A program made the position numbers and the translations under genes. The notes beneath the pieces are model-generated. The model did no database searches. It was given only the letters and a program-made list of their open reading frames with translations, and was not told the DNA's origin. This document shows, one piece after another, positions 1-64,000 of a stretch of DNA of 64,000 bases. The stretch covers positions 186,001 to 250,000 of the forward strand of contig NZ_CP064356.1 in NCBI RefSeq assembly GCF_018141545.1, read 5' to 3'. Every line of letters starts with the position of its first letter. Position 1 is the first letter of the stretch. The stretch comes from Miltoncostaea oceani (GTDB taxonomy: Bacteria; Actinomycetota; Thermoleophilia; Miltoncostaeales; Miltoncostaeaceae).

Positions 1-191
1 GGCCGGTGCGCCTCAGCGCGGCGCAGCTCGCGGTGAACCAGCGCATCGCCCAGGCCGCGGTGCGCCGCGCCAACGCCCTCGCCGCGACCCTCGCCGCCGG
101 CTTCGCGGTCGGCGACCTGCAGCCGGGGTCCGTGACCGCCGAGAGCCTCGACCCCGCCCTCGTCCCGCCCCCCGCCGCGCCGGGGCCCTAG
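1..191 (+). CDS. C-terminal end of a hypothetical protein (partial)
   Basis: The reading frame is open to the left edge of the window, so the true start is probably outside it; a GTG at base 6 is the first candidate start seen. The visible 60 or so residues are Ala-rich and begin with a helical stretch (motif SAAQLAVNQRIAQAAVRRAN), followed by a Pro/Ala tail. I do not recognise a family. Its TAG stop shares the four bases CTAG with the stop of the convergent gene to the right. Confidence 0.45.
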   Translation, partial: PVRLSAAQLAVNQRIAQAAVRRANALAATLAAGFAVGDLQPGSVTAESLDPALVPPPAAPGP

Positions 192-655
192 CGGCGCTCC
201 ACCCGCAGCACGCCGCGGCCCTCGCGCCAGGTGTCGACGGTGATGTGGTCGGGTGGGTCGCCCAGCTCGACCACCGCCACCTCGCGCACGTCGCAGCGGA
301 AGAGGTGGGAGCCGGTCTGCGCGTGCACGCCGAGGATCCGGGCGCGCACGTCCGGGTCGCCGACCTCCGCCGCGACGCCCGACGCGGTGGCGTCGCCGGT
401 CCAGTCGGGCGGGTCGACCGACTGGCTGTGCAGGGCGAACCGGCCGTCGCGGCGCAGGTCGTGCGCCTTCATCGAGCCGTACATGCTCCCCAGCCACATC
501 TCGCCCTCGGCGATGATGACCTCGGTGCCGCTCAGCCGCGGCGCCCCCCGGACCCGGAGGGTCGCGAGCGTCAGGTGCCGGTGGGCGTCGAGGTAGCGGC
601 GGGCGCGGGCGACGAGGTCGGGCTCCCGCGCCGCGACGTCGCCCCACGCCGCCAT
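188..655 (-). CDS. Pyridoxamine 5'-phosphate oxidase-like flavin-binding protein
   Basis: A 155-residue protein of the FMN/F420-binding split-barrel fold. The first third has the family pattern: a helix with RYLDAHRHLTLATL, then GAPRLSG and the strand MWLGSMYGSMKAHDLRRDGR, which corresponds to the substrate- and cofactor-side region where these proteins list their charged residues. Length matches small single-domain members. Such proteins reduce or oxidise small molecules with FMN or F420, but the substrate cannot be told from sequence. The ATG at 655 lies three bases after the stop of the upstream reading frame, so it is probably co-transcribed as the last gene of the leftward operon. A longer open frame running upstream is not coding in this phase. 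Confidence 0.75.
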   Translation of the reverse strand: MAAWGDVAAREPDLVARARRYLDAHRHLTLATLRVRGAPRLSGTEVIIAEGEMWLGSMYGSMKAHDLRRDGRFALHSQSVDPPDWTGDATASGVAAEVGDPDVRARILGVHAQTGSHLFRCDVREVAVVELGDPPDHITVDTWREGRGVLRVERR

Positions 656-657
656 GC

Positions 658-1732
658 CTAGCGGCGGACGCGCAGCGCGACGACCGCGCGGTCGCGCAGC
701 CCGTCGCCGATGAGCACCACGCGCACCCGGTGGACCCCGGGGCGGGTGTCGCGTGGCAGCCGCACCACGACGGTCCCGCGGGTCGGCCCCGCCAGCGTGC
801 GCAGGCCGCGGACGACGCCGTCGGCGTCGCGGCGGACGCTGACGACGGCCCGCCCGGGCCGGGTGATCCGCACCCGCACCGCACGGGCCCCGGCGCGGGT
901 CACGCTGAGGCCGCCGGGGGCGGCGACCGCCACGTCCACGCCGCGCGCGGGGACGTCGGCGCGCGAGGAACGCGCGGTACTGGGCGAGCCAGGCGCGCGC
1001 GGTGCCGGCGTCGGCCAGCCCGTAGGCGGCCGCGCCCGCGGCGAGCATCGCGCGGCCGGCGGGGGTGGCGCGGACCCGGGCCCAGAGCTCGCCCTGCCCG
1101 GCGCCGCCGTCGGGTCCGAGGATCAGCCGCAGCTCGCCGCGTCCCGCGGGCCAGCGGGCGGCCCAGCGGGTGGGGTGCTGCGCCATCTCCCGCGCCGGCA
1201 GGGGCGACAGGTCGCCGCGGTAGGTCTGGAGGTAGGTGGCGCGTCCCCGGCTGACGGCGCCGACGAGGGCGCCGAGCACCGGCGGCAGGGCCCGGCGGGG
1301 GTCGCTGCGCCCGACGCGCTCCACGAACGCGGGGGACGCGTAGAAGACGACGCGGCGGGCGTCGGCGCCGAGCCCCTCGAGCGCCGCCGCGAGGGCGCGG
1401 GCGCCCGCGGGGGTCCACTGGCCGGGGACGATCTCGTCGACGGCGACGACGCCGCCGGCGCCGCGGGTAGACCACCCGGCGCGCAGCGCACGGGTGATCT
1501 CCGCGGCGTCGCGCCCCGCGAGGTCGCGGCCCGCGACCTTGCCGACGCTCCGCGCCCGCGGCCAGCGGCCGTCCTCGCGGGCCGGCGTCTGGCGCAGCGT
1601 GGGGCCGCCGAGGCCGTCGTGGATGACGGCGGCGGCGTCGTGGGGCACGTAGAGGAGCGGCGGGTCGGCCGCCCCTGCCGGGCCGGCGGCCAGGGCGAGG
1701 AGGCCGGCCGCCGTCAGGACGGCGAGGCGCAT
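658..1732 (-). pseudogene. Secreted hypothetical protein, split by an apparent frameshift
   Basis: Translation starts at ATG 1732 with a clear signal peptide (RLAVLTAAGLLALAAG, then AGAA) and gives about 255 residues of a soluble exported domain. Near base 965 the coding phase changes. The downstream frame continues smoothly as a beta-rich tail (motifs VDVAVAAPGG, VRVRITRPGR, VVVRLPRDTRPG) and ends at 658, three bases before the PPOX-like gene. The switch falls in a run of alternating GC (GCGCGCC), where one extra base would explain it. Joined, the protein would be about 357 residues: an exported domain plus a C-terminal immunoglobulin-like strand domain. No enzyme motif is recognised. It could be real decay or an indel in the assembly. 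Confidence 0.55.
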
Positions 1733-1813
1733 CGGCGACCATGGTTCCACGCCCGGCGGCCCCCGCCGCACGGGGGCCACGGAACGCTTACATCGGCGTC
1801 GTGCGGGTCCCGG

Positions 1814-2506
1814 TCAGATCCAGGCGCCGACGCCGCCGATGGCGGCGAGCAGCGACAGGACCAGCATGCCGAGCACCACGCCGGCGGTCGCCATGCCGCG
1901 GCCGCCGAGGCGCTCCTCCGACGAGCGGATGTCACCGAGGGCCAGGGTGCCGTAGGCGATGGCGAGGCCGGACGTGACGACGACGACCACGCCGACGACG
2001 CCGAGGATCGCGGCGAACGGGGCGGTGCGGGCGCGCTGCAGCCGTCCCGGCGCCATCCGCACCGGGGGGGCGGCCTGCGCCACGAGGCGGATGCCGTAGA
2101 GGGCGATCGCGACACCCGCGAGCGCCGCCCAGAAGCCGGCGACGAGCAGCAGCCCGCCGCCGCGCATCGTGAGCTCGGCGCCGTCGGCGAAGTCGTCGGA
2201 GGTGCGGGCCGAGATCACGAGGAACGCGGCGACGAGGGCGAGGCCGGTGCCGAGCACCAGGGCCACCATGTGCAGCCACAGCAGGCGCAGGATCGCCGCC
2301 GCGAAGATGACCGCCGCCCCCAGCGAGGCGATGACCGCCACCGACGACCCGACCGCCGCGGTGTGCAGGCCCCCGCCCGGCGCGGAGCCGGGCCCGTCGA
2401 CGATGTCGGCGAGCGGCGACAGGGTGATGAGGACGCCCGCGACCCCGGCGAGGGCGAGTCCCCCGCGGACGACGGTGATCGCGCGGTCGAGGGGGTCCGG
2501 GGCCAT
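1814..2506 (-). CDS. Multi-pass membrane protein of unknown function
   Basis: A 230-residue protein starting at ATG 2506 (MAPDPLDRAITVVRGG). About six hydrophobic segments are spread along its length: one near residue 15, a pair around 50-95, one near 120, and two in the last 75 residues. No catalytic motif or known family signature is visible. It lies 10 bases downstream of the metallophosphoesterase gene and is read in the same direction, so it is probably part of the long leftward operon. The function is unknown; its place next to envelope genes is the only hint. Confidence 0.65.
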   Translation of the reverse strand: MAPDPLDRAITVVRGGLALAGVAGVLITLSPLADIVDGPGSAPGGGLHTAAVGSSVAVIASLGAAVIFAAAILRLLWLHMVALVLGTGLALVAAFLVISARTSDDFADGAELTMRGGGLLLVAGFWAALAGVAIALYGIRLVAQAAPPVRMAPGRLQRARTAPFAAILGVVGVVVVVTSGLAIAYGTLALGDIRSSEERLGGRGMATAGVVLGMLVLSLLAAIGGVGAWI

Positions 2507-2516
2507 CCGCCCGATG

Positions 2517-3170
2517 CTACTCGTGCCCCAGCACCACGGTCCGGGGACGGATGCCCCCGGAGCCGGCCTCGAGGATCCCGACCGACGGCCGCATCGCCCC
2601 CGGCCCGAGCTGGCGCCGGAAGCGCCGGACCGCCCGGTCGACCACCCCGGCGGCGCCGTCGCGCGGCGGCGCCCCCCCGTGGAGGCTCCCCCACGGGCAG
2701 ACCGCGCCCGGCGAGAACCGCAGCACCCCGCCGGTCCACTCGGCGACGGGTTCGTGCCAGTGGCCGTGGACGATGACGTCGACGGGGCCGAGGCGGCGGG
2801 CGAGCGCACGGTGCATCCCCGCCCGGTACGGCACGTCGCGGCCGGCGGCGAGGCCCGCGACGACGATGGAGGCGTCGACGAGGTGGCCGCGGTGCCCGTG
2901 GATCAGGCCGATGCGATGGCCACCGGCGGCGACGACGAGGGAGTCGGGCAGCTCCAGCCCCCCGAGGCGGTCGTGGTCGCCACGCACGGCGACGACGGGG
3001 GCGATGGCGTCGAGCTCGGCGAGCACCGCCGGCACGCTCAGGTCTCCGGCGTGGAGGATCAGGTCGCAGCCCTCGAGGGCCTCCAGCACGGAGTCGGGGA
3101 GCGCGGCCATGAACTCGCCGACGTGCGAGTCGGCGACGACGCCGATGCGCGTGGTCCGGGCCGACCTCAC
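2517..3170 (-). CDS. YfcE/MJ0936-type calcineurin-like metallophosphoesterase
   Basis: A 217-residue protein with the metal-binding motifs of the small YfcE-type phosphodiesterases: DSH at residues 14-16, HAGD at 40-43, and HGHWH near residue 137 in place of the usual GHTH. These enzymes hydrolyse phosphodiester or phosphomonoester bonds with two metal ions. One point is odd. The block that normally reads GN(H/C)D is RGDHD here, so the asparagine metal ligand is replaced by Asp65. The enzyme may still bind metal through the carboxylate. The gene starts 13 bases after the stop of ddl, in the same direction. Its natural substrate cannot be inferred. Confidence 0.75.
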   Translation of the reverse strand: MRSARTTRIGVVADSHVGEFMAALPDSVLEALEGCDLILHAGDLSVPAVLAELDAIAPVVAVRGDHDRLGGLELPDSLVVAAGGHRIGLIHGHRGHLVDASIVVAGLAAGRDVPYRAGMHRALARRLGPVDVIVHGHWHEPVAEWTGGVLRFSPGAVCPWGSLHGGAPPRDGAAGVVDRAVRRFRRQLGPGAMRPSVGILEAGSGGIRPRTVVLGHE

Positions 3171-3183
3171 CCGGGCCGCCCGG

Positions 3184-4215
3184 TCAGCAGCGGTAGCGTG
3201 CCGCCTCCGCCGCCCGCGCCACGCCGAGGTCGACGAGGCGGCCGACGAGCTCCCCGTACGGGATCCCCGCGGCCTCCAGCAGCCGCGCGTAGACGCTGGT
3301 GGGGGTGAAGCCCGGCATGGTGTTCAGCTCGGAGAGGAGCACCTCGCCGTCGTCGGTGACGAAGAAGTCGATGCGGGCGAGGCCGGCGCAGTCGACCGCG
3401 GCGAACGCGCGGAGGGCGAGGTCGCGGGCCCGGTCGGCGACGGCGGGCGGCAGGTCGGCGGGCACCTGCACCCGCGAGCGGCCCGGCTCGTACTTCGTCG
3501 CGTAGTCGTACCAGTCGCCGTCGAACGTGATCTCCCCGACGGGCGAGGCGAGCGGCACGACGCCGTCGAGCACGCCCACCTCGACCTCGCGCCCGCGGAT
3601 CGCGCGCTCCACCAGGGCCTTGCCGTCGTGACGGAAGGCGAGCGCGAGGGCGTCGTCGAGGTCCCCGGCGGACGGGACGGGGCTGATGCCGACGCTCGAC
3701 CCGAGGCGCGCGGGCTTGCAGAACGCCGGGTAGCCGGGGTGGGCGGCCACGCGGGCGCGGACGCCGTCGGGGTCGTGGGCCCACTGGGCCGCGGTGACGA
3801 CGGCGTGCTCGGGGGTCGGGATGCCGTGCTGCTGCAGGAAGACCTTGAACAGGGCCTTGTCCATCGCGACGGCCGACGCCGCGACCCCGGCGCCGACGTA
3901 CGGCACCCCGGCGGTCTCGAGGGCGCCCTGCACCGTCCCGTCCTCGCCGTGGGGGCCGTGGAGCACGGGGAAGACCACGTCGAGCGGGCGCTCGGGGCCC
4001 CCCGACAGGGAGTGGAGCCGCGCCGCGCCGTCGGGGCCGGGCACGATCGCCACGGGCTCGCCGTCGACGCTCCACGCGCCCTCCGCCGAGATCAGGACCG
4101 GGATGACGTCGAAGCGCTCCCGGTCGAGCGCGTCCATGACGGCCCGGGCGGAGGCGAGCGACACGTCGTGCTCGCTGCTGCGCCCCCCCATCAGGACCGC
4201 GACGGCCTGCCTCAT
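3184..4215 (-). CDS. ddl: D-alanine--D-alanine ligase
   Basis: A 343-residue ATP-grasp ligase that joins two D-alanines for peptidoglycan precursors in the cytoplasm. The family landmarks are present: an N-terminal GGRSSEHDVSLAS loop, HGPHGEDGT near residue 88, the ATP-grasp lysine and glycine loop KPARLGSSVGIS, and the C-terminal metal and substrate site SELNTMPGFT. The length is typical. Its ATG overlaps the TGA of pknB (ATGA), which suggests translational coupling. A cell-wall precursor enzyme behind the PASTA kinase gene fits the operon's role in wall growth. Confidence 0.93.
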   Translation of the reverse strand: MRQAVAVLMGGRSSEHDVSLASARAVMDALDRERFDVIPVLISAEGAWSVDGEPVAIVPGPDGAARLHSLSGGPERPLDVVFPVLHGPHGEDGTVQGALETAGVPYVGAGVAASAVAMDKALFKVFLQQHGIPTPEHAVVTAAQWAHDPDGVRARVAAHPGYPAFCKPARLGSSVGISPVPSAGDLDDALALAFRHDGKALVERAIRGREVEVGVLDGVVPLASPVGEITFDGDWYDYATKYEPGRSRVQVPADLPPAVADRARDLALRAFAAVDCAGLARIDFFVTDDGEVLLSELNTMPGFTPTSVYARLLEAAGIPYGELVGRLVDLGVARAAEAARYRC

Positions 4216-6200
4216 CGCCGTTGCCCCGGGGGACCGGTCCCGTCGGGGCCGCGCCCGTTCGCGCCGTTCTCGTCGCTGCCGGGGGGCGGCGCCGGGACGG
4301 GCGTGCCGGTGGTCCCGGCGCCGGGGTCCACGCCGGTGTCGGGACCGGTGGAGACGGTGATCGTCACCGTCGAGCCCCGCGCGACGTCGGTGCCCTCGCC
4401 GGGCGTGACCGCGATCACGACCCCCTCGGGCTCGTCGGAGGCGGCGGTGTCGCTGGTGACGGTGAACCCGGCGGCCGAGAGCTTGGCGGACGCGTCGGTG
4501 GCGTTGCTGCCGACGATGCCGTTCGGCACCGGGATGGTGCTGACGGCGGCGGCCACGACCACGCTGACCGAGGTGCCGCGCGCGACCCGGACCGTGGGAC
4601 CGGGGTCCTGGCGGATGACGGTGCCGGGCGCGAAGTCGCCGTTCTCCTCCTCCGAGACGCCGCCGAGCGCGAGGCCGGCGGCCTCCAGCTCGGCCCGGGC
4701 GCTGTCGAGGCCCTGCTGGCGCACGTCGGGCACGGCGACCTCCTCGGGCCCGGTCGACACGACGAGCGTCACGACGCTGCCGACCGGCGCCTGGGTCTCG
4801 CCCCGGGGGTCCTGGGAGATCACGATCCCCGACGCGACGTCGTCGCTCGCCTCGGTGGTCACCTGCACCTGGAACCCGGCGGCCCGCAGCGCGCGGGTGG
4901 CGGCGGTGCGCTCGTCGCCCTCGACGTCGGGGACGGTGGCGTCGCCCGGTCCCCCGCTGACGTTGAGCACGACGGTGTCGCCCTCGCGGACCTCCGTCCC
5001 GGCCCCGGGGACCGTGCCGATGGCGATGCCGGCCTCGATGTCGGCGTTCGTGACGGTCCGCTGGTCGACCTGGAGGCCGAGGCCGGTGAGCGTGTCGGCG
5101 GCCTGCTGGGCGGGCTGGTTCGCGACGGGCGGGATGGTGACGGCCGTCGCCTCGTCGCCGCCGAGCAGCACGAAGGCCCCGATGGCGATCGCGGCGAGCA
5201 GCACGAGGGCGGCGACGACCGCCGGCCAGCGCCGGCGGCCCCGCGGGGGCTCCTCCGGCGGCGGCGGGCCGACGCGGGTGGTGCCGGTGACGGGGTCCAT
5301 CACCCGTGTGCGTCCCGTGTCGCCCGTGCCGCCGGCGATGGGCATGACGCGCGTGGTGCCGCCGGAGCCGTCGATGGCGGCGCGGGCCTCGTCGAGGGCG
5401 CGGCTCAGCTCGGGGGCGGTGCGGTACCGCTCCGACGGGCGCTTCGCGAGGGCCCGCAGCACCACGTCCTCGAGGACCGCGGGGATGCTCGGCTCGATCT
5501 CGCTCGGCGGCTGCGGCGGGTCGCTGACCTGCTTCATCGCGACCGCGACGGGCGGTCCGCCGTCGAACGGCACGCGCCCGGTCAGCATCTCGTAGAGGAC
5601 GATGCCGACTGCGTAGCAGTCGCTGGCGGAGGTGACCTCGCCGCCGCGCGCCTGCTCGGGGGACAGGTACTGGGCGGTCCCGATCACCGAGCCGGCCTCG
5701 GTCATGTCGGCCTCGGCGCCCGCGCGGGCGATGCCGAAGTCGGTGACCTTCAGGTGGCCGTCCTCGGCCACCATGACGTTCTGCGGCTTCACGTCGCGGT
5801 GCACCAGGTCGCGCCGGTGGGCGGCGCCGAGCGCCGCCAGGATCTGCTGGGCGTAGTCGATGGCCGTGAGCGGGGGGAGCGGCGCCCGCCGCCGGATGAC
5901 CTGCTTCAGGTCCGGCCCCGACAGGTACTCCATGACGATGTAGTAGCTGCCGTCCGCCTCGCCGCGGTCGTAGACGGCGACGATGTTCGGGTGGTTCAGG
6001 CCGGCGGCGGCGGACGCCTCGCGGCGGAACCGCTCCACGAACTGCGGGTCGGACGCGTAGGGCTCGGAGAGCACCTTCACCGCGACCTCGCGGCTCAGCA
6101 GCCGGTCGTAGGCGAGGTAGACGCGCGCCATGCCGCCCGCCCCGAGCTGGCGCCCCAGCTCGTAGCGGTCACCGACCAGCTCCCCGGGCTCGAAAGTCAT
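4212..6200 (-). CDS. pknB: PASTA-domain serine/threonine protein kinase
   Basis: A 662-residue membrane kinase of the PknB type. The cytoplasmic kinase domain (residues about 13-280) has the glycine loop GAGGMA, Lys42, HRD at 134-136 with Lys138 and Asn141, and DFG at 154-156. A basic segment leads to one membrane span (AALVLLAAIAIGAFVLL). Outside lie four PASTA repeats, which in this family bind peptidoglycan fragments or lipid II. The tail is Pro/Gly-rich. The start was set at ATG 6200, which overlaps the stop of pbpA; the open frame continues upstream but is pbpA sequence out of phase. It should phosphorylate the FHA proteins and wall enzymes, opposed by the phosphatase in the same operon. 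Confidence 0.95.
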   Translation of the reverse strand: MTFEPGELVGDRYELGRQLGAGGMARVYLAYDRLLSREVAVKVLSEPYASDPQFVERFRREASAAAGLNHPNIVAVYDRGEADGSYYIVMEYLSGPDLKQVIRRRAPLPPLTAIDYAQQILAALGAAHRRDLVHRDVKPQNVMVAEDGHLKVTDFGIARAGAEADMTEAGSVIGTAQYLSPEQARGGEVTSASDCYAVGIVLYEMLTGRVPFDGGPPVAVAMKQVSDPPQPPSEIEPSIPAVLEDVVLRALAKRPSERYRTAPELSRALDEARAAIDGSGGTTRVMPIAGGTGDTGRTRVMDPVTGTTRVGPPPPEEPPRGRRRWPAVVAALVLLAAIAIGAFVLLGGDEATAVTIPPVANQPAQQAADTLTGLGLQVDQRTVTNADIEAGIAIGTVPGAGTEVREGDTVVLNVSGGPGDATVPDVEGDERTAATRALRAAGFQVQVTTEASDDVASGIVISQDPRGETQAPVGSVVTLVVSTGPEEVAVPDVRQQGLDSARAELEAAGLALGGVSEEENGDFAPGTVIRQDPGPTVRVARGTSVSVVVAAAVSTIPVPNGIVGSNATDASAKLSAAGFTVTSDTAASDEPEGVVIAVTPGEGTDVARGSTVTITVSTGPDTGVDPGAGTTGTPVPAPPPGSDENGANGRGPDGTGPPGQRR

Positions 6201-7630
6201 CGCGCCTCGATCGCGGCGCGCATCACGGCGGCGGCCACGGGGGCGGCGGCGGTGCCGCCGGTCGATGAGGTGTCCTCGATGACGACGGCGACGGCGACGA
6301 CCGGGTCGATGGAGGGGGCGAAGCCGATGAACCACGCCTGGTTGCGGGTGGCGTCGGAGGTCTCGGCGGTGCCGGTCTTGCCGGCGACGGTGACGCCGGC
6401 GGTCGAGAGCGCCGCGGCGGTGCCCGTGCCCTCCCGGACGACGTTCTCCATCATCGCGGTCAGCTCCGCGGCGTCGTCGGCCGCCATGACCTGCTCGAGG
6501 TCCTGCGGCTCGGCGCGCTGCACCTCGCGGCCGCCCCGGTCCTCGATGCGCGACATGAGGCGCGGCGCCATCAGGGTGCCGCCGTTCGCGACGGTCGACG
6601 CGACCATCGCCATCTGCAGGGGGGTCACCGTCAGGCGCTCCTGGCCGATCGCGATGCGCGCGGTGTCCTCGTCGGGCTGGTCGTTCGGCAGCAGCTCGTC
6701 GCCGTCGCGCCGCCCCGACGCGGAGACCTCGTCGTCGGGCAGGTCGATCGGCGGCCGCGTGCCGAAGCCGTATGCGGTCATCGTCCCCCCGAGGGTCGCG
6801 GGACCCAGGTTGTCGCCGATGCGGGCGAAGGTGGTGTTGATGGAGTTCGTCAGCGCCGTCGTGAAGGTGTGGTTGCCGAAGGTCCGTCCGCCGAAGTTGC
6901 GGATCTCCCCGCCCGGCGTCTCGTAGGAGCCGGTGTCGTCGAACGTGCTGTCGGCCGTGTAGAGGCCGCTCGTCAGGGCGGCCGTCGCGGTGACCACCTT
7001 AAAGGTCGAGCCGGGCGGGTACCGGCCGCTCGCGGCCCGGTTCAGCAGCGGGCCCCCGTCGTCGGGGATCGCCGAGAAGTCGGTGATCGCCGTCTGCAGG
7101 TCGAACGTCGGGGCCGACGCCATCGCGAGGACGGCCCCGGTGCGGGGGTCGAGGGCGACGACGGCGCCGCGCTGCCCCGCGAGCTCCTGCTCGGCGATCT
7201 GCTGCACGCGGGTGTCGAGGCTGAGGATCACGTCGGCGCCGCGCTTCTCCTTCGCCCCGAGGCGCTGCAGCAGGGGCTCGGTGCCGAACGACCCCGCCAG
7301 GTAGCGGTTGTAGGTGCTCTCGACGCCGGTCTTGCCGCGGGAGTCGGACGTGTAGCCGACGACGTGCGCCGCGAGGCTCCCCTGCGGGTAGAGGCGCTCG
7401 AACACCCGCTGCCCGTCGACGCGGGTGGCGCGGCTCGCGGCGAGCACCTTGCCGTCGGACGACAGGATGCGCCCGCGGTCGATGAGCCGCTCGGCCTGCT
7501 GGGTCTGGAGGTTGCCGGGGCGGTCGCGGAGGTCGCCGGCGGCGACCACCTGCCACCAGCCGAGCATCAGCAGCAGCAGGCCGAAGCCCGCGGCGAGGGT
7601 CATGTAGAGGCGGCGGATGGAGCGGTTCAC
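6197..7630 (-). CDS. pbpA: Penicillin-binding protein 2-like transpeptidase
   Basis: A 477-residue class B penicillin-binding protein that crosslinks peptidoglycan in the periplasm. One N-terminal anchor (about residues 9-31) is followed by a dimerisation and pedestal region and then the transpeptidase domain. All three active-site motifs are present: STFK at 208-211 with the acylated serine, SIN at 263-265, and KTGT at 418-421. Length and order match actinobacterial PbpA. The gene overlaps rodA upstream and pknB downstream by four bases, the usual arrangement for a transpeptidase paired with its SEDS glycosyltransferase. Confidence 0.95.
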   Translation of the reverse strand: MNRSIRRLYMTLAAGFGLLLLMLGWWQVVAAGDLRDRPGNLQTQQAERLIDRGRILSSDGKVLAASRATRVDGQRVFERLYPQGSLAAHVVGYTSDSRGKTGVESTYNRYLAGSFGTEPLLQRLGAKEKRGADVILSLDTRVQQIAEQELAGQRGAVVALDPRTGAVLAMASAPTFDLQTAITDFSAIPDDGGPLLNRAASGRYPPGSTFKVVTATAALTSGLYTADSTFDDTGSYETPGGEIRNFGGRTFGNHTFTTALTNSINTTFARIGDNLGPATLGGTMTAYGFGTRPPIDLPDDEVSASGRRDGDELLPNDQPDEDTARIAIGQERLTVTPLQMAMVASTVANGGTLMAPRLMSRIEDRGGREVQRAEPQDLEQVMAADDAAELTAMMENVVREGTGTAAALSTAGVTVAGKTGTAETSDATRNQAWFIGFAPSIDPVVAVAVVIEDTSSTGGTAAAPVAAAVMRAAIEAR

Positions 7631-8994
7631 GCCGCGACCTCCTCGCGGCGCTGGGCCCGCTCGATCTCACGGGCCTGCTGCTCGGCGCGCTTTCGCTCCC
7701 GCCGCGACGGCGCGTTGCCGGTCGCGGAGCGGTGGCTGATGATCAGGAGCAGGGCGATGAGGACGAAGTTGGTGACGACGCTCGATCCCCCGTAGCTGAG
7801 GAACGGGAGCGTCACCCCGGTCAGCGGGATGAGCCGGGTCACGCCGCCGATGATCAGGATCGCCTGCAGCCCGAGCGCCGCGGTCAGGCCGCCGGCGAGG
7901 AGCTTCGAGAAGCCGTCGTTGGCCTGCGCGGCGATCACGAAGCCGCGCTGGATCAGTACGAGGAAGCCGAGCAGCAGGCCGACGCCGCCGATGTAGCCGA
8001 GCTCGCTCGCCACCGCCGAGAACATGAAGTCGGTCTGCAGCGCGGGGATCACGGTGGTGCCGTCGGAGGTCACGAGGAAGCCGCGGCCGAGCCCCGGGCC
8101 GATGATCCCGCCCTCGGCGAGCGCGTAGAGCGACTGGACGAGCTGGTACCCCTGGTCCTGCGCGTCGTCGAACGGGCGGAGCCAGTTGTCGACGCGCGTC
8201 TGGATGCGCGGGACGACGGTGTAGACCGCCGCCGACCCGACCACGAACGCCGCCAGCCCGAAGCCCGTGTAGGCGACCCGCCCGGTGGCGAGGTAGATCA
8301 TCGCGAGGAAGATCCCGAGGAACAGCAGCGCCGTGCCGAAGTCGTTGAGCACGACGACGAGGGCGAGGCAGGCGCCGAGGAACAGCAGGACGGGGCCGAG
8401 CGCCGCCATCGGGGGCACGGGCACGCCCATCACGCGGCCGGTGGGGATCGCGAGCAGCTCGCGCTTGTCGCGCAGGTAGGCGGCGAGGAAGACCACCATC
8501 AGGACCTTGGCGACCTCGCCGAGCTGCACCGTCTGGCCGCCGCCGATCTGGATCCAGAGCTTCGCGCCGTTGATGCGCGTGCCGAAGACCATGGTGATGA
8601 CCAGCAGGCCGACCGCCGCGAGCCCGATGAGGTAGGTGTACCGCTCCAGCACCCGGTGGTCGGGGAGCGCGACGACGGTGATGATGAAGGCGACGCCGCC
8701 GACGGCCATCCAGATCGCCTGGTCCGCGGCCAGCTCGGGGCTGATGCGGTACAGCTCGACGAGGCCGATCGCGACGAGCACGCCGACGATCGGCAGGACG
8801 TAGGCGTCGGCGCGCGGGGCGCGCAGGCGCAGGGCGATGTGCATCGCCAGGAAGACGACGACGACGCCGGCGACCCCGGGCAGCGGCCCGTAGTCGAGGG
8901 TGTCGGTCCGCGCCGACGCCACGGATCCGGCTCCGACGAGGCCCAGCAGCAGCGCCGGGACCATGAATCCCAGCTCTCGCGTGCGGGGGCTCAC
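7627..8994 (-). CDS. rodA: SEDS family peptidoglycan glycosyltransferase (RodA/FtsW)
   Basis: A 455-residue polytopic protein with about twelve hydrophobic segments. It has SEDS hallmarks, including a large external loop with GPGLGRGFL followed by TDFMFSAVASELGYIGG, and a C-terminal LPFLSYGGSS. SEDS proteins polymerise lipid II into glycan strands with a class B penicillin-binding protein, here the adjacent pbpA. The start is GTG at 8994, which overlaps the phosphatase stop (GTGA). The basic C-terminal tail (SRRERKRAEQQAREIER) is cytoplasmic. The operon order matches actinobacterial rodA, though ftsW is possible on sequence alone. Confidence 0.93.
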   Translation of the reverse strand: MSPRTRELGFMVPALLLGLVGAGSVASARTDTLDYGPLPGVAGVVVVFLAMHIALRLRAPRADAYVLPIVGVLVAIGLVELYRISPELAADQAIWMAVGGVAFIITVVALPDHRVLERYTYLIGLAAVGLLVITMVFGTRINGAKLWIQIGGGQTVQLGEVAKVLMVVFLAAYLRDKRELLAIPTGRVMGVPVPPMAALGPVLLFLGACLALVVVLNDFGTALLFLGIFLAMIYLATGRVAYTGFGLAAFVVGSAAVYTVVPRIQTRVDNWLRPFDDAQDQGYQLVQSLYALAEGGIIGPGLGRGFLVTSDGTTVIPALQTDFMFSAVASELGYIGGVGLLLGFLVLIQRGFVIAAQANDGFSKLLAGGLTAALGLQAILIIGGVTRLIPLTGVTLPFLSYGGSSVVTNFVLIALLLIISHRSATGNAPSRRERKRAEQQAREIERAQRREEVAA

Positions 8995-10328
8995 GGGGTG
9001 GTGGTCGTTCCGGGCGTCCCGGGCGCGGTCTCGGGCGTGGTGGGCGCCGGGGTCGTGGCGGGGCCCGTGGTGGCCGGCGGCGGCGCCTCGATCACCGGGG
9101 GCTGCGTCACGCCGTACGTCCAGACGAGGCGGGCCGCGAGCTCGACGGCCTCACCCTGCCCCCGGACGGTCGTCGAGACGGCGCCGGGCTCGGCATCGCG
9201 CACGGCGTCGGCGGGCACGCCCGTCTCCTGCCAGGGGGTCGAGAGGTCGGCGCCGAGCACGTCCCACGGCAGGCCGTGGGCGACGCGCACGTCGCCCTGC
9301 GGGGACTCCTCGAGCGTGTAGATGCGGCTGTTCGCCCAGGCGCCCGCCCCGATGAGGGCGGCGACGAGGACGACGACGCCGATCACGACCGGGACGACCC
9401 GCGACCGGCGGCGCGCGACCGGCTCCAGCACCTTCGGCGCACGCCCCGACGACTCGGCGCCGGGGCGGTCGGTGGACGCGTGCCCGTGCAGGCCGCCGAG
9501 CACGCGGACACCCGTCGCCGTGGTCCCGGCGTCGCCGCCGCCGTCGCCGGCGACGGGGGCCTCCATGGTGTCGCCCTGCTGCGGCGCGGAGGCGGGGCCG
9601 ATCCGGGCGAGCACGACGGTGACGTTGTCGGCGCCCCCGGCCCCGTTGGCGGCGGCGACGAGCTCGCGGGCGGCGCCGGTCAGCGACGTGGCGCGGGCGA
9701 GGATCCCGGCGATGGTCGCCTCGGGGACGTAGGAGGAGAGCCCGTCGCTGCAGAGCAGCACGACGTCGCCGTCGCGGACGGGGGTGCTGACGGTGTCGGC
9801 GTCGACGTCGGCGTCGGCCCCGAGCGCGCGGGTGATGACGTTGCGGTGGGGGTGGCTCTCCGCCTCCTCCGCCGTGATGCTCCCGCGCCGCACGAGCTCC
9901 GCGACGACGGAGTGGTCCTCGGTCACCTGGGTCAGCGCCCCGTCGCGCCACAGGTAGGCGCGGGAGTCGCCGACGTGCACCACGTCGAGGTGGTCGTCGC
10001 GCATCATCGCGGCGGTCAGCGTGGTCCCCATGCCGCTCTTGTCGGGGTCGTCGCTCGCGAGGCGGCGGATCGCGCGGTTCGCGTCGCCGACGGCGGAGCG
10101 GACGTCCTGGGTGGAGAACGGGGTGGTGAGCGCGCCGACGGCGTCGACGGCCATCTGGGCGGCGACCTCGCCGGCCTTCGCGCCGCCCATCCCGTCGGCG
10201 ACGACCAGGACGCCCCCGGCCACGAGCGACCGGTCCTCGTTGTGGTGGCGCACCCGGCCGGTGTCCGACAGGTGGGCCACCTCCACCAGCATGAGGGGCC
10301 CGTCCGGGGTGGTGCCCTCGCCGGTCAC
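8991..10328 (-). CDS. pstP: PP2C-family serine/threonine phosphatase, membrane anchored
   Basis: A 445-residue protein that reverses phosphorylation by the operon's kinases. The N-terminal 240 residues are a metal-dependent PP2C domain, with HNEDR, ADGMGG, HVGDSRAYL, CSDGLSSY and GGADNVTVV, whose aspartates bind the two or three metal ions. A linker of about 80 residues leads to one membrane span (VVIGVVVLVAALIGAGAW) and a small external domain rich in Thr/Pro at its end. This matches PstP of mycobacteria. GTG at 10328 is the start. Four bases separate it from the FhaB stop, so the two are co-transcribed. Confidence 0.93.
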   Translation of the reverse strand: MTGEGTTPDGPLMLVEVAHLSDTGRVRHHNEDRSLVAGGVLVVADGMGGAKAGEVAAQMAVDAVGALTTPFSTQDVRSAVGDANRAIRRLASDDPDKSGMGTTLTAAMMRDDHLDVVHVGDSRAYLWRDGALTQVTEDHSVVAELVRRGSITAEEAESHPHRNVITRALGADADVDADTVSTPVRDGDVVLLCSDGLSSYVPEATIAGILARATSLTGAARELVAAANGAGGADNVTVVLARIGPASAPQQGDTMEAPVAGDGGGDAGTTATGVRVLGGLHGHASTDRPGAESSGRAPKVLEPVARRRSRVVPVVIGVVVLVAALIGAGAWANSRIYTLEESPQGDVRVAHGLPWDVLGADLSTPWQETGVPADAVRDAEPGAVSTTVRGQGEAVELAARLVWTYGVTQPPVIEAPPPATTGPATTPAPTTPETAPGTPGTTTTP

Positions 10329-10332
10329 GCGG

Positions 10333-10938
10333 CTACTCCTCGTAGCGCAGGATGGTCTGCCCGATGCGGAGCTCGTCGTGGACCTTCAGCTGGGCGTCCT
10401 GCTCGATGCGCCGGTCGTTCAGGAAGGTCCCGTTCGTCGATCCGAGGTCCTCGACGAAGTGGTACGCGCCGCGTCGCATGATCCGCGCGTGCATGTGGGA
10501 GACGAACTGGTCGTCGGGGATCGATATCCCGGAGGCCTCGGAGCGGCCGATCGTCATGCCGCCCTCGAGCGGGATCACGCGGCCCACCTCCAGGCTGTCG
10601 GAGGTCTCGACCAGGAGCCGCGGGTCGAGGTTGTCGTGCATCTCGACGCGCTCGGAGCCCTCCAGCCAGTTCCCGGCGGTCTCGTCCTCGGAGCGGTCCG
10701 CCGCCGGGACGGCCGGGACGACGACGGGCGTCGGCACCGGCGGGGCCGGCTCCGGGGCGCGTGCGACCGGCGGCGCGGGGGCGACGGGGGCCTCGGGCAT
10801 CGCGGCCTCCCGCGGCGCGACGGGCGGGGGCTGGGCGGCGCGCAGCTGCCGGCCCGAGCTGCGCACGACGGTCCACACGAAGGCGTAGAGGAGCACCAGG
10901 AAGGCGACCTCCGCCACGATCAGGCCGGTCTCGTTCAC
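10333..10938 (-). CDS. fhaB: Membrane-anchored FHA-domain protein (FhaB/FipA-like)
   Basis: A 201-residue protein with one N-terminal membrane span (residues about 7-25), a Pro/Ala-rich linker of 60 residues and a C-terminal FHA domain. The FHA phosphothreonine pocket is visible: TIGRSEASGI, then SHMHARI, and GSTNGTFLN. FHA domains dock onto phosphothreonines made by PknA/PknB kinases. In mycobacteria the short FHA protein of this operon takes part in cell division and stress response. It lies 31 bases after the fhaA stop, in the order fhaA-fhaB-pstP. Confidence 0.9.
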   Translation of the reverse strand: MNETGLIVAEVAFLVLLYAFVWTVVRSSGRQLRAAQPPPVAPREAAMPEAPVAPAPPVARAPEPAPPVPTPVVVPAVPAADRSEDETAGNWLEGSERVEMHDNLDPRLLVETSDSLEVGRVIPLEGGMTIGRSEASGISIPDDQFVSHMHARIMRRGAYHFVEDLGSTNGTFLNDRRIEQDAQLKVHDELRIGQTILRYEE

Positions 10939-10969
10939 GGGCGTCGCCTCGGCGTCGGGTGCACGGTGC

Positions 10970-11818
10970 TCAGCTCAGCTCGACGCGGATCGGGGTGGTG
11001 CCCACCACGATCGTGTCGCCGTCGGCCAGCGCGTGGCGCTTGACGATCTGGCCGTTCACCTCGGTCCCGTTGGTGCTCCCCATGTCGACCAGGAAGTAGT
11101 CGAGCCCGATGTGGCGCACCTCGGCGTGGACGCGGCTGGCGTTCGCGTCGGGCACGACGACGTCGCAGTCGCGGCTGCGGCCCATGGTGGAGACGCGCTT
11201 GCTCAGGCGGGTGCGGGTGGTGCCGACGACGAGGGTCATCGTCTCCTGGGTGAGGCCGGCCTCGCGGGCGTCGGCGGCGGAGATGACCTGGGTGCCGCTG
11301 ACGCCCTCGAGCGCGCCGTAGGGGCGCGGGGGCGGGGGCGGGACGGGCGCGGGGACGGGGGCCGCGGGGGGCTCCGGCGCCGCGGGGGCGTCGAGCCCGG
11401 GCGGGCGCTCCTCGCCCGGCGCCGCGGCGGGGGCGGGGGCTCCGGCGGGGGCCTCCGCCATGCGACACGAGATCCCGAACTCCCCGACCCGCAGGTCGGC
11501 GTCGGTCTCGAGGCCGACGACGGCGGGGGCGACCAGCGACAGGCCCGCGCCGCGCGCGTGGGCGTCGAGGTAGGCGCCGAGCTCGGCGACGAGGGACCGC
11601 TCGTACGACGCGAAGGCGTCGCGGTCCTGTGGGGACAGGTACACGGTGAACTCGTTCGGGACGTAGACGCGCGAGACCGAGATGGTCTTGTGGTCCTCCA
11701 TCTCGCGGGCCAGCTTGCGGGCCAGCTCCACCGGTTGCAGGGAACTGCGGAAGGCCCTTCGGAAGCCACGCTCGAAGAGGCCCTCGATCTTCTGCTCGAT
11801 GTCGCGCAGGAGGCTCAT
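10970..11818 (-). CDS. fhaA: DUF3662 and FHA domain protein (FhaA-like)
   Basis: A 282-residue soluble protein. Residues 1-120 are the DUF3662 domain (start SLLRDIEQKIEGLFERGF), found almost only in actinobacterial FhaA. Then comes a Pro/Ala linker and a C-terminal FHA domain with TMGRSRDCDV, SRVHAEV and GSTNGTEVNG. In mycobacteria FhaA binds the phosphorylated pseudokinase domain of MviN/MurJ and helps control wall synthesis. ATG 11818 overlaps the stop of the upstream kinase (ATGA). The much longer open frame upstream is that kinase gene read out of phase. Confidence 0.93.
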   Translation of the reverse strand: MSLLRDIEQKIEGLFERGFRRAFRSSLQPVELARKLAREMEDHKTISVSRVYVPNEFTVYLSPQDRDAFASYERSLVAELGAYLDAHARGAGLSLVAPAVVGLETDADLRVGEFGISCRMAEAPAGAPAPAAAPGEERPPGLDAPAAPEPPAAPVPAPVPPPPPRPYGALEGVSGTQVISAADAREAGLTQETMTLVVGTTRTRLSKRVSTMGRSRDCDVVVPDANASRVHAEVRHIGLDYFLVDMGSTNGTEVNGQIVKRHALADGDTIVVGTTPIRVELS

Positions 11819-13503
11819 ACGATCGGACCGCGCAGAGTAGCGGACGTCCTGACCGGCGTCGTGCGGCGGAACGTCCGCCACGGCCGGACGGCCCACGCCA
11901 TCACCACGGCGGCGGCCGGCAGGAGGGCGCCGAGGGCCGTCGCCGCGTCGACCGCGGTGGCGACCACGGCGATGCCGAGCGCGGTCAGCCAGATCGCGCT
12001 CGCCACGACGCGCGGGCCGCCCGCGGCGGCGCGCATCACGACCGGCACGAGCAGGGCGGCCGCCACCAGCGCGAGGGCCTGGACGAGGGCCTCCGGACGG
12101 TCGGCGAACGGCTGCCAGAGGCGGTCCGCGGCGACGGCGGGCGAGGTCTCCCCCTCGAGCTCGCGCACGGCGGACCCGAGGAACGGCCCCCCGGCGAGCA
12201 GGGCGTCGGTGCCCGCGCCGACCTGCCAGACGAGCGTGGCGAGCACCGACGCGGCCGCGGCCCAGAGGCGCGCCGGCCACCGGGGCAGCAGCCCCGCCAG
12301 GGCGGGGGCGAGGGGTCCGAGCCCGATCGCGAAGAGCAGGGGGCCGACGGCGGCGGCGAGCACCAGGCGCCCGTGTCCCCAGCCGCTCAGGACGATCGCG
12401 AGGGCCGCGAGGCCGAGCAGGACGCCCGCGGCGGGGGCCGAGGAGACGACGAGGGCCGTGGCGACCCCGACGCCGGCGAGGGCCGCGGCGCGCGACCGCC
12501 ACGCCGCGGCGAGCCCGGCGACGGCCATCGCCGCGACCGCCGGCCCGGGGGCGCCCCAGTCGACGCCGCCGGCGCCGTCGAGGGTGGTGGACCCGTGGGC
12601 GAGGGCGGCGGCCGCGGTCGCGGCCCCGACGGCGGCGCTCGCGAGCACGGGCAGCGCGTGCAGGCCCCGCCGCCGGGCGGCGCGGACGCCGCCCTGCACG
12701 CCGCCGAGGGCGTCGGCCAGGTCGGCGGCGGACGGCCGGGTCGCGGGGTCGGCGCGCAGCCCCGCGTCGACGGCGCGGCAGAGGGCGTCGGGCAGGTCGG
12801 GGCGCAGGCGCTGCAGCGGGGGGACCGCCCCGGCGGCGGCGCGCCGCGCCGTCTCGGCGGGGGAGGGCGCCGACACCGGGTTGCGCCCGGTCAGCCCCTC
12901 GTGGATGACGAGGCACGCGGCGTAGACGTCGGTGGCCGGCCCGGCCGCCTCGCCGCGCGCCTGCTCGGGGCTCATGTAGGCGACGGTGCCGACGACGCCG
13001 CCGGTCATGGTGAGGCCGCTCTCGCCGGAGAGGCGGGCGACGCCGAAGTCGGAGAGCTGGGCACGGCCGCCGGGGCCGACGAGGATGTTGGCGGGCTTGA
13101 CGTCGCGGTGGACGACGCCGCGCGCGTGTGCGTGGGCGAGCGCGCGGAGGACGTCCTCCCCGATGCCGACGACGGCGTCGGCGCCCGGGGGTTCGGGGGC
13201 CCGCAGCAGCTCCGACAGCGACCGCCCCTCCACCAGCTCCCAGACGAGGTAGAGGCACTCCCGGTCCTCGCCCCAGTCCCGCAGGGCGACGATGCGGGGG
13301 TGGTCGAGCCGGCCCGCGGCGCGCACCTCCGCCCGTACGCGCGGCGCCAGGTCGAGCTCGACGGGGACGACCTTCACGGCGACGTCGTCGCCGGTCACGA
13401 GGTCGTGGGCGCGGTGCACGACGGAGGTCGCGCCGCGGCCGATGGCGGGTCCGAGGACGTAGCGCCCGAGGGCGCGCCGATCCGATGCGAGGTGGGCGGT
13501 CAC
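11815..13503 (-). CDS. Serine/threonine protein kinase with polytopic membrane domain
   Basis: A kinase of about 562 residues. The kinase domain near the N terminus has GRGATSVV, the VAVKVV lysine, HRDVKPANI and SDFGVARL, followed by TVAYMSPEQARG in the activation segment. The second half is not PASTA: it holds about eight to ten hydrophobic segments ending in a short basic tail. A kinase joined to a multi-pass membrane domain at the head of the fhaA operon is unusual; mycobacteria have pknA further down. GTG 13503 is chosen because the frame before it lacks kinase character, but in-frame ATGs at 13563 and 13566 are also possible. Its stop overlaps the fhaA start. Confidence 0.85.
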   Translation of the reverse strand: MTAHLASDRRALGRYVLGPAIGRGATSVVHRAHDLVTGDDVAVKVVPVELDLAPRVRAEVRAAGRLDHPRIVALRDWGEDRECLYLVWELVEGRSLSELLRAPEPPGADAVVGIGEDVLRALAHAHARGVVHRDVKPANILVGPGGRAQLSDFGVARLSGESGLTMTGGVVGTVAYMSPEQARGEAAGPATDVYAACLVIHEGLTGRNPVSAPSPAETARRAAAGAVPPLQRLRPDLPDALCRAVDAGLRADPATRPSAADLADALGGVQGGVRAARRRGLHALPVLASAAVGAATAAAALAHGSTTLDGAGGVDWGAPGPAVAAMAVAGLAAAWRSRAAALAGVGVATALVVSSAPAAGVLLGLAALAIVLSGWGHGRLVLAAAVGPLLFAIGLGPLAPALAGLLPRWPARLWAAAASVLATLVWQVGAGTDALLAGGPFLGSAVRELEGETSPAVAADRLWQPFADRPEALVQALALVAAALLVPVVMRAAAGGPRVVASAIWLTALGIAVVATAVDAATALGALLPAAAVVMAWAVRPWRTFRRTTPVRTSATLRGPIV

Positions 13504-13639
13504 GTCGAGGGATCTTCCACGACGCGACCCTCCATCCTTGCCGGGCCGGGTGCGGAGGGGCATCATCCCGCCGCACGACGCCGTTCCCCGGTGCCCCGGG
13601 ACGGCTCCGGGCACGCCGCCGGGTGAGGCAGGAGGCCCC

Positions 13640-13672
13640 GCCGGGTGGTGGAACTGGTCGACACGCTAGATT
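13640..13672 (+). other. tRNA-Leu 5'-half-like sequence
   Basis: These 33 bases closely match positions 1-33 of a tRNA-Leu: an acceptor 5' strand GCCGGGT, a D arm whose GTG and CAC pair around a GG-containing loop, and the anticodon arm start CGCTAGATT. The match stops at the anticodon loop. No pairing 3' anticodon strand, TTCGA-type T loop or ACCCGGC acceptor strand follows before the gene at 13785. It is therefore a degenerate or truncated tRNA in the leader between divergent genes, not a working tRNA. Confidence 0.4.
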
Positions 13673-13784
13673 CCGCGTCCCGCGCTCGCACGAGCGAGGC
13701 GGCGAGAGCAGATCGCCCGATGACACTTCGTCTCCCACACCAGGTGCGGACCGCCGTCTCTCCCGAAACCCCCGCGACGTAGCC

Positions 13785-15149
13785 ATGGCCGAATGGGACG
13801 ACGAGCGGCCCGACTTCGACGCGGCCTTCCGCGACGAACCCGAGGACGCGGGCAGGGCGGGCCGGCGCCGTGGGCGGCAGAGCCGCCGCGCCGCGGAGCC
13901 CGACGACGCCGGCAGCACCGGTGAGATCCCGCGTGCCCGTGTGTCGGAGGGGTCGTCCTCCGGCGGGGGGCGCACGTCGGGGGCGCGGGCCGGTGCCGGC
14001 CGCGCGACGGCGCGTGCGCGGGCGGCGGCGCGTGGCGCCCGGGGTGGCGGCGGCGCACGGCGCGGCGGCGGGCGGGGCCCGTCGGGCGGCGGCGTCGCGG
14101 TGCTGCAGGGTCCGCGCGGGCGGCTCATCCTCGGCATCGCGTTCGCGGTCATCCTCGTCATCGTCATCGCGCTCGTGGTCAAGGACTGCCAGCGCGACCA
14201 GCTCGAGGACTCGTACACCGAGTACATCAACGGCGTCGCCGCGGCGGTGAGCACCTCCGCCGAGCAGGGCGCCGCGTTGCGCCAGGTGATGGCGAACCCG
14301 CGGGGCGAGCGCCCGCCGGAGCTGCGCCAGAAGATCCAGGACATCGCGAACCAGGCCCAGGGGACGCTGGACGAGGTCGAGAACCTCGACCCGCCCGGAG
14401 CCCTGTCCGCCCCCCAGAACAACCTGGTGCTCGCGCTCCAGTACCGCGTGACGGGGCTGAACACCCTCGCGAAGAACCTCCCGACCCTGCTGCAGTCGAC
14501 CGATGTCCAGACGAAGGCGTCGGGCATCGCGGGGATCATGAAGCTGTTCCAGGCGAGCGACGTGATCTACGACACGTCCTTCAACGAGCCGGCGAAGCGG
14601 GCGCTGGAGGACGACGACATCACGGGGATCGAGGTGCCGCAGCTCCAGGCCTTCCTGCCGAACGCGGCCCTGACGACGGTAGAGGGTGCGCGCACCCTGC
14701 TGCCCGACCTGCAGCGGCGCACCCAGGCGACGGGTGGCTCGGGTGGCGACGCCGAGTCGTCCGGGAACCTGCGTGGGACGTCGCTCGAGTCGACAGTGGC
14801 CCTGCCGTCGGAGACGCGCCTGACGCCGGGCACGACCGCGGCCGTACAGCAGACCGAGATGCTGAAGTGGGCGGTGACGGTCATGAACAGCGGGGACTTC
14901 GACGAGACGAACGTGGTGGTGCGGGCGACGTTCTTCTACTCATCCGACCCGCAGGACACCGACGTGCGCGAGGTTCCGATCGAGAACATCGCGTCGGGTG
15001 AGTCCATCACCGTCGAGATCGATGGGCCGGGGTCCGACAAGGTCGTGTTCGGTGACCAGGGCACCCTCCGAATCGAAGTCGAGCCCGTGACCGGGGAGAC
15101 GCGCATCGACAACAACCGCGTCGAGTACCCGGTCAAGATCACGATCTGA
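13785..15149 (+). CDS. Membrane-anchored protein with large extracytoplasmic region
   Basis: A 454-residue protein starting at ATG 13785. Residues 1-105 are a disordered, charged, Gly/Arg-rich cytoplasmic segment. One membrane span follows (LILGIAFAVILVIVIALVV), then about 320 external residues. The first half outside is helical (TYTEYINGV-like start and QKIQDIANQAQ). The last 100 residues look like a CARDB/DUF11-type beta-sandwich (KWAVTVMNSGDFDETNVVV). No enzyme motif is seen. The TGA overlaps the ATG of the next gene (TGATG), so the pair is coupled. It starts divergently from the kinase-led operon, and the role is unknown. Confidence 0.8.
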   Translation: MAEWDDERPDFDAAFRDEPEDAGRAGRRRGRQSRRAAEPDDAGSTGEIPRARVSEGSSSGGGRTSGARAGAGRATARARAAARGARGGGGARRGGGRGPSGGGVAVLQGPRGRLILGIAFAVILVIVIALVVKDCQRDQLEDSYTEYINGVAAAVSTSAEQGAALRQVMANPRGERPPELRQKIQDIANQAQGTLDEVENLDPPGALSAPQNNLVLALQYRVTGLNTLAKNLPTLLQSTDVQTKASGIAGIMKLFQASDVIYDTSFNEPAKRALEDDDITGIEVPQLQAFLPNAALTTVEGARTLLPDLQRRTQATGGSGGDAESSGNLRGTSLESTVALPSETRLTPGTTAAVQQTEMLKWAVTVMNSGDFDETNVVVRATFFYSSDPQDTDVREVPIENIASGESITVEIDGPGSDKVVFGDQGTLRIEVEPVTGETRIDNNRVEYPVKITI

Positions 15150-15787
15150 TGGAGGTCGACGCCTGGGTGGCCGTGGCCGCCGGCGTGCCGGGCCTGATCG
15201 CCCTCGGCGTCTGCGTCTTCCTGTGGATCGGCCTGCGCCGTGCCCGGGCGGCGCAGCAGGTGCTGCTCCCCGACGGGGCGTCGGCGGGCCTCATCGACCG
15301 CCAGGCGACGCTGCAGCGGGCGATGACGCGCCTCGAGGGCGGGTTGAGCGACCTGCAGAGCCTGGTGGAGCGGCAGGGGGAGTTCACGGAGGCGAACCTC
15401 CGTACCGCCCTGCGCTTCCAGGGGATGGTCCGGTACGACGCGTACCGCGACATGGGCGGCAACCAGTCGTGGTCGATCGCCCTGCTCGACGGCAACCGGT
15501 CGGGTGCGATCGTGACGTGCCTGCACGCCCGTGACCACGCCCGGGTGTACCTGAAGGAGATGAACGCGGGCGAGCCGGGGCAGCGCCTGTCCCCCGAGGA
15601 GGAGCGGGCGGTGGCCCTGGCGTTCGGCGCCCCGCCGCGTCCCGCCCGCGGGTCGGGGACGGCCCCGCCGTACCCGGGTCCGCCGGCGGCGGCGCCGTTG
15701 CCGGAGGCCACCGATGACGACGGCGACGACCAGTCGACGGGGGAGATCCCGACCGATCCGGAGCGCCCGGCCGGGCCCGCGGCGTGA
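15149..15787 (+). CDS. DUF4446 family membrane protein
   Basis: A 212-residue protein with one N-terminal membrane span (about residues 5-30), a coiled-coil-like helix (about 48-85) and the DUF4446 core: FQGMVRYDAYRDMGGNQSW, SIALLDGN, and a strand ending in YLKEMNAGEPGQRLSPEEE. The C-terminal 60 residues are Pro/Asp-rich and disordered. DUF4446 proteins are widespread in Gram-positive bacteria with no known activity. The gene overlaps both neighbours: TGATG with the gene upstream and GTGA with pheA downstream. Confidence 0.85.
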   Translation: MEVDAWVAVAAGVPGLIALGVCVFLWIGLRRARAAQQVLLPDGASAGLIDRQATLQRAMTRLEGGLSDLQSLVERQGEFTEANLRTALRFQGMVRYDAYRDMGGNQSWSIALLDGNRSGAIVTCLHARDHARVYLKEMNAGEPGQRLSPEEERAVALAFGAPPRPARGSGTAPPYPGPPAAAPLPEATDDDGDDQSTGEIPTDPERPAGPAA

Positions 15788-16635
15788 GGGTCGGGTACCT
15801 GGGGCCACCCGGGACCTTCTGCGAGGAGGCCCTGCTGTCGCTGCTCGGCCGCGACGTCGAGGAGGTCCCCTTCCCGACGGTGGTCGACTGCTTCCGTGCG
15901 GTCCGCGAGGGCGACGTGCCCGAGGCCCTCGTGCCGATCGAGAACACGATCGAGGGGTCGGTGAACCAGACCCTCGACCAGCTCGCCGCCGGTGACGGCC
16001 TGCGCATCCGCGGGGAGGTGGTGCTGCCGATCCGCCACCACCTGATCGCCCGCCGCCGGATCGACCCGGCCTCGCTGGAGCGCGTGCTGTCCCATCCGCA
16101 CGCGACGGCGCAGTGCCAGGGGTGGCTGCGGTCGACGGCGCCGCACGCGACGATCGTGGCGACGAACTCCACCGCCGACGCGGTCCGGATCGTGGGCGAG
16201 GGGGGCGACGACGACGGCCACTCCGCCGCGATCGGCACCCTGCGCGCCGCGGAGCTGTACGGCTGCGAGGTGCTCGCGACGGACATCGCCGACACCCACG
16301 ACAACTCGACGCGCTTCGTCCTGCTGGGGACGGAGCCGGTGGAGGCGGTCGGTCCGGGGCGCTTCCGCACGTCGATCGTCTGCGGGCTGGAGCGGGACCG
16401 CCCGGGTGCGCTCCTCGCGATCCTCCAGGAGTTCGCGATGCGCGCGGTGAACCTGACGCGCCTGGAGAGCCGGCCGACGAAGACCGGCCTGGGGTCGTAC
16501 ATCTTCTTCATCGACATCGAGGGGAGCCGCGACCGGGACCTGCCGGTGGCGTCGGCGATCCAGGCCCTCGAGGATCAACGTGTCGCGGATGTCACGGTGC
16601 TGGGGTCCTACCCCGTCGGCGGCGCGCCCGGCTAG
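15784..16635 (+). CDS. pheA: Prephenate dehydratase
   Basis: A 283-residue monofunctional enzyme that converts prephenate to phenylpyruvate in phenylalanine synthesis. The catalytic periplasmic-binding-like fold covers residues 1-185, with YLGPPGTFCEEAL at the start, PIENTIEGSVNQTLD, SHPHATAQC and the catalytic threonine motif NSTRF. Residues about 198-280 form an ACT domain (RPGALLAILQEF, LTRLESRP), which binds phenylalanine for feedback control in this family. There is no chorismate mutase domain. GTG 15784 overlaps the stop of the DUF4446 gene, so it probably relies on upstream transcription. Confidence 0.95.
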   Translation: MRVGYLGPPGTFCEEALLSLLGRDVEEVPFPTVVDCFRAVREGDVPEALVPIENTIEGSVNQTLDQLAAGDGLRIRGEVVLPIRHHLIARRRIDPASLERVLSHPHATAQCQGWLRSTAPHATIVATNSTADAVRIVGEGGDDDGHSAAIGTLRAAELYGCEVLATDIADTHDNSTRFVLLGTEPVEAVGPGRFRTSIVCGLERDRPGALLAILQEFAMRAVNLTRLESRPTKTGLGSYIFFIDIEGSRDRDLPVASAIQALEDQRVADVTVLGSYPVGGAPG

Positions 16636-16720
16636 AATCCCCACGGGCTCAGGGTGAGAGACGGCAGCCTCCGTGACGCTTCATGCCGGTCGCTCACCCA
16701 CGCGGACGTCCGAGGAGCCA

Positions 16721-17224
16721 ATGGCGCAGCAGGTCCTCGTCCTGAACGCCACCTACGAGCCGATCAACGTGTGCTCGCTGCAGCGGGCGGTCGTGCTGGT
16801 GCTGAAGAACAAGGCCGAGGTGCTGGAGCGCGCCGCCCGGTCGTTGCGCAGCGCGACCCAGAGCCACGTGTACCCCCTCGTGATCCGGCTCGTCTACTTC
16901 GTGCGGGTGCCGCGCCACGAGTCGCGGAAGATCTCGCGCCGCGCCGTCTTCGCCCGCGACGGCTACGAGTGCCAGTACTGCGGCTCGGCGTCGCACCTGA
17001 CGATGGACCACGTCATCCCGCGGTCCCGCGGCGGCCGGTCGAGCTGGGACAACGTCGTCACCGCGTGCGCGCCGTGCAACCTGCGCAAGGGCAACCGCCT
17101 GCCGGGTGAGATCGACATGCGTCCCCGGACGAACCCGCGGGCCCCACGGCCCGACGTGTTCATCTCCGTCGCCGCCCCCCGGCAACCGAACGCCTGGCTG
17201 CCGTACCTGGCGAAGGCCTCCTAG
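16721..17224 (+). CDS. HNH endonuclease
   Basis: A 167-residue protein starting at ATG 16721, chosen because a GAGGAG ribosome site lies five bases upstream; an ATG 16 codons earlier in the same frame lacks one. The N-terminal half begins VLVLNATYEPINVCS, typical of a widespread actinobacterial HNH family. The nuclease core has two CxxC zinc knuckles (CQYCG and CAPCN) around DHVIPRSRGG, where His is the general base, and the NLRKG end. This family is chromosomal and its target is unknown; it is not a typical mobile intron nuclease. Confidence 0.85.
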   Translation: MAQQVLVLNATYEPINVCSLQRAVVLVLKNKAEVLERAARSLRSATQSHVYPLVIRLVYFVRVPRHESRKISRRAVFARDGYECQYCGSASHLTMDHVIPRSRGGRSSWDNVVTACAPCNLRKGNRLPGEIDMRPRTNPRAPRPDVFISVAAPRQPNAWLPYLAKAS

Positions 17225-17598
17225 AGGGGTCCGCCGAGCGCCCGCCGTCCCGCCCGGGTGAGGCGGAGGTCGACGGTGGTCTGGTCGCGGCCGCTGACCC
17301 GCATCACGACGAGCCCCTGGTGCTCGAGGCGCTGGACCCCCTCCTCGACCAGGTCGCGGTAGGCGGTGCGGAGGTCCTTCGGCATGCCGGGGAACAGGCC
17401 GGTGCGGTGGGGGTCGAACGGCATGGTGATGCGCCACATCTCGACGACGCCGTCCTCCGCCACCCCGTCCGGGCCGAACAGCGCCTCGAGGACGACCGCG
17501 GCGAGGTCGTCGAGCGACAACGCGTCGAGTCGCGCGAGCTCCGTCCGCAGCCCGGATTCGTCGCGCCGCCGCCGGTCCCCACCGCCGAGGATGCCCAT
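17221..17598 (-). CDS. Hypothetical protein, possible winged-helix-like
   Basis: A 125-residue soluble protein starting at ATG 17598. After a short basic Gly/Arg segment it is helical (RTELARLDALSLDDLAAVVL), and it ends in a strand pair before RLTRAGRRALGG, a pattern seen in PadR/MarR-like winged helices. That similarity is weak. A mid-segment MWRITMPFDPHRTGLFPGMP has no recognised family. The stop shares CTAG with the stop of the HNH gene, with which it converges. Confidence 0.6.
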   Translation of the reverse strand: MGILGGGDRRRRDESGLRTELARLDALSLDDLAAVVLEALFGPDGVAEDGVVEMWRITMPFDPHRTGLFPGMPKDLRTAYRDLVEEGVQRLEHQGLVVMRVSGRDQTTVDLRLTRAGRRALGGPL

Positions 17599-17666
17599 CA
17601 CCCGACCATATCCTGCGACGCCGGGCGCCCTCGCGTGACCGGCCGCGGCCGGCCGGGAGCGGCGGC

Positions 17667-18950
17667 TCAGGGGGCGAGGGCCGCCTCGGGGAGGCCGCTG
17701 CCCGACGGGTCCTCGAGCCACGACGCGATGACCAGGGACCCGCCGACCTGGAGGGCCGGCGACCCGTAGAGCGAGGCGAACCGGTCGGGGCGGGACCACG
17801 GGGGGCCTCCGGCGGGACGGACGACGAAGAAGTGGTCGTCCGGGCCCGGTCCGGGATCCACCCCGGCGACCACGACGACCCTCCCGTCCGCGTCGACCGC
17901 GAGGTCGCCCGCCCCGTAGAGGTAGCCGAAGTCGTCGTCCGGGCGGTCCCACGCGACCTCGGGCGGCCCCCAGCTCTCCGACGCGGGGTCGTAGGCGGCG
18001 AACAGCAGCTGCGTCGTCGCGAGCCAGGCCGCGACGGGCACGCCCGCCGGGGTCACCGCGACCTGCCGCCCGGTGCCCAGGTCGGGCAGGGAGGTCCAGG
18101 CGTCGGCGTCGTACGGGAGGAACCTGATGGGGACGGTCCGGGACGCGGGACCCGAGAACCGCGGCGACGTGTTCACCGAGGCGACGGCGTCGCCGCGGGC
18201 GTTCAGCGACAGGTCCCCCACGATCGGAGCCGCGATCGTCCCGCCGGCCATGAGCGGGACGGGCGTCGTCCAGACGGCGGTCTCCGGCGCGAGGTGCGCC
18301 GCCCACACGGCCGCGCCGGGTCCCGTGCCGCCCGCCGTCCAGGCCACGACCACCCGTCCCGACCCGCGGGCGACGGCGGCGACGAGGCCGCTGCGGGGCG
18401 CGCCGCCGACGGGCAGGGGATGGGCGCGCCACCGTCCGGAGGGTCCGCGTACCACGGCCACCGCGTCCCGTGAGCCTCCCACCACCAGCACGACGCGCCC
18501 GCGGGTGACCGCCCCATCCAGGGCGTCCCCCCGGCGGACGGCCGCCGGCAGGCTCTCGGCGCGCCACGCGCCGCGGCGCCAGACCGACGCCACGAGCTGT
18601 CCGCCGCGCCGCCACACGACGACGTGCGGATCGGCCGGGCGGTCGCCCAGCCGCACGAGGCGCAGTGCGCCGCGACCGACGAGCCGTCCTTCCGCGGGGG
18701 TGCCGAGGCGGGCGGCGCTGCGGACCGACACGCGGATCGCGTCCGGCCCGCGCCGGATCCGCTCGTACGCCACGGCCACCCGCCCGGCCGCGTTCACGTC
18801 GACGCGCGCCTCGCCGAAGGAGGCCTCGCCCCCCGGGGGCAGGATCCGCTCGGCGGCCGCCGGCGTGGCGGAGGCCAGCGTCGCCAGTAGGACGATGAGC
18901 ACGGACGCGACACGACACGGCACGGCGGGCCCCCTCGGATACCTACGCAT
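17667..18950 (-). CDS. Secreted beta-propeller-like protein
   Basis: A 427-residue exported protein. A signal peptide (VASVLIVLLATLASATPAAA) ends near residue 32. The rest is made of repeated four-strand-like units with a pattern of VDxxGRVxVxxxR and W-rich strands (VVVWRRGGQLVASVWRRG, LAVDADGRVVVVAGV), as in beta-propeller or exo-alpha-sialidase-like folds. No catalytic motif is clear. The two propeller-like proteins encoded at 45917-48843 in the mobile element have a similar style, but this one has no sigma factor beside it and no membrane anchor. Confidence 0.75.
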   Translation of the reverse strand: MRRYPRGPAVPCRVASVLIVLLATLASATPAAAERILPPGGEASFGEARVDVNAAGRVAVAYERIRRGPDAIRVSVRSAARLGTPAEGRLVGRGALRLVRLGDRPADPHVVVWRRGGQLVASVWRRGAWRAESLPAAVRRGDALDGAVTRGRVVLVVGGSRDAVAVVRGPSGRWRAHPLPVGGAPRSGLVAAVARGSGRVVVAWTAGGTGPGAAVWAAHLAPETAVWTTPVPLMAGGTIAAPIVGDLSLNARGDAVASVNTSPRFSGPASRTVPIRFLPYDADAWTSLPDLGTGRQVAVTPAGVPVAAWLATTQLLFAAYDPASESWGPPEVAWDRPDDDFGYLYGAGDLAVDADGRVVVVAGVDPGPGPDDHFFVVRPAGGPPWSRPDRFASLYGSPALQVGGSLVIASWLEDPSGSGLPEAALAP

Positions 18951-19064
18951 CCGACCCTATGCGAGGGTCCCGGCCGCACGCCAGGGTCGACCACCTCCCG
19001 GGCGGAGGTGGGAACGGGGTGACCGGACGGAAAGCGCTGCAGGGGGGCTATCCTGGCCTCGCGC

Positions 19065-19137
19065 GCCCCCGTAGCTCAGTGGATAGAGCACAGGTTTCCT
19101 AAACCTGGTGTCGCAAGTTCGATTCTTGCCGGGGGCA
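19065..19137 (+). tRNA. tRNA-Arg (anticodon CCT)
   Basis: A complete cloverleaf: acceptor strands GCCCCCG and CGGGGGC, D arm GCTC/GAGC, anticodon stem CAGGT/ACCTG with loop TTCCTAA (anticodon CCT at 19098-19100), T arm GCAAG/CTTGC with loop TTCGATT, and discriminator A. No CCA is encoded. tRNA-Arg(CCT) genes are common integration sites for mobile elements. Everything to its right has accessory character, so this gene probably marks the left attachment site. I found no second copy of its 3' end within the window. Confidence 0.95.
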
Positions 19138-19334
19138 TCGCGAGATCGCGCTCAGAAAGGGCTATCTCATGCCGTTCGAGCCGGTCCGCGGCGGGTGCGG
19201 AGAAGCATCTGGATACGTCCCGGCGCGGCCGATCAGCTGCTCAGACGTTGCGGGAGACGTTGCGGGGGATCGTGGGGGTGGACCAGCCCGCGGCACCGAC
19301 TACCTCAGACGGTCACGGCGCTGGCCTCAACGCT

Positions 19335-19387
19335 GCACCTCCGCCATTGCAAGGCGGAGGCCGTCGGTTCGATCCCGTCATCCTCCA
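19335..19387 (+). other. 3' half of a tRNA-Ala (TGC), attachment-site remnant
   Basis: The anticodon arm (CCGCC/GGCGG around loop ATTGCAA, anticodon TGC), variable loop, T loop TTCGATC and acceptor 3' strand ATCCTCC with discriminator A are all present. No 5' acceptor strand or D arm precedes them. The T stem has one T-T mismatch (GTCGG with CCGTC). This is the portion that integrating elements usually carry in their attachment site to restore a tRNA gene, so an element targeting tRNA-Ala probably contributed to this region. Confidence 0.6.
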
Positions 19388-19444
19388 CTGCTCGGAAGCC
19401 CCGAGATCGTCTGTATGTAGGGCGGTCTCGGTTCTCGCTGAGCC

Positions 19445-19590
19445 CGATTGCCCAGGCGGCACGAGGCGTCACCAAGTGCCCGGAAATGCCGCCGGTGGTC
19501 CTGAGATGGTCCTGAAGCCGCTGTCCAATGCCGGCAGTCGTCAGTGCTCGGCCCTGCCGGTTGAGCAACGGGCTCGACCACCACCGGAGA
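19445..19590 (-). pseudogene. Possible tyrosine recombinase C-terminal relic
   Basis: The minus strand encodes a stretch reading LLNRQGRALTTAGIGQRLQ, then HLVTPR and WAIGL. This resembles the region before and around the second active-site arginine box of tyrosine integrases (RG..LT..G, then H.VTPH.LR..WA). The essential His-x-x-Arg box is not intact and the frame soon runs into the antisense of the tRNA-Ala half. If the match is right, it is the ruined 3' end of an integrase gene next to its attachment site. The similarity is short, so confidence is low. Confidence 0.25.
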
Positions 19591-19774
19591 AATCGGCGCC
19601 GCTCGCCTTTTCGGTGGCCGCGCCGTCGCCGCGTCCGGTTCATGAACGACGCGACCCGGGGTGCCAGCCCCGGGTCGCTCCCTACGAAAGTTCACTGCCT
19701 GTGGTCCCAGAGTACCCCACGCGTCAGATCGCCTCGAGCGATCCAGGCGGCGACAGCACAGCGACACCCAGGCC

Positions 19775-20428
19775 GTGACCGACGTCGCCTACGCGATCGA
19801 GGTGGAGGCCCTTGCCAGCGAGCGCTTTGCCGCCGTCGGCGGGAGCGTGCTGGCCGCTCTGGCCGAGTCGGGCCTGAGCTCTCGGCGGGTCGCGAACGTG
19901 ATCAGCTGGTTCATCGTCGCCCAGCTTGCCCTCGGCCCCTGGCGCTCGCGCGGCGAGGTCCGACCTGCTGGCCTCGCGCAGAGGATGGGCGTCTCGCGCT
20001 GGACGGAGTGGCGCGCGCGGCGCGACGCGGTACTGGCCGGGGTCGTGCGCGAGTGGTCACTGCCCGACCCGGAGGCGCGCGGCTACGGGCGCGGGGCCGT
20101 GCGAGTGGTGGAACTCGCCTTCGTGCGCACCCGCGCGGTGACCCAGAAGGTGGCCACCCAGAAGGCAGAGCGCGCGAGCCGCGCCGAGCGCCGCCGTCAG
20201 GAGCGCGAGCGCACCAGGGGCCAGCGCGTCTGCGCCGATCCGGCGGACCCGGCACGTGTCCCCGTCATCACGTCCGAGCCCCCGATGCCACCGCCGGCCG
20301 CTCCTCTGACGCTCGGCGATCTGCGATCACCCGCCGCCACGCGGATCTGGGCTCTGATCGAACGTGTTCAGCACGGCGGTCGCGCTGGCGGCGAGGACGT
20401 GACCAGGCCCCGCCCACCGCCTGCGTAG
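19775..20428 (+). CDS. Hypothetical DNA-binding-like protein of the mobile element
   Basis: A 217-residue protein read from GTG 19775. The frame is open further upstream, but that part lacks protein-like character. The N-terminal half is helical and contains a helix-turn-helix-like segment (GLAQRMGVSRWTEWRARRD) after SWFIVAQLALGPW. The middle is very basic and helical (KAERASRAERRRQERER), and the C terminus is Pro-rich. This could be an element-encoded regulator or a replication accessory protein. It is followed 28 bases later by a strong terminator hairpin, so it appears to be transcribed alone. Confidence 0.55.
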   Translation: MTDVAYAIEVEALASERFAAVGGSVLAALAESGLSSRRVANVISWFIVAQLALGPWRSRGEVRPAGLAQRMGVSRWTEWRARRDAVLAGVVREWSLPDPEARGYGRGAVRVVELAFVRTRAVTQKVATQKAERASRAERRRQERERTRGQRVCADPADPARVPVITSEPPMPPPAAPLTLGDLRSPAATRIWALIERVQHGGRAGGEDVTRPRPPPA

Positions 20429-20456
20429 CCGCCCCGCCCCTTTCGAACCGACGATG

Positions 20457-20486
20457 AAAAGGCCGCCGGTGTCCCCGGCGGCCTTG
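20457..20486. terminator. Strong hairpin terminator
   Basis: A perfect 9-base stem (GGCCGCCGG/CCGGCGGCC at 20461-20483) with a five-base loop is preceded by AAAA and followed by TTG. It ends the gene at 19775-20428, and on the minus strand the four A become a T run, so it could work in both directions. Confidence 0.65.
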
Positions 20487-21171
20487 CCATGCGCGGGAAG
20501 GGTCCCACCGGTGCCCGACGGCCTGATCGCATCGCCCGAGACGCTCATCCGCCGATCAACAACCGCCGGTGGAGGGCCGTCGGGCAGGAGGTCGACCCCA
20601 GGCCGCTGCAACAGTCGCGAGCGTGCACCGCCAAGCGCTGCGCCGGCCTCGCGGACCACCCTCGAGATGCCGTGCGGCGACTGGAGACTGGGTCCTCACA
20701 GAAGCTCCTTCGGAGCTCAAAGGGAAGAGACGGGCGCTCCGGCCGGCGGCGGGCCCGCCGGTGCGCCCTCAAAGCGGCACGGCAGCCTCGTTCGCGACGG
20801 GCCCCCCGGCCGCTCCTTAGATGTCGTCCGCTGCCTTCTCTTTCGGAGGGACCAAGGCATCCCCTTGGGACCACCTCGGGGCAGACCAAGTCGGCGGATC
20901 CTCCATCGCCTCCGGTCGCACCCGCGAAGAACCGAACACGGGCGGCGCGAAGGGTCCCAGTCCGGGTCCGGCCGGGGAATTCTCGTACCCCATCACCACG
21001 GATCGCTCGGCGCTGGCATCGTCAGGTATCAGGTCACCAGGCACCCATCGATCCCCGCCCCGCCCGCTGCTTCACGTCACCGGAGGCCACGCCAAGCCAC
21101 CCGCATTGGAAATGCCACCGTGCCCGGGCCTCGTCGGAGAGTCCCGCCGAAGAGGGAGTCATCATTGTCGT
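20484..21171. other. 688 bases without a convincing gene
   Basis: Overlapping open frames exist on both strands because of the high GC content, but none has a ribosome site, domain pattern or conserved character. The only structure noted is a six-base hairpin AGCTCC-TTC-GGAGCT at 20703-20717. The right end must hold the promoter for the gene at 21172. It may be decayed sequence between the element flank and the defence island. Confidence 0.4.
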
Positions 21172-21999
21172 ATGCCGACTCGATGCTTCACCTACAGCGA
21201 GCTTGAGGCGATCTGCCGTGCTCTCGGCGAAGCGACCGTCGGTGGACGGATACCTGGGGCACTCGCCGATGCCGGCATCCCGGCCGAGTCCCTGCTGAGC
21301 ACCAAGTGGAGGAGAATGCTCGAGGACGCTGACCGCGAGCAGGCGCGCAGTGGCGACGGCTCCTGTGTGCTTCGGCTCATCGAGGCGATCATGGCTCCGG
21401 TCGGATTCAGCCAGAACCCACAGGCCTTCGACGAGGCACGAAGCGTCCTCAACCGAGTGCTCCCATTCACCGGCCATGAGCTGAAGACAGACGGCCTTGT
21501 CGCCAAGGTCGAAGCCGCACGCACGCTTCGCGAAGCCGAGCGGCGGGCGGCCGCGCTCCACGACAAGCTCGCCGAGCGCGGCGTGCATCCCGACGTGCTC
21601 AGTGCCTGCCGGCCCGAGCTCCTGGAGGAGAACTACTTCCATGCCGTGCTGGAGGCAACGAAGAGCCTGGCCGAGAAGGTGCGGGTCCGCACTGGCCTGG
21701 AAGGTGATGGAGCTGAGCTCTTCGACAAGGCCTTCAGCCTGAAGACCGGACTCCCGCCCTTGGCGTTCAACCGCCTTGAGAGCGAGACGGAGAAGGGGGA
21801 GCACCGGGGGCTCGCCACGCTCATGAAGGGAGTCTTTGGAGCGTTCCGGAACCCGACAGCTCACGCCCCGCGTGCAAGCTGGCCGATCAGCGAGGAGGAC
21901 GCCACTGATTTGCTCCAGACCGCCTCGTTGCTCCACCGTCGACTCGACGCGGCCTACGTGACGCAAGCGGCCCCAGCCTACGGGCGAGCAGGGGCCTGA
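21172..21999 (+). CDS. TIGR02391 (Ymh-type) family protein
   Basis: A 275-residue protein starting at ATG 21172 (PTRCFTYSELEAICRALGEA). The C-terminal 125 residues match the TIGR02391/Hypoth_ymh domain: NYFHAVLEATKSLAEKVR, GAELFDKAFS, then GVFGAFRNPTAHAPRASWP and a final helix EEDATDLLQTASLLHRRLDAA. The R-N-P-x-x-H core is like that of HEPN-related RNases. The family is common in defence islands and on mobile elements, but its activity is not established. The N-terminal helical domain (about 1-115) may bind DNA or a partner. It is followed directly by the gene at 22000. Confidence 0.75.
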   Translation: MPTRCFTYSELEAICRALGEATVGGRIPGALADAGIPAESLLSTKWRRMLEDADREQARSGDGSCVLRLIEAIMAPVGFSQNPQAFDEARSVLNRVLPFTGHELKTDGLVAKVEAARTLREAERRAAALHDKLAERGVHPDVLSACRPELLEENYFHAVLEATKSLAEKVRVRTGLEGDGAELFDKAFSLKTGLPPLAFNRLESETEKGEHRGLATLMKGVFGAFRNPTAHAPRASWPISEEDATDLLQTASLLHRRLDAAYVTQAAPAYGRAGA

Positions 22000-22677
22000 G
22001 TGTCCTCGGGCGGAATACCAGACTTCGAGGCGGGGCCCGCTCGATCGCGCGCAGTGGTTCGCTGGGGGAGGCACGAGCCGGACTGGCGGGGCTACGCCAT
22101 CGGCTATCGGCGCGCCGCGGACGCTCTCGCGCAGGAAGCCACCACCGGCCGTGTTTCTCTCGACCTCTTTGTGTTTCCGCTCGCGGGGCTCTACCGGCAC
22201 GCCCTCGAACTGCACCTCAAGTGGCTGACGGTTGCGATACGAGAGGAATTGGGAACGAGCACGGCTCTGCTCATGACCCACGACATCGAGCGACTCTGGC
22301 GTCACCTCAGGGAACCGCTTCGGCCGCTGGGTCTGCGCGATCCGGATTGGGAGAGCCTCGATGCAAAGGTCCTCGCCTGGTCTCGACTTGACCCGAAGGG
22401 TGTGGGCTTTAGGTATCCGGTGACAGTCAGCGGAGAGCCGGCCCTGACGATGGACGCGCTCAACCTCGAGGTGCTCGCCCAGACATCCACGGAGATCCTG
22501 GACGCCTTGGAGGCCCTGATCGGCGCCGCGAGGGACGAGGGTCGCGTTCTGGCCGGGGAGGCTATGGTCGAAGCCGCAAGCGAGTGGTGGTACTCGCTTG
22601 CCAGCGAGGAGCGGGAGCGGTACGAGGAGGAGCATGCCGAGCTTCACGAGGCCTACATGGCTGGCCACATCCCTTGA
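22000..22677 (+). CDS. HEPN-like hypothetical protein
   Basis: A 225-residue helical protein starting with GTG directly after the previous stop (TGAGTG). It has the layout of HEPN-type proteins: a helix LYRHALELHLKWLTVAIREE, a THDIERLWRHL segment, and a late acidic helix. The arginine-histidine catalytic pair R-x(4-6)-H of active HEPN RNases is not clear, so the similarity may be only structural. It forms a unit with the TIGR02391 gene upstream and the tiny gene downstream, with overlapping or abutting junctions. It is probably part of a defence locus of unknown mechanism. Confidence 0.5.
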   Translation: MSSGGIPDFEAGPARSRAVVRWGRHEPDWRGYAIGYRRAADALAQEATTGRVSLDLFVFPLAGLYRHALELHLKWLTVAIREELGTSTALLMTHDIERLWRHLREPLRPLGLRDPDWESLDAKVLAWSRLDPKGVGFRYPVTVSGEPALTMDALNLEVLAQTSTEILDALEALIGAARDEGRVLAGEAMVEAASEWWYSLASEERERYEEEHAELHEAYMAGHIP

Positions 22678-22823
22678 GCGACCAAGACAAGGCGAGTGGC
22701 CTCGTCGCTGACCCTACGTCGTGGGCCTACACGCAGCGCATGGTGGATGCCGGCATCCGGCCGAGCCGCGGGCGCCCCGGCATCGTCCCCAACAACGTCC
22801 TCGCCGAGTTTGAGCGACCTTAA
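22674..22823 (+). CDS. Small Lsr2-C-terminus-like DNA-binding protein
   Basis: A 49-residue protein read from TTG 22674, whose TTGA overlaps the previous stop. Its second half (WAYTQRMVDAGI, then SRGRPGIVPNNVLAEFE) follows the pattern of the DNA-binding C-terminal domain of Lsr2: a W-containing helix, a gly turn, an RGR AT-hook-like clip and an IP-x-x-V-x-x-xF/Y helix. The Lsr2 N-terminal oligomerisation domain is absent. Lsr2-like tails occur in actinobacterial phages and defence genes. The rare TTG start makes the call tentative, but the coupling with the two genes upstream supports it. It converges with the helicase gene. Confidence 0.45.
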   Translation: MSDQDKASGLVADPTSWAYTQRMVDAGIRPSRGRPGIVPNNVLAEFERP

Positions 22824-25800
22824 GGCGACACCAGGATCTTCGGTTGGGCGACGGACAAGACGGCGTCCCGAAAGACGCTCAAGAGCTGAACTATCTGTAG
22901 CGCGCTCGTCGCCCCGACTCCGAGGTCGAGGTCGAGCTGCGCCCTGCTTAGGCCGGGTTGAGCAATGCCAATTCCACCGACGACGGAGGGCTTACGGCGG
23001 GTCAGCGACATTGTCGCCCAACGAGTGTGGAGACCAAGTAGGACCTCAAGCTGCCGACGGCTTCCTTCGACGAGAATCGCCTCCGGGTGGCTCCGCCCCG
23101 ATAGCCTTGCGGCGAGCTGATCCCATAGTTGGCGGTCCGTCGGCCATCGCCTGCTCTTGATGGCCTGGGCGGTCACGACCTCAAAATCCGTGACGCGGAC
23201 GCTGGGTGACGCACCGCCAGCAAATTTGGCATGCCAGAGATCGACGGCGACCTGTCCCGTCGGCAGCGTCTCGATTACGATGTAGTCGGCGATCTCGCCA
23301 GCTCCGTCGTTCGAGAGGATCCACCGCCGCCGCCCACGTGGAGCCTGCTCTCGGAGGAATACCTCAAGGGATTCGTGGACGGAAGCGCCCGCGCCCTTTG
23401 CCGTCGCCTTCGCCCTCGTTTCTGCGGTGATGTCGACCCCCTGCCAGTCACGTGTCAAGATGAGTTCACTCGGCAGCGACCTCATGACACCGCTGGGCGG
23501 GAACAGCTCGCGACCCCGAACCGTCGATCCATCCAAGAAGAAGACCGTCGGCGGCCGATCAGTGAGCAAGTCCGAGAGGAGGGTCGGATTGCTGTGACCC
23601 CGGCGAACCGTGATCTCAGGCTGCGTAGGTGTCACTGTACCGAAACAGTCGATCTCCCCAGTCCAGATAACCGTTTCACCGCTTGGGCTCGGGGCAATCG
23701 CCGCCAGAGGAAGCCGATCGTCGCCGGAGGGTGGTGGCGCTCCTCTATGAAGGGCGGCGTCACCGCCGACCATATCTATGAGATCGAGCGATCCGTGCTC
23801 ATCGAGGCTCCATTCGGCACCGAGCAGGGCATAGTCAAGAGCGACTGCGAGAACTTTGGCCTGCGGCCAGACAAGGAGTGAGCGTCCTCGATTGATTTGA
23901 GGAAGTAGCGGCCCAGAGGGCGCAATGGGCGGATACCAATACCGAGCGGCTAGGTCGGACGCAAAGTCCTCGTACATTCGAAGTGGCGTGTATCTCGTTT
24001 CCCAGTACTTACTCTTGCCCGTTGACACCCCGGCGGTGAAGGCACCGGCATCGCCTGACACCTGCACCATCGCGTGCCCAAGCGCTGATTGGGCGGTGTC
24101 GGAGTCCCGGAGGCCGCTCTCGATCGAACTTCCCGCGAACATCCTGTAGCTCGGTGATCCGCGAGTCGGCCCGTACGTGCTCCGCACTCCCACCGACGAC
24201 ACGGAGATGCGCGGGAGGCTGTCGAAAGCCAGCTGGACGCGCCGTGCGTCTCCGGGCCTGAGAGCGTCGTCTCCACCGATGGCGGACACGAGTTTCCTCT
24301 GTGCGCTGCTTCGGGCGGTGTTCACGAGTACGAGGTCGGGTTGATCGACCTGGGGGGCGCGTCTGTAGGTTAGAAGATGCAAGTCGTACTCGACGGAGTC
24401 GAGTGCGTCACCACTGTTCCATCGTGGGCGAACCGGTTGACCGGTGACCATGAGAAGTGTCGTGTGATCCGGGTTCGTACCCGAGTAAAGAATCCGCTGT
24501 CCGGCAAAGAGTTCGCCCACCGCAAGCTCCTCGGGAACCTGACCCTCGAGGAAGCTCGGTACCCAAGGGACATCGGCGCGGACCTCAAGAATCCGAGCGC
24601 GCCGTAGTGGGTGAATGTGAGCGACTTCTACCTGCCCTGTCGAAGGAGCGAACAGCCGCGCGTAGCCTCTGTCCTTTAGGTCATCTTCAACGAAAGCGTC
24701 GATGATCCCAGGGAGGACAACGGCCCAATCGCTGTCCTCGGCGTAGAGGCTTCGGACCACACCCTGTAGATATGGGTATACGTCGGCGTCTCTTGCCGTC
24801 ACGAGAGTAGATCGCTGAGGATACCGCGGATCGACCCGCGCGAGTCGGCCGATGAGCTGCGCGGTGGGCTCAAGCGACTTGTGTTTGTCGTGATAGGCGG
24901 CTATTCGGAGGCTCGGGAGGTCGAACCCCTCTACGAGCATTCCAACCATGACCACGCCTCGGAGGTCGCCCTTCCGAAGTCCCTCGATCACGGCGCGTTG
25001 TCGCGCTCGCCCTAGCCCACTGTGGAGGACGGGTACCTCGTGCCCAGCCGCCTTGTAGAGCGCGGCAAGCTCGTGCGCTCGCCTCTTCGTGCCGGCTCGG
25101 ATCAGCATCTGGCTTGTCTTGTGCTCGGGACGCTTCAGCACGGCGTCGACCGCCTCAACGATGAGGCGGTCGATCTCGTCCTTCGCCGCTCCCTCGTCGA
25201 TTTCGATCACGCGGGGGTCCACTGGCTGATAGAGACGGTCGTCGATCGCTTGGCGGAGCGGGTAGTAGTAGACGAGTTTTCCCGGAAGCCGCTTCCGGTC
25301 ACGCCGTTGAGGCGTGGCGGTTAGGAGAAGATGCTGAGCCTCGAAGTGGCTGAGGATCGCCGACCAGGTGGCGGCCGGCGCGTGGTGCGCCTCATCCACA
25401 ATGACGAGATCAAAAAGGTCTGGCGGTGGCGGAGAGTCCACATAGTGAACCGGACTTACGGAGGCCGGGATGCCGACCACGACGTCAGCCTCTAAAAGCC
25501 GTTTCCAGTCTGTGCTCCGACCCTCAACCTCCAGAACGTGGGGTTGGGTGACCCCCTCCTCACGCAGCGCCCCAATTCTGCGGAGGACATCTTGTGTCTT
25601 GAACTGCTCCGCTGTCTGTCTACGTAGCTCCCTCGTCGGCACCACGACAAGCACTCGAGACGCCCCGGCGACAAAGGGGGCCGCTAGAGCGACGGCTGTC
25701 TTCCCGACCCCAGTCGGTACCGAGATCAGCGGGGAGTCCTCGCCTGCGAGGCTCCACTGGGAGAGCGCTGCACCGAGTGCAGCGAGCTGTGGCGGTCGCC

Positions 25801-25867
25801 ACGCGGGGGCACCGACCCTGCGAAAGAGCTGGAATCCTCTTTCGTCTGACCTGTAGTAGCCCGCCAT
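22820..25867 (-). CDS. DEAH-family helicase with C-terminal nuclease-like domain
   Basis: A protein of about 1015 residues from ATG 25867. Residues 1-450 are a superfamily 2 helicase: Walker A GVGKT, PTRELRRQTAEQ, DEAHH box, TATP (motif III), and motif VI QLIGRLARVDPR. A long middle region has no recognised fold. The last 200 residues contain DYIVIE, then VAVDLWHAKFAGG and RVTDFEVVTAQAIKSRRW. This order (D, then D-x-x-x-x-K, then a QA-x-KS-x-x-W helix) resembles PD-(D/E)xK nuclease domains fused to defence helicases. It is likely an antiviral translocase-nuclease. Codon use is less GC-biased than in the core genes, in keeping with transfer. Confidence 0.75.
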   Translation of the reverse strand: MAGYYRSDERGFQLFRRVGAPAWRPPQLAALGAALSQWSLAGEDSPLISVPTGVGKTAVALAAPFVAGASRVLVVVPTRELRRQTAEQFKTQDVLRRIGALREEGVTQPHVLEVEGRSTDWKRLLEADVVVGIPASVSPVHYVDSPPPPDLFDLVIVDEAHHAPAATWSAILSHFEAQHLLLTATPQRRDRKRLPGKLVYYYPLRQAIDDRLYQPVDPRVIEIDEGAAKDEIDRLIVEAVDAVLKRPEHKTSQMLIRAGTKRRAHELAALYKAAGHEVPVLHSGLGRARQRAVIEGLRKGDLRGVVMVGMLVEGFDLPSLRIAAYHDKHKSLEPTAQLIGRLARVDPRYPQRSTLVTARDADVYPYLQGVVRSLYAEDSDWAVVLPGIIDAFVEDDLKDRGYARLFAPSTGQVEVAHIHPLRRARILEVRADVPWVPSFLEGQVPEELAVGELFAGQRILYSGTNPDHTTLLMVTGQPVRPRWNSGDALDSVEYDLHLLTYRRAPQVDQPDLVLVNTARSSAQRKLVSAIGGDDALRPGDARRVQLAFDSLPRISVSSVGVRSTYGPTRGSPSYRMFAGSSIESGLRDSDTAQSALGHAMVQVSGDAGAFTAGVSTGKSKYWETRYTPLRMYEDFASDLAARYWYPPIAPSGPLLPQINRGRSLLVWPQAKVLAVALDYALLGAEWSLDEHGSLDLIDMVGGDAALHRGAPPPSGDDRLPLAAIAPSPSGETVIWTGEIDCFGTVTPTQPEITVRRGHSNPTLLSDLLTDRPPTVFFLDGSTVRGRELFPPSGVMRSLPSELILTRDWQGVDITAETRAKATAKGAGASVHESLEVFLREQAPRGRRRWILSNDGAGEIADYIVIETLPTGQVAVDLWHAKFAGGASPSVRVTDFEVVTAQAIKSRRWPTDRQLWDQLAARLSGRSHPEAILVEGSRRQLEVLLGLHTRWATMSLTRRKPSVVGGIGIAQPGLSRAQLDLDLGVGATSALQIVQLLSVFRDAVLSVAQPKILVSP

Positions 25868-26158
25868 CAGCTCGCAGCCACTCGGCGGCTCGCGCGCGTG
25901 GGGCAAATAGAGGACGTGCGCCTGGGTGCGGCCGTGGATCGGCAGGGGGGCAGGTAGTCGAGTCGCTCCGTGCTCATATGCCCCACGATGGCCGGTGCGT
26001 CGGACAACAGAAAGCATCGGGTGCTCCGCGCGGGCCCCCGTTTTCGACGAAGCGCACGAAACCTCCCTAACTTCGGAGCGGGTCGTTGCGAGTGCTGGTG
26101 CCGAGACGAGTAGACGCCTGCGTCCGACCCGGCTCTCAGGCATCGGAAGCAGAGCGCG

Positions 26159-27357
26159 GTGGCGTCGGCGATACTGCCGGCCGTGAGTCGCCACCGTTCT
26201 GGTCGCAGCTACATCAACGCCTACGAAGCCGTGCGTCGCGCCAGTGACCACGGATTTCTGGAGCAAGCGGTCGTGACAGCGGGCGCTCGGATCGTCTACT
26301 CGAGCGGCCCCAGCGTCGCCCCGCTCTTCCTGACGATCGAGCACCCCGACGGCGCTCGAGAGGGCGTGGTCGTCTACGCGTTCCACGCAAATCGGCGGGT
26401 GACGCGGAACCGACCCGCTGACGAGCATAGGTGTCAGGTTCGATATGGGAACGTGAACGACGATGCCTGGCGGCTCGCCGAGCATCGGGTCGCGTTCGAC
26501 CCCGCGGCTGCCGACGTGACCTTGGTCGTTGCCGTGGAGCCCGAGGCCGAGATCATCGTGGCGCTCGACCCCCTCCTCTACGACCCCCTCCCGCTCGGGA
26601 TCTCGGTCTTCTGGAAGGATGCCGAGGTTGCCCTGGCGCAGGCCACAGGCTGGCATGCCTGGGAGCGGGACAACATCACGGGCGCCAACCGGTCAGCCCG
26701 CAGCGCCACCCTCGGGGTCGAGGCGCTTCTCGCCGTCGCTCCCGAGCGCATCCTGGAGCTGATCCGCTTCGAGCGCACCGCCCAGGCCCTTCGTCTCGAC
26801 CCGGCCCTTCGCCTTCGGTCTGCGCAGGACTTCCCGGCGACGGCTGGCGGTCCCATCGGGCTCCACGCGCTCGAGCGCGAGTATCAGCTGCCCGCGAGGG
26901 AGATCCTCGCCATCGTCGGCGAGCGGGCGCGCCTTGCGATGGCCGTCCGGGGCGGCGTCGCGGAGCATCACCTGGGGCTGCTCCTTGCGGGACACCCCGA
27001 GGTCGCCGGGGCTGAGATGGGGCTCCAAGAAGGGCCGCCCGACTACATCGTGACCTGCACGACGGTAGGTCCACGACGATCGAGTGCAAGAACGCCTCGC
27101 CCAAGCTCTACGCCGATGGGACGCCGAAGGTCGAGGTTCAGAAGACCAGGACCTCGAAGGCTGACCCCGCTAGTCGGCTCTACGAGCCTTCGGCCTTCGA
27201 CATCCTCGCGGCCTGCATGTACGGGCCGACCGGTCGCTGGGAGTTCAAGTTCCGCCGCTCCGTCGATCTTCGCGCTCACGAGGACCATCCCGGGAGGATC
27301 GCACCGCTGCAGCGCATCACCGATGAATGGGCGAGTGACCTCGCGGACGTCCTCTAG
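26159..27357 (+). pseudogene. PD-(D/E)xK restriction-type endonuclease, frameshifted in its active site
   Basis: The first frame, from GTG 26159 (GTG 26183 is an alternative), codes about 300 residues to PPDYIVTCT. A one-base phase change near 27062 is then needed to continue with GRSTTIECKNASPK and run to TAG 27357. PD and ECK together form the PD-(D/E)xK catalytic core, so the shift lies between the two halves of the active site. Joined, the protein would be about 399 residues. It ends four bases into the cytosine methyltransferase gene, which converges on it, the usual set-up of a type II restriction partner. As read here it would be cut off before ECK and be inactive. Confidence 0.7.
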
Positions 27358-28439
27358 GCTCGAGCGAGCACGCGCTCAGCCTCAAGCGGCAGTCCCTCGG
27401 AGACGCGGTCGAGCCAGGCAAGCGATGCGCGAACGGACAATGCGACGGCCTTCGCGAGCCGCGGCGGGACGGCGTTGCCGATCTGGCGGAACTGGGCGAC
27501 CTGAGGTCCGCGGAACTGCCAGCTTGGATCGAAGGTCTGGAGCGCGGCCGCCTCCTGAACAGTCAGGCGCCTGAGGCGATCCGGGGCGACGTCGATGGGG
27601 TCTTCACCGGCCAGGAGGCGAGCGTGGTAGCCGCGCACCCAGGGCTCGGCACCGTGGGCCAGCTCCTCCTGGTCGATGATGGGCGTCGCGTTGCCGCCCA
27701 TCGACGCCGGGAGCGTCTTCGCCGGGCCGCCCAGGTCGAGCGGGCGACCTGAGCCGTTGAAAAGGAGGCTCCCGTGGTGCGCGCGCGGCCTCATCACCGG
27801 CCGGCTCGCGGGAATGACCCGGGCCGCGCAGAGTGCGTCGTTGCCCGGCTCTCCAAAGGCGGGCAGGCCCCGGAGGGCCTCCCGCACGCTGGGCGGCGAC
27901 CCCTTCGACGTGGGCAGGGGGCAGAGAGGCGCCATCCCCCGCGTTCCGACGAGGAACATCCGCTCGCGAGTCTGCGGGACCCCGAAGTCGGCGGCGTTCA
28001 GGAGGAATAGCTCGACCTGGTAGCCGAGCGCGCGCGCGGTGCGCCGAAGGTCTTCGCGGACCGCTGACCACCGATCGCTCACGGCAAGTGCCTTCACGTT
28101 CTCCAAGACAAAGGCCCTGGGGGAGAATCGAGCGACGAGGTCCATGAAGGCATGGACGTGGGTGCTCCGAGGGTCCTCCGGGTCCATCTTCCCGATCACC
28201 GAGAACCCCTGGCACGGTGGGCCGCCGATGATCACATCGACCCCAGAGGCTCCGAGCGGGACGACTCCTGGAAGCTCTCCGTGGACCACATGGGCTCCGA
28301 GGTTCGCGCGGTAGGTCTCCACGGCCCAGCGATCGGACTCAACGGCTGCGACGATCTCGAACCCCGCGTCGCGGAAGCCGCAGTCGAGGCCGCCGGCTCC
28401 CGAGTAGAGCGAGAGGACGGTGGGGGCGGTCGCGGTCAC
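27354..28439 (-). CDS. DNA (cytosine-5-)-methyltransferase
   Basis: A 361-residue C5 methyltransferase. Motif I (LSLYSGAGGLDCGF) binds S-adenosylmethionine; motif IV GGPPCQGFS has the catalytic Cys76; motif VI LENV is at 112-115; motif VIII PQTRER is at 155-160; motif X (RQIGNAVPP) lies near the end. The variable target-recognition region is between about 185 and 290, so the site cannot be read off. GTG 28439 is the start. It is divergent from vsr and converges with the frameshifted nuclease. It should protect against the restriction activity encoded alongside, and possibly against host enzymes. Confidence 0.93.
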   Translation of the reverse strand: MTATAPTVLSLYSGAGGLDCGFRDAGFEIVAAVESDRWAVETYRANLGAHVVHGELPGVVPLGASGVDVIIGGPPCQGFSVIGKMDPEDPRSTHVHAFMDLVARFSPRAFVLENVKALAVSDRWSAVREDLRRTARALGYQVELFLLNAADFGVPQTRERMFLVGTRGMAPLCPLPTSKGSPPSVREALRGLPAFGEPGNDALCAARVIPASRPVMRPRAHHGSLLFNGSGRPLDLGGPAKTLPASMGGNATPIIDQEELAHGAEPWVRGYHARLLAGEDPIDVAPDRLRRLTVQEAAALQTFDPSWQFRGPQVAQFRQIGNAVPPRLAKAVALSVRASLAWLDRVSEGLPLEAERVLARA

Positions 28440-28523
28440 GGGGCCGATTATGGACCGTGGCCACGGACGTCGTCGTCACGGGACGTGACGACTTGCGCCC
28501 CAGATTGCTCCAGGATCAGGCAC

Positions 28524-29006
28524 ATGAGCGCCAGCCCCTACCCGTTGCCCTCGAGCGACGCCGTCAGCGTCCGGATGCGCGCCAATCGGCGCCGAGACAC
28601 CCGCCCGGAGACCGCCGTTCGTTCCGCGCTGCACGGGCGCGGCCTTCGCTACCGCGTCGACTTGCCGATCCAACTGCCCGGGCGTCGTCCCGTCCGGCCC
28701 GACATCGTCTTCACGCACGCACGCGTCTGCATCTTCGTGGATGGTTGCTTCTGGCACTGCTGCCCCATCCACGGGGTCGAGCCGGCCAGGAACGCCGACT
28801 ACTGGGGCCCGAAGCTCGCTCGCAACGTCGCCCGCGACAGGGCGGTGGATGCCGCCTTGGCGGATGATGGTTGGACGGTCCTTCGAATCTGGGAGCACGA
28901 CGACCCAGGCAGCGCAGCCGCCGTCATTGCCGACCTTGTGAGCGAGATGGCCCATCCGGCGACCGGCACACGATCCCACCGGACCCCGAGCGACGCGGCA
29001 GGCTAG
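28524..29006 (+). CDS. vsr: Very short patch repair endonuclease
   Basis: A 160-residue Vsr nuclease, which nicks next to T:G mismatches made when 5-methylcytosine deaminates. The family signature is complete: RRRDTRPETAVRSALH, VRPDIVF with the catalytic aspartate, FVDGCFWHCCPIHG with zinc ligands, and YWGPKLARNVARDR, followed by LRIWEHD. ATG 28524 is the start. It is transcribed away from the C5 methyltransferase across an 84-base gap, which must hold both promoters. The pairing with a cytosine-5 methyltransferase is the standard context. Confidence 0.92.
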   Translation: MSASPYPLPSSDAVSVRMRANRRRDTRPETAVRSALHGRGLRYRVDLPIQLPGRRPVRPDIVFTHARVCIFVDGCFWHCCPIHGVEPARNADYWGPKLARNVARDRAVDAALADDGWTVLRIWEHDDPGSAAAVIADLVSEMAHPATGTRSHRTPSDAAG

Positions 29007-29983
29007 GAGAGCGCCCAGTCGTAGCGGCCGGCATAGTGGCTGTACCTCTGGGCGAACATGGACGCCAGAGGTCGCAGTTCGGGCTCGAGGGGCTCGGCCA
29101 GGGTCCGCCTCGTGTCGTCGACGAAGCTCGCATGAGCGCGGTTCAGTCCCTTGGCATCGCGAATGGACGGGTGTAGGCGGATCTGCCTGGTCTCGGGATC
29201 CACCCAAGCCAGATGGGCATCAAGTGCAGCGTGGTGGTTCGGGCAGAGCGCCACGCCGTTCCATGCCTGGTCCTGGGATCCCTCGGCAGCAGCGGGGAAG
29301 ATGTGCGCGCTCTCGACGAGGCCGAGGCCCAGTTCGCACATCGCGCATCGGCCCGAGTAGGCGCGGAGAACCGCTCGCCTGAAGCGGACGCAGCGCACGA
29401 GCATCGTCGTGACCCGGCGCTTGCGCTCTTCGGCCACGTCGGCAGCGGCGGTGACGACCTCGACCGCGCCGACGCGCACTTCGTCAGAGCGCAGCGGCAC
29501 GTCGAGATGCTCGGCCGCGACGAAGGCCGCGAACAGCGCTGGGTGGAAGTACGTCAGTAGCTCACCCGACGTGCTCTCGCGCGTCTCCCACCCAGCGGTC
29601 GCAGCGGTCCGAAGGGCATCGAGGGGCTGGAACACCGAGAAGCGGGTCGCCTTGCCCTCCCGAAGGCGAGCGTCCGCGGCCACGATGACCGGCGCTGGTA
29701 CGTCCATGAGCGGATCGTCCGCCCAAACGCCGATCAGCAGCGGGAGTCGACCGGTCGGGACGACGATGGGCCGATCCTTGCCGGGGTTCTCGAATCGCCG
29801 CTCGCTGGGGTCCTTTCCCCGGTGGGATCGAATGACGGTGCTGAGCCACAGCGCAACCTGGACGGACGTGTCCGGGAGGTGCACGACGCCGAGCGCCGGC
29901 CAACGCTGCCCCGAATCCTCGATCTTCAGGACCGAAGAGCCGACCAACGACTGAAGCCGCGCGGTGACGTTCTCTCGACCCAT
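29003..29983 (-). CDS. HNH restriction-type endonuclease
   Basis: A 326-residue protein. The C-terminal third is an HNH nuclease: CAMC and CPNHH zinc and catalytic ligands around ESAHIFPAA and NGVALCPNHHAALD. The N-terminal two thirds is a domain of unknown family that may recognise DNA, and it starts GRENVTARLQSLVG. HNH proteins of this size next to a C5 methyltransferase and vsr are often the cognate restriction enzyme, so it may be the working nuclease of this system while the PD-(D/E)xK gene is broken. It overlaps the vsr stop by four bases and converges with it. Confidence 0.75.
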   Translation of the reverse strand: MGRENVTARLQSLVGSSVLKIEDSGQRWPALGVVHLPDTSVQVALWLSTVIRSHRGKDPSERRFENPGKDRPIVVPTGRLPLLIGVWADDPLMDVPAPVIVAADARLREGKATRFSVFQPLDALRTAATAGWETRESTSGELLTYFHPALFAAFVAAEHLDVPLRSDEVRVGAVEVVTAAADVAEERKRRVTTMLVRCVRFRRAVLRAYSGRCAMCELGLGLVESAHIFPAAAEGSQDQAWNGVALCPNHHAALDAHLAWVDPETRQIRLHPSIRDAKGLNRAHASFVDDTRRTLAEPLEPELRPLASMFAQRYSHYAGRYDWALS

Positions 29984-30149
29984 CGTCCTCCCTGCTCGTC
30001 CGCATGTGCCGAGGGCAGGCTATTGGGCCGACCGGATGCGGATGCGGGCCGCGACTGCGCCGGCGAGGGTTTCTCGATGGTCCCTCGTCCGTCTCTCTCC
30101 GCGCGTTCCGGGGAGTCCTCGCGAATCCCTAGGGCGTACCGTTCGGGGC

Positions 30150-30626
30150 ATGGGAGCCGGTCAGTCGAGCGCGAACTCAGCCAAGGCTCTGGCCGCAGCC
30201 GCGGCCGCCGCCGAGGCCCACCGGGCGGCGCTGCGTGCCGAGCTTGACCTTCTGGACGAGAGGGACCGAGCGCTCGTCACGGCGATCCGAGCGGGAGCTC
30301 GGCTCGAGGAAGCGGCTGAGGCGGCCGCGATCTCACGCGCGGCCGTGTCGAAGGCAGCCCGCAGGACCCTGTCGAGCCGAACGGGGAGGGGCGGTCCGTA
30401 CTCGCGACGCCGGGGGACCTCAGCAGCCCTCGGTGGTGTCGCTGAGGCGGCGCGGAGCTTGGCTTCTGCCAGGGAGCGCACACGCCTGGCCAAGGCTCAG
30501 CGAGATAGGGAAATCGCGAACGTGGTGGCCGACGGCGCCGGTGTATCTGAGACCGCTGGCGTGATCGGGATGACACCGGCGTCGGTCTCAGTCATAGCCC
30601 GATCGAGCGCAACCGTGAGGCCATAG
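30150..30626 (+). CDS. Helix-turn-helix protein with two HTH-like segments
   Basis: A 158-residue, Ala/Arg-rich helical protein starting at ATG 30150. A long helix (ALRAELDLLDERDRALVTAI) is followed by a first HTH-like unit (LEEAAEAAAISRAAVSKAA), a basic linker, and a second one (VSETAGVIGMTPASVSVIA). The layout resembles tandem sigma-region-4-like helices and could bind two half-sites. It lies between the restriction genes and the transfer operon, and may control either. No family could be named. Confidence 0.6.
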   Translation: MGAGQSSANSAKALAAAAAAAEAHRAALRAELDLLDERDRALVTAIRAGARLEEAAEAAAISRAAVSKAARRTLSSRTGRGGPYSRRRGTSAALGGVAEAARSLASARERTRLAKAQRDREIANVVADGAGVSETAGVIGMTPASVSVIARSSATVRP

Positions 30627-30686
30627 ACGTAAGCGCTGGCGCAGTTGCATCTCCTATGAGATAGGCGACGAGCTATTTAGATGTGG

Positions 30687-30716
30687 TTGACGAAAGTGCC
30701 TGTGCGGATGTAGCGT
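30687..30716 (+). promoter_or_regulatory. Candidate sigma-70-type promoter of the transfer operon
   Basis: TTGACG at 30687-30692 and TAGCGT at 30711-30716 are separated by 18 bases, a fair match to a housekeeping promoter. Just upstream, CCTAT-GAG-ATAGG (30653-30665) is a perfect inverted repeat that could be an operator. The leader hairpin and the ssb operon follow downstream. Confidence 0.4.
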
Positions 30717-30734
30717 CGCGGGCACAACAAAAGA

Positions 30735-30763
30735 GGCCCGGCGACGCGCCAACGCCCCGGGCC
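30735..30763 (+). promoter_or_regulatory. Leader hairpin before the ssb operon
   Basis: GGCCCGG at 30735-30741 pairs with CCGGGCC at 30757-30763, and the 15-base loop has further possible pairing. It is preceded by an A-rich run and followed 11 bases later by a strong AAGGAGG ribosome site. The hairpin has no T tract, so it more likely stabilises the mRNA or shapes translation than terminates. Confidence 0.4.
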
Positions 30764-30787
30764 GTGGCAACCGAAGGAGGCCTTCGG

Positions 30788-30880
30788 ATGCGTTACGACC
30801 GTACCAACGGGTGCATCGCCGCGCTCGCGCGCGCTGACGCTCGCCCTTACAAGGGAAGGTGGGCGCACCGTGCCCGCTGA
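30788..30880 (+). CDS. 30-residue leader peptide coupled to ssb
   Basis: A short gene starts at ATG 30788 with the best ribosome site in the neighbourhood (AAGGAGG, about seven bases upstream). It codes a basic peptide beginning MRYDRTNGCIAALA. Its TGA (30878-30880) overlaps the GTG start of ssb at 30870, which itself lacks such a strong site. This suggests that ssb is translated by coupling to the leader. It might instead be a small functional peptide. Confidence 0.5.
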   Translation: MRYDRTNGCIAALARADARPYKGRWAHRAR

Positions 30881-31283
30881 CCTCAACACCGTCGGGCTCG
30901 TCGGTCGACTGACCCGCGATCCCGAGCTTCGCTACACGGCCGCCGGTGAGGCGGTCTGCGCGATGCGCCTGGCCGTCGCCACGCGCACGCGCACCGGGGA
31001 GGACTGGGAGGACCGGCCGAACTTCTTCGACGTCTCGGTCTTCGGCCGAAACGGCGAGGCCGCTGCCGAGCACCTGACCAAGGGGCGGCGCATCGGCGTC
31101 GCCGGTCGCCTGGCCTGGCGCGAGTGGCAGGCCGACGACGGCTCGCGCCGTGAGGCGGTCCAGGTGATCGCGTCATCGGTGCAGTACCTGGACGCCCCGC
31201 GCCCCGCTGAGACCGAGGCCGTGCCGGTCGGCGGGGGCGCGAACGGAAAGGGGGCGCCTGGTGGCGACGACGCATCCCTCTGA
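30870..31283 (+). CDS. ssb: Single-stranded DNA-binding protein
   Basis: A 137-residue SSB with one OB fold: NTVGLVGRLTRDPELRYTAAG at the start (quoted in part), a central WEDRPNFFDVSVFGRNGE strand pair, and LTKGRRIGVAGRLAWREW. The C-terminal tail is short and Gly/Asp-rich and ends DDASL, rather than the DDDIPF that recruits host repair proteins. Element-encoded SSBs protect single strands during conjugative transfer. It is the first main gene of a five-gene overlapping operon ending with parB. Confidence 0.9.
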   Translation: MPADLNTVGLVGRLTRDPELRYTAAGEAVCAMRLAVATRTRTGEDWEDRPNFFDVSVFGRNGEAAAEHLTKGRRIGVAGRLAWREWQADDGSRREAVQVIASSVQYLDAPRPAETEAVPVGGGANGKGAPGGDDASL

Positions 31284-31875
31284 GCGCCCCGCGCTCATCC
31301 TCGCGCCCGAGGTCACCAACGACGTCGCGGGCGCAGCCATCGACGAGGCCGAGGCCGACCGCCTCTACGCCGAGGCGATGGCCGCCGCCCGCAGGGCCGC
31401 ACGCGTCGCCGCCGAGCTGGAGCGCGCCGCGGCCCAGGCCCCACAGCCTGGCTGGCAGCTCGCGGCGGCGTCCTGCCGTCGTGCTGAGGGCAGCCTGCGC
31501 GCCGCCGCCGAGGCGGTCCCCGAGGTGCCGGTCGACGCGACCGCCGAGCCCCGGCGGGCGCTGGTGATCGATCCGTTGTCGATCGACCGCCTTCGCCGGG
31601 CTGCCTTCTGGGAGGGCCGACCCCTCACCCTTACCCGGATGGAGTTCGATCTCCTGGTCGCGCTCGCCGAGCGAGCAGGGGAGGTCATGCACAAGGACGA
31701 CCTGCTGCGTCAGGTCTGGGGCTACGCCGCCCGGGCGCGCACGCGCACCGTCGATTCGCACGCCTCGCGCCTTCGCCGCTCCCTGATCGGCGTGGGAGCG
31801 CCCGGCACGATCATCGTCAACGTCTGGGGCATCGGCTATCGCCTGGTCGTGCCGGACGCGGAGCGGGCCGCGTGA
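31261..31875 (+). CDS. Winged-helix (OmpR-type) DNA-binding protein without receiver domain
   Basis: A 204-residue protein from GTG 31261, overlapping ssb by 23 bases. The C-terminal hundred residues are an OmpR/PhoB-type effector domain: LTRMEFDLLVALAERAGEVM, the recognition region RTVDSHASRLRRSL and the wing GIGYRLV. The N-terminal half is an Ala/Glu-rich helical segment, not a phosphoreceiver domain; there is no aspartate pocket. It is probably a constitutive or partner-controlled regulator of the transfer genes. Confidence 0.85.
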   Translation: MATTHPSERPALILAPEVTNDVAGAAIDEAEADRLYAEAMAAARRAARVAAELERAAAQAPQPGWQLAAASCRRAEGSLRAAAEAVPEVPVDATAEPRRALVIDPLSIDRLRRAAFWEGRPLTLTRMEFDLLVALAERAGEVMHKDDLLRQVWGYAARARTRTVDSHASRLRRSLIGVGAPGTIIVNVWGIGYRLVVPDAERAA

Positions 31876-32180
31876 ACCGGCCGGGAGACGACACAAGCGG
31901 CCTTCGTGCCGCCGTCCGCGCGGCGCTCGAGGCCGCCGACCTCGAGCCCGCCGTGCGGGCGCTCCTCGAGCTGCGCTTCCCCGCCGAGGGGCCGGGCGCC
32001 AGCCTCGACGAGACAGGCGCCGCCCTGTCGATGAGCCCCGCGATGGTCGCCCACATCGAGTTCGCCGCGCTCTGCGCCGTCGCCGCCCGAGGGCGGCCCG
32101 GCGCGAGCGCCGCCATCCAGACCGCGAGCGCAGCCGCCACGACGGCCGGCCCCTCGCACGCCGAGAGGAAGAGCGCATGA
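31872..32180 (+). CDS. Small sigma-region-4-like helix-turn-helix protein
   Basis: A 102-residue protein from GTG 31872, overlapping the previous stop (GTGA). The core (EPAVRALLELRFP, then ASLDETGAALSMSPAMVAHIE) follows the sigma region 4 pattern: a helix ending in R-F/Y-x, then a helix-turn-helix. No region 2 is present. The C terminus is Ala-rich and disordered. It could act as a small transcription factor or a partner of ParB in the same operon. Confidence 0.6.
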   Translation: MNRPGDDTSGLRAAVRAALEAADLEPAVRALLELRFPAEGPGASLDETGAALSMSPAMVAHIEFAALCAVAARGRPGASAAIQTASAAATTAGPSHAERKSA

Positions 32181-33793
32181 CCACCGAGACCAAGGACGCC
32201 ACGACGAGCACGCTCGCCGTACTCGACATCGAGGCGATCACCACCCGCGAAGGATGGAATCCGCGCACCCACGACGACGAGACGGAGCATCAGGCGCTGA
32301 CCGCCTCGGTGCGCGCCCAGGGCATCCTGCAGCCGCTCCTGGTCGAGCGCACCGACGTCGGCCCGGTCCTGATCGACGGCCACCGCCGCCTCGCCGCGGC
32401 GCGCGCGGCGGGGCTCACCGCCGTGCCGGTGATCGAGCGCACGGGGGATGAGGGGGAGGCGGCGCAGCTTGCCGCCGCCTTGGCCGCCAACCTGCGCCGC
32501 AGCGGCCTGGATCCGATCGAGGAGGCGCGCGCCTACGCCCGCGCCACGGAAGCCGGTTGGCCGCAACGGCGCATCGCGGAGGCGGTCGGCTGCTCGCGCC
32601 GCCACGTCTCGGAGCGCCTTCGCCTGCTGCGCCTGCCCGAGTCGGTCACCGAGGCGATCTCCGATGGCGTCCTGACGCTTGCCAGCGTCCCGCGCGTCGA
32701 GGCCGTGGCCGCCGTGTCGGCCTCCGTCGCGGAAGGCCTCGTGGCCGCCCTGCGCGACGGAGCGGCGACGTCGGCCGATCTCACCGAGCGGCCCGACGTC
32801 GTCCTCTCCGAGCTCGCGGAGCATCGCCCGGAGGGTCTGGTCCTCGCAACCCTGCCCGGCTACCTCGACCTCTCCCACCTGCTCGACCCGGAGGCCGACG
32901 CCGAGTTGTCGGCCCGCGCTGAGGCGGCCGGGGTGAGTGGTGTCCACCTGACCGTCGAGGACCTCGACGCCGCGCGCGCTTACGGCTGCCTGATCGAGTT
33001 CACCGAGCGCGAGGACTCCTACTGGCGACGCGGTTGGGTCGCGGACTCCCCCTGGCTCACCGACCGGGCGCGCCTGCACATCGAGCGCGTCGAGGACCGC
33101 GCCGCAGAGCGCGAGCGTGAGGACGCCGTTCGGCGTGCCGCCGACGACCAGGCGCGCGCCGAGCACGCCGCCCGCGACGCCGAGGCGCGCGGTGAGGATC
33201 CGCAGGCCGCAGCCGCCTCGGTGGCCGGCGAGTCCGACGGCGAGCGCCGGGCGCGCGAGCGCGCTGAGGCCGCCGAGGATCGGCGCAGCGCGCGCCTCGC
33301 GAACCTCGACCTCGGCCGTCGGGCGCTCCTGGCCTACGACGAGCCGCAGGCGATCACGACCGAGATGGCGCGTGCCCTGGCGCTCGCCGCCCTGCACCAC
33401 CACCAGGCCGAGGCCGCGCGCGGCCTGGTGCTCTGCCACGAGCGCCTCCAGACCACTGAGACGAGAACCACGAAGGCCGGAGCGATGAGCGAGAAGGTCA
33501 GCTACGCCGAGCCCGACGAGGCCGAGCGGGCGCTCAGCGAGTGGATCGAGGGCGCACGCACGCCCGAGCAGGTCATCGGGCGCGCCCTCCAGGCGCTGGC
33601 GCTCGGGTGGTTCGCCGACCAGGCGGCGCTACCTCGGAGCGAGCGTCGGCCGGGCGTCGTGCCGGGGCGCTGGGGCGGTGGCATAGCCGCCGGCCTGCCG
33701 GCCCTCGCGGCCGCCCTTGCGCGCCCGGTGCTGCCCGAGCGCATCGCCGCGCAGCTGCGCGAGTCCCACGACCCCGAGGCGCTCGCCGCGTAG
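32177..33793 (+). CDS. ParB-like partition or nuclease-family protein
   Basis: A 538-residue protein with an N-terminal ParB domain (GWNPRTHDD, the GILQPLLVER strand and LIDGHRRLAAARAAG, the CTP/DNA-binding GxRR-type box here GHRR) and a helix-turn-helix (WPQRRIAEAVGCSRRHVSERL). A long charged helical region follows and ends near 500. The usual partner ParA is not seen in the window. Element-borne ParB proteins without ParA may stabilise the excised circle or regulate transfer. It is the last gene of the ssb operon; the ATGA overlap shows coupling. Confidence 0.88.
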   Translation: MTTETKDATTSTLAVLDIEAITTREGWNPRTHDDETEHQALTASVRAQGILQPLLVERTDVGPVLIDGHRRLAAARAAGLTAVPVIERTGDEGEAAQLAAALAANLRRSGLDPIEEARAYARATEAGWPQRRIAEAVGCSRRHVSERLRLLRLPESVTEAISDGVLTLASVPRVEAVAAVSASVAEGLVAALRDGAATSADLTERPDVVLSELAEHRPEGLVLATLPGYLDLSHLLDPEADAELSARAEAAGVSGVHLTVEDLDAARAYGCLIEFTEREDSYWRRGWVADSPWLTDRARLHIERVEDRAAEREREDAVRRAADDQARAEHAARDAEARGEDPQAAAASVAGESDGERRARERAEAAEDRRSARLANLDLGRRALLAYDEPQAITTEMARALALAALHHHQAEAARGLVLCHERLQTTETRTTKAGAMSEKVSYAEPDEAERALSEWIEGARTPEQVIGRALQALALGWFADQAALPRSERRPGVVPGRWGGGIAAGLPALAAALARPVLPERIAAQLRESHDPEALAA

Positions 33794-34128
33794 GGGCGCG
33801 ACACCGACCGGGACGGACGCGGCGCGGCTCTTGGGTCGCGCGCGGCGGGCACCCGTCCCGGTCTTCGCTCCGTTCCGCGCTGGCCCGAGCGCCCGCCGGG
33901 CTATCGGGGCCCGTCGGGCTGCGCCCGTCGAATCGGACAGACGAAGCACACGTCGAAGGCAGGCTCGCAGCCACCAGAGCCGCACACGCCCACGCTGCTC
34001 GACTCCCCGAGGTCCCTTCCGGCGTAAGGCGACCCGGACGGCACCGCCCTGAATCAGTTCGCCTCGTGTTCTCAACAGACCGGCAAAGATGGCGGGCGCA
34101 CTTGCATCATGTGATGCTCGACTCCGAG
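33794..34128. other. Intergenic region with inverted repeats, candidate oriT
   Basis: This 335-base gap lies directly upstream of the relaxase gene. An 11-base perfect inverted repeat, GACCGGGACGG at 33806-33816 and CCGTCCCGGTC at 33853-33863, encloses 36 bases. Further right, GCCCGCCGGGC-like and CCCGTCGGGC-like palindromes occur near 33890-33925. MobF relaxases nick beside such repeats, often near their own genes. No nick sequence could be assigned. The gap may also hold the relaxase promoter. Confidence 0.4.
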
Positions 34129-36975
34129 ATGCTCACGATCCGCGCCGCCAAGGGGCCCGATTACTACGAGCGTGCCGAGTTCGCCCGCGACGACTACTAC
34201 GAGGAGCGCGGGCAGCTGCGGGGCAGCTGGGAGGGGACGGGCGCCGAGGTGCTGGGGCTCAGCGGCGCACCCGGCGACGGCGCCCTCGGGGAGCTGCTGG
34301 AGGGGCGCGATCCGAGCACCGGGACGGAGCTCGCGGGCACCGGCCAGCGCCGCGGAGGGAACGTCGCCTTCGATCTCACCTTCACCGCGCCGAAGAGCGT
34401 GAGCGTGCTCGCGGCTGTCGGCGACGAGTCGATTCGGCAGGCCGTCCTCGCAGCCCAAGCGGACGGCGCGCGGGCGGGGCTCGACTACCTCGAGCGCCGT
34501 GCCTGCTTCGTTCGGCGCGGCCGCAACGGAGTCACGGTGCTGCCGGGCCAGGGCTTCGCCGGGGCCATGTACTTGCACGAGATGGCGCGCTCCGGCGACC
34601 CCCACGTTCACGCGCACGTGGTGATCGCCAACCGGGTGAAGGGACCCGACGGTCGCTGGAGCGCACCCGACATGCGTCCCGTCTTCGCCGAGGCCAAGAC
34701 CGCGGGCACGATCGCCGAGGCCGCGATGCGCGATGCGCTCAGCCGATCTCTCGGCGTCGGGTGGGGGCCGCTGCGCAACGGGATCGCCGAGCTCGCCGGG
34801 GTGCCCGCGAGGGTCTGCGAGCACTTCTCGCAGCGTCACGCCGAGATCGTCGAGGAGGCGACCGCGCGCGGGTACGTGAGCGCCCGCGGCATCGATGTCA
34901 TCCAGCGCGAGACCCGTGATCGAAAGCGCGTCGTCTCGCGCGAGCGTGCCGCGAGCCAATGGCGCGCCCGCGCGGCCGAGCACGGCTTCGGCGCACGGGA
35001 GCTCGCCGCTCTGATCGGCCGCTCGCGAGGCGTGGATGCCCAGGAGCAGCGGGCCGCCCTCGAGGCGTGTCGATCGAAGATGCTCGGGCCGGCAGGCCTC
35101 ACGCAGCGCAGCGCCCACTTCACCCGTCGTGAGGTGATCCAGGCGCTTGCCGAAGCTCACCCGGGCGGAGCCGCTGCGTGTGTCCTCGAGGCCCTGGCGG
35201 ACCAGTTCATCGCGACCTCGTGCGTGTCGCTTCTCGCCGCCCGCGTAGAGGCGAATCGTGGACACCAGGAGGCCCTCTTCTCAACGCCCGACATGCTTCG
35301 CTGCGAGGCTCGCTTGCTCGCGACGGCCTCAGGCGTGGACCCGCGCGGTGGGATCGTCGCCGCTCGGAGCGCAGTCGACGGAGCGATCAGCGCCCGGCCG
35401 ACGCTCGGCTCGGATCAGGCGGCAGCGGTGCGCCATCTCTGCTTGGGGGACGCTCGCGTGCGCGTCATGGAGGCAGGGGCGGGGACCGGCAAGACCTTCG
35501 CGCTCGAGGCGGTGCGCGAGGCCTACGAGAGCTCGCACATCCCGGTCATCGGTGTCGCCTGGCAGGGCCAAGCCGCCGACGTTCTCCAGCGCGACGCCGG
35601 CATCCAGTCGGAGACGGCGGCACTCCTCCTGGACCGCCTCGCTCGTGGGGACACGGACGCCATTCCGGCCGGTGCGGTGATCGTCTGTGACGAGGCCTCG
35701 ATGATGCCGACGCGCGCACTGGAGCGGCTCGCGAGCGAGGCGGCTCAGCGCTGCGCCCGACTCATCCTGGTCGGAGATCGGGCTCAGCTTCCGGCCATCG
35801 ACGCCGCGGGTGGCTTCGCTGCGCTCGCTGATCGACTCGGCTCCGCCGAGCTGACCGAGAACCGGCGCCAGCGCACGGACTTACAACGTCAGGTCGCCGA
35901 GCGACTCGCCGACGGACGCCCGGCCGATGCGCTCGCGCTCCTCGCTGACCATGACCGCCTCCACGCGTTCGACGACGGCCGCGAAGCGCGCGCGGCGCTG
36001 GTCGCGGCGTGGGCTCAGGCCTCGCTCGCTGATCCCGCACGCGGGCTGATCCTGGCTCACGACCGTCACGAGGTCGCCACCCTCAATCTGATGGCGCGGC
36101 GCGCACTGGACGATGCCGGCCTGCTCGGGCCCTCGAGGCTGACGGCGTCCGGTCGCGAGTGGGCCGCCGGCGATCGGGTCGTCTGCCGGCGCAACGACTA
36201 CCGGGTGGGCGTCCGCAACGGTACGCGCGGAACGGTCGTCCAGATCGACTCCGCGAGCAAGGCCTTGCTCGTGCGCGTCGACGACGCAGGGGTGGTGCGG
36301 CTGCCCGAGGGCTACCTCGATGACGTCCAGTACGGGTACGCCCTTACCGGGCACATCAGCCAAGGGGCCACGGTCGATCGAACCTTCCTTTCGGCGACGC
36401 CGGAACGTGGAGGCAGGGAGTGGGCGTATGTGGCTTCGAGCCGCCAGCGTGTCGATCTCACGCTCTTCGCCGTGCACCACGAGCCCGAGCAGATGGAGTC
36501 CGCACTCGCTCGTTCGTGGGCGCGCTCGGATGCGAAACGACTAGCCCTCGACCACGTCGAGGGTCCGTCCCGCTCGACGGCCGTGGATGCTGCCCGAAGT
36601 GCCCTCGATGCCGAACTTCCGGAAAGGAGGGCTGCAAGGTTGCGCGATCTTTCGGAGCGTCGGGAGCAGGCCCGGGGAAGGGCAGGGGCGACGTCTGGCG
36701 AGGAAGCCGCCGGTGACCGCCTGGAGGCCCAGATCCTTAGCGCTGAACTACGCCAGCTGGCGCACGCGGGAACCGCGTGGACGGTGCTTTCGGAGATCGC
36801 CCATCCTTCTCCTCGGGCAGAGCACCTGTTCGGCCCACGGCCCACCACTACGCTCGACCGTCAAGCATGGGAGGCCGAGGTGACGCGCGCGGTGGCCGCC
36901 CACCCTGGGCGCGACCCGGAGCGCGCGATCGCTGCCGAACAGAAGGATGCCTCCGGCTCCTACAGAGAACGCTGA
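34129..36975 (+). CDS. MobF (TrwC/TraI-like) conjugative relaxase-helicase
   Basis: A 948-residue relaxase that nicks oriT and unwinds the transferred strand. The N-terminal TrwC domain has candidate nucleophile tyrosines at 12-13 and 23-24, the FTAPKSVSVL strand, and the HUH metal triad in PHVHAHVV (His159, 161, 163). From about residue 420 there is a RecD-like superfamily 1 helicase: Walker A GAGTGKT, a DEAS motif II, GDRAQLPAID, and a C-terminal YALTGHISQGAT before SRQRVDLTLF. ATG 34129 was chosen because MLTIRAAKG matches typical MobF N termini; ATG 34114 is possible. This gene is the strongest sign that the element is conjugative. Confidence 0.93.
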   Translation: MLTIRAAKGPDYYERAEFARDDYYEERGQLRGSWEGTGAEVLGLSGAPGDGALGELLEGRDPSTGTELAGTGQRRGGNVAFDLTFTAPKSVSVLAAVGDESIRQAVLAAQADGARAGLDYLERRACFVRRGRNGVTVLPGQGFAGAMYLHEMARSGDPHVHAHVVIANRVKGPDGRWSAPDMRPVFAEAKTAGTIAEAAMRDALSRSLGVGWGPLRNGIAELAGVPARVCEHFSQRHAEIVEEATARGYVSARGIDVIQRETRDRKRVVSRERAASQWRARAAEHGFGARELAALIGRSRGVDAQEQRAALEACRSKMLGPAGLTQRSAHFTRREVIQALAEAHPGGAAACVLEALADQFIATSCVSLLAARVEANRGHQEALFSTPDMLRCEARLLATASGVDPRGGIVAARSAVDGAISARPTLGSDQAAAVRHLCLGDARVRVMEAGAGTGKTFALEAVREAYESSHIPVIGVAWQGQAADVLQRDAGIQSETAALLLDRLARGDTDAIPAGAVIVCDEASMMPTRALERLASEAAQRCARLILVGDRAQLPAIDAAGGFAALADRLGSAELTENRRQRTDLQRQVAERLADGRPADALALLADHDRLHAFDDGREARAALVAAWAQASLADPARGLILAHDRHEVATLNLMARRALDDAGLLGPSRLTASGREWAAGDRVVCRRNDYRVGVRNGTRGTVVQIDSASKALLVRVDDAGVVRLPEGYLDDVQYGYALTGHISQGATVDRTFLSATPERGGREWAYVASSRQRVDLTLFAVHHEPEQMESALARSWARSDAKRLALDHVEGPSRSTAVDAARSALDAELPERRAARLRDLSERREQARGRAGATSGEEAAGDRLEAQILSAELRQLAHAGTAWTVLSEIAHPSPRAEHLFGPRPTTTLDRQAWEAEVTRAVAAHPGRDPERAIAAEQKDASGSYRER

Positions 36976-36981
36976 GCCGGC

Positions 36982-37173
36982 GTGTGCGGCCTACTGCCAC
37001 CGACGCCTCTTGGCTGCCGATTGACCCGATCGGCCTCCGGCGCCTACTGGGCAGAGTGCGCTCGACTTCTCCGTGAGCGCGCCACCGGCCTCGCGGAGAG
37101 ATGGCTTCCGTTCCGGCTGGTTGGTCTTGTGCGAGCCGGCCGCCGGGCGGGTCGTGGCGCGAGCGCCGCCTAA
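36982..37173 (+). CDS. Possible small protein downstream of the relaxase
   Basis: A 63-residue frame from GTG 36982, six bases after the relaxase stop. The product is basic and helical (YWAECARLLRERATGLAERW) with a hydrophobic patch near residue 45. No ribosome site is clear and no family is known, so it may be a chance frame. Its stop overlaps that of the convergent small membrane gene. Confidence 0.3.
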   Translation: MCGLLPPTPLGCRLTRSASGAYWAECARLLRERATGLAERWLPFRLVGLVRAGRRAGRGASAA

Positions 37174-37313
37174 CGCGGTCTGATGCCGGGATGGCGCCAA
37201 GAGATGACGATCAGCAGGCCGAGCAGACCCACAAGAAGCAACGTCAGCAGCGTTGCCCGCAGTGTTGCTCCCCCCTTCGTCTTGACCGGCAACCGCCTAG
37301 TGGGTTCCCGCAC
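37170..37313 (-). CDS. 47-residue single-span membrane protein
   Basis: From GTG 37313, with a GAGAAGG ribosome site about ten bases upstream, the frame codes a basic N terminus (MREPTRRLPVKTKGG), one strongly hydrophobic segment (LLTLLLVGLLGLLIVISW) and a short basic tail. It lies behind the relaxase gene on the opposite strand. Small membrane proteins of this kind are common in conjugative elements as entry-exclusion or toxin proteins, but nothing here shows a role. Confidence 0.45.
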   Translation of the reverse strand: MREPTRRLPVKTKGGATLRATLLTLLLVGLLGLLIVISWRHPGIRPR

Positions 37314-37569
37314 CAGAGTACGGCCTTCTCGGGCGCAGCCCACCGTCGCTCTTGCCTTCGTCCGTCGGCCTCGGGTCCGGCACCTGCCTGCGATGTCGGT
37401 GAATCGGAAGGTTCTCGGCGACGACCGCGTTCACTGGTGACGCGGTTCCTGCGAGACCGGAGAGCGACCCGAGCCAGCGTCTGGGCCCGGGTGGCTGGCG
37501 GACCGAGCGCCGGCGGGTTCAGGCCCGCGATGTGCCGTTGCCGCCTTGTCATCGTCGGCGTCGGACAAT

Positions 37570-37854
37570 CTAAGGAGCCGCCAGAGGCGACGGCTGACAC
37601 GAGTCCTCCAGTACAGGGGATGCCCCAGGGGCAGGACCTGAGGACGCGCCGAGCTCGACCACGCGGGCCTCGCCCGGCGGGCACTGCGAGGTGGGGACCG
37701 ACACGCCCCTCGAGTCGATGCCGACCGTCGCCCCCGGCCCCGCAGGAGTTGACGCTTCGGTTCGGGCACATCCACCGATGCCGAGACCGAGAACGGCGAG
37801 GCACGCCGCAAGCCACAGGGCGCGCTGCTGTGTCAATACATCTCTCGCTCGCAT
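37570..37854 (-). CDS. Small lipoprotein
   Basis: A 94-residue exported protein from ATG 37854. A signal peptide (basic RARDVLTQQR, then LWLAACLAVLGLG) ends in the lipobox GIGGC. The mature part of about 60 residues is Pro/Ser/Gly-rich with two cysteines that could form a disulfide. Plasmid and element lipoproteins can act in surface or entry exclusion; that is inference. To its right, 37855-37992 is noncoding. Confidence 0.6.
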   Translation of the reverse strand: MRARDVLTQQRALWLAACLAVLGLGIGGCARTEASTPAGPGATVGIDSRGVSVPTSQCPPGEARVVELGASSGPAPGASPVLEDSCQPSPLAAP

Positions 37855-37992
37855 GCAGTTCCTTCCTGACGCGGTGCGGCTTTCGATCCCAGCGGAACAC
37901 ACGCCAGGCGCGCCGGCCCTGCTTGCTGCGCCCGGCGCGCCTAGACGACTTTCGGTGGAGCGTGTCTGCGGTCGTGTAGCGGGTGGACCCTT

Positions 37993-38625
37993 TCAGTAGG
38001 CGGTCCACCCGGCCTGCGGATCCGGACCCGGATCCGGCAGGGCCCACAGCACCGTCGCCCGGCCCGCGGCAGCGATGACCGGCGCCGCATCGACCTCGAC
38101 GCGCGTGAGGCGGATGCCCACCGCTCGCCACTCGCAGACGAACGCCATAGGTCCCGGGGGCGGAAGCGGCCAGACCCAGAAGCCCACCTGGGACGCATGC
38201 CTCCCGCCCCCGCCTCCTCCACGCGGCACGAGCCTGGGCGAGGCGGAGGCGGGGCGGCTGGGATCCACCGTCTCGGGGCTCCCAGCCTCGCCGAGGCTGG
38301 TGGCCTTGCGCCCGTCCGAGAACTGGACGCCGAAGCGGAATCCCTCCTCATCCCGTGATTCGCCCGGATAGGCGGGCGGAAACGGCTTCCCCCACTCAGT
38401 GCCGGGGAACGCGCCGAAGCGCCGCCGGAAGTCCAGGACGAACGAGACCCCGTTCGGCTCGGCCACGACGCTGCTCAGCCCGACCCCGACGTCCTCGGTC
38501 CGGGCGAGCACGAGGGAGAGGTCGACGGCAGCCCCGAGGACGTTCTCGGCGGGGCCGATCCAGGGCGGCTGGGGAGGCTCGGGCGGTTGGGGCGCTAGGG
38601 GAGGGAGAGGCTCGAAGAAGGGCAT
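37993..38625 (-). CDS. Hypothetical protein, Pro-rich N terminus
   Basis: A 210-residue soluble protein starting at ATG 38625 with a good GGAGG ribosome site. It has a Pro-rich opening, then a beta-rich domain (VLGAAVDLSLVLARTEDVGV, SFVLDFRRRFG), a Gly-rich loop, and WPLPPPGPMAFVCEW near the end. The pattern of a small beta-sandwich domain with VLGAAV and LARTE motifs recurs in unannotated actinobacterial proteins, to my memory; the function is unknown. It is read toward the relaxase, separate from the sigma cassettes. Confidence 0.6.
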   Translation of the reverse strand: MPFFEPLPPLAPQPPEPPQPPWIGPAENVLGAAVDLSLVLARTEDVGVGLSSVVAEPNGVSFVLDFRRRFGAFPGTEWGKPFPPAYPGESRDEEGFRFGVQFSDGRKATSLGEAGSPETVDPSRPASASPRLVPRGGGGGGRHASQVGFWVWPLPPPGPMAFVCEWRAVGIRLTRVEVDAAPVIAAAGRATVLWALPDPGPDPQAGWTAY

Positions 38626-38745
38626 GGTGCGATCCTCCCACCCTGCGGGGACGCAGGCACGTGCGGGCTCCTGTGGCGGCGTCAGACGTGTCGTCAGCAC
38701 CGCACGGTTTCAGAGGTGGCGCGCCTCCGATGGGGCCGCGGGTCG

Positions 38746-40506
38746 TCAGGGAAGCGAGAAGCGGCCCCTCAGCGTCGCGAGGACCTGGCCACTCTCGCCC
38801 AGCGCCTCCGCCGTCGTCGTGGTGCGCGGCGGAGCGCCCCGAGATCTACGGGGCCCGAGGACCAGCGCCCACCCGTTGGCCGCTGCGGCCTCCCGCACCA
38901 TGCCGGAGGATGAGGTGAAGCGCAGAGTCCGGGTGGCCGTGGGAACGGCGAAGGGCTGGAACCCGGCGGATCCACCGCAGTCCTGAATGCCCTTCGTGCG
39001 GGGGCAGCCGAAACCGAAGGCGTCGTCAGGCCGCGGGCCCGCGACGACCGCGCGCGGGGCGCCCGTGACGAGCAGGTAGTTCCAGACCGACCACCGGCCA
39101 TCCGGCCCGTCGGCCTCCAGCGCACGGCGCAGAGTCGACGGGTCGCCGCGCTCGCTACCCGGAAGCGACAGCATGCGACGGACCTGCGCGGGAACGGGCT
39201 CCACCACCTCGCCGAGGACGACCGGTGACGGGCCGATGCGGTAGGTGTCGGCGACCCACACGATCGCCGGGATGGGCCCGTTGCGCGCAACGTCGGTTCC
39301 AACGGGACTTCTCACGCCAAAGCCCCCGGTCCCGCTCTGAAAGGAGCCGAACTCGAGCGCCGGTGAGCCTGGCCGGGTATCGAGTCGGCCGGTGGCATCG
39401 GCGGTCGTCATCTGCCAGATGTCCCCGTTCGTGCTGAGCGCGATCCGCTGGGGCTGACCAGACGACGCCGCGCGCGCCGACACCTGGCGCAGGAGGTCGT
39501 CCCACGTCCGGCGTCCCTCGACGCTCAACACGATCGGCGTCGTGATCGGCCGGCCGGGCAGCGTGTCGTCCGAGGTCGACTTGCCGGTGCCGGTCACCTG
39601 GAGTGGCGAGACCGCCGGGCGGTCGCGGACGACGAAAAACTGGGTCGAGCGGAGCCGCTCGGCATCACCACGGGCGTTGCGCACGTACTGGCGGCGCAGG
39701 ATCGCGAAGCCCTCGGGGAGCTCCAGGATCTGCGATCCCGGCGGCAGCGTTCTCGTGATCCGGCGCAGATCCGCGGCCGTCGGCGCAGGGCCGCGGACGA
39801 GGCGCCCGTTGCGGAAGAGATAGGCGACCCGCGCCGGAGCGCCGGGCGCGAGCTCGCGTGCCCGCAGCACTGCCTTGTGAAAGGAGCTGAACGTCCCCAC
39901 GAGGACCTCATCGAGGTCGTAGACGGCGATCGCCGAGCCCGCCACGATCTCCGAGAGGGTGATCGGCTCGCGGGTGCCGGTGAGGGTGACGCGGGCGCGA
40001 TCGCGCTCGACTCGCTCAACCGTCGCGCTCACGCCCTTCTGGGCACGCGCACGGGCGTGGATCACCCGCTCCATCTGGGCGTACGCCTCGTCGTCGGTCA
40101 CGCCGGCCGCAGGCCGGAAGACGATGATGGCGCCGATTCCCGGTCGGCCCGCGGTGGCGGAAGGGGCCGACGGGGCGGGGTCGTCTGCGGCGCCAGTGTC
40201 GGCGGGTCGATCGCTCGGTGTCGCGATGATCAGGGCGGCGAGGAGGGCGCCGGTCGCGGCGACTCCCACGATCGCACTGATGGCGCCGATCGGGCGACGC
40301 GCTGAGCTGACCGCCCGTCGTGTCCAGATCGACGCCGAGGACCCGCCCGGGGTACCGCGGGCGGCCGAGCGGGCGCCGGCCGCGTCATGAACCGGCGGCC
40401 GTGAGCTCAACGCGGTCAGCGCCGCGCGCGTTGCACGATCCCGGGCCTGCGAGGTCGCGCGGACCCGCGGCTCGGAGTCGCGGATGTCGTCAATGAGATC
40501 GCTCAC
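38746..40506 (-). CDS. Membrane anti-sigma-like protein with SecD-like extracytoplasmic domain
   Basis: A 586-residue protein whose GTG start overlaps the stop of the ECF sigma gene at 40503 (GTGA). The cytoplasmic part (1-70) starts SDLIDDIRDSEPRVRA; one membrane span lies at about 73-95. Residues 140-392 resemble the periplasmic domain of actinobacterial SecD in order. A helix with QMERVIHARARAQKGVS stands for the IRNRVDALGVSE helix; then come AIAVYDLDEVLVG, VAYLFRNGRLVRGPAPT, LPPGSQILELPEG, FFVVRDRPAVS, and ITTPIVLSVEGRRTWDDL. SecD's six membrane helices are missing. The last 190 residues are unrecognised. It is probably the cognate anti-sigma factor and sensor. Confidence 0.7.
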   Translation of the reverse strand: MSDLIDDIRDSEPRVRATSQARDRATRAALTALSSRPPVHDAAGARSAARGTPGGSSASIWTRRAVSSARRPIGAISAIVGVAATGALLAALIIATPSDRPADTGAADDPAPSAPSATAGRPGIGAIIVFRPAAGVTDDEAYAQMERVIHARARAQKGVSATVERVERDRARVTLTGTREPITLSEIVAGSAIAVYDLDEVLVGTFSSFHKAVLRARELAPGAPARVAYLFRNGRLVRGPAPTAADLRRITRTLPPGSQILELPEGFAILRRQYVRNARGDAERLRSTQFFVVRDRPAVSPLQVTGTGKSTSDDTLPGRPITTPIVLSVEGRRTWDDLLRQVSARAASSGQPQRIALSTNGDIWQMTTADATGRLDTRPGSPALEFGSFQSGTGGFGVRSPVGTDVARNGPIPAIVWVADTYRIGPSPVVLGEVVEPVPAQVRRMLSLPGSERGDPSTLRRALEADGPDGRWSVWNYLLVTGAPRAVVAGPRPDDAFGFGCPRTKGIQDCGGSAGFQPFAVPTATRTLRFTSSSGMVREAAAANGWALVLGPRRSRGAPPRTTTTAEALGESGQVLATLRGRFSLP

Positions 40507-41027
40507 GTCACCACTCCCAACCGGTCGCGGAGGTCTGTCATCGCGCGAGCGAGCCGCGATTGGGCGGTGCCGATCGGGACCCCGATGAGCTCGGCCGACT
40601 CGGCGAGGCTGTAGCCGAGCCAGTGGTGGAGCACCACGATCGTGCGCCGGTCGGCGTCCAGGCCACGGATCGCCGCAGCGACCTCGGCCTTGCGTGAGGA
40701 CTCCTCCCAGTCGGCTGCCAGCTCGTCCTGATCGAGATCGACCTCCCGCGCGCGTCGCCGTTTCGTCTTGCGCAGATGGTCGAGGCCCTGATTCACGGCG
40801 ATCCGCCGAAGCCACGCGCCGAACTCGCCCTCTCCCGACCACGCCGACAGCGAGCAGAACGCCCGCTCGAAGGACGCTTGGGCGACATCGTCGGCCGCAG
40901 GGCGATGAGCGGTGATCCCGAACGCGACCCGCCAGACCGCGTCGAAATGCCGCGCGACGAGCGCCTCACCCGCGCCGGCGTCTCCGGCCAGGGCGCGCTG
41001 AACCAGTGTGGAGTCGTCATCGGTCAC
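40503..41027 (-). CDS. ECF sigma factor (cassette 1)
   Basis: A 174-residue extracytoplasmic-function sigma factor from GTG 41027; the longer frame upstream is not conserved. Region 2 has a VWRVAFGITAHRPAADDVAQ helix, ERAFCSLSAW and WLRRIAVNQGLDHLRKT. Region 4 has the RRTIVVLHHWLGYSLAESAE and GVPIGTAQSRLARAM recognition helix. No region 3 is present. It is read with, and overlaps, the SecD-like anti-sigma gene. It belongs with cassettes 4, 6 and 7 by its region 4 pattern WL(G/D)(Y/L/F)...E.AE. Confidence 0.88.
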   Translation of the reverse strand: MTDDDSTLVQRALAGDAGAGEALVARHFDAVWRVAFGITAHRPAADDVAQASFERAFCSLSAWSGEGEFGAWLRRIAVNQGLDHLRKTKRRRAREVDLDQDELAADWEESSRKAEVAAAIRGLDADRRTIVVLHHWLGYSLAESAELIGVPIGTAQSRLARAMTDLRDRLGVVT

Positions 41028-41130
41028 GTCACTGAGTCTGACGTCGGTGGGGTGCCCTCTTGTCCCGGCGGATCGCAAGTAGCAGCGACTCAGGAAGGGG
41101 CGCAGTCCCCGCCCGGCGTTGCTGGTCGCA

Positions 41131-41763
41131 TCAGAAGCCGGGCTGCGGAAGGGGCACGGTCCGCTCCGTGAGCACGTCATCCGCAGCATCCCGGAAGGTG
41201 AGCACGATCGTCTTCGGCCGAGCCGCGGTCAGCGTTTCCACCGGAATGCTGATGAGCATGTAGCCGCCACCTCGCGTGGCCCGGACCCCGGGAAGGCTCG
41301 CCTCCACCGCTGCGACCTCATCGGTCGTCCGAACGACGATCCGCGTGGGGTGCGTGGCGCGGCGGCCGTCGGATGCGCCATAGCTGCCGCAGATCGCGAC
41401 AGGGTCCGGCACCTTACAATCGAAGGTTGTCGAGCCGACGAAGCCGCTGTCGGGTCGTGCATCGATCACGACGCTCGTCGGCCCGGACGGACCCCCGCGC
41501 TCACCGGTGAGCACGAGTTCCGCCTCGGGATCCTCGAGCGAGAAGCCGGGAAGAGCTCCTCTCACGGCCGCCGCGCCGGCTCCGGCGAGGGTGACGGCCA
41601 CGACGGCGATGAGAAGCCCCCGTCGCCGCGGGGCGCGTCTCCTTCGGTTCACGTGCGCCGGGGAGTCGGCACGGTCTCCAGCAGTGGCCCGGAGCGTCTC
41701 GACGAGGCGCTCGTCGAACACCGGTGGCGTCTGCACCTCCGGGATACCAGGGGGCAGTGTCAT
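41131..41763 (-). CDS. Membrane anti-sigma-like protein (cassette 2)
   Basis: A 210-residue protein whose ATG overlaps the stop of the sigma gene at 41760 (ATGA). The cytoplasmic segment (1-48) is rich in Arg at its end. One membrane span follows (LLIAVVAVTLAGAGAAAV), then about 140 external residues with two cysteines, which form the C-x-C-like pair in FDCKVPDPVAICGSYG. The external fold is not recognised. By position and topology it is likely the anti-sigma factor of cassette 2. Confidence 0.7.
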   Translation of the reverse strand: MTLPPGIPEVQTPPVFDERLVETLRATAGDRADSPAHVNRRRRAPRRRGLLIAVVAVTLAGAGAAAVRGALPGFSLEDPEAELVLTGERGGPSGPTSVVIDARPDSGFVGSTTFDCKVPDPVAICGSYGASDGRRATHPTRIVVRTTDEVAAVEASLPGVRATRGGGYMLISIPVETLTAARPKTIVLTFRDAADDVLTERTVPLPQPGF

Positions 41764-42353
41764 CGTTTGGCGCTCCTGGTTGTGCTGACGGCGGGCGCGA
41801 CGACGAGCTCATCGGCCGCGGCTCGCGCGAGCTTGCGTCGCGCCCGCGACAGGCGCATCCGGGCGGCGGCCGGTGCGATGCCGAGCACATGAGCCGCCTC
41901 CCGCGGCGTCAGGCCATCGGTCCCGACCAGCATCAGCAGCTCGCGCTCGGACCTTGGAAGATCGGCGATCGGTCCGGCCAGGCGGCGAGCGAGCCGGGAC
42001 GCGTCGATCTGATCGTCGATGAGCTGGCGGTCGTCGTCGGAGAGGAGATCGCGCCCACGGAGGGCGGCGAGTCCGCGCGCCTCCCGCACGCTGCGCCGGC
42101 GTCGAGACGACAGCTCGTGGTGGGCGATGCCGATCAGCCAGGCGACAGCGGATCCCTTGCGTGGGTCGAACCGGTGAGCGGATTCCAGCGCCGCGAGGAA
42201 GGCGGCGGCGACGATGCCGGCCGCCTCGTCGGCGTTGCGGCATCGTGCGATTGCGTATCGCCAAACGCTGGTGGCGTGACGCCGATAGAGGGCTTCGATC
42301 GCGTCGGCGTCGAGCCCGCCCGAGATAGTTCGTGTTGAGGCGGCCCGCGTCAT
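41760..42353 (-). CDS. ECF sigma factor (cassette 2)
   Basis: A 197-residue sigma factor taken from ATG 42353; an upstream in-frame ATG at 42470 would add 39 residues of low-complexity sequence. Region 2: DADAIEALYRRHATSVWRYA, then AGIVAAAFLAALE and AWLIGIAHHELSSRRRR. Region 4: LPRSERELLMLVGTDGLTPR and VLGIAPAAARMRLSRARRKL. It lacks the WLGY-type region 4 of cassettes 1, 4, 6 and 7 and belongs to a second sigma type with cassettes 3 and 5. It overlaps its partner by four bases. Confidence 0.87.
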   Translation of the reverse strand: MTRAASTRTISGGLDADAIEALYRRHATSVWRYAIARCRNADEAAGIVAAAFLAALESAHRFDPRKGSAVAWLIGIAHHELSSRRRRSVREARGLAALRGRDLLSDDDRQLIDDQIDASRLARRLAGPIADLPRSERELLMLVGTDGLTPREAAHVLGIAPAAARMRLSRARRKLARAAADELVVAPAVSTTRSAKR

Positions 42354-42642
42354 CGCCCGATGATTGGTCTGGGGCGGCTCGAGCGCAACGTCGGGTCGTG
42401 GCTCTTGCACTCCTGCCGCCTGGGCAGCCCGAGGGCCCAACTCCCACGCCTGCCGGCGCCGAAACGGCATGCTCCAGTGGCAACTGATTCAGGCTCGAGT
42501 CGACGAGCGCGTTGCCCGCATACACCCGGGTGGCGGCCGAGGGTGCAGCTCTCCGGCGTCCAGTCGGCCTTGGGGTTCCGTGGGAAGAGCATCCTGACCC
42601 CTGACGGAACGGTTGGCTTCTCAGCGGTGGAGGACCGAACCC

Positions 42643-43806
42643 TCAACCCCAGCCCGGTGAGAGTCGCACCCGCATAGCCGCACTGGAGGTGGAGCCCGCT
42701 TCATACGTCACGAGGATGAGGATCTTCGCGGTGACCGGAGGATCACCGGTCCATGTCGTCCCGCCGTTCTGCGCCGGGATCCGCAGCGGACCGTCGATGA
42801 GTCCCGCGGGCTGGAGGAAGCCCGCGAACCTCCTGCGGCGACCGTCCTTCAGGGGTCCGCTCCAGCGCGGATCACCGAGCACCACGCGACGGCCCGCGAT
42901 CTTGGCGACGACCCGGAGGGCGGGCTTGCGCAACCAGATCATGAGGCCGACCCGGTCGCACGCGAACGAGCTCGCGGGTGAGCAGACGACGCCCAGATAG
43001 GGAGGGCGGGTTTGCAGCAGTCGGGCCTGCGAGCCGAACGGCTCGACCTTCACCGGAGGGAGTGGGCCGCCGATCTCCACCGGTATCGACTCGCGCCAGG
43101 CGGTGACCACGCCGTCGCTCGTTCGGTAGTCGATCACAGCCCGCCTGGTCAGGGGATCGAGGGCGGCGTGGAAGACGTTCCCGACGACCGGGAGCACCCG
43201 CCCGTTCACCGATACCTCGACGATCGCGTCGGGAACGAGCCCGTAGACGATGTGCGCGTTGTCGAGCACCTCCCCACCGGCGAGCGACACACGCGGCTGC
43301 CCGGGCGGTCCACATCCCGACGAGCCACCTCCGCGGCTGCCCAGGACGCGCGTGCAGATCGCCCCCGCCGACGTCTTTGCGAGGATGTAGCGATTGCCGG
43401 CCTCCGAGTCGGCCAGGCGGACCGTGTCCGGGACGACGCGCTCGGGGTACTGACCGTCGACAAGCGACGCTTCATCCCCGGTCTGGGCTCGATCGAAGAT
43501 GCCGTAATGGATCGAGGGCGGGGCGACGCTCGCCGTGGGCGAGTCCTCCCCTCCGTGTACGAAGAGGAGCAGCCCCGCCACTAGCGCCACGAGTGCACCT
43601 GCTCCGGCGACGCTCATTGTGCGACGCGTCAGGCCCGCGACGCGACGCCGCCGTGTCGTCGCACGCACGGGCGCCTCGGACAGGATGCGAGCGAGCGTCT
43701 GGCGCGCAGCGGACGACTCCCCGGCGCCGGAAAGAGCCTCCGCCGACACCGGGTCGGCCTGGCGGAGCGCGCGGTCGGCTCGCTCGAGATCCGCGGTCCG
43801 CCTCAT
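42643..43806 (-). CDS. Membrane anti-sigma-like protein (cassette 3)
   Basis: A 387-residue protein that overlaps the cassette 3 sigma stop (ATGA). A cytoplasmic helical segment (1-65) is followed by one span (SVAGAGALVALVAGLLLFV) and about 300 external residues. The outer part opens HYGIFDRAQTGDE, and has a cysteine-containing AICTRVLGS and a GLVPDAIVEVSV strand, a pattern that recurs in predicted sensor proteins of Solirubrobacterales, to my recollection. It has no catalytic motif. It is most likely a sensor and anti-sigma factor. Confidence 0.7.
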   Translation of the reverse strand: MRRTADLERADRALRQADPVSAEALSGAGESSAARQTLARILSEAPVRATTRRRRVAGLTRRTMSVAGAGALVALVAGLLLFVHGGEDSPTASVAPPSIHYGIFDRAQTGDEASLVDGQYPERVVPDTVRLADSEAGNRYILAKTSAGAICTRVLGSRGGGSSGCGPPGQPRVSLAGGEVLDNAHIVYGLVPDAIVEVSVNGRVLPVVGNVFHAALDPLTRRAVIDYRTSDGVVTAWRESIPVEIGGPLPPVKVEPFGSQARLLQTRPPYLGVVCSPASSFACDRVGLMIWLRKPALRVVAKIAGRRVVLGDPRWSGPLKDGRRRRFAGFLQPAGLIDGPLRIPAQNGGTTWTGDPPVTAKILILVTYEAGSTSSAAMRVRLSPGWG

Positions 43807-44354
43807 CGGGTCCCCTCCTGGTCTGGCGTGGTGATCGGCCCCGTGGGCTCCGGGATCGCCCGGTCCGGGCCGAGAGCAGCGGCGAACCGGCGCCGGGCGC
43901 GGTGAAGGCGGACGCGGAACGCGGTCTCGGTGCACCCGCACACCGCGGCCGCCTCGGCGCGCCCGAGCCCATCCCATGCCGTCAGGAGGAGGGCCTCGCG
44001 CTCCCGCGCCGTCAAGCGCGTGAGGGCGCTGCGGACCGCGTCGCCAGTGTGATCCGGGGGAGCACCGCTCGCCGTCCGGGCGTCCTCTTCCAGGCGTGCG
44101 TGGAGACCCTCCCGCCGTCCCTCGGCACGCCGCTGATTGGCGAGCGTGCGACGTGCGACGCCAAGCAGCCACGGCCGGGGCTCGGCGGGCACATCGGCCA
44201 GGCGGCGCCAGGCGACCGTGAAGACCTCGGCGGCGACATCCGCCGCGACGTCGTCGGGCGCCCGTCGTCGCCCGTAGGCCAGCACCGCCGCGTAGTGCTC
44301 GCGCCAGAGGGCTTCGAGTCGGTCGGCATCGCGGTCGCGGTCGTCCATGTCCAT
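43803..44354 (-). CDS. ECF sigma factor (cassette 3)
   Basis: A 183-residue sigma factor from ATG 44354 (MDMDDRDRDADRLEALW); a longer open frame upstream lacks sigma character. Region 2: AVLAYGRRRAPDDVAADVAA, EVFTVAWRRLADV and WLLGVARRTLANQRRAEGRR. Region 4: LTAREREALLLTAWDGLGRA and VCGCTETAFRVRLHRARRRF. The region 4 cysteine pair (CGC) is unusual and could be redox-sensitive. It belongs to the second sigma type with cassettes 2 and 5. It overlaps its partner by four bases. Confidence 0.87.
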   Translation of the reverse strand: MDMDDRDRDADRLEALWREHYAAVLAYGRRRAPDDVAADVAAEVFTVAWRRLADVPAEPRPWLLGVARRTLANQRRAEGRREGLHARLEEDARTASGAPPDHTGDAVRSALTRLTAREREALLLTAWDGLGRAEAAAVCGCTETAFRVRLHRARRRFAAALGPDRAIPEPTGPITTPDQEGTR

Positions 44355-44629
44355 CCGGTCAATGTCCGGCAGGAAGGCCCACGTTACGCGGCTCGTTCCC
44401 GATTGAGTGGAGGAGGCCGGGCGGCACGGGCTGGTTGGCCCCGACGGACCGGTGACCGCGGTCCTGGCCCCGGCAGCTGCCGATGACGAGCCGTGAGCGT
44501 CATGCGCGCAGCTTCGTCGGTCCAAGCGCCCCAGCCCGCCCCAGGCAGCCCGCGGGCCGAGCTTGTTGAGCACCATGAGGCTCGAGGGCGAGCACGCGGG
44601 GGTGCTGCGGTGCCCGTAAGGTTTCTACC

Positions 44630-45157
44630 GTGGACTGGACAGTCTTCAGCGTCGCCGTCACCGGAGCCGTGGCAACCGTGGCCGCAGCACTTCTCTCGCC
44701 TTGGTTCGCCGGGAAGACGGAGCGTTTCAGGCTGCGCGAGACACGAGAAGATCTACGCCAGGCGCGCCGCCTGGATGCGCTCTATGCCTTTCAGGAGGCA
44801 TTCCAGAAGGCGGAGGTGGCTGCGTTCTCCGTCGTGCGACTCGGCTTCGCCGTTCTGCGAGAGGACGAGATGCGTTCAGCCACCCCCTGGGCCGACGCTG
44901 AAGTGCGGTTCGGTGAGGCCATTGCCGCCGGTCGCCTCGCGGCTGCTCGCATCGTTGACGACGATCTGGTCGCCGGCTTCGATGCCTGGACAGGGGAGTA
45001 CGGGAGGCTTCTCGCTTCACTCAATCCGGACACCTGGGCGGCGCGACCTGAAGCACAACGAGCCGCGGCGGTAATCGAGTCGCAGATCCCCCTGACGGAA
45101 GTTGGGAATCGTGTCAGGGACAGGATCCGCGAGTTGATTCCCGAGCTGGGCGGCTGA
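44630..45157 (+). CDS. Hypothetical single-span membrane protein
   Basis: A 175-residue protein starting at GTG 44630. An N-terminal membrane segment (VFSVAVTGAVATVAAALLSPWF) is followed by a cytoplasmic-looking helical region (FRLRETREDLRQARRLDALYAF), with four or more long helices to the end. This layout is common in element-encoded proteins of unknown role. It stands alone between divergent sigma cassettes, with about 275 bases on its left that must hold promoters for it and for cassette 3. Confidence 0.6.
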   Translation: MDWTVFSVAVTGAVATVAAALLSPWFAGKTERFRLRETREDLRQARRLDALYAFQEAFQKAEVAAFSVVRLGFAVLREDEMRSATPWADAEVRFGEAIAAGRLAAARIVDDDLVAGFDAWTGEYGRLLASLNPDTWAARPEAQRAAAVIESQIPLTEVGNRVRDRIRELIPELGG

Positions 45158-45317
45158 GTAGCCCGTCGTCTGCGGCTCGCCGAGCGAAGCCGGCGGCCGT
45201 GGCGAGGGTGCGGGTGGACCGCCCGGCGGTCCAAGCCCCTTGAGCACATGGTCTACGACCTGAAGGGCCGCCCCTACCACGTGGCGTCAGGTCCAGGGCC
45301 TGTGGGATGATCTGCCC

Positions 45318-45868
45318 ATGCCGCTCGTCATCGTCGCGGTTCTCCTCGCCGCCGTGATCCTCGCCGCTCTCCTGATCCTCATGGCGGCGAGCGCGGCCGA
45401 GAGCGCGGTGCGGCTGGCGGGCATCGAGCGGCGGCGCGATCACCTACGCCGTGTCGGCGAGGCGACCCACGACGTCCAGCTCGCGGCAGACCACTACCAG
45501 CGCGCGATGGACTCCTCTCTCGAGCGGAGCTCCGGCGACGGGGTCCTCGCCCGGCGCGCTGAGGAGGTCCGCGACGCCGCCCATCGTTATCAGGAGACGT
45601 GCAGGCGTCTGGTGCGCGTCCTCGCGGGCGGTTCACGCCCGCCTGGGAGCCGGCACCTCCTCGACCTGCTCACCGATCCACACCACCCGGAGGCAGTCGC
45701 GACGGCGCGGCCGGCCGACGGGTCCTCGACGAACTCGTGCACCTGCAGGACGCCCTCGACGCCGCCGTCGTCCCCCTCGGACGCCCGGATGCGCTCTGGC
45801 GCCTCCGGGCGTCCTGGCGTGTCGCACTGCGATCCGCGAGGGCTCGCTTCCGGCGCGAGACAGCCTGA
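45318..45868 (+). pseudogene. Single-span membrane protein with an apparent frameshift
   Basis: From ATG 45318 the frame codes a membrane segment (VIVAVLLAAVILAALLILM) and a helical region to about EAVATA near 45700. A one-base change there would continue in the next frame as AAGRRVLDELVHLQDALDA and WRVALRSARARFRRET to the TGA at 45866-45868. That tail is protein-like, while the original frame runs on into antisense of the next gene. Joined, it would be about 183 residues. I do not recognise it. Confidence 0.45.
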
Positions 45869-45916
45869 GCGCGACCACGGCGACGGCCGGAACGCTCGGT
45901 CGATGGCGAGGCTCTC

Positions 45917-47290
45917 CTACCGGCTCTCGGAGACCGAGATGTCGATAGGGCCGCCGTTCGGATTGGTGAGGGTCGCCCAGGCCGCGATGCGAGTTCCCTC
46001 CGCCGATCCGGCGTCGAGCGGCCACGTGTTCTTGGCATGGGGAGCGACGACGGTGGCGCTCGACCAGGTGCCGGATCGGTCCATCGATGCCGAGACCACA
46101 TCGGCGCTCGACTGAGGGGCAAGCGACAGCAACCGTGACCAGAGGGCCGTGGGCGACTGCCCTCCGGCCAGGGAGAGGCTCGTCGAGGGCGGGCCGCGGT
46201 AGAGGCCCGGGCCGGCCGGGAGCGTGAAGGTGTCGAGGACCGCAGGTGGTGAGGGGGCTCCGGGGTTCGCCCCCAGTCGCGCGGCACGGATCGTGATGCT
46301 CTCCGACGGGACGGCCCATCGCACCCATGCGACGACCAGACCCTCGGCATCCGGTTGGGCCACCACGGTGCCGAAGCCGTTGACCGGGCCGCGGTCCAGT
46401 TCACTCGCTTCACTCCAGTCCACCCCGTCCGCCCGGCTTGCGACGAGCGCCGTCGCACCTCGTGCAGGACGCGCCCACATCAGGTTGAGACGCCCCTGAG
46501 CGTCGTAGGCGAGCGTCGGTTGCGCGCTGTCAGCGACGGAGGGATCGGGCAGCGCCATGTCACGCCAGAGCGCTCCGGCTGCCTCGCTTCGCGTCACAGC
46601 GAGCTGCAGCCGGGGCTTCGCGGAGCTGCCGCGGTTGATCGACGTCGCGAGGACCGCCTCTCCGCCCGGGCCGACGACCAGCTCGGGTGTGCTGAATACG
46701 TCGCCTGTATCCAGTACGGCGACGGGGTCGCTCCACCCCGCGGATGACCGGCGCGCCACGGAGATCGCGCCCCGTGGCCCCAGCGTGCTCCAGGCGACGA
46801 CGGCCTCCCCGTCTTGCCCGATGGCCGCCTTCGGAAAGTAGGACCCGCTGATGACGGGTGCGATGACCTGGGGCTCTCCCCAGCGCCCGCCGGCGGGGCG
46901 GACGCTCGCCAGCAAGACGGTTCGTGAGCGGCTCCAGAAGGCGAAGGCGACGACGCCATCGCCTCGCTGATTGACCGCCATGGAGATGTCGCGGATGCGC
47001 CACAGCTGGGAATCGACGATCGGCGCGGGGGTGCTCCAGCGGCCGCCGAGCGGGCGTTCTGCGCTCATGAGCGCCCACTGCCCACCGCTGCGCTCGGACC
47101 AGACGGCAACGCTCGTACCGTCGTCGCTGGTCGCGCTCTCAGTGCTGCCGACGAGTCCGGCCGGGGAGAGGGTCACCGGTGCGCTCCATCCCGCCGGTGA
47201 GTCATCAGCCCGAAGAACGACGATCACGAGCGCCGCGACCGCGACCGCGACCGCGACCGCGACGCCGAGTGTCATCCACCGGCGCGTCAT
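45917..47290 (-). CDS. Membrane-anchored beta-propeller-like protein (cassette 4, second)
   Basis: A 457-residue protein whose ATG overlaps the stop of the gene upstream (ATGA). It has almost no cytoplasmic segment: MTRRWMTLG, then one span (VAVAVAVAVAALVIVVL). Outside are about seven repeat units with patterns such as WSAPVTLS, DGTSVAVWSERSGGQW, GQDGEAVVAWSTLG and GPGGEAVLATS, typical of a WD/sialidase-like beta-propeller. Its short N terminus could not wrap a sigma factor, so it is likely an accessory sensor to the gene at 47287. Confidence 0.7.
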   Translation of the reverse strand: MTRRWMTLGVAVAVAVAVAALVIVVLRADDSPAGWSAPVTLSPAGLVGSTESATSDDGTSVAVWSERSGGQWALMSAERPLGGRWSTPAPIVDSQLWRIRDISMAVNQRGDGVVAFAFWSRSRTVLLASVRPAGGRWGEPQVIAPVISGSYFPKAAIGQDGEAVVAWSTLGPRGAISVARRSSAGWSDPVAVLDTGDVFSTPELVVGPGGEAVLATSINRGSSAKPRLQLAVTRSEAAGALWRDMALPDPSVADSAQPTLAYDAQGRLNLMWARPARGATALVASRADGVDWSEASELDRGPVNGFGTVVAQPDAEGLVVAWVRWAVPSESITIRAARLGANPGAPSPPAVLDTFTLPAGPGLYRGPPSTSLSLAGGQSPTALWSRLLSLAPQSSADVVSASMDRSGTWSSATVVAPHAKNTWPLDAGSAEGTRIAAWATLTNPNGGPIDISVSESR

Positions 47291-48843
47291 CCGCCACCGC
47301 CGCGGGCAGGAGGCGATCCATCGGCCACCGCGACGATCACTGCCGGTGACGAGCCACCGCCGACCCAGGCGAGCGCGCTCGTGCCGTCCTGGCCGATCGC
47401 GAGCGCCAGATGGAAGCTGACGCCGTCGATTCTCGCCCGCTCGATGGCGCCCGACAGCCCGGCGCGACGCTCGACGACGCTCTGATTGGGCTCGATCGTG
47501 CCGCGCACGAGGACGGTCGCGCGCGAGGGGTCCACGCCGAGGGCCGCCGAGAACGGCCGACCGGCCACAGGGCGTAGGGCGAGGGGCTCCCATTCACCGC
47601 CGACCGGTGCCTGGAAGGCGGACGACGAGTCGGGCAGCAGAACGGCGGTTCCCCCGTCGGCCATGGCAGCGAGCGCGCGCAGGTCGTTGAAGCCAGGGGC
47701 GGTCCGGCCGACGAGCGTCTCCGTGCTCCAGGCTCCCGAGGCATCGGCCGTGACCGCCCAGATGACCCCGGGCTGGTCGAGGTTGCGGGTGCCGCTCCAG
47801 GCGGCGACCGCCGTGCCGGCGGAGTCGATGGCCGTGGCCGGATAGGGCGGGTTGATCGTGGGCGTCCCGATCTCCGACGAAGCGCCCCACCCCGGGCGAG
47901 TCCCAAAGCGCGCGACCTGGAGCGTGTAGCGACGCTCGAGCCCCTGTCCGGCCCGGTTCGACCAGATGAGCGCGGCCCGCCCGGAGGGATCGATCGACAG
48001 CTGCGGGTCGACCGCCTCGCCAGGGCCGGATCCGACGCGCACCGGCGTCAGCCACGCGCCCGAGCTCGTGCGGGTGGACGACCAGACGGCGCCTCCCTGG
48101 TCCCAGGTCGCGACGCTCGAGCCGTCGGCGAAGACCCCGAGGCCCGGCGATTCCAGATCGCGGACGGTTGCGCTCTGGGGAGACACGTCCTCCGCGGCGC
48201 CCCAGACGCCCTCGGCCGAGCGGTGGCGCCCGACCACGGCCCAGCGGCGTGCGACGAGATCCGATAGCTCACCCGCCGGGGCGCCGCTCGGCAGCCGGAA
48301 GGTCTGGGTGATGCGCCGTCCCGCCGTGCGCTCACGCCAGATGACGGTGGTCCCGCCCTCGGCGTCCGAGCCGATCGCCGGGTAGGAGGCGCGCCGTGAC
48401 GGGTCGGAGATCCGCTCGGGCTCCGACCAGGCGGCTCCGGGCAGGCGTGTCGCGACGACGATGCGGCCCGCGCGGGCCCACGCCACCGTCACCGTCCCGC
48501 GTCCATCGATCGCGAGCACCGGTGGGCCGTCGATCTGACTGACCGGCCGACCGACGACCTCGGGGGCCCCGAACGAGAGAGAAGCCGCCGGCCCGCGCGC
48601 AGGCTCCGAGCCGCCGCGGCTGATCAGCGTCGCGGCGACGGCGGCGCCGGCCGTCAGCAGCAGGGCTGCGGCGACGAGCAGGCGCGAGCCGTGGCGCGGC
48701 CGCGGCGCGAGGGCCGCCCACCGGCGCGCGGGTGAGGATGGCGCCTCGATGCCGATCGCCGCGCGGGCGCGTGCCTCGGCGCGCTCGCTCGGCTCCGGCC
48801 AGGCCGGGCGCACATCGCGAAGCTGCTGCTCGAGGTCAGGCAC
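47287..48843 (-). CDS. Anti-sigma-like protein with beta-propeller-like sensor (cassette 4)
   Basis: A 518-residue protein from GTG 48843, which overlaps the sigma gene by eight bases. The cytoplasmic segment (1-50) starts PDLEQQLRDVRPAWPEPSER, like the partners of cassettes 6 and 7. One membrane span (RLLVAAALLLTAGAAVAATL) leads to about 440 external residues of propeller-like repeats (AIDGRGTVTVAWARAGRIVV, SIDPSGRAALIWSNRAG, AIDSAGTAVAAWSG). It is the likely anti-sigma factor of cassette 4 and is followed by a second propeller protein. Confidence 0.72.
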   Translation of the reverse strand: MPDLEQQLRDVRPAWPEPSERAEARARAAIGIEAPSSPARRWAALAPRPRHGSRLLVAAALLLTAGAAVAATLISRGGSEPARGPAASLSFGAPEVVGRPVSQIDGPPVLAIDGRGTVTVAWARAGRIVVATRLPGAAWSEPERISDPSRRASYPAIGSDAEGGTTVIWRERTAGRRITQTFRLPSGAPAGELSDLVARRWAVVGRHRSAEGVWGAAEDVSPQSATVRDLESPGLGVFADGSSVATWDQGGAVWSSTRTSSGAWLTPVRVGSGPGEAVDPQLSIDPSGRAALIWSNRAGQGLERRYTLQVARFGTRPGWGASSEIGTPTINPPYPATAIDSAGTAVAAWSGTRNLDQPGVIWAVTADASGAWSTETLVGRTAPGFNDLRALAAMADGGTAVLLPDSSSAFQAPVGGEWEPLALRPVAGRPFSAALGVDPSRATVLVRGTIEPNQSVVERRAGLSGAIERARIDGVSFHLALAIGQDGTSALAWVGGGSSPAVIVAVADGSPPARGGGG

Positions 48844-49360
48844 GGGGGGTCTCCGCGAGTCGTTCGCGCAGATCGGCCAGCGCGCGGGAGAGGCGGGAGT
48901 TGACCGTGCCGAGGGGAAGCTCGAGGGCCTCGGCGATCTCCGGCGGGGTGAGATCGAGCCAGTAGCGCATCACGATGACCGAACGACGCTCCACGGGCAG
49001 GCGGGCGACCGCCGCCTGCAGGTCACCGTCCGCGTCCGACCGGTCGACCCACTCCACGCTCGGGCTGTCATGGTCCTCGAGGTGGGTGAGGCGCCCTTCC
49101 GAGCGCAGGACGTCGATCGCACGCCGGGTGGTGATCTGTGCGATCCATGCCCCGAAGCGCGCCGGCTCCCCGAGATCGCCGAGCTTGGCGAAGGCGCGCA
49201 CGAACGCATCCTGGGCGATGTCATCGGCGAGTGCCCGGCGCCCTGAGACGGCGAAAGCGCGTCTCCAGACCGACGGCCAGTGCCGACGAAAGAGCTCCGC
49301 GCGCGCCTCGGGCACCCCGTCGCGGGCGCGTTCGACAAGACCCTGGTCGTCAGATCGCAT
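48836..49360 (-). CDS. ECF sigma factor (cassette 4)
   Basis: A 174-residue sigma factor from ATG 49360 (RSDDQGLVERARDGVPEARA). Region 2: RRHWPSVWRRAFAVSGRRAL, DIAQDAFVRAFAKLGDL and WIAQITTRRAIDVLRSEGR. Region 4: RRSVIVMRYWLDLTPPEIAE and LELPLGTVNSRLSRALADLR. The region 4 is close to those of cassettes 6 and 7. It reads leftward and is divergent from cassette 5, with a 439-base gap between them. Confidence 0.9.
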   Translation of the reverse strand: MRSDDQGLVERARDGVPEARAELFRRHWPSVWRRAFAVSGRRALADDIAQDAFVRAFAKLGDLGEPARFGAWIAQITTRRAIDVLRSEGRLTHLEDHDSPSVEWVDRSDADGDLQAAVARLPVERRSVIVMRYWLDLTPPEIAEALELPLGTVNSRLSRALADLRERLAETPRA

Positions 49361-49799
49361 GAGGTCCACACACTGTCTGACGAGCGAGGTGGGCGAACGC
49401 GTCCCGGTGTCGCGCGCCGCCGGCGGCCAAATGCCGCCGCCCCTGTTCCCCGGCATCCGGACGTGGCCCTCGGCGCCCGCAGGGATGGATCGGTGGGTGG
49501 CCGGATGTTTTTCGGCACACCGATGATGTCCAGGCCACCGACGCGCGAACACGCCAAGAGAGCGGCCGGTGCCGCTCTCTTGGCCTGGATCTCGGATCGT
49601 GACCACAGCCGCTCCGCCGGTCGGGCATGCCGAGACCGGCACGCGCTCGGATCCGACGATCAGCGCTGCAGACGGGGCCGATGGGAAACGGGTGCTGACC
49701 CGAAGTTGGCCTGGAGGGTCGAGTGCGGAGGACGCCTAAACAGAACCCGCATCCCCGGTGTCTGTATGGATGGGACGAGTCACCGAGCGGGAGCGGTCG
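49361..49799. other. Divergent control region with a long perfect hairpin
   Basis: The 439 bases between the divergent cassettes 4 and 5 have no supported gene. They hold the inverted repeat at 49553-49584: GCCAAGAGAGCGG and CCGCTCTCTTGGC, a perfect 13-base stem with a six-base loop. A candidate ECF-like element is AGAACCC near 49742-49748 with CTGTATGGA about 15 bases further on, upstream of cassette 5. Both cassettes must be controlled from here. Confidence 0.5.
49553..49584. repeat. Perfect 13-base inverted repeat (hairpin)
   Basis: Arms at 49553-49565 and 49572-49584 with a six-base loop CCGGTG. The stem is longer than most terminators here and has no T run on either side. It lies centrally between two divergently read cassettes, where it could be an operator, a transcription insulator or a bidirectional terminator of antisense RNA. 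Confidence 0.6.
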
Positions 49800-50333
49800 A
49801 TGGATGCGGGTGTCGTGACAGAGCAGCAGTCGATCCACAACGGTGGCGCCACGGCGGAGGATCTCGAGGAGCTCTATCGCGCCCGACTCGACGTGTTCGT
49901 GCGGGTCGCGGCGGCGATCACCGGCGACCGCGATTCCGCCCGCGATGCGGTCCACGATGCCTTCGCGGCGTCCCTTCGCGATCTCGCAGCCTTCCGGCGG
50001 GAGGCGGCGCTCGAGAGCTGGGTCTGGACCGCGGTAGTCAACAGCGCGCGCAATCAGCGTCGCGGGCGCCGCCGGCGTCTGCGGCATGAGGACCCCGCAG
50101 CCACACCTGAGGCGACGGCCACCGCCGTTCCGCCGCTCGACCCTGAGATCCGGGCCATGGTCGCCGCGCTCCCGGAGCGGCAGCGCCTGATGCTGTTCCT
50201 GCGGTACTTCGCAGACCTCGACTACGCGACGATCGGAGCCGTCACGGGTGTGAGCACGGGAACCGTCAGCGCGACGCTCAGCGCCGCTCATTCCGCTCTT
50301 CGAACGGCCATGGAGACAGGAGGGCACCGATGA
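49800..50333 (+). CDS. ECF sigma factor (cassette 5)
   Basis: A 177-residue sigma factor from ATG 49800, chosen for a GGGAG ribosome site; GTG 49758 would extend it by 14 residues. Region 2: LEELYRARLDVFVRVAAAIT, RDAVHDAFAASLRDLAAF and WVWTAVVNSARNQRRGRRR. Region 4: LPERQRLMLFLRYFADLDY and TGVSTGTVSATLSAAHSAL. It is of the second sigma type. Its partner starts inside its stop codon (ATGA). The basic run RRGRRRRLRH follows region 2. Confidence 0.87.
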   Translation: MDAGVVTEQQSIHNGGATAEDLEELYRARLDVFVRVAAAITGDRDSARDAVHDAFAASLRDLAAFRREAALESWVWTAVVNSARNQRRGRRRRLRHEDPAATPEATATAVPPLDPEIRAMVAALPERQRLMLFLRYFADLDYATIGAVTGVSTGTVSATLSAAHSALRTAMETGGHR

Positions 50334-50893
50334 CTGACGGCCGCGACCCCGAGGTCATGGCTCTGCTGGACCGGCACACGCCGGATCTCGACGAGCGATC
50401 AGATTGGCCGCGCGTGCTGCGGGAGGCGAAGACGGCCCGACCGACTCCCTCTCGCAGGTTCCGGCACCTCCGCTGGATCCCGACCGTCGTCGGCGCAGTC
50501 GGTCTCGCTGCTCTCATCGGGGCCCTGATCATCGCTACGCCGACCGGACGCGAGACGAGTGCGCCGCCGACCGCCGGCACGGCCAAGCCGATCACGACGG
50601 TCAGGGCCTACCTCCGAGACGAGGCAACGATCGCCGAGGTCGGGCACCTCAGAGCCGCCCTCGCCCGGCTGCTGAAGGACGGCCGCATCACCTCGTTCCG
50701 TTACGAGTCGAAGAGCGCCGCCCTTGAGCGCCTGCGTTCGCGTCTGAAGAACCCATCAATCCTCGATGAGTTGCCCGCGAACCCGGTGCCCGCGAGCTTC
50801 GTCGTCGATCTCGCCCCAGGGATTGGAGGTAAGGGTCTCGCTCGGGTGCTGGCCTCGGAGCCCGCGATCGATTCAGGGCTCGGGGTCCGATGA
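50330..50893 (+). CDS. Anti-sigma-like protein with FtsX extracellular domain-like sensor
   Basis: A 187-residue protein with a cytoplasmic segment (1-49), one span (TVVGAVGLAALIGALII, about 52-69) and an external domain at 90-176. That domain follows the FtsX extracellular domain closely: VRAYLRDEATIAEVGHLRAA, then RITSFRYESKSAALERLRSR, ILDELPANPVPASFVVDL. In FtsX this domain binds and activates peptidoglycan hydrolases at division. FtsX's other membrane helices are absent. It overlaps the sigma gene by four bases, so it is probably its anti-sigma factor with a borrowed sensor. No zinc-binding anti-sigma motif is present. Confidence 0.75.
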   Translation: MTDGRDPEVMALLDRHTPDLDERSDWPRVLREAKTARPTPSRRFRHLRWIPTVVGAVGLAALIGALIIATPTGRETSAPPTAGTAKPITTVRAYLRDEATIAEVGHLRAALARLLKDGRITSFRYESKSAALERLRSRLKNPSILDELPANPVPASFVVDLAPGIGGKGLARVLASEPAIDSGLGVR

Positions 50894-51174
50894 GCAGCGT
50901 CCCTGGTTTCGGGAGAACCCGGCTCGCCTGTGGAAAGGGGCCGTCTGCAGAGTGAGAAGAGCCGACCCCGGTGCGACGAATACAGGCAAGTGCCCCCGGA
51001 CGTCAGCGCATCGGGCCTCGGTATCCCCTTGGGACGCGAGCGATCCCCAGGCGAGCGCTCGCCGCGCTTCTGGGACCGCAAGCTTCCCCGGGGGCGTCCT
51101 GATGGATGCGTCGCCCTTCGGTATTTCCACTCGGCGATGGATGCAGACGGGCCGTTCGCGAGTCTCATTGGGGT

Positions 51175-51702
51175 ATGAACGTCTCCCCGAGCGATGAAGA
51201 ACTCGTTGGCGAGGCTCGCGCCGGGTCGCGCGATGCGGCCGGACGTCTCTTCGATCGGCACTGGCGCGTGGTCTGGCGGGCCGCCTACGCAGTCTCGGGC
51301 AGCTCGGAGGGAGCCGAGGATTGCGCGCAGGACGCATTCATGCGGGCCTTCGCCCACCTCGGCGACTACCGCGGCCCGAGCTTCCGGGCGTGGGTCACCC
51401 GTATCGCCGTGAACAGGAGCCTCGACCACCTCCGCCGCGCGCGACGCCTCACGCCGATCAGCGAGGAGACCGTCGATCCCTCGGTGAGGATGCCCGCCCC
51501 CGACGCGGCCCTCGATCGGGCGCTCCGGGATCTGTCCGCCGACAAGAGGGCGATCGTCGTCCTGCGCTTCTGGCTCGGATACAGCCCTCCCGAGGTCGCC
51601 GATCTGCTCGGACTGCCGCTCGGGACGGTCCACTCGCGTCTGTCGCGCGCGCTCAATCAGCTGCGAGAAGACCTGGAGGTGACCGATGTCGAGCGAGCTT
51701 GA
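51175..51702 (+). CDS. ECF sigma factor (cassette 6)
   Basis: A 175-residue sigma factor from ATG 51175 (NVSPSDEELVGEARAGSRD). Region 2: DRHWRVVWRAAYAVSGSSE, DCAQDAFMRAFAHLGDY and WVTRIAVNRSLDHLRRARR. Region 4: KRAIVVLRFWLGYSPPEVAD and LGLPLGTVHSRLSRALNQLR. It is a close paralogue of the cassette 4 and 7 sigma factors. It overlaps its partner gene by 17 bases. The 281 bases upstream contain no gene. Confidence 0.9.
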   Translation: MNVSPSDEELVGEARAGSRDAAGRLFDRHWRVVWRAAYAVSGSSEGAEDCAQDAFMRAFAHLGDYRGPSFRAWVTRIAVNRSLDHLRRARRLTPISEETVDPSVRMPAPDAALDRALRDLSADKRAIVVLRFWLGYSPPEVADLLGLPLGTVHSRLSRALNQLREDLEVTDVERA

Positions 51703-53056
51703 AGAGCGACTCCGTCGCGCGGGTGGGGATCTCCCCGAGCCCCCGGCCGAGGCGACGGCGCGCATCCGGTCGGCAGCCCTCGAGAGCCTCTCCGCTCCCC
51801 TCGTGCCGTCCCGCCTTCGCCGCACCGCCGTCGCGCTTCGCAGGCCGATCGGGATCCTTGCGACGGCGGGTGCCTTCGGGGGTATCGCCGTCCTCCTGGG
51901 ACTCCTCATCGTCGCAGGGCCTTCCTCGGAGGACCCTGTTCCCGGATCGCTCCGTCCCGACCTGTCCTCCCTTACGAGTGTGCGCACCTGTCTGGAGCCG
52001 CGACTGCGCGAGCCCTGTGTGGCGGGCACGCCGCAGGTGCGCGCCGCGACGCCTGCCCTCCGCAACGCACCCTGGCTCTACGGCACCCCCGTGCGTCGAC
52101 TCGGAAGCGAGCGGCCGCGCCCCTCGCTGATCTTCCCGGCGGGAACCACTTACGGGCAGGCACTCGATGCCCTCTATGTCTCGGCTGTCCTGACCGGGGC
52201 CCTGCCCCCCAACACGACCCTCGGTCCGCCTCTGCCGCAGGGCGCGGTGTTGCTCCGACCGACAGATCCCGCTCAGGGGATCGCCATCGACCTGCGCGCG
52301 CCGTTCGGCTACACGCCTCCGCACGGCATGATCTTCGGCGCCATCTACTCCGGGACGCCGAGTGGGCCGACACGCGGCCGCCTCTGGCCACCCGGGCTGC
52401 GGATCGCCGTGCCGACGCTGCCCGTGTGCATGATCATCAGCAACCGCGCCTCGGTACCGCCGAAATGCGGCCCGAGTGACGGGCCGAGCATTCGCGGAAC
52501 TGACCGCAGCATCCAGGCGCTTCCGAAGGTCATGGTCGCCGCGGATCTCGTCCCCGGCTATGCGTCCGTGGCCGGGCCCGTGGTCAGTCGCTCGCCGGCG
52601 AGCTGGTTCTCGGGAGCCCGGATCGGGGTGGGGTCGGCCGACGGCGTGCTGGCGGACTCCCCGGTCGTATTCGTCACATCGAGCGGCCCGGTGCTCGTCG
52701 GGAGGGTCACGAAGGCGTCATCGAGGACGGCAGAGGTCGCGTTCATCACGGACGGTCGCTCCGTCGTGGGCGCGACGGTCTCCAGAGCAGGGAGCCGTCC
52801 AGGAGTTCTGCGGTCTCCCGCGGTCGGGAAGCTGGTCTTGGAGCGAGTCCCGGGAAGCATGTCTGGCGAGGTCGTCGTGACGAGTGGTCTCGCCGCCGGC
52901 ACGGGACCCTCGATCTATCCCCGGGGCTTGAGGATCGGACTCGTGGCGCGAGTAGGTGACCCGGGGTCGCGGCCAGGCCAGGAGATCGAGGTCGTCCCGA
53001 CGCGGGACCCCGGCTCGCTCACCGAACTAACCGTTCTCGTGCCCCGAACTGGCTAA
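51686..53056 (+). CDS. Anti-sigma-like protein with MreC-like sensor
   Basis: A 456-residue protein. The cytoplasmic segment (1-53) opens SSELEERLRRAGGDLPEPP; one span lies at about 55-78. Residues 147-209 form a module shared with the cassette 7 partner (SLIFPAGTTYGQAL, RAPFGY). Residues 300-453 read like the beta-sandwich core of MreC: GSADGVLADSPVVFVT, LVGRVTKASSRTAEVAF, GEVVVTSGLAAGTGPSIYPRG, LRIGLV and LTVLVP. MreC scaffolds the cell elongation machinery. The coiled coil of true MreC is missing. It is likely the anti-sigma factor of cassette 6. Confidence 0.75.
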   Translation: MSSELEERLRRAGGDLPEPPAEATARIRSAALESLSAPLVPSRLRRTAVALRRPIGILATAGAFGGIAVLLGLLIVAGPSSEDPVPGSLRPDLSSLTSVRTCLEPRLREPCVAGTPQVRAATPALRNAPWLYGTPVRRLGSERPRPSLIFPAGTTYGQALDALYVSAVLTGALPPNTTLGPPLPQGAVLLRPTDPAQGIAIDLRAPFGYTPPHGMIFGAIYSGTPSGPTRGRLWPPGLRIAVPTLPVCMIISNRASVPPKCGPSDGPSIRGTDRSIQALPKVMVAADLVPGYASVAGPVVSRSPASWFSGARIGVGSADGVLADSPVVFVTSSGPVLVGRVTKASSRTAEVAFITDGRSVVGATVSRAGSRPGVLRSPAVGKLVLERVPGSMSGEVVVTSGLAAGTGPSIYPRGLRIGLVARVGDPGSRPGQEIEVVPTRDPGSLTELTVLVPRTG

Positions 53057-53095
53057 GGGGAGGCCGGTCCCTGGGGCTGGTTGTCGCTCCTGCTC

Positions 53096-53957
53096 TCAGT
53101 CCGCCGAAGGCTTGGACCGCGCGCGATCGTGCCAGGTCTCCAGCAGGAACGTTGCGACGGTGCGCGCCGAATCCGCCGCGAGATGCGCGTGACGCGCACG
53201 GAGGGGACTGCGTTTGGTCTTGCCGTGCCCGGTCCCAAGTTCGTTCCTCAACGCGTTGAGGCCGTGCACCGCTGTCTGCAGGCTCTCGAGGACGCTGGCC
53301 GCCGAGGCGCTGCCCTTCGCGCTTCCCGGCACCGAGTCCTTCGCGATGCCAAGCTCGGTTGCGGTGGCCTGGTAGAGGGCGTGCATGTTGCGAAGCGCCT
53401 TCAGATTCTGGCCTTCTGCCTCAAGGATCGCCTTGCAGACGGCCTCGACGAGCTCCTTCGAATGCCCGATCGCCTCGTCGGGGCGCTCTTCGCACAGCGC
53501 ATCAATCCGCGACATCTTGTCGCGGAGCAACTCCGGGTCCGTGAGCAGGTGGTAGTTCGAGAAGTCGAGCGGGGGCCGTCGTTCCTGGGCCGGCGTCACG
53601 CGACCGTCGTCGGCGATCTCGAAGCCGGCCTGGCTCCAGGCCGCGCACGAACGGCTCCCACTTGCGCCACCAGCCCCCGTCTGGCCGGCGGGCATGCTCG
53701 ACCAGGGCGCGTGAGTAGATCCGCAGAAGGCGTGGGCCCGCGGTTTCATCGGGCCAGTCGATGCCGAGCTGATAGCGCTCGGCGAGGCTGCGGCGCTCAC
53801 CTGTCAGCTCAACACGCGAGGCGGCGACGGGCCTGAACCCCTCCCCGTCGAATAGGTCTCTGATCGCGCCGAGGTACACGTCGCTGCAGGCATTGCGGAA
53901 GGCGATCTGAACCGGGCGCGGGACAATCCGGTTCGCGGTGGTGCTGGCTCCGGTCAC
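53096..53957 (-). pseudogene. Abortive infection family protein, frameshifted
   Basis: From GTG 53957 the first frame codes about 105 residues (RLLRIYSRALVEHARR, WWRKWEPFVRGLE). Near 53632 an extra base, GAGCCAGG where GAGCAGG would restore EQAGFE, shifts the phase. The second frame continues QAGFEIADDGRV and then the abortive-infection C-terminal domain: GHSKELVEAVCKAILEAEG, LESLQTAVHGLNALRNELGT and HAHLAADSARTVATFLLETW. The R-N-x(5-6)-H core (RNELGTGH) is typical. Joined length would be about 286 residues. It lies on the opposite strand between cassettes 6 and 7, so it is probably an independent phage-defence insertion. Confidence 0.7.
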
Positions 53958-54107
53958 GAGTGCGACTCTATTGCGGTCTGCCGCCGCACGGATAGGAAGC
54001 TGCAACACTCGAGGGGTCTGGCCGGAAGCCTCCTCAACGTCGTGATCCTCGCCGGGGCGACTGACCCGGGAGCGGACGGGGCTGCGCCTGCGTATGGATA
54101 GGCAGCG

Positions 54108-54629
54108 ATGAAGACCCTGACCGACAGCGAGCTGGTTCTCGCCATCAGAGCGGGATCGAGGGAGGCCGCCGACGATCTGTTCGCTCGCCACTGGCCGCGG
54201 GCGTGGAAGGCGGCCTACGCGGTCCTCGGGGACCGCCCCGCCGCCGACGATGCCGCCCAGCGCGCGGTGGAGCGGGCCATCCGCGCCCTCGACCAGTTCC
54301 GCACCGATGGCTCGTTCGGCGCCTGGATCGGCCGGATCGCGGTCAACCAGGCGATCGACATGCTGCGGCGCTCGCCCCGCGATGCTCCCCTTCCCGAGGC
54401 GCTGTCCGCACCCGAGGTCTACGCCGAGATCCTCGAGCGCGACGCGCTGCTCGCGGCCGTCGCCCGGCTCGACGAGGACCGCCGGGTCGTCGTCGCCCTG
54501 CGCTATTGGCTCGACTTCGACCCGCCGGAGATCGCCGAGCATCTCGGCATCCCGATCGGGACGGTCTCCTCGCGCCTGTCGCGCGCCCTGTCGGACCTAC
54601 GCGGAATCCTGGAGGTACCCGAGCCATGA
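54108..54629 (+). CDS. ECF sigma factor (cassette 7)
   Basis: A 173-residue sigma factor from ATG 54108 (KTLTDSELVLAIRAGSREAA). Region 2: RHWPRAWKAAYAVLGDRPA, DAAQRAVERAIRALDQF and WIGRIAVNQAIDMLRRSPR. Region 4: RRVVVALRYWLDFDPPEIAE and LGIPIGTVSSRLSRALSDLR. It is a close paralogue of cassettes 4 and 6. The upstream GTATGGATAGG is very near the start, so it is either a -10-like element of a leaderless mRNA or a poor ribosome site. Confidence 0.9.
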   Translation: MKTLTDSELVLAIRAGSREAADDLFARHWPRAWKAAYAVLGDRPAADDAAQRAVERAIRALDQFRTDGSFGAWIGRIAVNQAIDMLRRSPRDAPLPEALSAPEVYAEILERDALLAAVARLDEDRRVVVALRYWLDFDPPEIAEHLGIPIGTVSSRLSRALSDLRGILEVPEP

Positions 54630-56302
54630 GCGATCTCGAGACGCGCCTCCGCGCGATCGGAGAGCTCCTTCCCGACCCCGACGAGCGGGCGACCGAGGCG
54701 GGCCGACGGGCGATGCACGACGCACGCGCGTCAGCGCCCTGGGCCACCGGCCGGCGCAGGTCGTGGTTCGCCTCGCGCGGGCCGCGCACCTACCTGATTG
54801 CGGCGGCGCTGGCGCTCGCCGTCGGCGGCGGGGCGCTCGCGGCGGGTGGCTGGGGCATCTCCGACCTGCCGCCCTTCGGCGACGACGACCGCTCCGCCTT
54901 CGTGCTGCCGGCCACCGACATCCTCCCCGGTGGCTACGAGCGCACACGCCCGCCGACGTACGCGGACCTGCCCGAGCGCCCGTCTCTGCTCTTCCCGGCG
55001 GGCGTGGGCTACACGGAGGCGCTCGCGCGCTACTCCGCCGCCCGGCAGGCCGGCCGGATCCTGCCGGAGGGCGTCGAGCTCACCGATCCCCTGCCGGCGG
55101 GCAAGGTGGTGATGGTGCGCTCCGACGGCCGCGTCGCCCTCGACCCGGCCGCCCCCTTCGGCTACTCGGCGACGACCGGGCTCGTTACCACCCTGAGCGC
55201 ACTATTCGACGGGCGGGCGATACCGATCGCCCGCTGTCAGCTGCTGATCGGCGCGGACGATCCGGCCTCGCCGGCCTGCGACCAGGCCGGCGTGCGGCGC
55301 GCCTATGTACGCGAGGGCGTCGCCGGGCGCTGGGTGCCCTCGCCCAACGAGGAGGCGGTCTTCGATCGGCTGACCCCTGCGAGCACCGAGCTCTCGGTGA
55401 TCGACCGGCCGACGACCCCACTGGTGCGGCTCCCGTCGACCCTGCCGCTCGCAGAGCCCGGCTCGGGGGCGGCCGCGCCCCGCGTCGGCAGGCTGGCCCT
55501 CGAGACCCCGGACGTGCGCCTGATCGTCGTGCCGGTCGAGCCGGACCGCCTCTGCTTCATCGCGCAGGAGCGGGCGGGGGGAGCCGGCTTCTCCTGCGGC
55601 CCGAGGGCGACCTTCCTCAACCGGGGCGCCTCGCTCAGCGGGGGGCGCTACATGAACGGCCCCTATCGCCTGAACGGCCTCGTCGGTGACGGAATCGACC
55701 GCGTGAGCACCGATGACGGCACCGTCGTGCGTGTGACCAACAACGCCTTCACGATGCTGCCGAAGCCCACGGCCCGCGTGCTCACCTTCAACGGACCGGT
55801 CGGCTCGTTCCGGATCGCGGTACCGCGCTTCGGTGATGGCGGGCCACCGCGCTTGACGCCGGATCGCTCGAAGCAGCGCGAGCTGCTCGGCGTCGATCTC
55901 GCAGATGGCGGCCGCGCGTCGATCCGGGTCGCGCCGAACCGCGGAGGTGGCCGGTGCGTCTGGGTCTACGTGAAGAAGAACTCGCGCAGCTTCGCGTGCA
56001 GTCGGCCGGGCGACTCACCATCGCTTCCCGACGATCAGGTGACCGGGAGCTTCATCCGTCGCATCGACCGGATCCCCTCGCTCTTCCAGGGCCAGTTCTC
56101 GTCGCGAGTCGGCTCGGTGGAGATCGCGTATGCGGACGGCACTGCCACCCGCCTGCGTCCGACCGAGGGCTACGTGCTCTACGAGGTGCCTGCGGCGCAT
56201 ATGACCAAGGAGCGGCGGGCGGTCTCGGTGACGACCTTCGATCAGCAGGGGGTCGCGTTGGTGAGGGAGGAGGTGCGCCGCCCGGGGTCCCTCAGACCAT
56301 GA
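54626..56302 (+). CDS. Anti-sigma-like protein (cassette 7)
   Basis: A 558-residue protein whose ATG overlaps the sigma stop (ATGA). The cytoplasmic segment (1-54) opens SDLETRLRAIGELLPDPDER, the same motif as in cassettes 4 and 6. One span (TYLIAAALALAVGGGALAAG) lies at about 55-74. Residues 119-180 are the module shared with the MreC-like protein (SLLFPAGVGYTEALARY, LPAGKVVMV, AAPFGY). The remaining 370 residues contain paired cysteines and repeated units but no recognised fold. It is the likely anti-sigma factor and sensor. Confidence 0.75.
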   Translation: MSDLETRLRAIGELLPDPDERATEAGRRAMHDARASAPWATGRRRSWFASRGPRTYLIAAALALAVGGGALAAGGWGISDLPPFGDDDRSAFVLPATDILPGGYERTRPPTYADLPERPSLLFPAGVGYTEALARYSAARQAGRILPEGVELTDPLPAGKVVMVRSDGRVALDPAAPFGYSATTGLVTTLSALFDGRAIPIARCQLLIGADDPASPACDQAGVRRAYVREGVAGRWVPSPNEEAVFDRLTPASTELSVIDRPTTPLVRLPSTLPLAEPGSGAAAPRVGRLALETPDVRLIVVPVEPDRLCFIAQERAGGAGFSCGPRATFLNRGASLSGGRYMNGPYRLNGLVGDGIDRVSTDDGTVVRVTNNAFTMLPKPTARVLTFNGPVGSFRIAVPRFGDGGPPRLTPDRSKQRELLGVDLADGGRASIRVAPNRGGGRCVWVYVKKNSRSFACSRPGDSPSLPDDQVTGSFIRRIDRIPSLFQGQFSSRVGSVEIAYADGTATRLRPTEGYVLYEVPAAHMTKERRAVSVTTFDQQGVALVREEVRRPGSLRP

Positions 56303-56399
56303 CGGGAAGCGAGCGCCGCCGCTCGGAGTACTAAGGGCGGGATGCGAACGACCTCGTGGCGCGTCTAGTCATCGAGAGGGACGGACGAGGAGCCGCACG

Positions 56400-56708
56400 A
56401 TGTCAGCAGGGGACCGACCTAGCGAAACGCTTCTGGGCCTGGACCCCGTGGTCTGGGACGAACCGGCGGGACCCGCGGGGGCGTCACTCGATCGACTGCT
56501 CTCGCCCGGCCAGTTCGTCCTGACCGAGCCGGACGCCTCGGAGTTCGTCTGCGCCGACCGCCGCCAGCTGCAGAGAAAGCTCGCCGAGTGCGAGGCCCGC
56601 GGCATCGAGCCCTCCGAGGTGCGCTGGCGCCGACGCGACGGCTCGATCGAGAGGCACGCGGGCCGGCCGCCCGCCGGATGGGGCGCCGAGACCGGGCGGG
56701 CCTCATGA
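56400..56708 (+). CDS. Small hypothetical protein
   Basis: A 102-residue protein starting at ATG 56400, with GAGGAG about nine bases upstream. It is acidic, with a middle segment (PGQFVLTEPDASEFVCADRRQLQRK) that looks like a small alpha-beta fold, and ends with a disordered Gly/Arg tail. No family is recognised. Its TGA overlaps the ATG of the next gene (ATGA), so the two are translated together. It belongs to cargo behind cassette 7. Confidence 0.55.
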   Translation: MSAGDRPSETLLGLDPVVWDEPAGPAGASLDRLLSPGQFVLTEPDASEFVCADRRQLQRKLAECEARGIEPSEVRWRRRDGSIERHAGRPPAGWGAETGRAS

Positions 56709-56992
56709 CCTCGGACGCCGAGGCTGGCCGCGAGGACCCAGCCGTCGCGAACGCGCTCTGGCCCGACATCGCGGTGCGCTTCGAGGTCGGAGGGGTCGTC
56801 CCTCGCTGGCGCGCGTCCTCGGTCCATCCGGAGCTTGGGCCGATCAGCGGGCGCGGGATTTCCCACGAGGCGGCCGTCCGATCGTTGGTGCGCGGCATCC
56901 GCCGTAGACGCTTCGTGCCGGCCGACGCCGACCCGTCGGCCCCTGTCGACGCGCTCGCAAGGGGGCTGCTCCCTGAGGGTGGCGCCCCATAG
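56705..56992 (+). CDS. Small hypothetical protein
   Basis: A 95-residue protein from ATG 56705. The middle (DIAVRFEVGGVVPRWRASSV) is a strand pair and the end (EAAVRSLVRGIRRRR) a basic helix. No domain is recognised. It is coupled to the gene before it. The next gene begins 70 bases later with its own strong ribosome site. Confidence 0.5.
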   Translation: MTSDAEAGREDPAVANALWPDIAVRFEVGGVVPRWRASSVHPELGPISGRGISHEAAVRSLVRGIRRRRFVPADADPSAPVDALARGLLPEGGAP

Positions 56993-57062
56993 TCCAGTCC
57001 GCCCCCCCCGGTCAGCGTCGACTCGACGAACCGACCGGTTCCGCAGTACTCAGGAGGTCACC

Positions 57063-57575
57063 ATGAACGCGTCACGTAAGAGCCTCACCACCCTGGCCGC
57101 CGTGGCGGCGCTCGCCGCCACGGCCAGCACCGCCAACGCCCAGAGCATCACCGCACTCGGCGTGTCGCAGGTCAAGGTGGTGGCGCCCGCGCCGCTCACC
57201 AACGCGAAGATCGTCAAGGCCGTGTCTGCGGCCCGCAAGCTCGCGGTTCCCCAGGCCATCGAGGCTGCCCGTAACCAGGCCACCCGTATCGCCATCGCGG
57301 CGGGTCTCCAGCCGGGGGCCGTCCTCGAGGTGGCCGAGACCGCGCCAGGCCCCTACGGCTTCTACTATGGCTTCGGCACGTTCGGCCGCTTCGGCCCCGA
57401 CCAGTACTGCGGGCGGGTGCAGAGCGTGAAGCGCGCCCCCACGGTCAACGGCAGGCGTGGCCGGGTCATCTCCCGGAAGACCGTCACCCGCTGCTACAAG
57501 CCGTCCTCGATCAGCGTGTCGCTCTCGGTGACTTACGACGCCACACCCGTTCCGGTGACGCCGCCGGCAGCCTGA
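57063..57575 (+). CDS. Secreted SIMPL-domain-like protein
   Basis: A 170-residue exported protein with an excellent ribosome site (AGGAGG five bases before ATG 57063). A signal peptide (SLTTLAAVAALAATASTANAQ) ends near residue 27. The mature part contains AARKLAVPQAIEAARNQAT, then RIAIAAGLQPGAVLEVAE, the helix and strand of the SIMPL/DUF541 fold, followed by a Tyr/Phe-rich loop (PYGFYYGFGTFGRF) and two cysteines (YCGRV, TRCYK). SIMPL proteins occur in the envelope with no clear function. The context is accessory cargo near the conjugation channel. Confidence 0.65.
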   Translation: MNASRKSLTTLAAVAALAATASTANAQSITALGVSQVKVVAPAPLTNAKIVKAVSAARKLAVPQAIEAARNQATRIAIAAGLQPGAVLEVAETAPGPYGFYYGFGTFGRFGPDQYCGRVQSVKRAPTVNGRRGRVISRKTVTRCYKPSSISVSLSVTYDATPVPVTPPAA

Positions 57576-57664
57576 TCGCCCACCCTCCAGCTCTGGATGT
57601 CGGCCGCGTGCCAGTGGGCTGTTCCCACTATCCGCGGCGGCCCGAGGTGCCGGCACACATTCCT

Positions 57665-58612
57665 TCAGCGATCACGCCCGGAGATCGGCGGGTTCCCGCG
57701 CGCCAGTCGCTCGTTGGCCAGCGGACGCGCCACCACGTGCGGCGCTTCCCTGGCGCGCGGCTCGATCGACAACCCCAGCCCGTCTTCGAGCCGGGAGGCG
57801 ATGCGGTGCACCGCCTCGGCGTAGGCCGCCATCTCCTTGGGCGCCGCCTCGGCCCGCCCCGCCACGTACGGGACCGCTTGCCCTGCAGTGTCGAGCCTCA
57901 CCGCTGACAGCGCAACGAAGGCGGCGGTCTCGGCGACCACCTCAGCACCCGCGCGTCCAAACTCCTCATATCGAGCGCCGTGCACGTGGGCTAGCTCATG
58001 GACGAGCACCGCGACCTGTCCGTTCGGCTCGAGGGCCGACGAGAGCACGATCTGCTTGGTGCGGTGATCGACGAACCCCTCCGCATGGCCCGGCATCTGC
58101 CGGCGTCGCTCGACGACGTACCCGGCCTCTGACGCCTGTCGCTCCAGGCAGGTCGACAGATGAGCGTGCGAGTGGCCCGACAGCGCTATGACGGGAGGCG
58201 GCTCCGGGAGCGGCGGGCCGTCAGTCTGGGAGATGTCGAACACCGGCACCAGCACGAAGGCCCGCACCGAAGTCGTCTCGTCGCCGGTCGCCTCGTCGCG
58301 CTCGCGCCGCATCGAGGGAGCCCAGATCCGGAGCGACCGCTCACCTCGTCGCACCTGGCGCCCCAGCTCGCTCCAATGGCGGAAGCTCGCAACGGTGGTC
58401 GCGTCGGGACGCTGAGCGAGGATCAGCAGGGTGTTGTTCAGCGAGTAGCCGCGAAGGAGGGCCCGCGCCTTCGCGAAGCGCTGCCACCCCTCCGAGCTGC
58501 GCAGCTCGTTGCAGGCCGCCTCGAGGTGCGCACGCGCCTTCTCCCGGCGTTCTTCCGCCTGCTGGGCGACCGCCTCGCGCGATGGCCGATGTCCGCTCCC
58601 GCGAGGCGTCAT
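57665..58612 (-). CDS. ArdC-like antirestriction protein with zinc-peptidase motif
   Basis: A 315-residue protein. The N-terminal domain is of the ArdC/LtrC ssDNA-binding type (GWQRFAKARALLRGYSLNN, then WSELGRQVRRGERSLRIW). The second half has a zinc-metallopeptidase-like helix LVHELAHVHGA, with an HExxH-like pattern (HELAH), and a later Glu (VAETAAFVAL). ArdC proteins travel with conjugative DNA and protect it from restriction. The gene overlaps the coupling protein gene by four bases and belongs to the leftward transfer operon. Confidence 0.8.
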   Translation of the reverse strand: MTPRGSGHRPSREAVAQQAEERREKARAHLEAACNELRSSEGWQRFAKARALLRGYSLNNTLLILAQRPDATTVASFRHWSELGRQVRRGERSLRIWAPSMRRERDEATGDETTSVRAFVLVPVFDISQTDGPPLPEPPPVIALSGHSHAHLSTCLERQASEAGYVVERRRQMPGHAEGFVDHRTKQIVLSSALEPNGQVAVLVHELAHVHGARYEEFGRAGAEVVAETAAFVALSAVRLDTAGQAVPYVAGRAEAAPKEMAAYAEAVHRIASRLEDGLGLSIEPRAREAPHVVARPLANERLARGNPPISGRDR

Positions 58613-60312
58613 CGTGTCCCGCCCTGGGGCGCGGCCAGTCCTCGGAGGGAGCGTTCGCGGTACCAGGGCCGAAGGGAGAGCCGAGCCGGCGGAAGGTGGC
58701 CATAGACCAGGATCGCCTCCCCCGGGGCGATCCCCCGTACGGCGTCCGCCGGGGCAAGCCGTCGCGTGCGGGTGCCCCGCGTGCGGCTTGTGCTCCCGCG
58801 CTCGCCGCGTGTGCGGCTCTCGTAGCCCACCTCCTCATCGCCGAGGGCGCGGCCGAGGTACTCGAGCGTCCGCCCATCCGAGATGCCGGACAGGAAGAGC
58901 TTGGCCCGGTGGTTGGCGAGGATCGTGTCGGCCGCCTCGCCATAGCGCGAGCGCGCCTGAGCCAGGTCCTGGAACACCGTCACCACCTGGATTCCCTGAC
59001 CGGCCGCGGTCGCTGCGATCTGGGGAAGGTTGCGGATCGGCGCCGTGTTGGCCGCCTCATCGAGCACCACCAGCAGCGATGGACCACACGGCCGCCCGGC
59101 GGCCGCTCGCGCATAGGCCGCATCGACGACGTGCTCGACCAGGCCGGCGAACAGGGGAGCCAAGCGCTCCTGATCCTTCGCCGGGGCGACGATGTAGAGC
59201 GTGTTCCGACCGTCGAGTAGAGCCCCGGTATCGATGCCATGACGGGCCGTGCTCTCGAGCACCGCCGGATCGGCGAAGGGCGCGAGCACCGCCTCGGTGG
59301 TGGCATAGACCGACGACAACGTCCGCTCCTCCCGCCGGCAGGTGGCCGTGAAGGCGGCATGGGCGTCGGGCTCACCGAGATCGAGCAAGAGGTCGGCCAC
59401 CACCGTCTGCTCACCCGAGTCGACCCAGCTCACGACGTCGCGCATCGAGCCGTCGATCTTCCCCGCCGCAGCCAGGAGCAGTGGCGCGAGCAGCTTCGCG
59501 GCCATCTGGAGCCAGAACTCGGCGTCCCGGCTCCCCGAGGCCGCCTGGGCGCTCGTCAGGTTGTGGGCCATCCGGCGGGCGTCGGCCCACTCGACGCACG
59601 AGCGCACCGGATCCCAGCCGACGACGCGCTCGTCATCGAGGTGCGCGGCGCCGGTGGGGTCGTAGATCCAGACCTCGCCGCGGGAGCCTCGGGCGGCCAG
59701 AGTGCGATCGAGCAGGTCGCGCTTCACCGACACCGCGAGCACCGGCCCCGCCGCCTCGAGGATCGCGGGGATAGCCAAGCCCGCCGTCTTTCCCGACTGG
59801 CTCGGCCCGATCACGATCGTGCTGGCGCGCGGCTCGGTGGCGACGAGGCGTCGCCCGAGCCGGCCGAGCGTCAGCCGTCCCGGTTGCGCGCCTCGCACGA
59901 CGAGGGCCCGGAGGTCGCTCGCGCGGGCCCAGCGGGCCCCCGACTCGCCGCGGCTCGCGGGGGCGGCCCATGGCGCGCATCGTGCGACGCGCGCCGCCGC
60001 CAGGCCGACGGCCGCAAGGCCGCCGAGGACGGTCACCGTCACCGCGTAGAAGCCAGCGGGCCCCGGCAGGCGACTGCGGTCGGGCGCCGGCCAGGCGGCC
60101 GCCGGATCCGAGAGCGTGCTCGGCAGGCGCGAGAGCACGCCCGGCATCTGACCTAACCCGGCCGAGAGTGCTCCGTCCCCGAGGGCCAGCCCGGCGAGTT
60201 GGCCGATCCCCCAGACGATGAACGCGATTCCGAGGGCGCCGGCGGCGAGGGCGAACCCGATGCTGACCCACGGGTCGTCCGGCGACCCCGCGCCTCGATC
60301 GAGCGGCGACAC
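58609..60312 (-). CDS. Type IV coupling protein (VirD4/TraG-like)
   Basis: A 567-residue ATPase that brings relaxase-bound DNA to the conjugation channel. Two hydrophobic segments near the N terminus (about 18-45 and 88-110) anchor it. The ATPase core has Walker A GPSQSGKTAG, Walker B LLVVLDEAANT, and the TraG/VirD4 C-terminal box (VTVFQDLAQARSRYGEAA, TILANHRAKLFLSG). GTG 60312 is the start. It sits between the short gene at 60322 and the ArdC-like gene, with overlapping or close junctions. Confidence 0.92.
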   Translation of the reverse strand: MSPLDRGAGSPDDPWVSIGFALAAGALGIAFIVWGIGQLAGLALGDGALSAGLGQMPGVLSRLPSTLSDPAAAWPAPDRSRLPGPAGFYAVTVTVLGGLAAVGLAAARVARCAPWAAPASRGESGARWARASDLRALVVRGAQPGRLTLGRLGRRLVATEPRASTIVIGPSQSGKTAGLAIPAILEAAGPVLAVSVKRDLLDRTLAARGSRGEVWIYDPTGAAHLDDERVVGWDPVRSCVEWADARRMAHNLTSAQAASGSRDAEFWLQMAAKLLAPLLLAAAGKIDGSMRDVVSWVDSGEQTVVADLLLDLGEPDAHAAFTATCRREERTLSSVYATTEAVLAPFADPAVLESTARHGIDTGALLDGRNTLYIVAPAKDQERLAPLFAGLVEHVVDAAYARAAAGRPCGPSLLVVLDEAANTAPIRNLPQIAATAAGQGIQVVTVFQDLAQARSRYGEAADTILANHRAKLFLSGISDGRTLEYLGRALGDEEVGYESRTRGERGSTSRTRGTRTRRLAPADAVRGIAPGEAILVYGHLPPARLSLRPWYRERSLRGLAAPQGGTR

Positions 60313-60321
60313 GGCCGCCGT

Positions 60322-60723
60322 CTACTTCGGGACTGCGGCGCGCACCTTCCGGGGCCGGCGCACTGGCGCGCGGACGCTCTCCGCATTCTGCTGCTCGGCC
60401 TGGAGGTCCGGGATCGCGCGCTCGAGGGCCCGCTCGACCGCATCGACCACCTCGGCCAGCCGCGGCAGTGCCTCGTCGGCCACGCTCGGCGCGAGGCCGC
60501 AGGCGCGCATGCCCTCGAGCCCCGTCACCGCTCGCCCGAGGTCGCCGACCGCCAGGCGAAAGCGCCCGTCAAGGCGCTCCGAGGCGCCGTATCCCGCCAC
60601 TCGGTCAGCGAGCGCCGTCGCCCGCCGGGCGACCTCGGAGTCCGTGGCGCGCGGCAGTAGGGCCTGCGGGATCTCCAGCGCCGCGGGGCTCGTGGCGAGG
60701 GAGGGAAAGCTCTCGTCGCTCAC
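60322..60723 (-). CDS. Hypothetical protein of the transfer operon
   Basis: A 133-residue helical protein from GTG 60723, with AAGGAG nine bases upstream. It begins SDESFPSLATSPAALEIPQ and contains a long coiled-coil-like region (LAVGDLGRAVTGLEGM, VVDAVERALERAIPDLQAEQ), then a basic tail (VRRPRKVRAA). It lies between the VirB4-like ATPase and the coupling protein and may serve in the assembly of the channel. No family is recognised. Confidence 0.65.
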   Translation of the reverse strand: MSDESFPSLATSPAALEIPQALLPRATDSEVARRATALADRVAGYGASERLDGRFRLAVGDLGRAVTGLEGMRACGLAPSVADEALPRLAEVVDAVERALERAIPDLQAEQQNAESVRAPVRRPRKVRAAVPK

Positions 60724-60751
60724 ATCGATCTCCTTCTCTGGGTTGATTGGG

Positions 60752-61981
60752 TCACGCCGAGACACGCATACGCGCGTCGGTGTCGACGAGGGCGCGCTCG
60801 GCTCGGGAGAGCCGGTGCTCGACGACGAAGGAGCGCTCGCCGACCTTCCAGAGGGCGACACCCCGGGGCAGGGTCGCCACGTGGTCGACCTCGGTGCCGG
60901 TGAGCCCGACCATCTCACGGGTCGCCTCCAGATCGGCCGGGCTCTGGGCGAGGATGATCCGGGTCTCCGAGTCCGACAGCAGGCCCTGGGCGATCTTCGC
61001 CTCGCGCGATCCGACATCGCCTGCGGCCGCCAGGTCCGAGAGGCGATGGACCACCAGCATGTTGGCCACCCCGTAGGAGCGCGCGAGCTTCCACGAGCGC
61101 TGAAGGAAGGTCGCCGCAGCCGGGTCGGCCAGAACCGCCCAGCCCTCGTCGAGCACCACGAGTCGCTTCAGTCCATCGCCTCGCACTAGGCGCCCCGACA
61201 GCCATGCGCTCACGCAGACCATCAGCACCCCCATCGCCGGCGAGCCATGTAGGGACGAGAGATCGAGCACCACGATCGGCGCATCGAGCTCGACGCCCTC
61301 GCTGGTCGGGCCGTCGAACATCCCGTGCAGGTCACCCTCACAGAGGCGGCGCAGCTCCAAGGCGCATCCACGCCCGTAGGTGGCGAGGTCCTCCGCCCCG
61401 ACCGCGATCGAGGTCGCGGCCTCGGCGGCCGGATGCAGCAGGTGGTGCTGGACGGCGGGAAGGGTCGGCGCTCCGCCGGCGGCGGCTGCCCGGTAGGCGA
61501 GGTCAAGAGCCGTGTGCTCTTGGGGCTCCAGGGCTCGCCGCAGCGATCCCGCGACCAAGGCCCCCAGCAGCGCGACCCGTTCCTCGCGGCCCCCTGCGGC
61601 ATCGAGTGGGTTGAGCCGGACCTCGCCGCCGGGGACCAAGCGGATCGGCCGGCTGCCGAACCACTCCGCCAGCGGCCCGTACTCGCCCTTCGGGTCGATC
61701 ACCACCGCTCGTCGGCCGAACAGCGCCTGGCGGGCGAGGTAGGTCTTCACCAGCGCCGACTTGCCGCGACCGACCTGCCCGGCGACAAGGGCCGACGGCC
61801 CGGTGAGCACGCCCTGCTCGTAGAGCACCCACGGGTCGAAGCAGAAGCTCGCGCCTGAGTAGACGTCGCGCCCGATGTAGACCCCGCGCCCACCGAGTCC
61901 GCCCTCGCCCATGAAGGGGTAGGCGGCCTGCAGGTGGGCGCTCGTCAGCTGATGGGCCGGGTGGCGGGGCCGCCCCCTCAT
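60752..61981 (-). CDS. VirB4/TraC-type conjugation ATPase
   Basis: A 409-residue ATPase with Walker A GQVGRGKSAL, a VIDPKGEYGPL strand, LNPLDA, and Walker B RLVVLDEGWAVL followed by VHRLSDLAAAGD. These are the features of the VirB4 motor domain; the N-terminal VirB4 half is missing here and may be supplied by the next gene upstream, as in Streptomyces-type split systems. ATG 61981 overlaps the stop of that gene (ATGA). Confidence 0.88.
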   Translation of the reverse strand: MRGRPRHPAHQLTSAHLQAAYPFMGEGGLGGRGVYIGRDVYSGASFCFDPWVLYEQGVLTGPSALVAGQVGRGKSALVKTYLARQALFGRRAVVIDPKGEYGPLAEWFGSRPIRLVPGGEVRLNPLDAAGGREERVALLGALVAGSLRRALEPQEHTALDLAYRAAAAGGAPTLPAVQHHLLHPAAEAATSIAVGAEDLATYGRGCALELRRLCEGDLHGMFDGPTSEGVELDAPIVVLDLSSLHGSPAMGVLMVCVSAWLSGRLVRGDGLKRLVVLDEGWAVLADPAAATFLQRSWKLARSYGVANMLVVHRLSDLAAAGDVGSREAKIAQGLLSDSETRIILAQSPADLEATREMVGLTGTEVDHVATLPRGVALWKVGERSFVVEHRLSRAERALVDTDARMRVSA

Positions 61982-63456
61982 CGCAGCCCTCGGCAGAGGG
62001 GCAGGGTGTAGGTGAACCCGATCGCCTGCTCACCAAGGAGCGGCCGCAGCTCGAGGCGCGCCATCTGGGCCGACTGCTCGATCTCCGCCGTCGCCGCGGC
62101 GAGCTCGTCCTCTCGTGAGGCGGAGACCGTGACGTAGCCCGAGAAGCGGACCCCCGAGTGACCCTCGGCGAGCTCCTGCTCGCGCTCGAGGAGCGCCTGC
62201 TGCTGACGCCTGCGCCGGGCGGTGGCGAGGAAGCCCATCCGCGCGCGCAGCTCGTCGTCGGAGATCTCGTTGGTGCGGGCGTTCTCGGCCGAGCGGAGCG
62301 CGCGCGCCGGGTCAAGCGGCTCCATCACCACGGCGACCGTGCGCCGGGTGGCGCCGCCGAGCAGGAACGGCAGCAGGAAATCGGCGCCGACCTCGACCCG
62401 GGGCCACTCGGCGATCCAGTAGGTGGAGTGCAGGGCGTCATCGCTTCGGTAGTGGCGCCAAGACTCCTCGGCCGCCATCGGCCCGGCGTTCGCCGGCGCG
62501 GTTCCGGCGCGCTCAGGATCGCCGCCACCGAGGCGGTCGAGACGCGGGCGGTCGTCCGGGCAGAAGCCGAGACGAATCGCCCGGGCGAGCAGACGCGGGC
62601 TGAGCGCACCGCGCACCACGACCTCGGCCCGCAGCAGATGCTCGGAGAGGGCCGTCAGCTCCCGCATCAGGACCGTGACCGCCCCCGCTTCGCCGCCGCC
62701 GGCGCGACGAATGGCCCCCGAGGCGCGGCGAGTGTCGATCTGGAGGGCGAGGAAGGTCTCGTGCTGGCGACCGGCGGGCCCGGCCTCGTCGAGCAGTTCG
62801 AGGTAGGAGCGAACGCCCGGGTGCGAGGCGGGGAGGGTGAGGCCGTCACGCAGGTAGCGCCCGAGCTCATCGACGGGCTGGGTAACCGTGCGATCGATCC
62901 AGGCCAGACGGCTTACCGGGCTGCCCGGGCGGGCGAAGCCGGACAGCACCGAGCCCCAGCGCGCAAGCCGACGCTCCTTGTCGTCGACCTCGAGCAGCGC
63001 GAAGGCGCCGCCCTCGACCGCGAGGACCGCCGTCCAGGTGGAGCCCTCGTGGGCGATCCCGACCTCGCCGCGCGAGGCCCGGGCCGAGAGGATCCGAAGC
63101 CCGGTGAGGCTCTCCGGGAGGTCGAGATCCTCGTCCTGGCCCAACCCGCGCCCGCGCGTCGGTGCCCGGGAGAGGTGGCGATGGCCGCCGGTCGCGCGCC
63201 GGCTGGCGAAGCCCGTCGCGATCGCTGCCCAGGCGATCGGCGGGCGACCGCCGAGGCGCAGGAAGGCGCTCGCAAGGCCGGATCCGGCAACGGACAGTCC
63301 TGCGAGAGCGCCGGCGGTGGTGGCCGCGACGTTGAGGCAGACGACCAGGCCGACGAGCCCGAGCGCGACGCAGGCGATCTGGCTCCAGCCGAGGCCGCCG
63401 ATGGCGCCCCCGGGCTCGATCGGCCCGAAGCGGTAGCGAGTGGGCTCAGGCGCCAT
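61978..63456 (-). CDS. SCO6880-like conjugation membrane protein
   Basis: A 492-residue protein. It starts with PTRYRFGPIEPGGAIGGL and two close hydrophobic segments (ACVALGLVGLVVCLNVAAT, GALAGLSVAGSGLASAFL), like the PrgI-type and SCO6880 family of actinobacterial type IV systems. The soluble rest contains WTAVLAVEGGAFALLE and a long central region with the VirB4 N-terminal domain look. With the ATPase at 60752 it probably forms a functional VirB4 equivalent in two chains. Its ATG overlaps the end of the Gly-rich protein upstream. Confidence 0.8.
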   Translation of the reverse strand: MAPEPTRYRFGPIEPGGAIGGLGWSQIACVALGLVGLVVCLNVAATTAGALAGLSVAGSGLASAFLRLGGRPPIAWAAIATGFASRRATGGHRHLSRAPTRGRGLGQDEDLDLPESLTGLRILSARASRGEVGIAHEGSTWTAVLAVEGGAFALLEVDDKERRLARWGSVLSGFARPGSPVSRLAWIDRTVTQPVDELGRYLRDGLTLPASHPGVRSYLELLDEAGPAGRQHETFLALQIDTRRASGAIRRAGGGEAGAVTVLMRELTALSEHLLRAEVVVRGALSPRLLARAIRLGFCPDDRPRLDRLGGGDPERAGTAPANAGPMAAEESWRHYRSDDALHSTYWIAEWPRVEVGADFLLPFLLGGATRRTVAVVMEPLDPARALRSAENARTNEISDDELRARMGFLATARRRRQQQALLEREQELAEGHSGVRFSGYVTVSASREDELAAATAEIEQSAQMARLELRPLLGEQAIGFTYTLPLCRGLR

Positions 63457-64000
63457 CGGCGCCTCGGAGGGGCAACTGCGCACCGGGCGGCGGCCCGGCC
63501 GGTCGACGTCGCTCGGGCGGCGAGGGAGCCGGTCGCGAGGTGGGGGCTCCCGAGGGCTGGGCCGGGCTGGCTGCCGTGGCTGCGACGGTGGGCACCTGGC
63601 CCCCGGCGGGCGGACGGGAGCCAGTCGGCATCGAGCCGCCGCCGGGCGCTCCTCCGGGCGACACGGAAGCCGCGCCACCGCCACCACCGGTGGGGCCGGA
63701 TCCGCTGCCGCCGGACCCGCCGCCACCAGACGCGCCACCCATCGCCCCTGCGCCGAGCGCGAACGCCCCGGCGCCCGTTCCCACTGCGCCGAAGGACATG
63801 CGCGTGCGGGCCACGTTCCACGCGAGGGAGGTCCCGGTCGTCGTGGCCACGGCGTGGCTGGCCTCGCGCTGGGGCTGCGCGATCTCGGCCGCGAGCGGGA
63901 TGAGCGAGAAGAGCACGAAGGGCGAGAAGGCCGACAGCAGGAACATCCCCGCTCCGGCGAGGACAGCTGAGGGCCCGTCGCCCGAGGTGAGCGCCGAGAG
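63446..64000 (-). CDS. VirB6/TrbL-like conjugation membrane protein (partial)
   Basis: The frame is open to the right edge, so only the C-terminal 185 or so residues are seen. They begin with hydrophobic helices (AGMFLLSAFSPFVLFSLIPL), typical of the last spans of TrbL/VirB6 proteins, and then a long Gly/Pro/Ser-rich cytoplasmic or external tail. An internal ATG at 63946 is not the start. VirB6-type proteins form the inner-membrane part of the channel. It overlaps the next gene by 11 bases. Confidence 0.7.
   Translation of the reverse strand, partial: LSALTSGDGPSAVLAGAGMFLLSAFSPFVLFSLIPLAAEIAQPQREASHAVATTTGTSLAWNVARTRMSFGAVGTGAGAFALGAGAMGGASGGGGSGGSGSGPTGGGGGAASVSPGGAPGGGSMPTGSRPPAGGQVPTVAATAASPAQPSGAPTSRPAPSPPERRRPAGPPPGAQLPLRGADGA

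Follow-up and report, generated by a model that had tools for sequence, protein, structure and literature searches.

An integrative and conjugative element (ICE) of Miltoncostaea oceani has at its left end, in our preferred reading, two stacked attachment sites, and integrase/att modules would have been exchanged at the inner one, a tRNA-Ala core; we give this explanation a probability of roughly 0.7. Comparison with two related elements, one at the same tRNA-Arg(CCT) site in another genus of the same family (G010) and one at tRNA-Thr(TGT) (contig L090), suggests that the integration machinery was swapped exactly at this inner site. The two sites, the conserved core and the break in the mosaic that falls there are read directly from the DNA.

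An element lodged in tRNA-Arg(CCT)

The window, meaning the whole 64,000-nucleotide stretch analysed, covers C1:186001-250000 of a three-contig, 4.54 Mb genome. ARAGORN calls a single tRNA in it, an intact tRNA-Arg(CCT) (19065-19137, + strand), which an earlier note made from the sequence alone had correctly placed at the border of the element. The last 46 bases of this tRNA plus one T form the outer attachment core attL (19092-19138, + strand), of which an identical 47-bp copy (47/47), attR, is found beyond the window at C1:262261-262307. The distance between attL and attR gives a size of about 57.2 kb for the element, which restores an intact tRNA-Arg(CCT) gene on the attL side. The integrase gene (L009:12961-14247) stops 13 bp short of attR and codes for a 428-residue protein with a full Phage_integrase domain (PF00589, E 4.9e-25) and a match to PHROG_1 (integrase, E 2.8e-60). 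The earlier note had proposed to search this right side for a tRNA-Arg repeat and an integrase, and both are there. Since the integrase and attR lie 57 kb away, the window shows the left end of the element; that no integrase is intact at this end, as the note had remarked, is true but ordinary, the single Phage_integrase match within the element being at the far right (C1:261552-262121). A small ORF between a glucosaminidase-like gene and the integrase gene, without match in Pfam, is presumably xis-like, judging by its position.

The part of the element inside the window (19139-64000) has genes for a helicase (22820-26656), a C5 DNA methylase (27354-28439), SSB (30963-31283), ParB (32177-33793), a TrwC relaxase (34114-36975, E 5.4e-71), the coupling protein T4CP (T4SS-DNA_transf, 58609-60312, E 2.3e-36) and a TraG-like ATPase (P-loop_TraG, 60752-61981, E 6.6e-8). 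The relaxase, coupling protein, TraG-like ATPase, ParB and SSB led us to call the element an ICE. It combines a recombinase gene near one end, flanking attL and attR, and genes for relaxase, coupling protein and secretion ATPase. It also has the anatomy of a tRNA-targeting genomic island: the intact tRNA gene is followed downstream by a cognate 3' fragment, oriented like the gene itself, and an integrase lies inside the island. From its gene content it is a predicted self-transferable ICE lodged in tRNA-Arg(CCT). The C5 DNA methylase gene adjoins that of an HNH/MTaX1 protein (together 27354-29983), probably forming an ICE-borne restriction-modification system.

Two stacked attachment sites

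Arm-type direct repeats of the outer site (ACGTTGCGGGAG twice, period 12; 19243-19269, + strand) lie about 111 bp past the tRNA-Arg end. The integrase gene has the repeat as well, within its 3' end and 57 bp before attR, and the outer arm repeats are conserved at 27/29 positions in G010. A GCATCTGGATACGTC-like sequence between the tRNA-Arg and the outer arms (19224-19239), similar in G010 and L090, is possibly an excisionase site.

About 200 bases inside the outer site sits the inner core (19338-19387, + strand), the tRNA-Ala(TGC) 3' half that the earlier note had recognised. It spans the anticodon stem to the discriminator base and is identical at 47/49 bases to the intact tRNA-Ala(TGC) gene of the same genome (C1:831447-831520, E 2e-15); the conserved stretch around it runs from 19337 to 19390. 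Around the anticodon loop the 5' stem of the core is lengthened, giving an 8-bp stem CCTCCGCC/GGCGGAGG (CCTCCGCC ATTGCAA GGCGGAGG), and the native gene differs from it by GCGCCGCC before the loop. Exact copies of this extended-stem, attP-form core occur in only 2/399 genomes of the class, the source genome and G010; 21 others match it at two mismatches, all with the GCGCCGCC of the native gene.

Inner arm-type direct repeats (TGGTCCTGA twice, period 11; 19496-19515, + strand) lie 108 bp past the tRNA-Ala core. At the homologous position G010 and L090 have TTGGTCACG twice, which agrees with the window at 13/25 letters, and despite these differing letters each element retains a perfect 11-bp-period repeat. 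Further inward, a terminator-like inverted repeat GCGACCCGGGG..CCCCGGGTCGC (19651-19678) recurs at left ends of related elements. The core with its right (P') arm repeats corresponds to that part of a bipartite lambda-type attP for a tRNA-Ala integrase. The left (P) arm of the tRNA-Ala core is absent from all three stacked elements: TGGTCCTGA was not found with up to 2 mismatches in 19138-19336 or with up to 1 mismatch in the right end, and the TTGGTCACG-like matches of the left-arm search are single ones with 2 mismatches only. The outer arms were considered as left arms of the tRNA-Ala core and rejected, their repeat sequence and period (12 versus 11 bp) being different. We read the tRNA-Ala half, on its sequence features, as the candidate attachment site of a former integrase of a different type and not as random debris.

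The same stack in other elements

The gene that follows the hairpin (19775-20428, + strand, GTG start) codes for a 217-residue protein conserved in related elements, with no Pfam or PHROG match. It is present at six places in 4/399 class genomes, and scanning genome contigs yielded four loci, of which L090 was new. The tRNA-Ala core is found at 3/7 of these left ends, those of the window, G010 and L090, always in the order outer tRNA, repeats TTGCGGGAGACGTTGCGGG, tRNA-Ala core, 11-bp-period repeat, hairpin and 217-residue gene. The spacing is 70, 70 and 69 bp from outer arms to core and 108, 107 and 107 bp from core to inner arms in the window, G010 and L090, respectively. Three further left ends abut what we take, by eye, to be a tRNA-Ser-like 3' half. 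In the last one (L030:680-1453, G020 C105) the left-end gene and its hairpin directly adjoin the 5' end of a gene that we assume to be ettA-like, which suggests that this element targets the start of a gene. The contig L090 comes from a MAG that bears the label Bauldia (an alphaproteobacterium); it may be mis-binned, since its nearest kin are elements of this family.

The 42 genomes of the source organism's family contain 21 tRNA-Arg(CCT) places, 20 of which were viewed. The tRNA-Ala half occurs at only two of these, the ones with this type of element, and the finding that the earlier note had named as contrary to its proposal, the same flank in a relative with an empty site, was not seen among the 20. 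A clean empty tRNA-Arg site was not found there either. In G019 the left-neighbour genes (15784-16635 and 16673-17224) precede the tRNA-Arg(CCT), and 0/7 right-flank proteins matched in that region; the first right-flank gene matches G021 beside a different, tRNA-Ser-like sequence. Stacking as a general trait of the integrase clade was rejected: two relatives at tRNA-Met (L054, L055) have right-side repeats 104-105 bp after the tRNA, with no T-loop motif match in 900 bp for L055 and, for L054, one weak match unlike a tRNA half.

Mosaic relatedness at the tRNA-Ala core

The three stacked left ends known, of which those of G010 and L090 are compared here with the window, change their closest partner at the core. 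Identities outside the core, in the core and inside it are 160/199, 52/55 and 207/376 for window and G010; 103/194, 52/55 and 198/375 for window and L090; and 108/194, 55/55 and 336/402 for G010 and L090. The closest pair is thus window and G010 outside the core, and G010 and L090 inside it. Informative sites join window and G010 at 60 positions and G010 and L090 at 15 outside the core, versus 26 and 136 inside; this switch of pairing has a Fisher p of 1.4e-21, for sites that are not independent and with the window and L090 sites (11 outside, 17 inside) left out. The best single breakpoint falls at 19336-19346, within the 5' side of the anticodon stem and the first base of the loop; near-identity of all three sequences between 19337 and 19390 allows no finer placement of the crossover than within the core. 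The tree of the left-end protein, in which 1/4 inner branches reached the strict threshold, groups G010 and L090 (86% identity, support 92/90) with the protein of the window apart (71%). Mosaic relatedness along the element, compared here over left ends, is shared with hybrid ICEs of the SXT/R391 type.

The core is the best of 622 windows of 55 columns in every pairwise comparison. Against flank identities of 0.54-0.59, its 52/55 identity between window and L090 corresponds to a binomial tail of 3e-11 to 2e-9; between window and G010, with the outer flank (0.79) as reference, the tail is only 0.0014. Such conservation would result equally from selection and from a core renewed again and again by tRNA genes of the host.

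Module boundaries and integrase relatives

A second ICE of the source genome (C1 about 3085-3188 kb; L029, L125) lies beside a tRNA-Ser-like half and has a different integrase. Its right-end genes share 76.7% identity over 2392 bp with those of the window ICE, and the shared stretch ends precisely where the glucosaminidase-like gene does, at its stop codon (L009:12689), beyond which the integrase differs. Relatives of the tRNA-Arg integrase were found in four places at 55-59% amino acid identity, and a fifth, split in two pieces, at 45-49%. The exact 12-bp-period repeat, with nearly the same sequence, is kept in 3/5 of them (G019, G009 C117 and G001), and the 3' ends of these relatives run into halves of other tRNAs (by eye, Met and Phe), so this clade changes its target tRNA while retaining its arms. 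G020 contains the right end of a tRNA-Arg element, whose integrase tail is 92% identical over 225 bp.

Islands at tRNA-Ala genes

The tRNA-Ala gene of the source genome carries a 2.6 kb island closed by a second half (L010:7447-10116, that is C1:831447-834116). Repeats with a period of 11 bp lie 98 bp after the tRNA and again 46 bp before the second half. Their geometry is that of the inner site, which is why we call the latter a tRNA-Ala attachment site. No integrase was found inside this island, which may depend on the integrase of another element. Among 21 distinct tRNA-Ala cores (16 full genes and 5 halves), downstream repeats of 10-11-bp period follow five, namely the three stacked halves, the 2.6 kb island and the tRNA-Ala of G008; the other 14 full genes have none. 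A rough motif scan for integrases at the tRNA-Ala loci examined gave nothing convincing. Another island, of 5.5 kb (L033:3788-9369, G020 C187), lies between a tRNA-Ala and a second tRNA-Ala half and by eye contains two-component and ABC-transporter genes, with no integrase.

None of the four tRNA-Ala-type cores of the genome is a right-end partner of the inner core. An ancestral version of the element with an intact tRNA-Ala integrase was not found in the 42 family genomes, the 399 class genomes or viral contigs, and a plasmid search gave 52 records with pieces over the tRNA half only, all of them below 80% query coverage. The searches found no living tRNA-Ala integrase that goes with these inner arms. 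This counts against the explanation that we prefer, as do the missing left arm, the inner arm letters that differ between the window and the other two elements, and the small number (three) of stacked left ends.

Origin of the inner site

The inner half could be the dead scar of a single old replacement of the integrase, with no present role. The lack of a tRNA-Ala integrase in the element, the missing left arm of the core and the drift of the inner arm letters all speak for a scar, which we nevertheless judge unlikely given that the core is 52/55 identical to L090 next to an outer flank at 103/194 and an inner flank at 198/375, and that both inner repeat units changed together with the perfect 11-bp period kept, as expected of maintained sites. 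A separate suggestion, made in part by the earlier note, is that an integrase gene on the minus strand, now degraded and overlapping its own att site, has the half as its 3' end. The minus-strand ORF 19305-19643 does pass through the half, it has related translations in G010 (tblastn, 50% identity over 68 residues) and L090 (43% over 58), and arm repeats can occur inside integrase 3' ends, as in the tRNA-Arg integrase. Yet part of this ORF is the antisense of the tRNA-Ala half, and its tblastn matches are not independent evidence for a gene because they include the conserved tRNA part. Moreover, neither of the two minus-strand ORFs matches an integrase in Pfam or any PHROG (E<=1 for both), and the region past the arms, 62/154 identical to G010, leads into a conserved gene on the opposite strand. 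The integrase relic thus finds no support in these searches, and we hold this origin to be quite improbable.

That the 250 bp beside the tRNA-Arg are the remnant of a separate element next to the ICE would account for two different tRNA cores close together. Tandem accretion is nonetheless very improbable, as both cores lie within one matched attL/attR pair with one integrase and three elements, at different sites, carry this stack with them. A tandem array of islands agrees poorly with fragments of two different tRNAs and one integrase, and a tripartite (multipartite) ICE with one Phage_integrase match inside the element and no tRNA-Ala partner at the right end. The earlier note had left the choice between a change of site and the meeting of two elements. 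The change of site finds support in refined form, with a shared backbone and a varying integrase/att module; the meeting survives as a mosaic joined at the tRNA-Ala core, and not as a second integrated element.

The exchange of integrase/att modules at the tRNA-Ala core is therefore the explanation that we retain. The outer site would be the one in use, the anatomy indicating that the far-right tyrosine integrase, with its 12-bp-period arms flanking the core, placed the element. The inner site would be the attP core and 11-bp-period right arm of a different integrase, since lost, that targeted tRNA-Ala(TGC), presumably the earlier target of the element. In the simplest history, an incoming module made of the xis-like ORF, integrase, outer attP and outer arm would then have been added to the old element by a join at the tRNA-Ala core, where modules of this kind may have been exchanged more than once. 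Recombination at the core would have made the swap, be it of the site-specific or the homologous kind, and tandem arrays are one conceivable setting for it. A likely route would have two related ICEs in tandem at tRNA-Ala and then recombining, as in the SXT/R391 hybrids (PMC2786100); the 55 shared bases may also have sufficed for homologous recombination. Only tentatively do we consider that the inner site is still a working second attachment site, recombined by integrases of other elements at the host tRNA-Ala. If so, ICEs would gather in arrays at tRNA-Ala, where crossover at the core would let them swap entire integrase/att modules, and the lineage would switch tRNA targets through a built-in cassette junction.

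Relation to known systems

The element resembles the tRNA-gene islands of the Islander collection (PMC4383910) in having a tRNA gene, a displaced 3' fragment and a tyrosine integrase; crossover in the anticodon loop is one known subsite there. It differs from them by its second fragment, from a non-cognate tRNA. Like the tripartite ICEMcSym1271 of Mesorhizobium it has more than one type of integrase attachment site on one ICE, but that ICE has three integrases and three att sets (PMC5882170), whereas the window ICE has one integrase, one pair and one unpaired inner core. Secondary sites and tandem arrays are documented for SGI1 (PMC2297512) and composite islands for Shewanella (PMC8978831). 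Under Thermoleophilia and "integrative and conjugative" the literature gave a soil-community study only, as far as its title and the start of its abstract tell. No description of a conserved internal non-cognate tRNA core as an exchange junction was recognised in a literature search that left subscription journals mostly outside, and to our knowledge this use of such a core as swap junction is new. The signature to seek elsewhere consists of non-cognate tRNA halves that are stacked and have arm repeats of their own.

The mosaic recalls the SXT/R391 family, where recombination between related ICEs in one cell produces mosaic ICEs; these share one common integration site (PMC2786100), whereas elements of the window type have differing target tRNAs and join at an inner tRNA core. 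Exchange of modules and change of specificity are already known in ICEs: the streptococcal ones have related conjugation backbones with unrelated integrases at different sites, attributed to multiple module exchanges, and the data mostly leave the exact exchange event unshown (PMC4701971). A change of integration site is usually visible only afterwards, as unrelated integrases on related backbones. Compared with the streptococcal ICEs as described there (PMC4701971), the window element keeps what we read as its old attachment core, at the very point where the relatedness breaks. The former site would still be there to mark the join, offering a concrete and testable route for target switching.

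Follow-up and report, generated by a model that had tools for sequence, protein, structure and literature searches.

We identified a gene pair in which an ECF sigma factor is followed by a likely membrane anti-sigma factor whose extracytoplasmic part is an FtsX-like domain, in a window of 64,000 nucleotides of the Miltoncostaea oceani genome (the whole stretch of DNA analysed). The second gene (50330-50893, plus strand) is an intact open reading frame of 187 amino acids (aa). Its start overlaps by 4 bases the stop of the sigma factor gene (49758-50333, plus strand; Sigma70_r2 6.1e-7, Sigma70_r4_2 1.2e-10, TIGR02937 7.4e-18), which encodes 191 aa as listed from a GTG start, a later start being possible. 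The 187-aa protein, a putative inhibitor of this sigma factor, consists of a proposed sigma-binding cytoplasmic part with a motif common to proteins behind orthologous sigma factors (aa 1-48, 50330-50473), a hydrophobic membrane span (aa 49-69, 50474-50536, by hydropathy; aa 47-73 by a sliding hydropathy window), and the FtsX-like domain (aa 88-187, 50591-50890). The latter includes a counterpart of the partner-binding X-lobe of FtsX (aa 129-156, 50714-50797), delimited by alignment to the FtsX of the same genome. The intergenic stretch 49643-49757, between this sigma factor gene and a divergent one (48836-49642, minus strand), is probably a promoter region, as predicted from the gene layout. 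A search for RNA elements in 49000-52000 gave none at gathering score.

The outer domain matched the Pfam family FtsX_ECD (PF18075) at aa 90-162 with an E value of 5.8e-9 and 36.9 bits (cut-off 23.5), the only Pfam match of the protein over cut-off. The initial annotation had placed an FtsX extracellular domain behind one membrane span, and both were recovered; the strings that it had quoted lie at aa 93-100 (AYLRDEAT), 124-139, and 144-157. The Pfam match stops at aa 162, and the alignment with the genome's own FtsX reaches aa 186. An FtsX-domain profile built without this protein scored 63 bits (best of 2000 shuffles, 3.2), NCBIfam models of full-length FtsX matched the same stretch far under their cut-offs (33.6 bits vs 255), and a phmmer search of PDB sequences with the 187-aa protein gave no match. 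The domain was also modelled alone from its single sequence with no alignment (mean pLDDT 68, with the X-lobe stretch as the part of lowest confidence), and the four top Foldseek matches of this model among 350,542 PDB chains were FtsX domains (E 6.6e-4 to 6.4e-3). In a second structural alignment, the five highest Z scores all belonged to FtsX domains (9.3, 9.3, 9.2, 8.7, and 8.5), with the best superposition (Z 9.3) covering 93 residues at 2.9-3.0 Å and the first unrelated chain following at Z 8.0 over 72 residues. A family match and a structural match to FtsX were thus both found. The domain is predicted to have a Porter fold with an inserted X-lobe, the fold being taken from the model and the X-lobe from sequence alignment. 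A model of the whole protein was poor (pLDDT 49.6, two-row alignment), and its best Foldseek matches were still FtsX (E 0.014).

Full-length FtsX was ruled out by the length of 187 aa, one span instead of four, the missed NCBIfam equivalog cut-offs, and the lack of a PF02687 permease part. An FtsX of the FtsEX permease is not indicated by the gene context either, as sigma and anti-sigma factor genes, and no ftsE, neighbour 50330-50893. The protein therefore shares the domain family (above cut-off), the fold, and the X-lobe with the extracellular domain of FtsX in FtsEX, but has a single span and no permease part or FtsE gene, and is fused to a cytoplasmic sigma-linked part.

The designation as anti-sigma-like is supported indirectly, by gene linkage and not by profiles: the gene is co-encoded with an ECF sigma factor, as evident from the 4-base overlap and the sigma domains, and this linkage is conserved, whereas no anti-sigma family of Pfam or NCBIfam matched the 187-aa protein over cut-off. 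The closest relatives of the sigma factor are encoded in genomes G009 (57%) and G018 (56%). Behind each of them lies the gene of a single-span protein that resembles, in its N-terminal region, aa 2-72 (52%, G009) or aa 2-93 (42%, G018). For the motif of aa 1-48, these two proteins scored 91 and 74, higher than any of 1000 shuffles (shuffle maximum for the 91, 56), and two further sigma-linked proteins scored 71 (L023; shuffle maximum 50) and 59 (L024; equalled by 1 of 1000 shuffles). A Pfam scan of the outer parts of these four relatives gave no match over cut-off. The common N-terminus and sigma factor combined with differing outer parts therefore suggest that the sensor was swapped, and an unchanging base beneath exchangeable outer parts would be expected of an anti-sigma factor. 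A sigma factor ortholog of the same genus (G001, 70% over aa 13-118) is encoded at a contig end that falls inside that gene. According to one survey, class I anti-sigma domains have at least 50 aa and shorter ones could be class II (PMC7406223); only 48 aa precede the span here, and the cytoplasmic part may therefore be a class II anti-sigma domain.

The only real FtsX of the genome is encoded elsewhere (G000:C1, near 2595500) in the gene row ftsE-ftsX-S41 peptidase, with ftsEX near 2595000, and has 37% identity to the anti-sigma-like protein over aa 53-186 and 41% over the domain. A three-residue insertion in the first half of the domain recurs in FtsX of its family and is absent from five FtsX outside the family, as judged by alignment. 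Trees of 42 and 58 domains, resting on 96-99 columns, both put the domain among its family's FtsX (80/94 and 84/94, respectively; branch not starred in either tree). In pair scores, the genome's own FtsX ranked 6 of 29, and the four best listed were FtsX of the same family. By these comparisons, the nearest relatives of the outer domain are the FtsX proteins of the family to which the gene belongs. A viral origin was also considered and rejected, as searches of viral contigs with the genome's FtsX and with a conserved DNA pattern of FtsX gave nothing.

Escherichia coli FtsX binds EnvC through the X-lobe and loses this binding when the X-lobe is removed (PMC7668044), and the matching lower lobe of Mycobacterium tuberculosis FtsX binds RipC (PMC10694151). 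The X-lobe is, by sequence identity to the own FtsX, the best kept part of the domain studied here (18/28 vs 22/69 elsewhere); FtsX proteins of the family share 68% among themselves in the X-lobe and 50% elsewhere. Family-conserved sites were kept in the X-lobe vs the rest at 9/9 vs 7/10, 10/10 vs 10/15, 14/18 vs 14/24, and 14/18 vs 15/31 for four thresholds (Fisher p of 0.12, 0.057, 0.16, and 0.041, respectively), which is suggestive only of a retention beyond the conservation of FtsX itself. The aromatic residues named in PMC7668044 and PMC10694151 are absent from this X-lobe and from the own FtsX. The X-lobe is poorly kept in the sigma-linked FtsX-like domains of three other genomes (G049, G039, and G363).

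We propose that the 187-aa protein is a single-span anti-sigma factor in which a receptor for an FtsX partner, most likely a coiled-coil NlpC/P60 hydrolase, is coupled to sigma factor release, a reading to which we give an even chance. Inside the cell, aa 1-48 would hold the ECF sigma factor encoded upstream. The outer domain, putatively a copy of the FtsX domain of the lineage that has retained the X-lobe, would bind a partner of FtsEX, most likely an NlpC/P60 peptidoglycan hydrolase by way of its coiled-coil part. Gain or loss of this partner (the direction of the signal could be either) would change the exposure of the anti-sigma factor to a site-1 protease; intramembrane cleavage would then free the sigma factor, and the cell would thereby read the free pool of a division hydrolase. 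Seven NlpC/P60 matches are present in the genome. By eye, the long proteins L181, L182, and L183 have a signal-like N-terminus and a coiled-coil-like stretch, and L184 has a shorter coiled-coil-like stretch. No hydrolase gene was found beside the sigma/anti-sigma pair or beside ftsEX, where ftsX is followed by the S41 peptidase gene. In PMC7668044 and PMC10694151, partners bind FtsX as a pair of domains; a lone domain may bind them poorly.

We searched for PF18075 in a phylum sample of 396 genomes (374 with the domain, 16 with two or more matches) and in an overlapping class sample of 299 genomes (278 with the domain, 16 with two or more, 11 of which are not in the phylum tally). Besides the genome studied here, seven of the 15 multi-copy phylum genomes encode the extra domain directly behind a sigma factor gene (G399, G383, G159, G049, G059, G039 twice, and G363; the match in G363 falls below the Pfam cut-off and one in G039 is at it), and eight have no such linkage (G405, G334, G162, G112, G098, G073, G260, and G105). 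The 11 further class genomes comprise one sigma-linked case (G459), seven in which a lipoprotein-like, secreted, or singly anchored protein bears a lone domain (G476, G037, G462, G465, G494, G541, and G585), and three with full or split FtsX (G473, G618, and G545). In total, eight other genomes thus have FtsX-like domains on sigma-linked single-span proteins. In the trees, G383 has its sigma-linked domain on one branch with its FtsX (99/97), and the sigma-linked domains of G399 and G159 share a branch with FtsX of these two genomes (99/91); the long rows of G363, G039, and G459 are placed uncertainly. Forcing five sigma-linked domains into one clade was rejected (p 0.016), as was joining the domains of G000, G399, and G159 in a clade (p 0.023); the p values are lenient in that the groups were picked after seeing the tree. 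In the pair scores of nine sigma-linked domains, seven have the own FtsX at rank 1 or 2 of 29, and the remaining two have it at ranks 5 and 6 (6 for the gene studied here). The FtsX domain thus appears to have been captured more than once in the phylum.

FtsX is not the only domain of an envelope machine that is linked to sigma factors in this lineage. The next ECF sigma factor gene in the window (51106-51702, plus strand; Sigma70_r2 7.6e-17) is followed by an anti-sigma-like partner (51686-53056, plus strand) with an MreC barrel core at aa 299-451 (PF04085, 2.9e-23; 1.2e-34 for the match with the MreC of the same genome). A second MreC was found in two of 61 genomes (this one and 60 relatives), namely this genome and G018; the extra MreC of G018 (L188:2164-3708) resembles the product of 51686-53056 and is also encoded behind a sigma factor gene. 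SecD P1-head domains occur in two genomes of the same family, G009 and G018, on single-span proteins whose genes overlap sigma factor genes (L133:1480-2430 and L134:19-972, both minus strand); a sigma-linked domain of this kind was not found in the genome studied here. L025 and L026 had looked like SecD by eye and gained no support from Pfam, which leaves L133 and L134 as the cases that hold. We scanned 22 proteins behind sigma factor genes and read the surroundings of 38 of 61 sigma factor hits; most other anti-sigma-like proteins of this genome had no Pfam match, or matched RskA_C, DUF4349, or, weakly, BNR.

That neighbouring anti-sigma factors carry many unlike outer parts, mostly with no Pfam match, would also fit the capture of the outer domain simply as a stable ferredoxin-like fold that now binds an unrelated ligand such as a lipid, a muropeptide, or an antibiotic, and the retention of the X-lobe is statistically weak. 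That one family has taken up domains of three envelope machines (FtsX, MreC, and SecD), and that FtsX was captured repeatedly in the phylum, argues against such generic reuse, and we regard it as unlikely, with a small but real chance of being right.

FtsX domains also recur in detached form, on proteins that are secreted or lipoprotein-like and have no sigma factor gene (in the seven of 11 further class genomes named above and in G405), and the domain therefore seems useful alone. This would be consistent with a protein that acts mainly as a decoy, titrating the hydrolase from FtsEX as a brake on septum cutting, with the sigma factor link only setting its own dose. The gene for the 187-aa protein nevertheless overlaps the sigma factor gene, and its N-terminus is common to anti-sigma factors with other outer parts, so that a role chiefly as decoy is improbable here. 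The proteins L165, L166, L169, L171, L172, L173, L175, and L114 are lone FtsX domains of this lipoprotein-like, secreted, or anchored kind with no sigma factor gene found beside them, and such domains are possibly free decoys for FtsX partners. A tandem pair of FtsX extracellular domains is encoded in one frame near a contig end (L121:2587-3285, minus strand).

The outer domain might instead meet FtsX or the divisome in a mixed dimer, and thus report the assembly of FtsEX and not a hydrolase. FtsX domains are paired in the solved complexes of PMC7668044 and PMC10694151, and the closest matches of the domain are FtsX of the same family; the Porter part has, however, drifted more (22/69 identical) than the X-lobe (18/28), and we judge this reading to be as improbable as a decoy role. 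A decayed, functionless ftsX fragment beside a sigma factor gene is hardly credible, as the protein does stop shortly ahead of where FtsX has its second span, but has an intact frame, a kept N-terminus that is absent from FtsX, the 4-base overlap with the sigma factor gene, and retained conserved sites.

Returning to the proposed hydrolase receptor, we tentatively extend it to a view, on balance somewhat doubtful, in which ECF anti-sigma factors of this lineage report on essential envelope machines through a copied outer domain (that of FtsX for division, of MreC for elongation, and of SecD for export) that acts as bait for the machine's partner. The FtsX bait would have arisen independently several times in the phylum, on each occasion from the FtsX of the host, since it has to fit that host's hydrolase. 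A sigma factor regulator that carries the hydrolase-binding domain of FtsX itself would give bacteria a direct and testable means to sense whether FtsEX holds septal wall hydrolases properly. If anti-sigma factors have repeatedly captured the outer domains of FtsX, MreC, and SecD, this would indicate a general monitoring of essential envelope machines, and each captured domain would name its own candidate ligand. Short actinobacterial proteins beside sigma factor genes are sometimes annotated as FtsX, and the architecture may therefore be visible in databases. Searches of open papers for FtsX with anti-sigma factors gave none that describes it, as judged from the search listings and from passages of PMC7775120 and of PMC7406223, in which FtsX does not occur.

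The proposed system can be compared with three known types of sigma factor regulation, of which RsiV and RsgI are precedents by analogy. RskA-type anti-sigma factors are likewise sigma-linked membrane regulators, and three RskA_C proteins were found in this genome, but the protein described here has neither an RskA_C nor a zinc-finger part by Pfam. The outer domain of RsiV, the membrane anti-sigma factor of SigV in Bacillus subtilis, is DUF3298, which was absent from the 187-aa protein in the Pfam scan. RsiV is a lysozyme receptor (PMC4183432, PMC5014341). The protein studied here is similarly proposed to sense a wall hydrolase directly; it has another outer domain, and its ligand would be the cell's own division hydrolase. 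RsgI anti-sigma factors have outer domains of types that also occur in the machinery under their control. The likeness to RsgI-SigI of Clostridium thermocellum (PMC4711584) is that of a domain-bearing anti-sigma factor, with carbohydrate-binding parts there and a domain of the division machine here.

The pair described here lies in a region of the window (38746-56302) with seven pairs of ECF sigma factor and anti-sigma-like genes in about 18 kb. In the same region, a BNR-repeat membrane protein (45917-47593, minus strand) is encoded downstream of the anti-sigma-like gene 47287-48843, and the two look related by eye. The products of 51686-53056 and 54203-56302 seem, also by eye, to share an uncharacterised outer module ahead of their C-terminal parts.

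Follow-up and report, generated by a model that had tools for sequence, protein, structure and literature searches.

Directly behind an ECF sigma gene lies an open reading frame whose C-terminal part resembles the core of MreC, the scaffold of the elongasome, which raises the question of whether this resemblance reflects homology and what such a core would do on a protein linked to a sigma factor. The window analysed here is a stretch of 64,000 nucleotides of Miltoncostaea oceani DNA, and the gene, referred to hereafter as the AS-MreC gene, occupies positions 51686-53056 (+). The initial annotation described its product as an anti-sigma-like protein with an MreC core pattern at residues 300-453, without the coiled coil of MreC, and considered it a member of an array that mimics three envelope machines.

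The AS-MreC gene and the layout of its product

The AS-MreC gene codes for one protein of 456 aa, with an ATG start at 51686. The gene follows an ECF sigma gene at 51175..51702 (+), for which ATG 51175 is the likely start in a frame open from 51106; the two genes overlap by 17 nt, and a strong ribosome-binding site of the AS-MreC gene is located within the 3′ end of the sigma gene. The upstream product matched the Pfam profiles Sigma70_r2 (7.6e-17) and r4_2 (5.7e-14) and the NCBIfam model sigma70-ECF (93.9 bits against a cut-off of 42.9), and it is 62% identical to the sigma factor encoded beside the AS-MreC orthologue (P0003) of G020, a genome of the same genus.

The N-terminal 56 residues of AS-MreC (51686..51853, +) form a short, presumably sigma-binding cytoplasmic segment that is basic close to the membrane and partly helical by prediction, with two helices in the structural model. 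One transmembrane helix is predicted at residues 57-77 (51854..51916, +), with a hydropathy of 2.34 at residue 56 and basic residues on its N-terminal side; the single-pass topology with the N-terminus inside is derived from the hydropathy and the positive-inside pattern only. The middle domain, at residues about 110-283 (52013..52534, +; RPSLIFPAGTTYxxAL...), is common to many anti-sigma-like proteins of the family. In this genome, where the DNA read covered stretches near sigma genes, the mobile element and relatives, it recurs in many proteins encoded right after ECF sigma genes, and three of these consist only of the N-terminus, the transmembrane helix and the middle domain (258-272 aa). 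Pfam gives no family for this domain, and the confidence of the AlphaFold2 model is low there. A further homologue of the middle domain, at G000:C2:402514-403218 (-), contains two in-frame TGA stops and is possibly a decayed anti-sigma-like gene.

No anti-sigma domain was found by Pfam in the N-terminus of AS-MreC, and the NCBIfam anti-sigma match on the orthologue P0003 was weak (E 0.0028, below the cut-off). The N-terminus is loosely alike in paralogues encoded just after ECF sigma genes, and residues 1-282 are 48% identical to P0003, which also follows an ECF sigma gene. Gene order, predicted topology and a weak N-terminal similarity suggest that the N-terminus binds the sigma factor. A shared promoter motif was sought upstream of three sigma genes, and none was found.

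The barrel core of AS-MreC, residues 291-454 (52556..53047, +), is nearest to the MreCs of its own genus. The profile search against the MreC family that the initial annotation had proposed returned PF04085, the MreC barrel core, as the sole Pfam match in the protein (residues 299-451, E 2.9e-23, 82.7 bits against a cut-off of 28, profile positions 1-146 of 147), so that the residue range originally given was accurate. The sequence also matches solved MreC chains directly (2j5u, E 4e-9). MreC relatives were used in building the AlphaFold2 model, whose confident part is chiefly residues 290-456 (10-residue pLDDT blocks of 74-98, mostly at least 87), and the structure prediction, likewise suggested at the outset, gave an MreC fold. 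Foldseek with this model ranked MreC chains alone at the top (1.4e-11; 8e-6 for the PBP2-bound H. pylori MreC, 5lp5), followed by a sharp drop, and VIA-align gave Z 15.7-21.1 for all MreC chains compared with 8.6 for the best non-MreC chain. The profile match, the match to PDB sequences and the two fold comparisons rule out a chance likeness of motifs or a generic beta-sandwich, and confirm that the MreC core of AS-MreC is homologous to MreC.

That the membrane protein is anti-sigma-like and has a genuine MreC core but no coiled coil was also borne out, because the residues before the core (1-282) align with the anti-sigma-like P0003 and not with MreC. Full-length NCBIfam MreC models align to AS-MreC from about position 94 on, below their cut-offs; these cut-offs are likewise missed by the true MreCs of this clade, which nevertheless align from their own N-terminus. 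TIGR00219 aligned from position 121, with 32.5 bits against a cut-off of 92.75. Compared with MreC, AS-MreC shares the whole two-barrel core and the MreC fold at Z up to 21, but has neither the coiled coil nor the MreC membrane anchor, is encoded outside the mre operon on a putative mobile element, and carries a sigma-linked N-terminus. Glu188 and Arg190, lateral filament residues of P. aeruginosa MreC, are absent from AS-MreC and also from the true MreC of the genome, as judged by eye from alignments.

Source of the core and its occurrence in other genomes

The genome keeps an ordinary mreB-mreC-mreD-mrdA(PBP2)-rodA operon elsewhere; since this operon is intact, an MreC core has its natural partners in the cell. 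The core of AS-MreC shares 45-50% identity with the MreCs of the genus, and 45% with the true MreC of its genome. In a 28-row tree it grouped with the four MreCs of the genus (support 99/94), and the same grouping was obtained in a 71-row tree (89/95), which places its origin in the host lineage. Its branch is long, at 1.3 changes per column, indicating strong divergence from true MreC. Of the 31 columns in which the true MreCs of the family are conserved to 90% or more, the core retains 25, although its mean identity to the hosts is only 41%. Since the ordinary mre operon is kept and the core branches with the MreCs of the genus, the core looks captured from the host lineage, and the simplest reading of the sequences is that the core of a host-lineage mreC was duplicated, without its coiled coil, onto an anti-sigma-like gene.

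When about 500 genomes were searched with the MreC profile, one further fusion was found, in a genome of another genus of the same family (G009). This protein, of 423 aa, is encoded directly after an ECF sigma gene and matches the Pfam MreC profile with E 3.1e-19; the region between its transmembrane helix and its core differs from that of the AS-MreC of the window. The fusion is present in 2 of the 42 genomes of the order, in only one genome of its own genus, and nowhere else among the genomes sampled, in which the class is represented in part. A scan of a genome-contig collection with the whole AS-MreC protein gave no relative, and one with the MreC core gave 45 loci. A second genome with two complete MreC cores was sought among the 119 genomes of the phylum sample, and no other was found. 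In the literature search, we found no published anti-sigma factor bearing MreC.

Several other candidates were set aside. By their coordinates, the double MreC matches in G123, G154 and G351 are each one MreC split over fragments. Those copies of G271 and G266 that were fully read are ordinary MreCs with a transmembrane helix and a coiled coil, the second copy of G266 being judged by ORF length only, and G233 and G380 have two matches each, in ORFs whose length (298 and 318 aa) is usual for an MreC. Where MreCs elsewhere in the class lie in long frames, the extra length is upstream read-through of an ordinary MreC.

Whether the cores of the window and of G009 go back to one capture or to two was addressed by tree comparison. 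The G009 core is unstable in its position and has a terminal branch of 1.65. The best trees separate the two cores and favour two independent captures, while AU tests do not reject a single clade (p 0.065 and 0.16). Because one clade is compatible with the AU tests, and because both AS-MreC genes adjoin related sigma/anti-sigma pairs of one type, that of 54626 in the window, at the same tRNA, a shared ancestor with later re-capture or transfer is also possible.

A putative conjugative element and its sigma/anti-sigma pairs

The AS-MreC gene lies between repeats of a tRNA end, among mobile-element genes. ARAGORN identified a tRNA-Arg(CCT) at 19065..19137 (+), the integration site, whose 3′ end is part of a 47-bp exact direct repeat; the left copy is located at 19092..19138 (+) and the second, beyond the window, at G000:C1:262261-262307 (= L230:13262-13308). 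The region between them, 57,169 bp, extends from 19092 through the window end at 64000 and about 12.3 kb further, and its G+C content is 0.707, compared with 0.758 and 0.750 in the flanks. It encodes a TrwC-type relaxase with a helicase domain (33541..36975, +; Pfam 7.5e-71), a type IV coupling protein (58609..60312, -; T4SS-DNA_transf 2.3e-36), ParB and an ArdC-type protein, and, outside the window, a tyrosine integrase (L230:11962-13245, +; Phage_integrase 4.9e-25) whose ORF stops some 14 bp short of the right repeat. One TraG-like ATPase and an EccE-like gene are the transfer-channel genes found, and we regard the region as a putative integrative conjugative element. Both this location of the array and the host-lineage source of the MreC core go beyond what the initial annotation had noticed.

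The element contains other cargo. A restriction-type cluster at 22820-29983 comprises a ResIII/DEAD helicase (1278 aa), a C5 cytosine methylase, a Vsr endonuclease and an HNH/MTaX1 protein. An Abi_C protein (abortive infection C-terminus; Pfam 3.7e-19) is encoded at 53096-53800 (-), between the AS-MreC pair and the next pair downstream, and L230:10590-11687 (+), adjoining the integrase, shows a weak match to Glucosaminidase, a wall hydrolase family (7.7e-4, below the cut-off).

The same tRNA serves as an integration site in relatives. The AS-MreC pair of G009 is on an island of 11,995 bp that has its own tyrosine integrase, is bounded by 48-bp repeats of the same tRNA-Arg(CCT), and also carries a relative of the downstream pair of the window. 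One contig end of G020 is the right end of an element, with an integrase tail and repeat 93% identical to those of the window element at the same tRNA. Conservation of the left flank reaches as far as the tRNA in G019, and no element gene was found in the 10 kb read there. Among the 42 genomes of the order, a duplication of the tRNA end on one contig was seen in G000 (the genome of the window), G009 and G010. The G010 locus (L237, G010:C96:17000-27231) is apparently a remnant of a related island, with two tRNA-Arg end repeats, an integrase 36% identical to that of G009, and a fragment that shares 96% identity with the Schlafen-type protein of G009 across 46 aa.

AS-MreC is surrounded by similar pairs. 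Directly upstream of the AS-MreC pair, an ECF sigma factor (49758..50333, +; family profile match) is followed by an anti-sigma-like protein with the extracellular domain of FtsX (50330..50893, +); the match to FtsX_ECD (5.8e-9) reaches 36.9 bits against a cut-off of 23.5, and the domain is 37% identical to the host FtsX over 144 aa. On the reverse strand, an anti-sigma-like protein with weak similarity to SecD (38746..40506, -) is paired with an ECF sigma factor at 40503..41189 (-). In a BLAST search of five sequences against the host SecD, this protein matched with E 3.5e-6, and two of its paralogues matched SecD with 6e-5 and 0.002; Pfam, NCBIfam and TIGR01129 did not find a SecD family in it. 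For the three envelope machines said to be mimicked, then, the MreC and FtsX domains were supported, and the SecD part is a weak similarity with no family match.

The remaining pairs of the window show the same gene arrangement. Downstream, an ECF sigma factor at 54108..54629 (+) precedes an anti-sigma-like protein with the middle domain (54626..56302, +), of which a relative with 55% identity adjoins the AS-MreC gene of G009. Three further ECF sigma factors, at 48836..49642 (-; Pfam), 41760..42470 (-) and 43803..44576 (-), stand beside anti-sigma-like proteins at 47287..48843 (-), 41131..41763 (-) and 42643..43806 (-), respectively. The latter two are membrane proteins, and the first has a long, repeat-rich ectodomain for which a beta-propeller is suggested by eye only; its neighbour at 45917-47593 (-) also has a long repeat-rich ectodomain, with a weak BNR-repeat match (1.2e-7). 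A second dense array of sigma/anti-sigma-like pairs is located on contig C2 (L103, G000:C2:632500-649500, and L096, G000:C2:649500-657000); one of its products is a copy of the 54626 protein with 61% identity.

The orthologue P0003 of G020 (L146:7709-9061, -; identical with L004:1006-2358) carries a different C-terminal domain, a TlpA/ResA/DsbE-like thioredoxin fold with a WCEPC motif, at the position of the MreC core. This domain is nearest to the TlpA-like proteins of the genus itself (43-46%). The gene is flanked by chromosomal-type genes, e.g. Thy1, QRPTase and MFS.

Possible roles of the grafted core

The reading we consider most likely, and to which we give about an even chance, is an ECF sigma/anti-sigma switch on the putative element, in which the captured MreC core contacts the elongasome. 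If AS-MreC works as membrane anti-sigma factors do, its short N-terminus in the cytoplasm would hold the sigma factor until the protein is cleaved, and the domain common to the family, followed by the MreC barrel core, would be displayed outside the membrane. MreC binds PBP2 through a hydrophobic surface of its core and also binds other MreC molecules (PMC5626683, PMC8137920), with an affinity of 0.4 uM reported for PBP2:MreC of H. pylori (PMC5626683); because MreC binds PBP2 and self-associates through this core, the grafted copy would most likely dock on PBP2 or on MreC itself, a partner binding that its homology suggests. Altered elongasome assembly, or a drug bound to PBP2, might then lead to proteolysis of the anti-sigma protein and free the sigma factor for its presumed regulon.

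Such a sensing principle is plausible because of the RsiP/sigmaP-PbpP case of Bacillus thuringiensis (PMC8092216). In that system the PBP and the anti-sigma factor are distinct proteins, and no direct binding between them was seen (PMC8092216), whereas AS-MreC contains, as part of its own chain, a scaffold domain with the potential to bind a PBP.

The RseA, RsiV, RsiP and RsgI types of membrane anti-sigma factor, which act on ECF sigmas, are encoded by genes coupled to the sigma gene and have a short cytoplasmic N-terminus, one transmembrane helix and an extracytoplasmic C-terminus. AS-MreC, compared with them at the level of layout, has the same gene coupling and predicted topology, but no recognised anti-sigma domain, and what it displays as an ectodomain was copied from part of a host machine. 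In reusing a wall-synthesis domain as the extracellular input of a membrane regulator, AS-MreC would resemble BlaR1/MecR1 in principle. BlaR1 carries a copy of the drug target, to which the drug binds; what AS-MreC carries is a copied scaffold without enzymatic activity, and its output is presumably a sigma factor.

Alternatively, the core could be an effector: by competing with true MreC for PBP2, or by capping MreC filaments, it would tune wall synthesis, as during conjugation, for instance, with sigma control being secondary. A location on a putative conjugative element and a core without a coiled coil, as a competitor could be, are compatible with this, as is the proposal that self-association of MreC is an off-state (PMC8137920). 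However, in both genomes it is a membrane protein linked to a sigma factor that bears the core, its expression is coupled to that of the sigma gene, and a TlpA-like domain at the same position in the G020 orthologue fits the swapping of input domains better; we consider this role improbable.

We think it similarly unlikely that the core is a positioning or stability module, which brings the anti-sigma protein to growth sites or keeps its fold while the middle domain senses. That the middle domain is common to many such proteins, several of which end without a further C-terminal domain, would agree with this, and localisation could make use of the two partner surfaces of MreC (PMC5626683). Nevertheless, the AS-MreC of G009 keeps the core without this middle domain.

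That the core has become, by drift, a beta-barrel receptor of a general kind for some other ligand, and has lost contact with the elongasome, is also doubtful, to much the same degree. The long terminal branches of both cores and the loss of 6 (window) and 9 (G009) of the 31 conserved host columns point in this direction; most of these columns are kept, however, and neighbours with other host envelope domains are better explained by the reading of those machines. An artefact of the gene model or assembly, joining an mreC fragment to an anti-sigma gene, could account for a fusion in a single genome of the genus, but is hardly credible given one unbroken frame and a true mreC elsewhere that is only 45% identical, and is ruled out by the 100% complete 3-contig genome, the second case in another genus and a codon-position G+C that is even along the frame.

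Returning to a switch whose core contacts the elongasome, we tentatively extend it to the array, at less than even confidence: elements at one tRNA-Arg site may repeatedly take extracytoplasmic domains of host envelope proteins (MreC, FtsX, possibly SecD, and TlpA in a relative outside the known island) and mount them on sigma/anti-sigma pairs, as a panel that reads wall synthesis, division and secretion.

The orthologues of G020 and G000 amount to a natural domain-swap experiment, with TlpA and MreC on one anti-sigma frame. If the graft binds PBP2 or MreC, AS-MreC would be a natural reporter of the state of the elongasome wired to transcription, which is otherwise hard to obtain, and its parts would be of use for wall-synthesis reporters in laboratory strains. 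It would also demonstrate that mobile DNA turns copied scaffold domains of its host into sensors.
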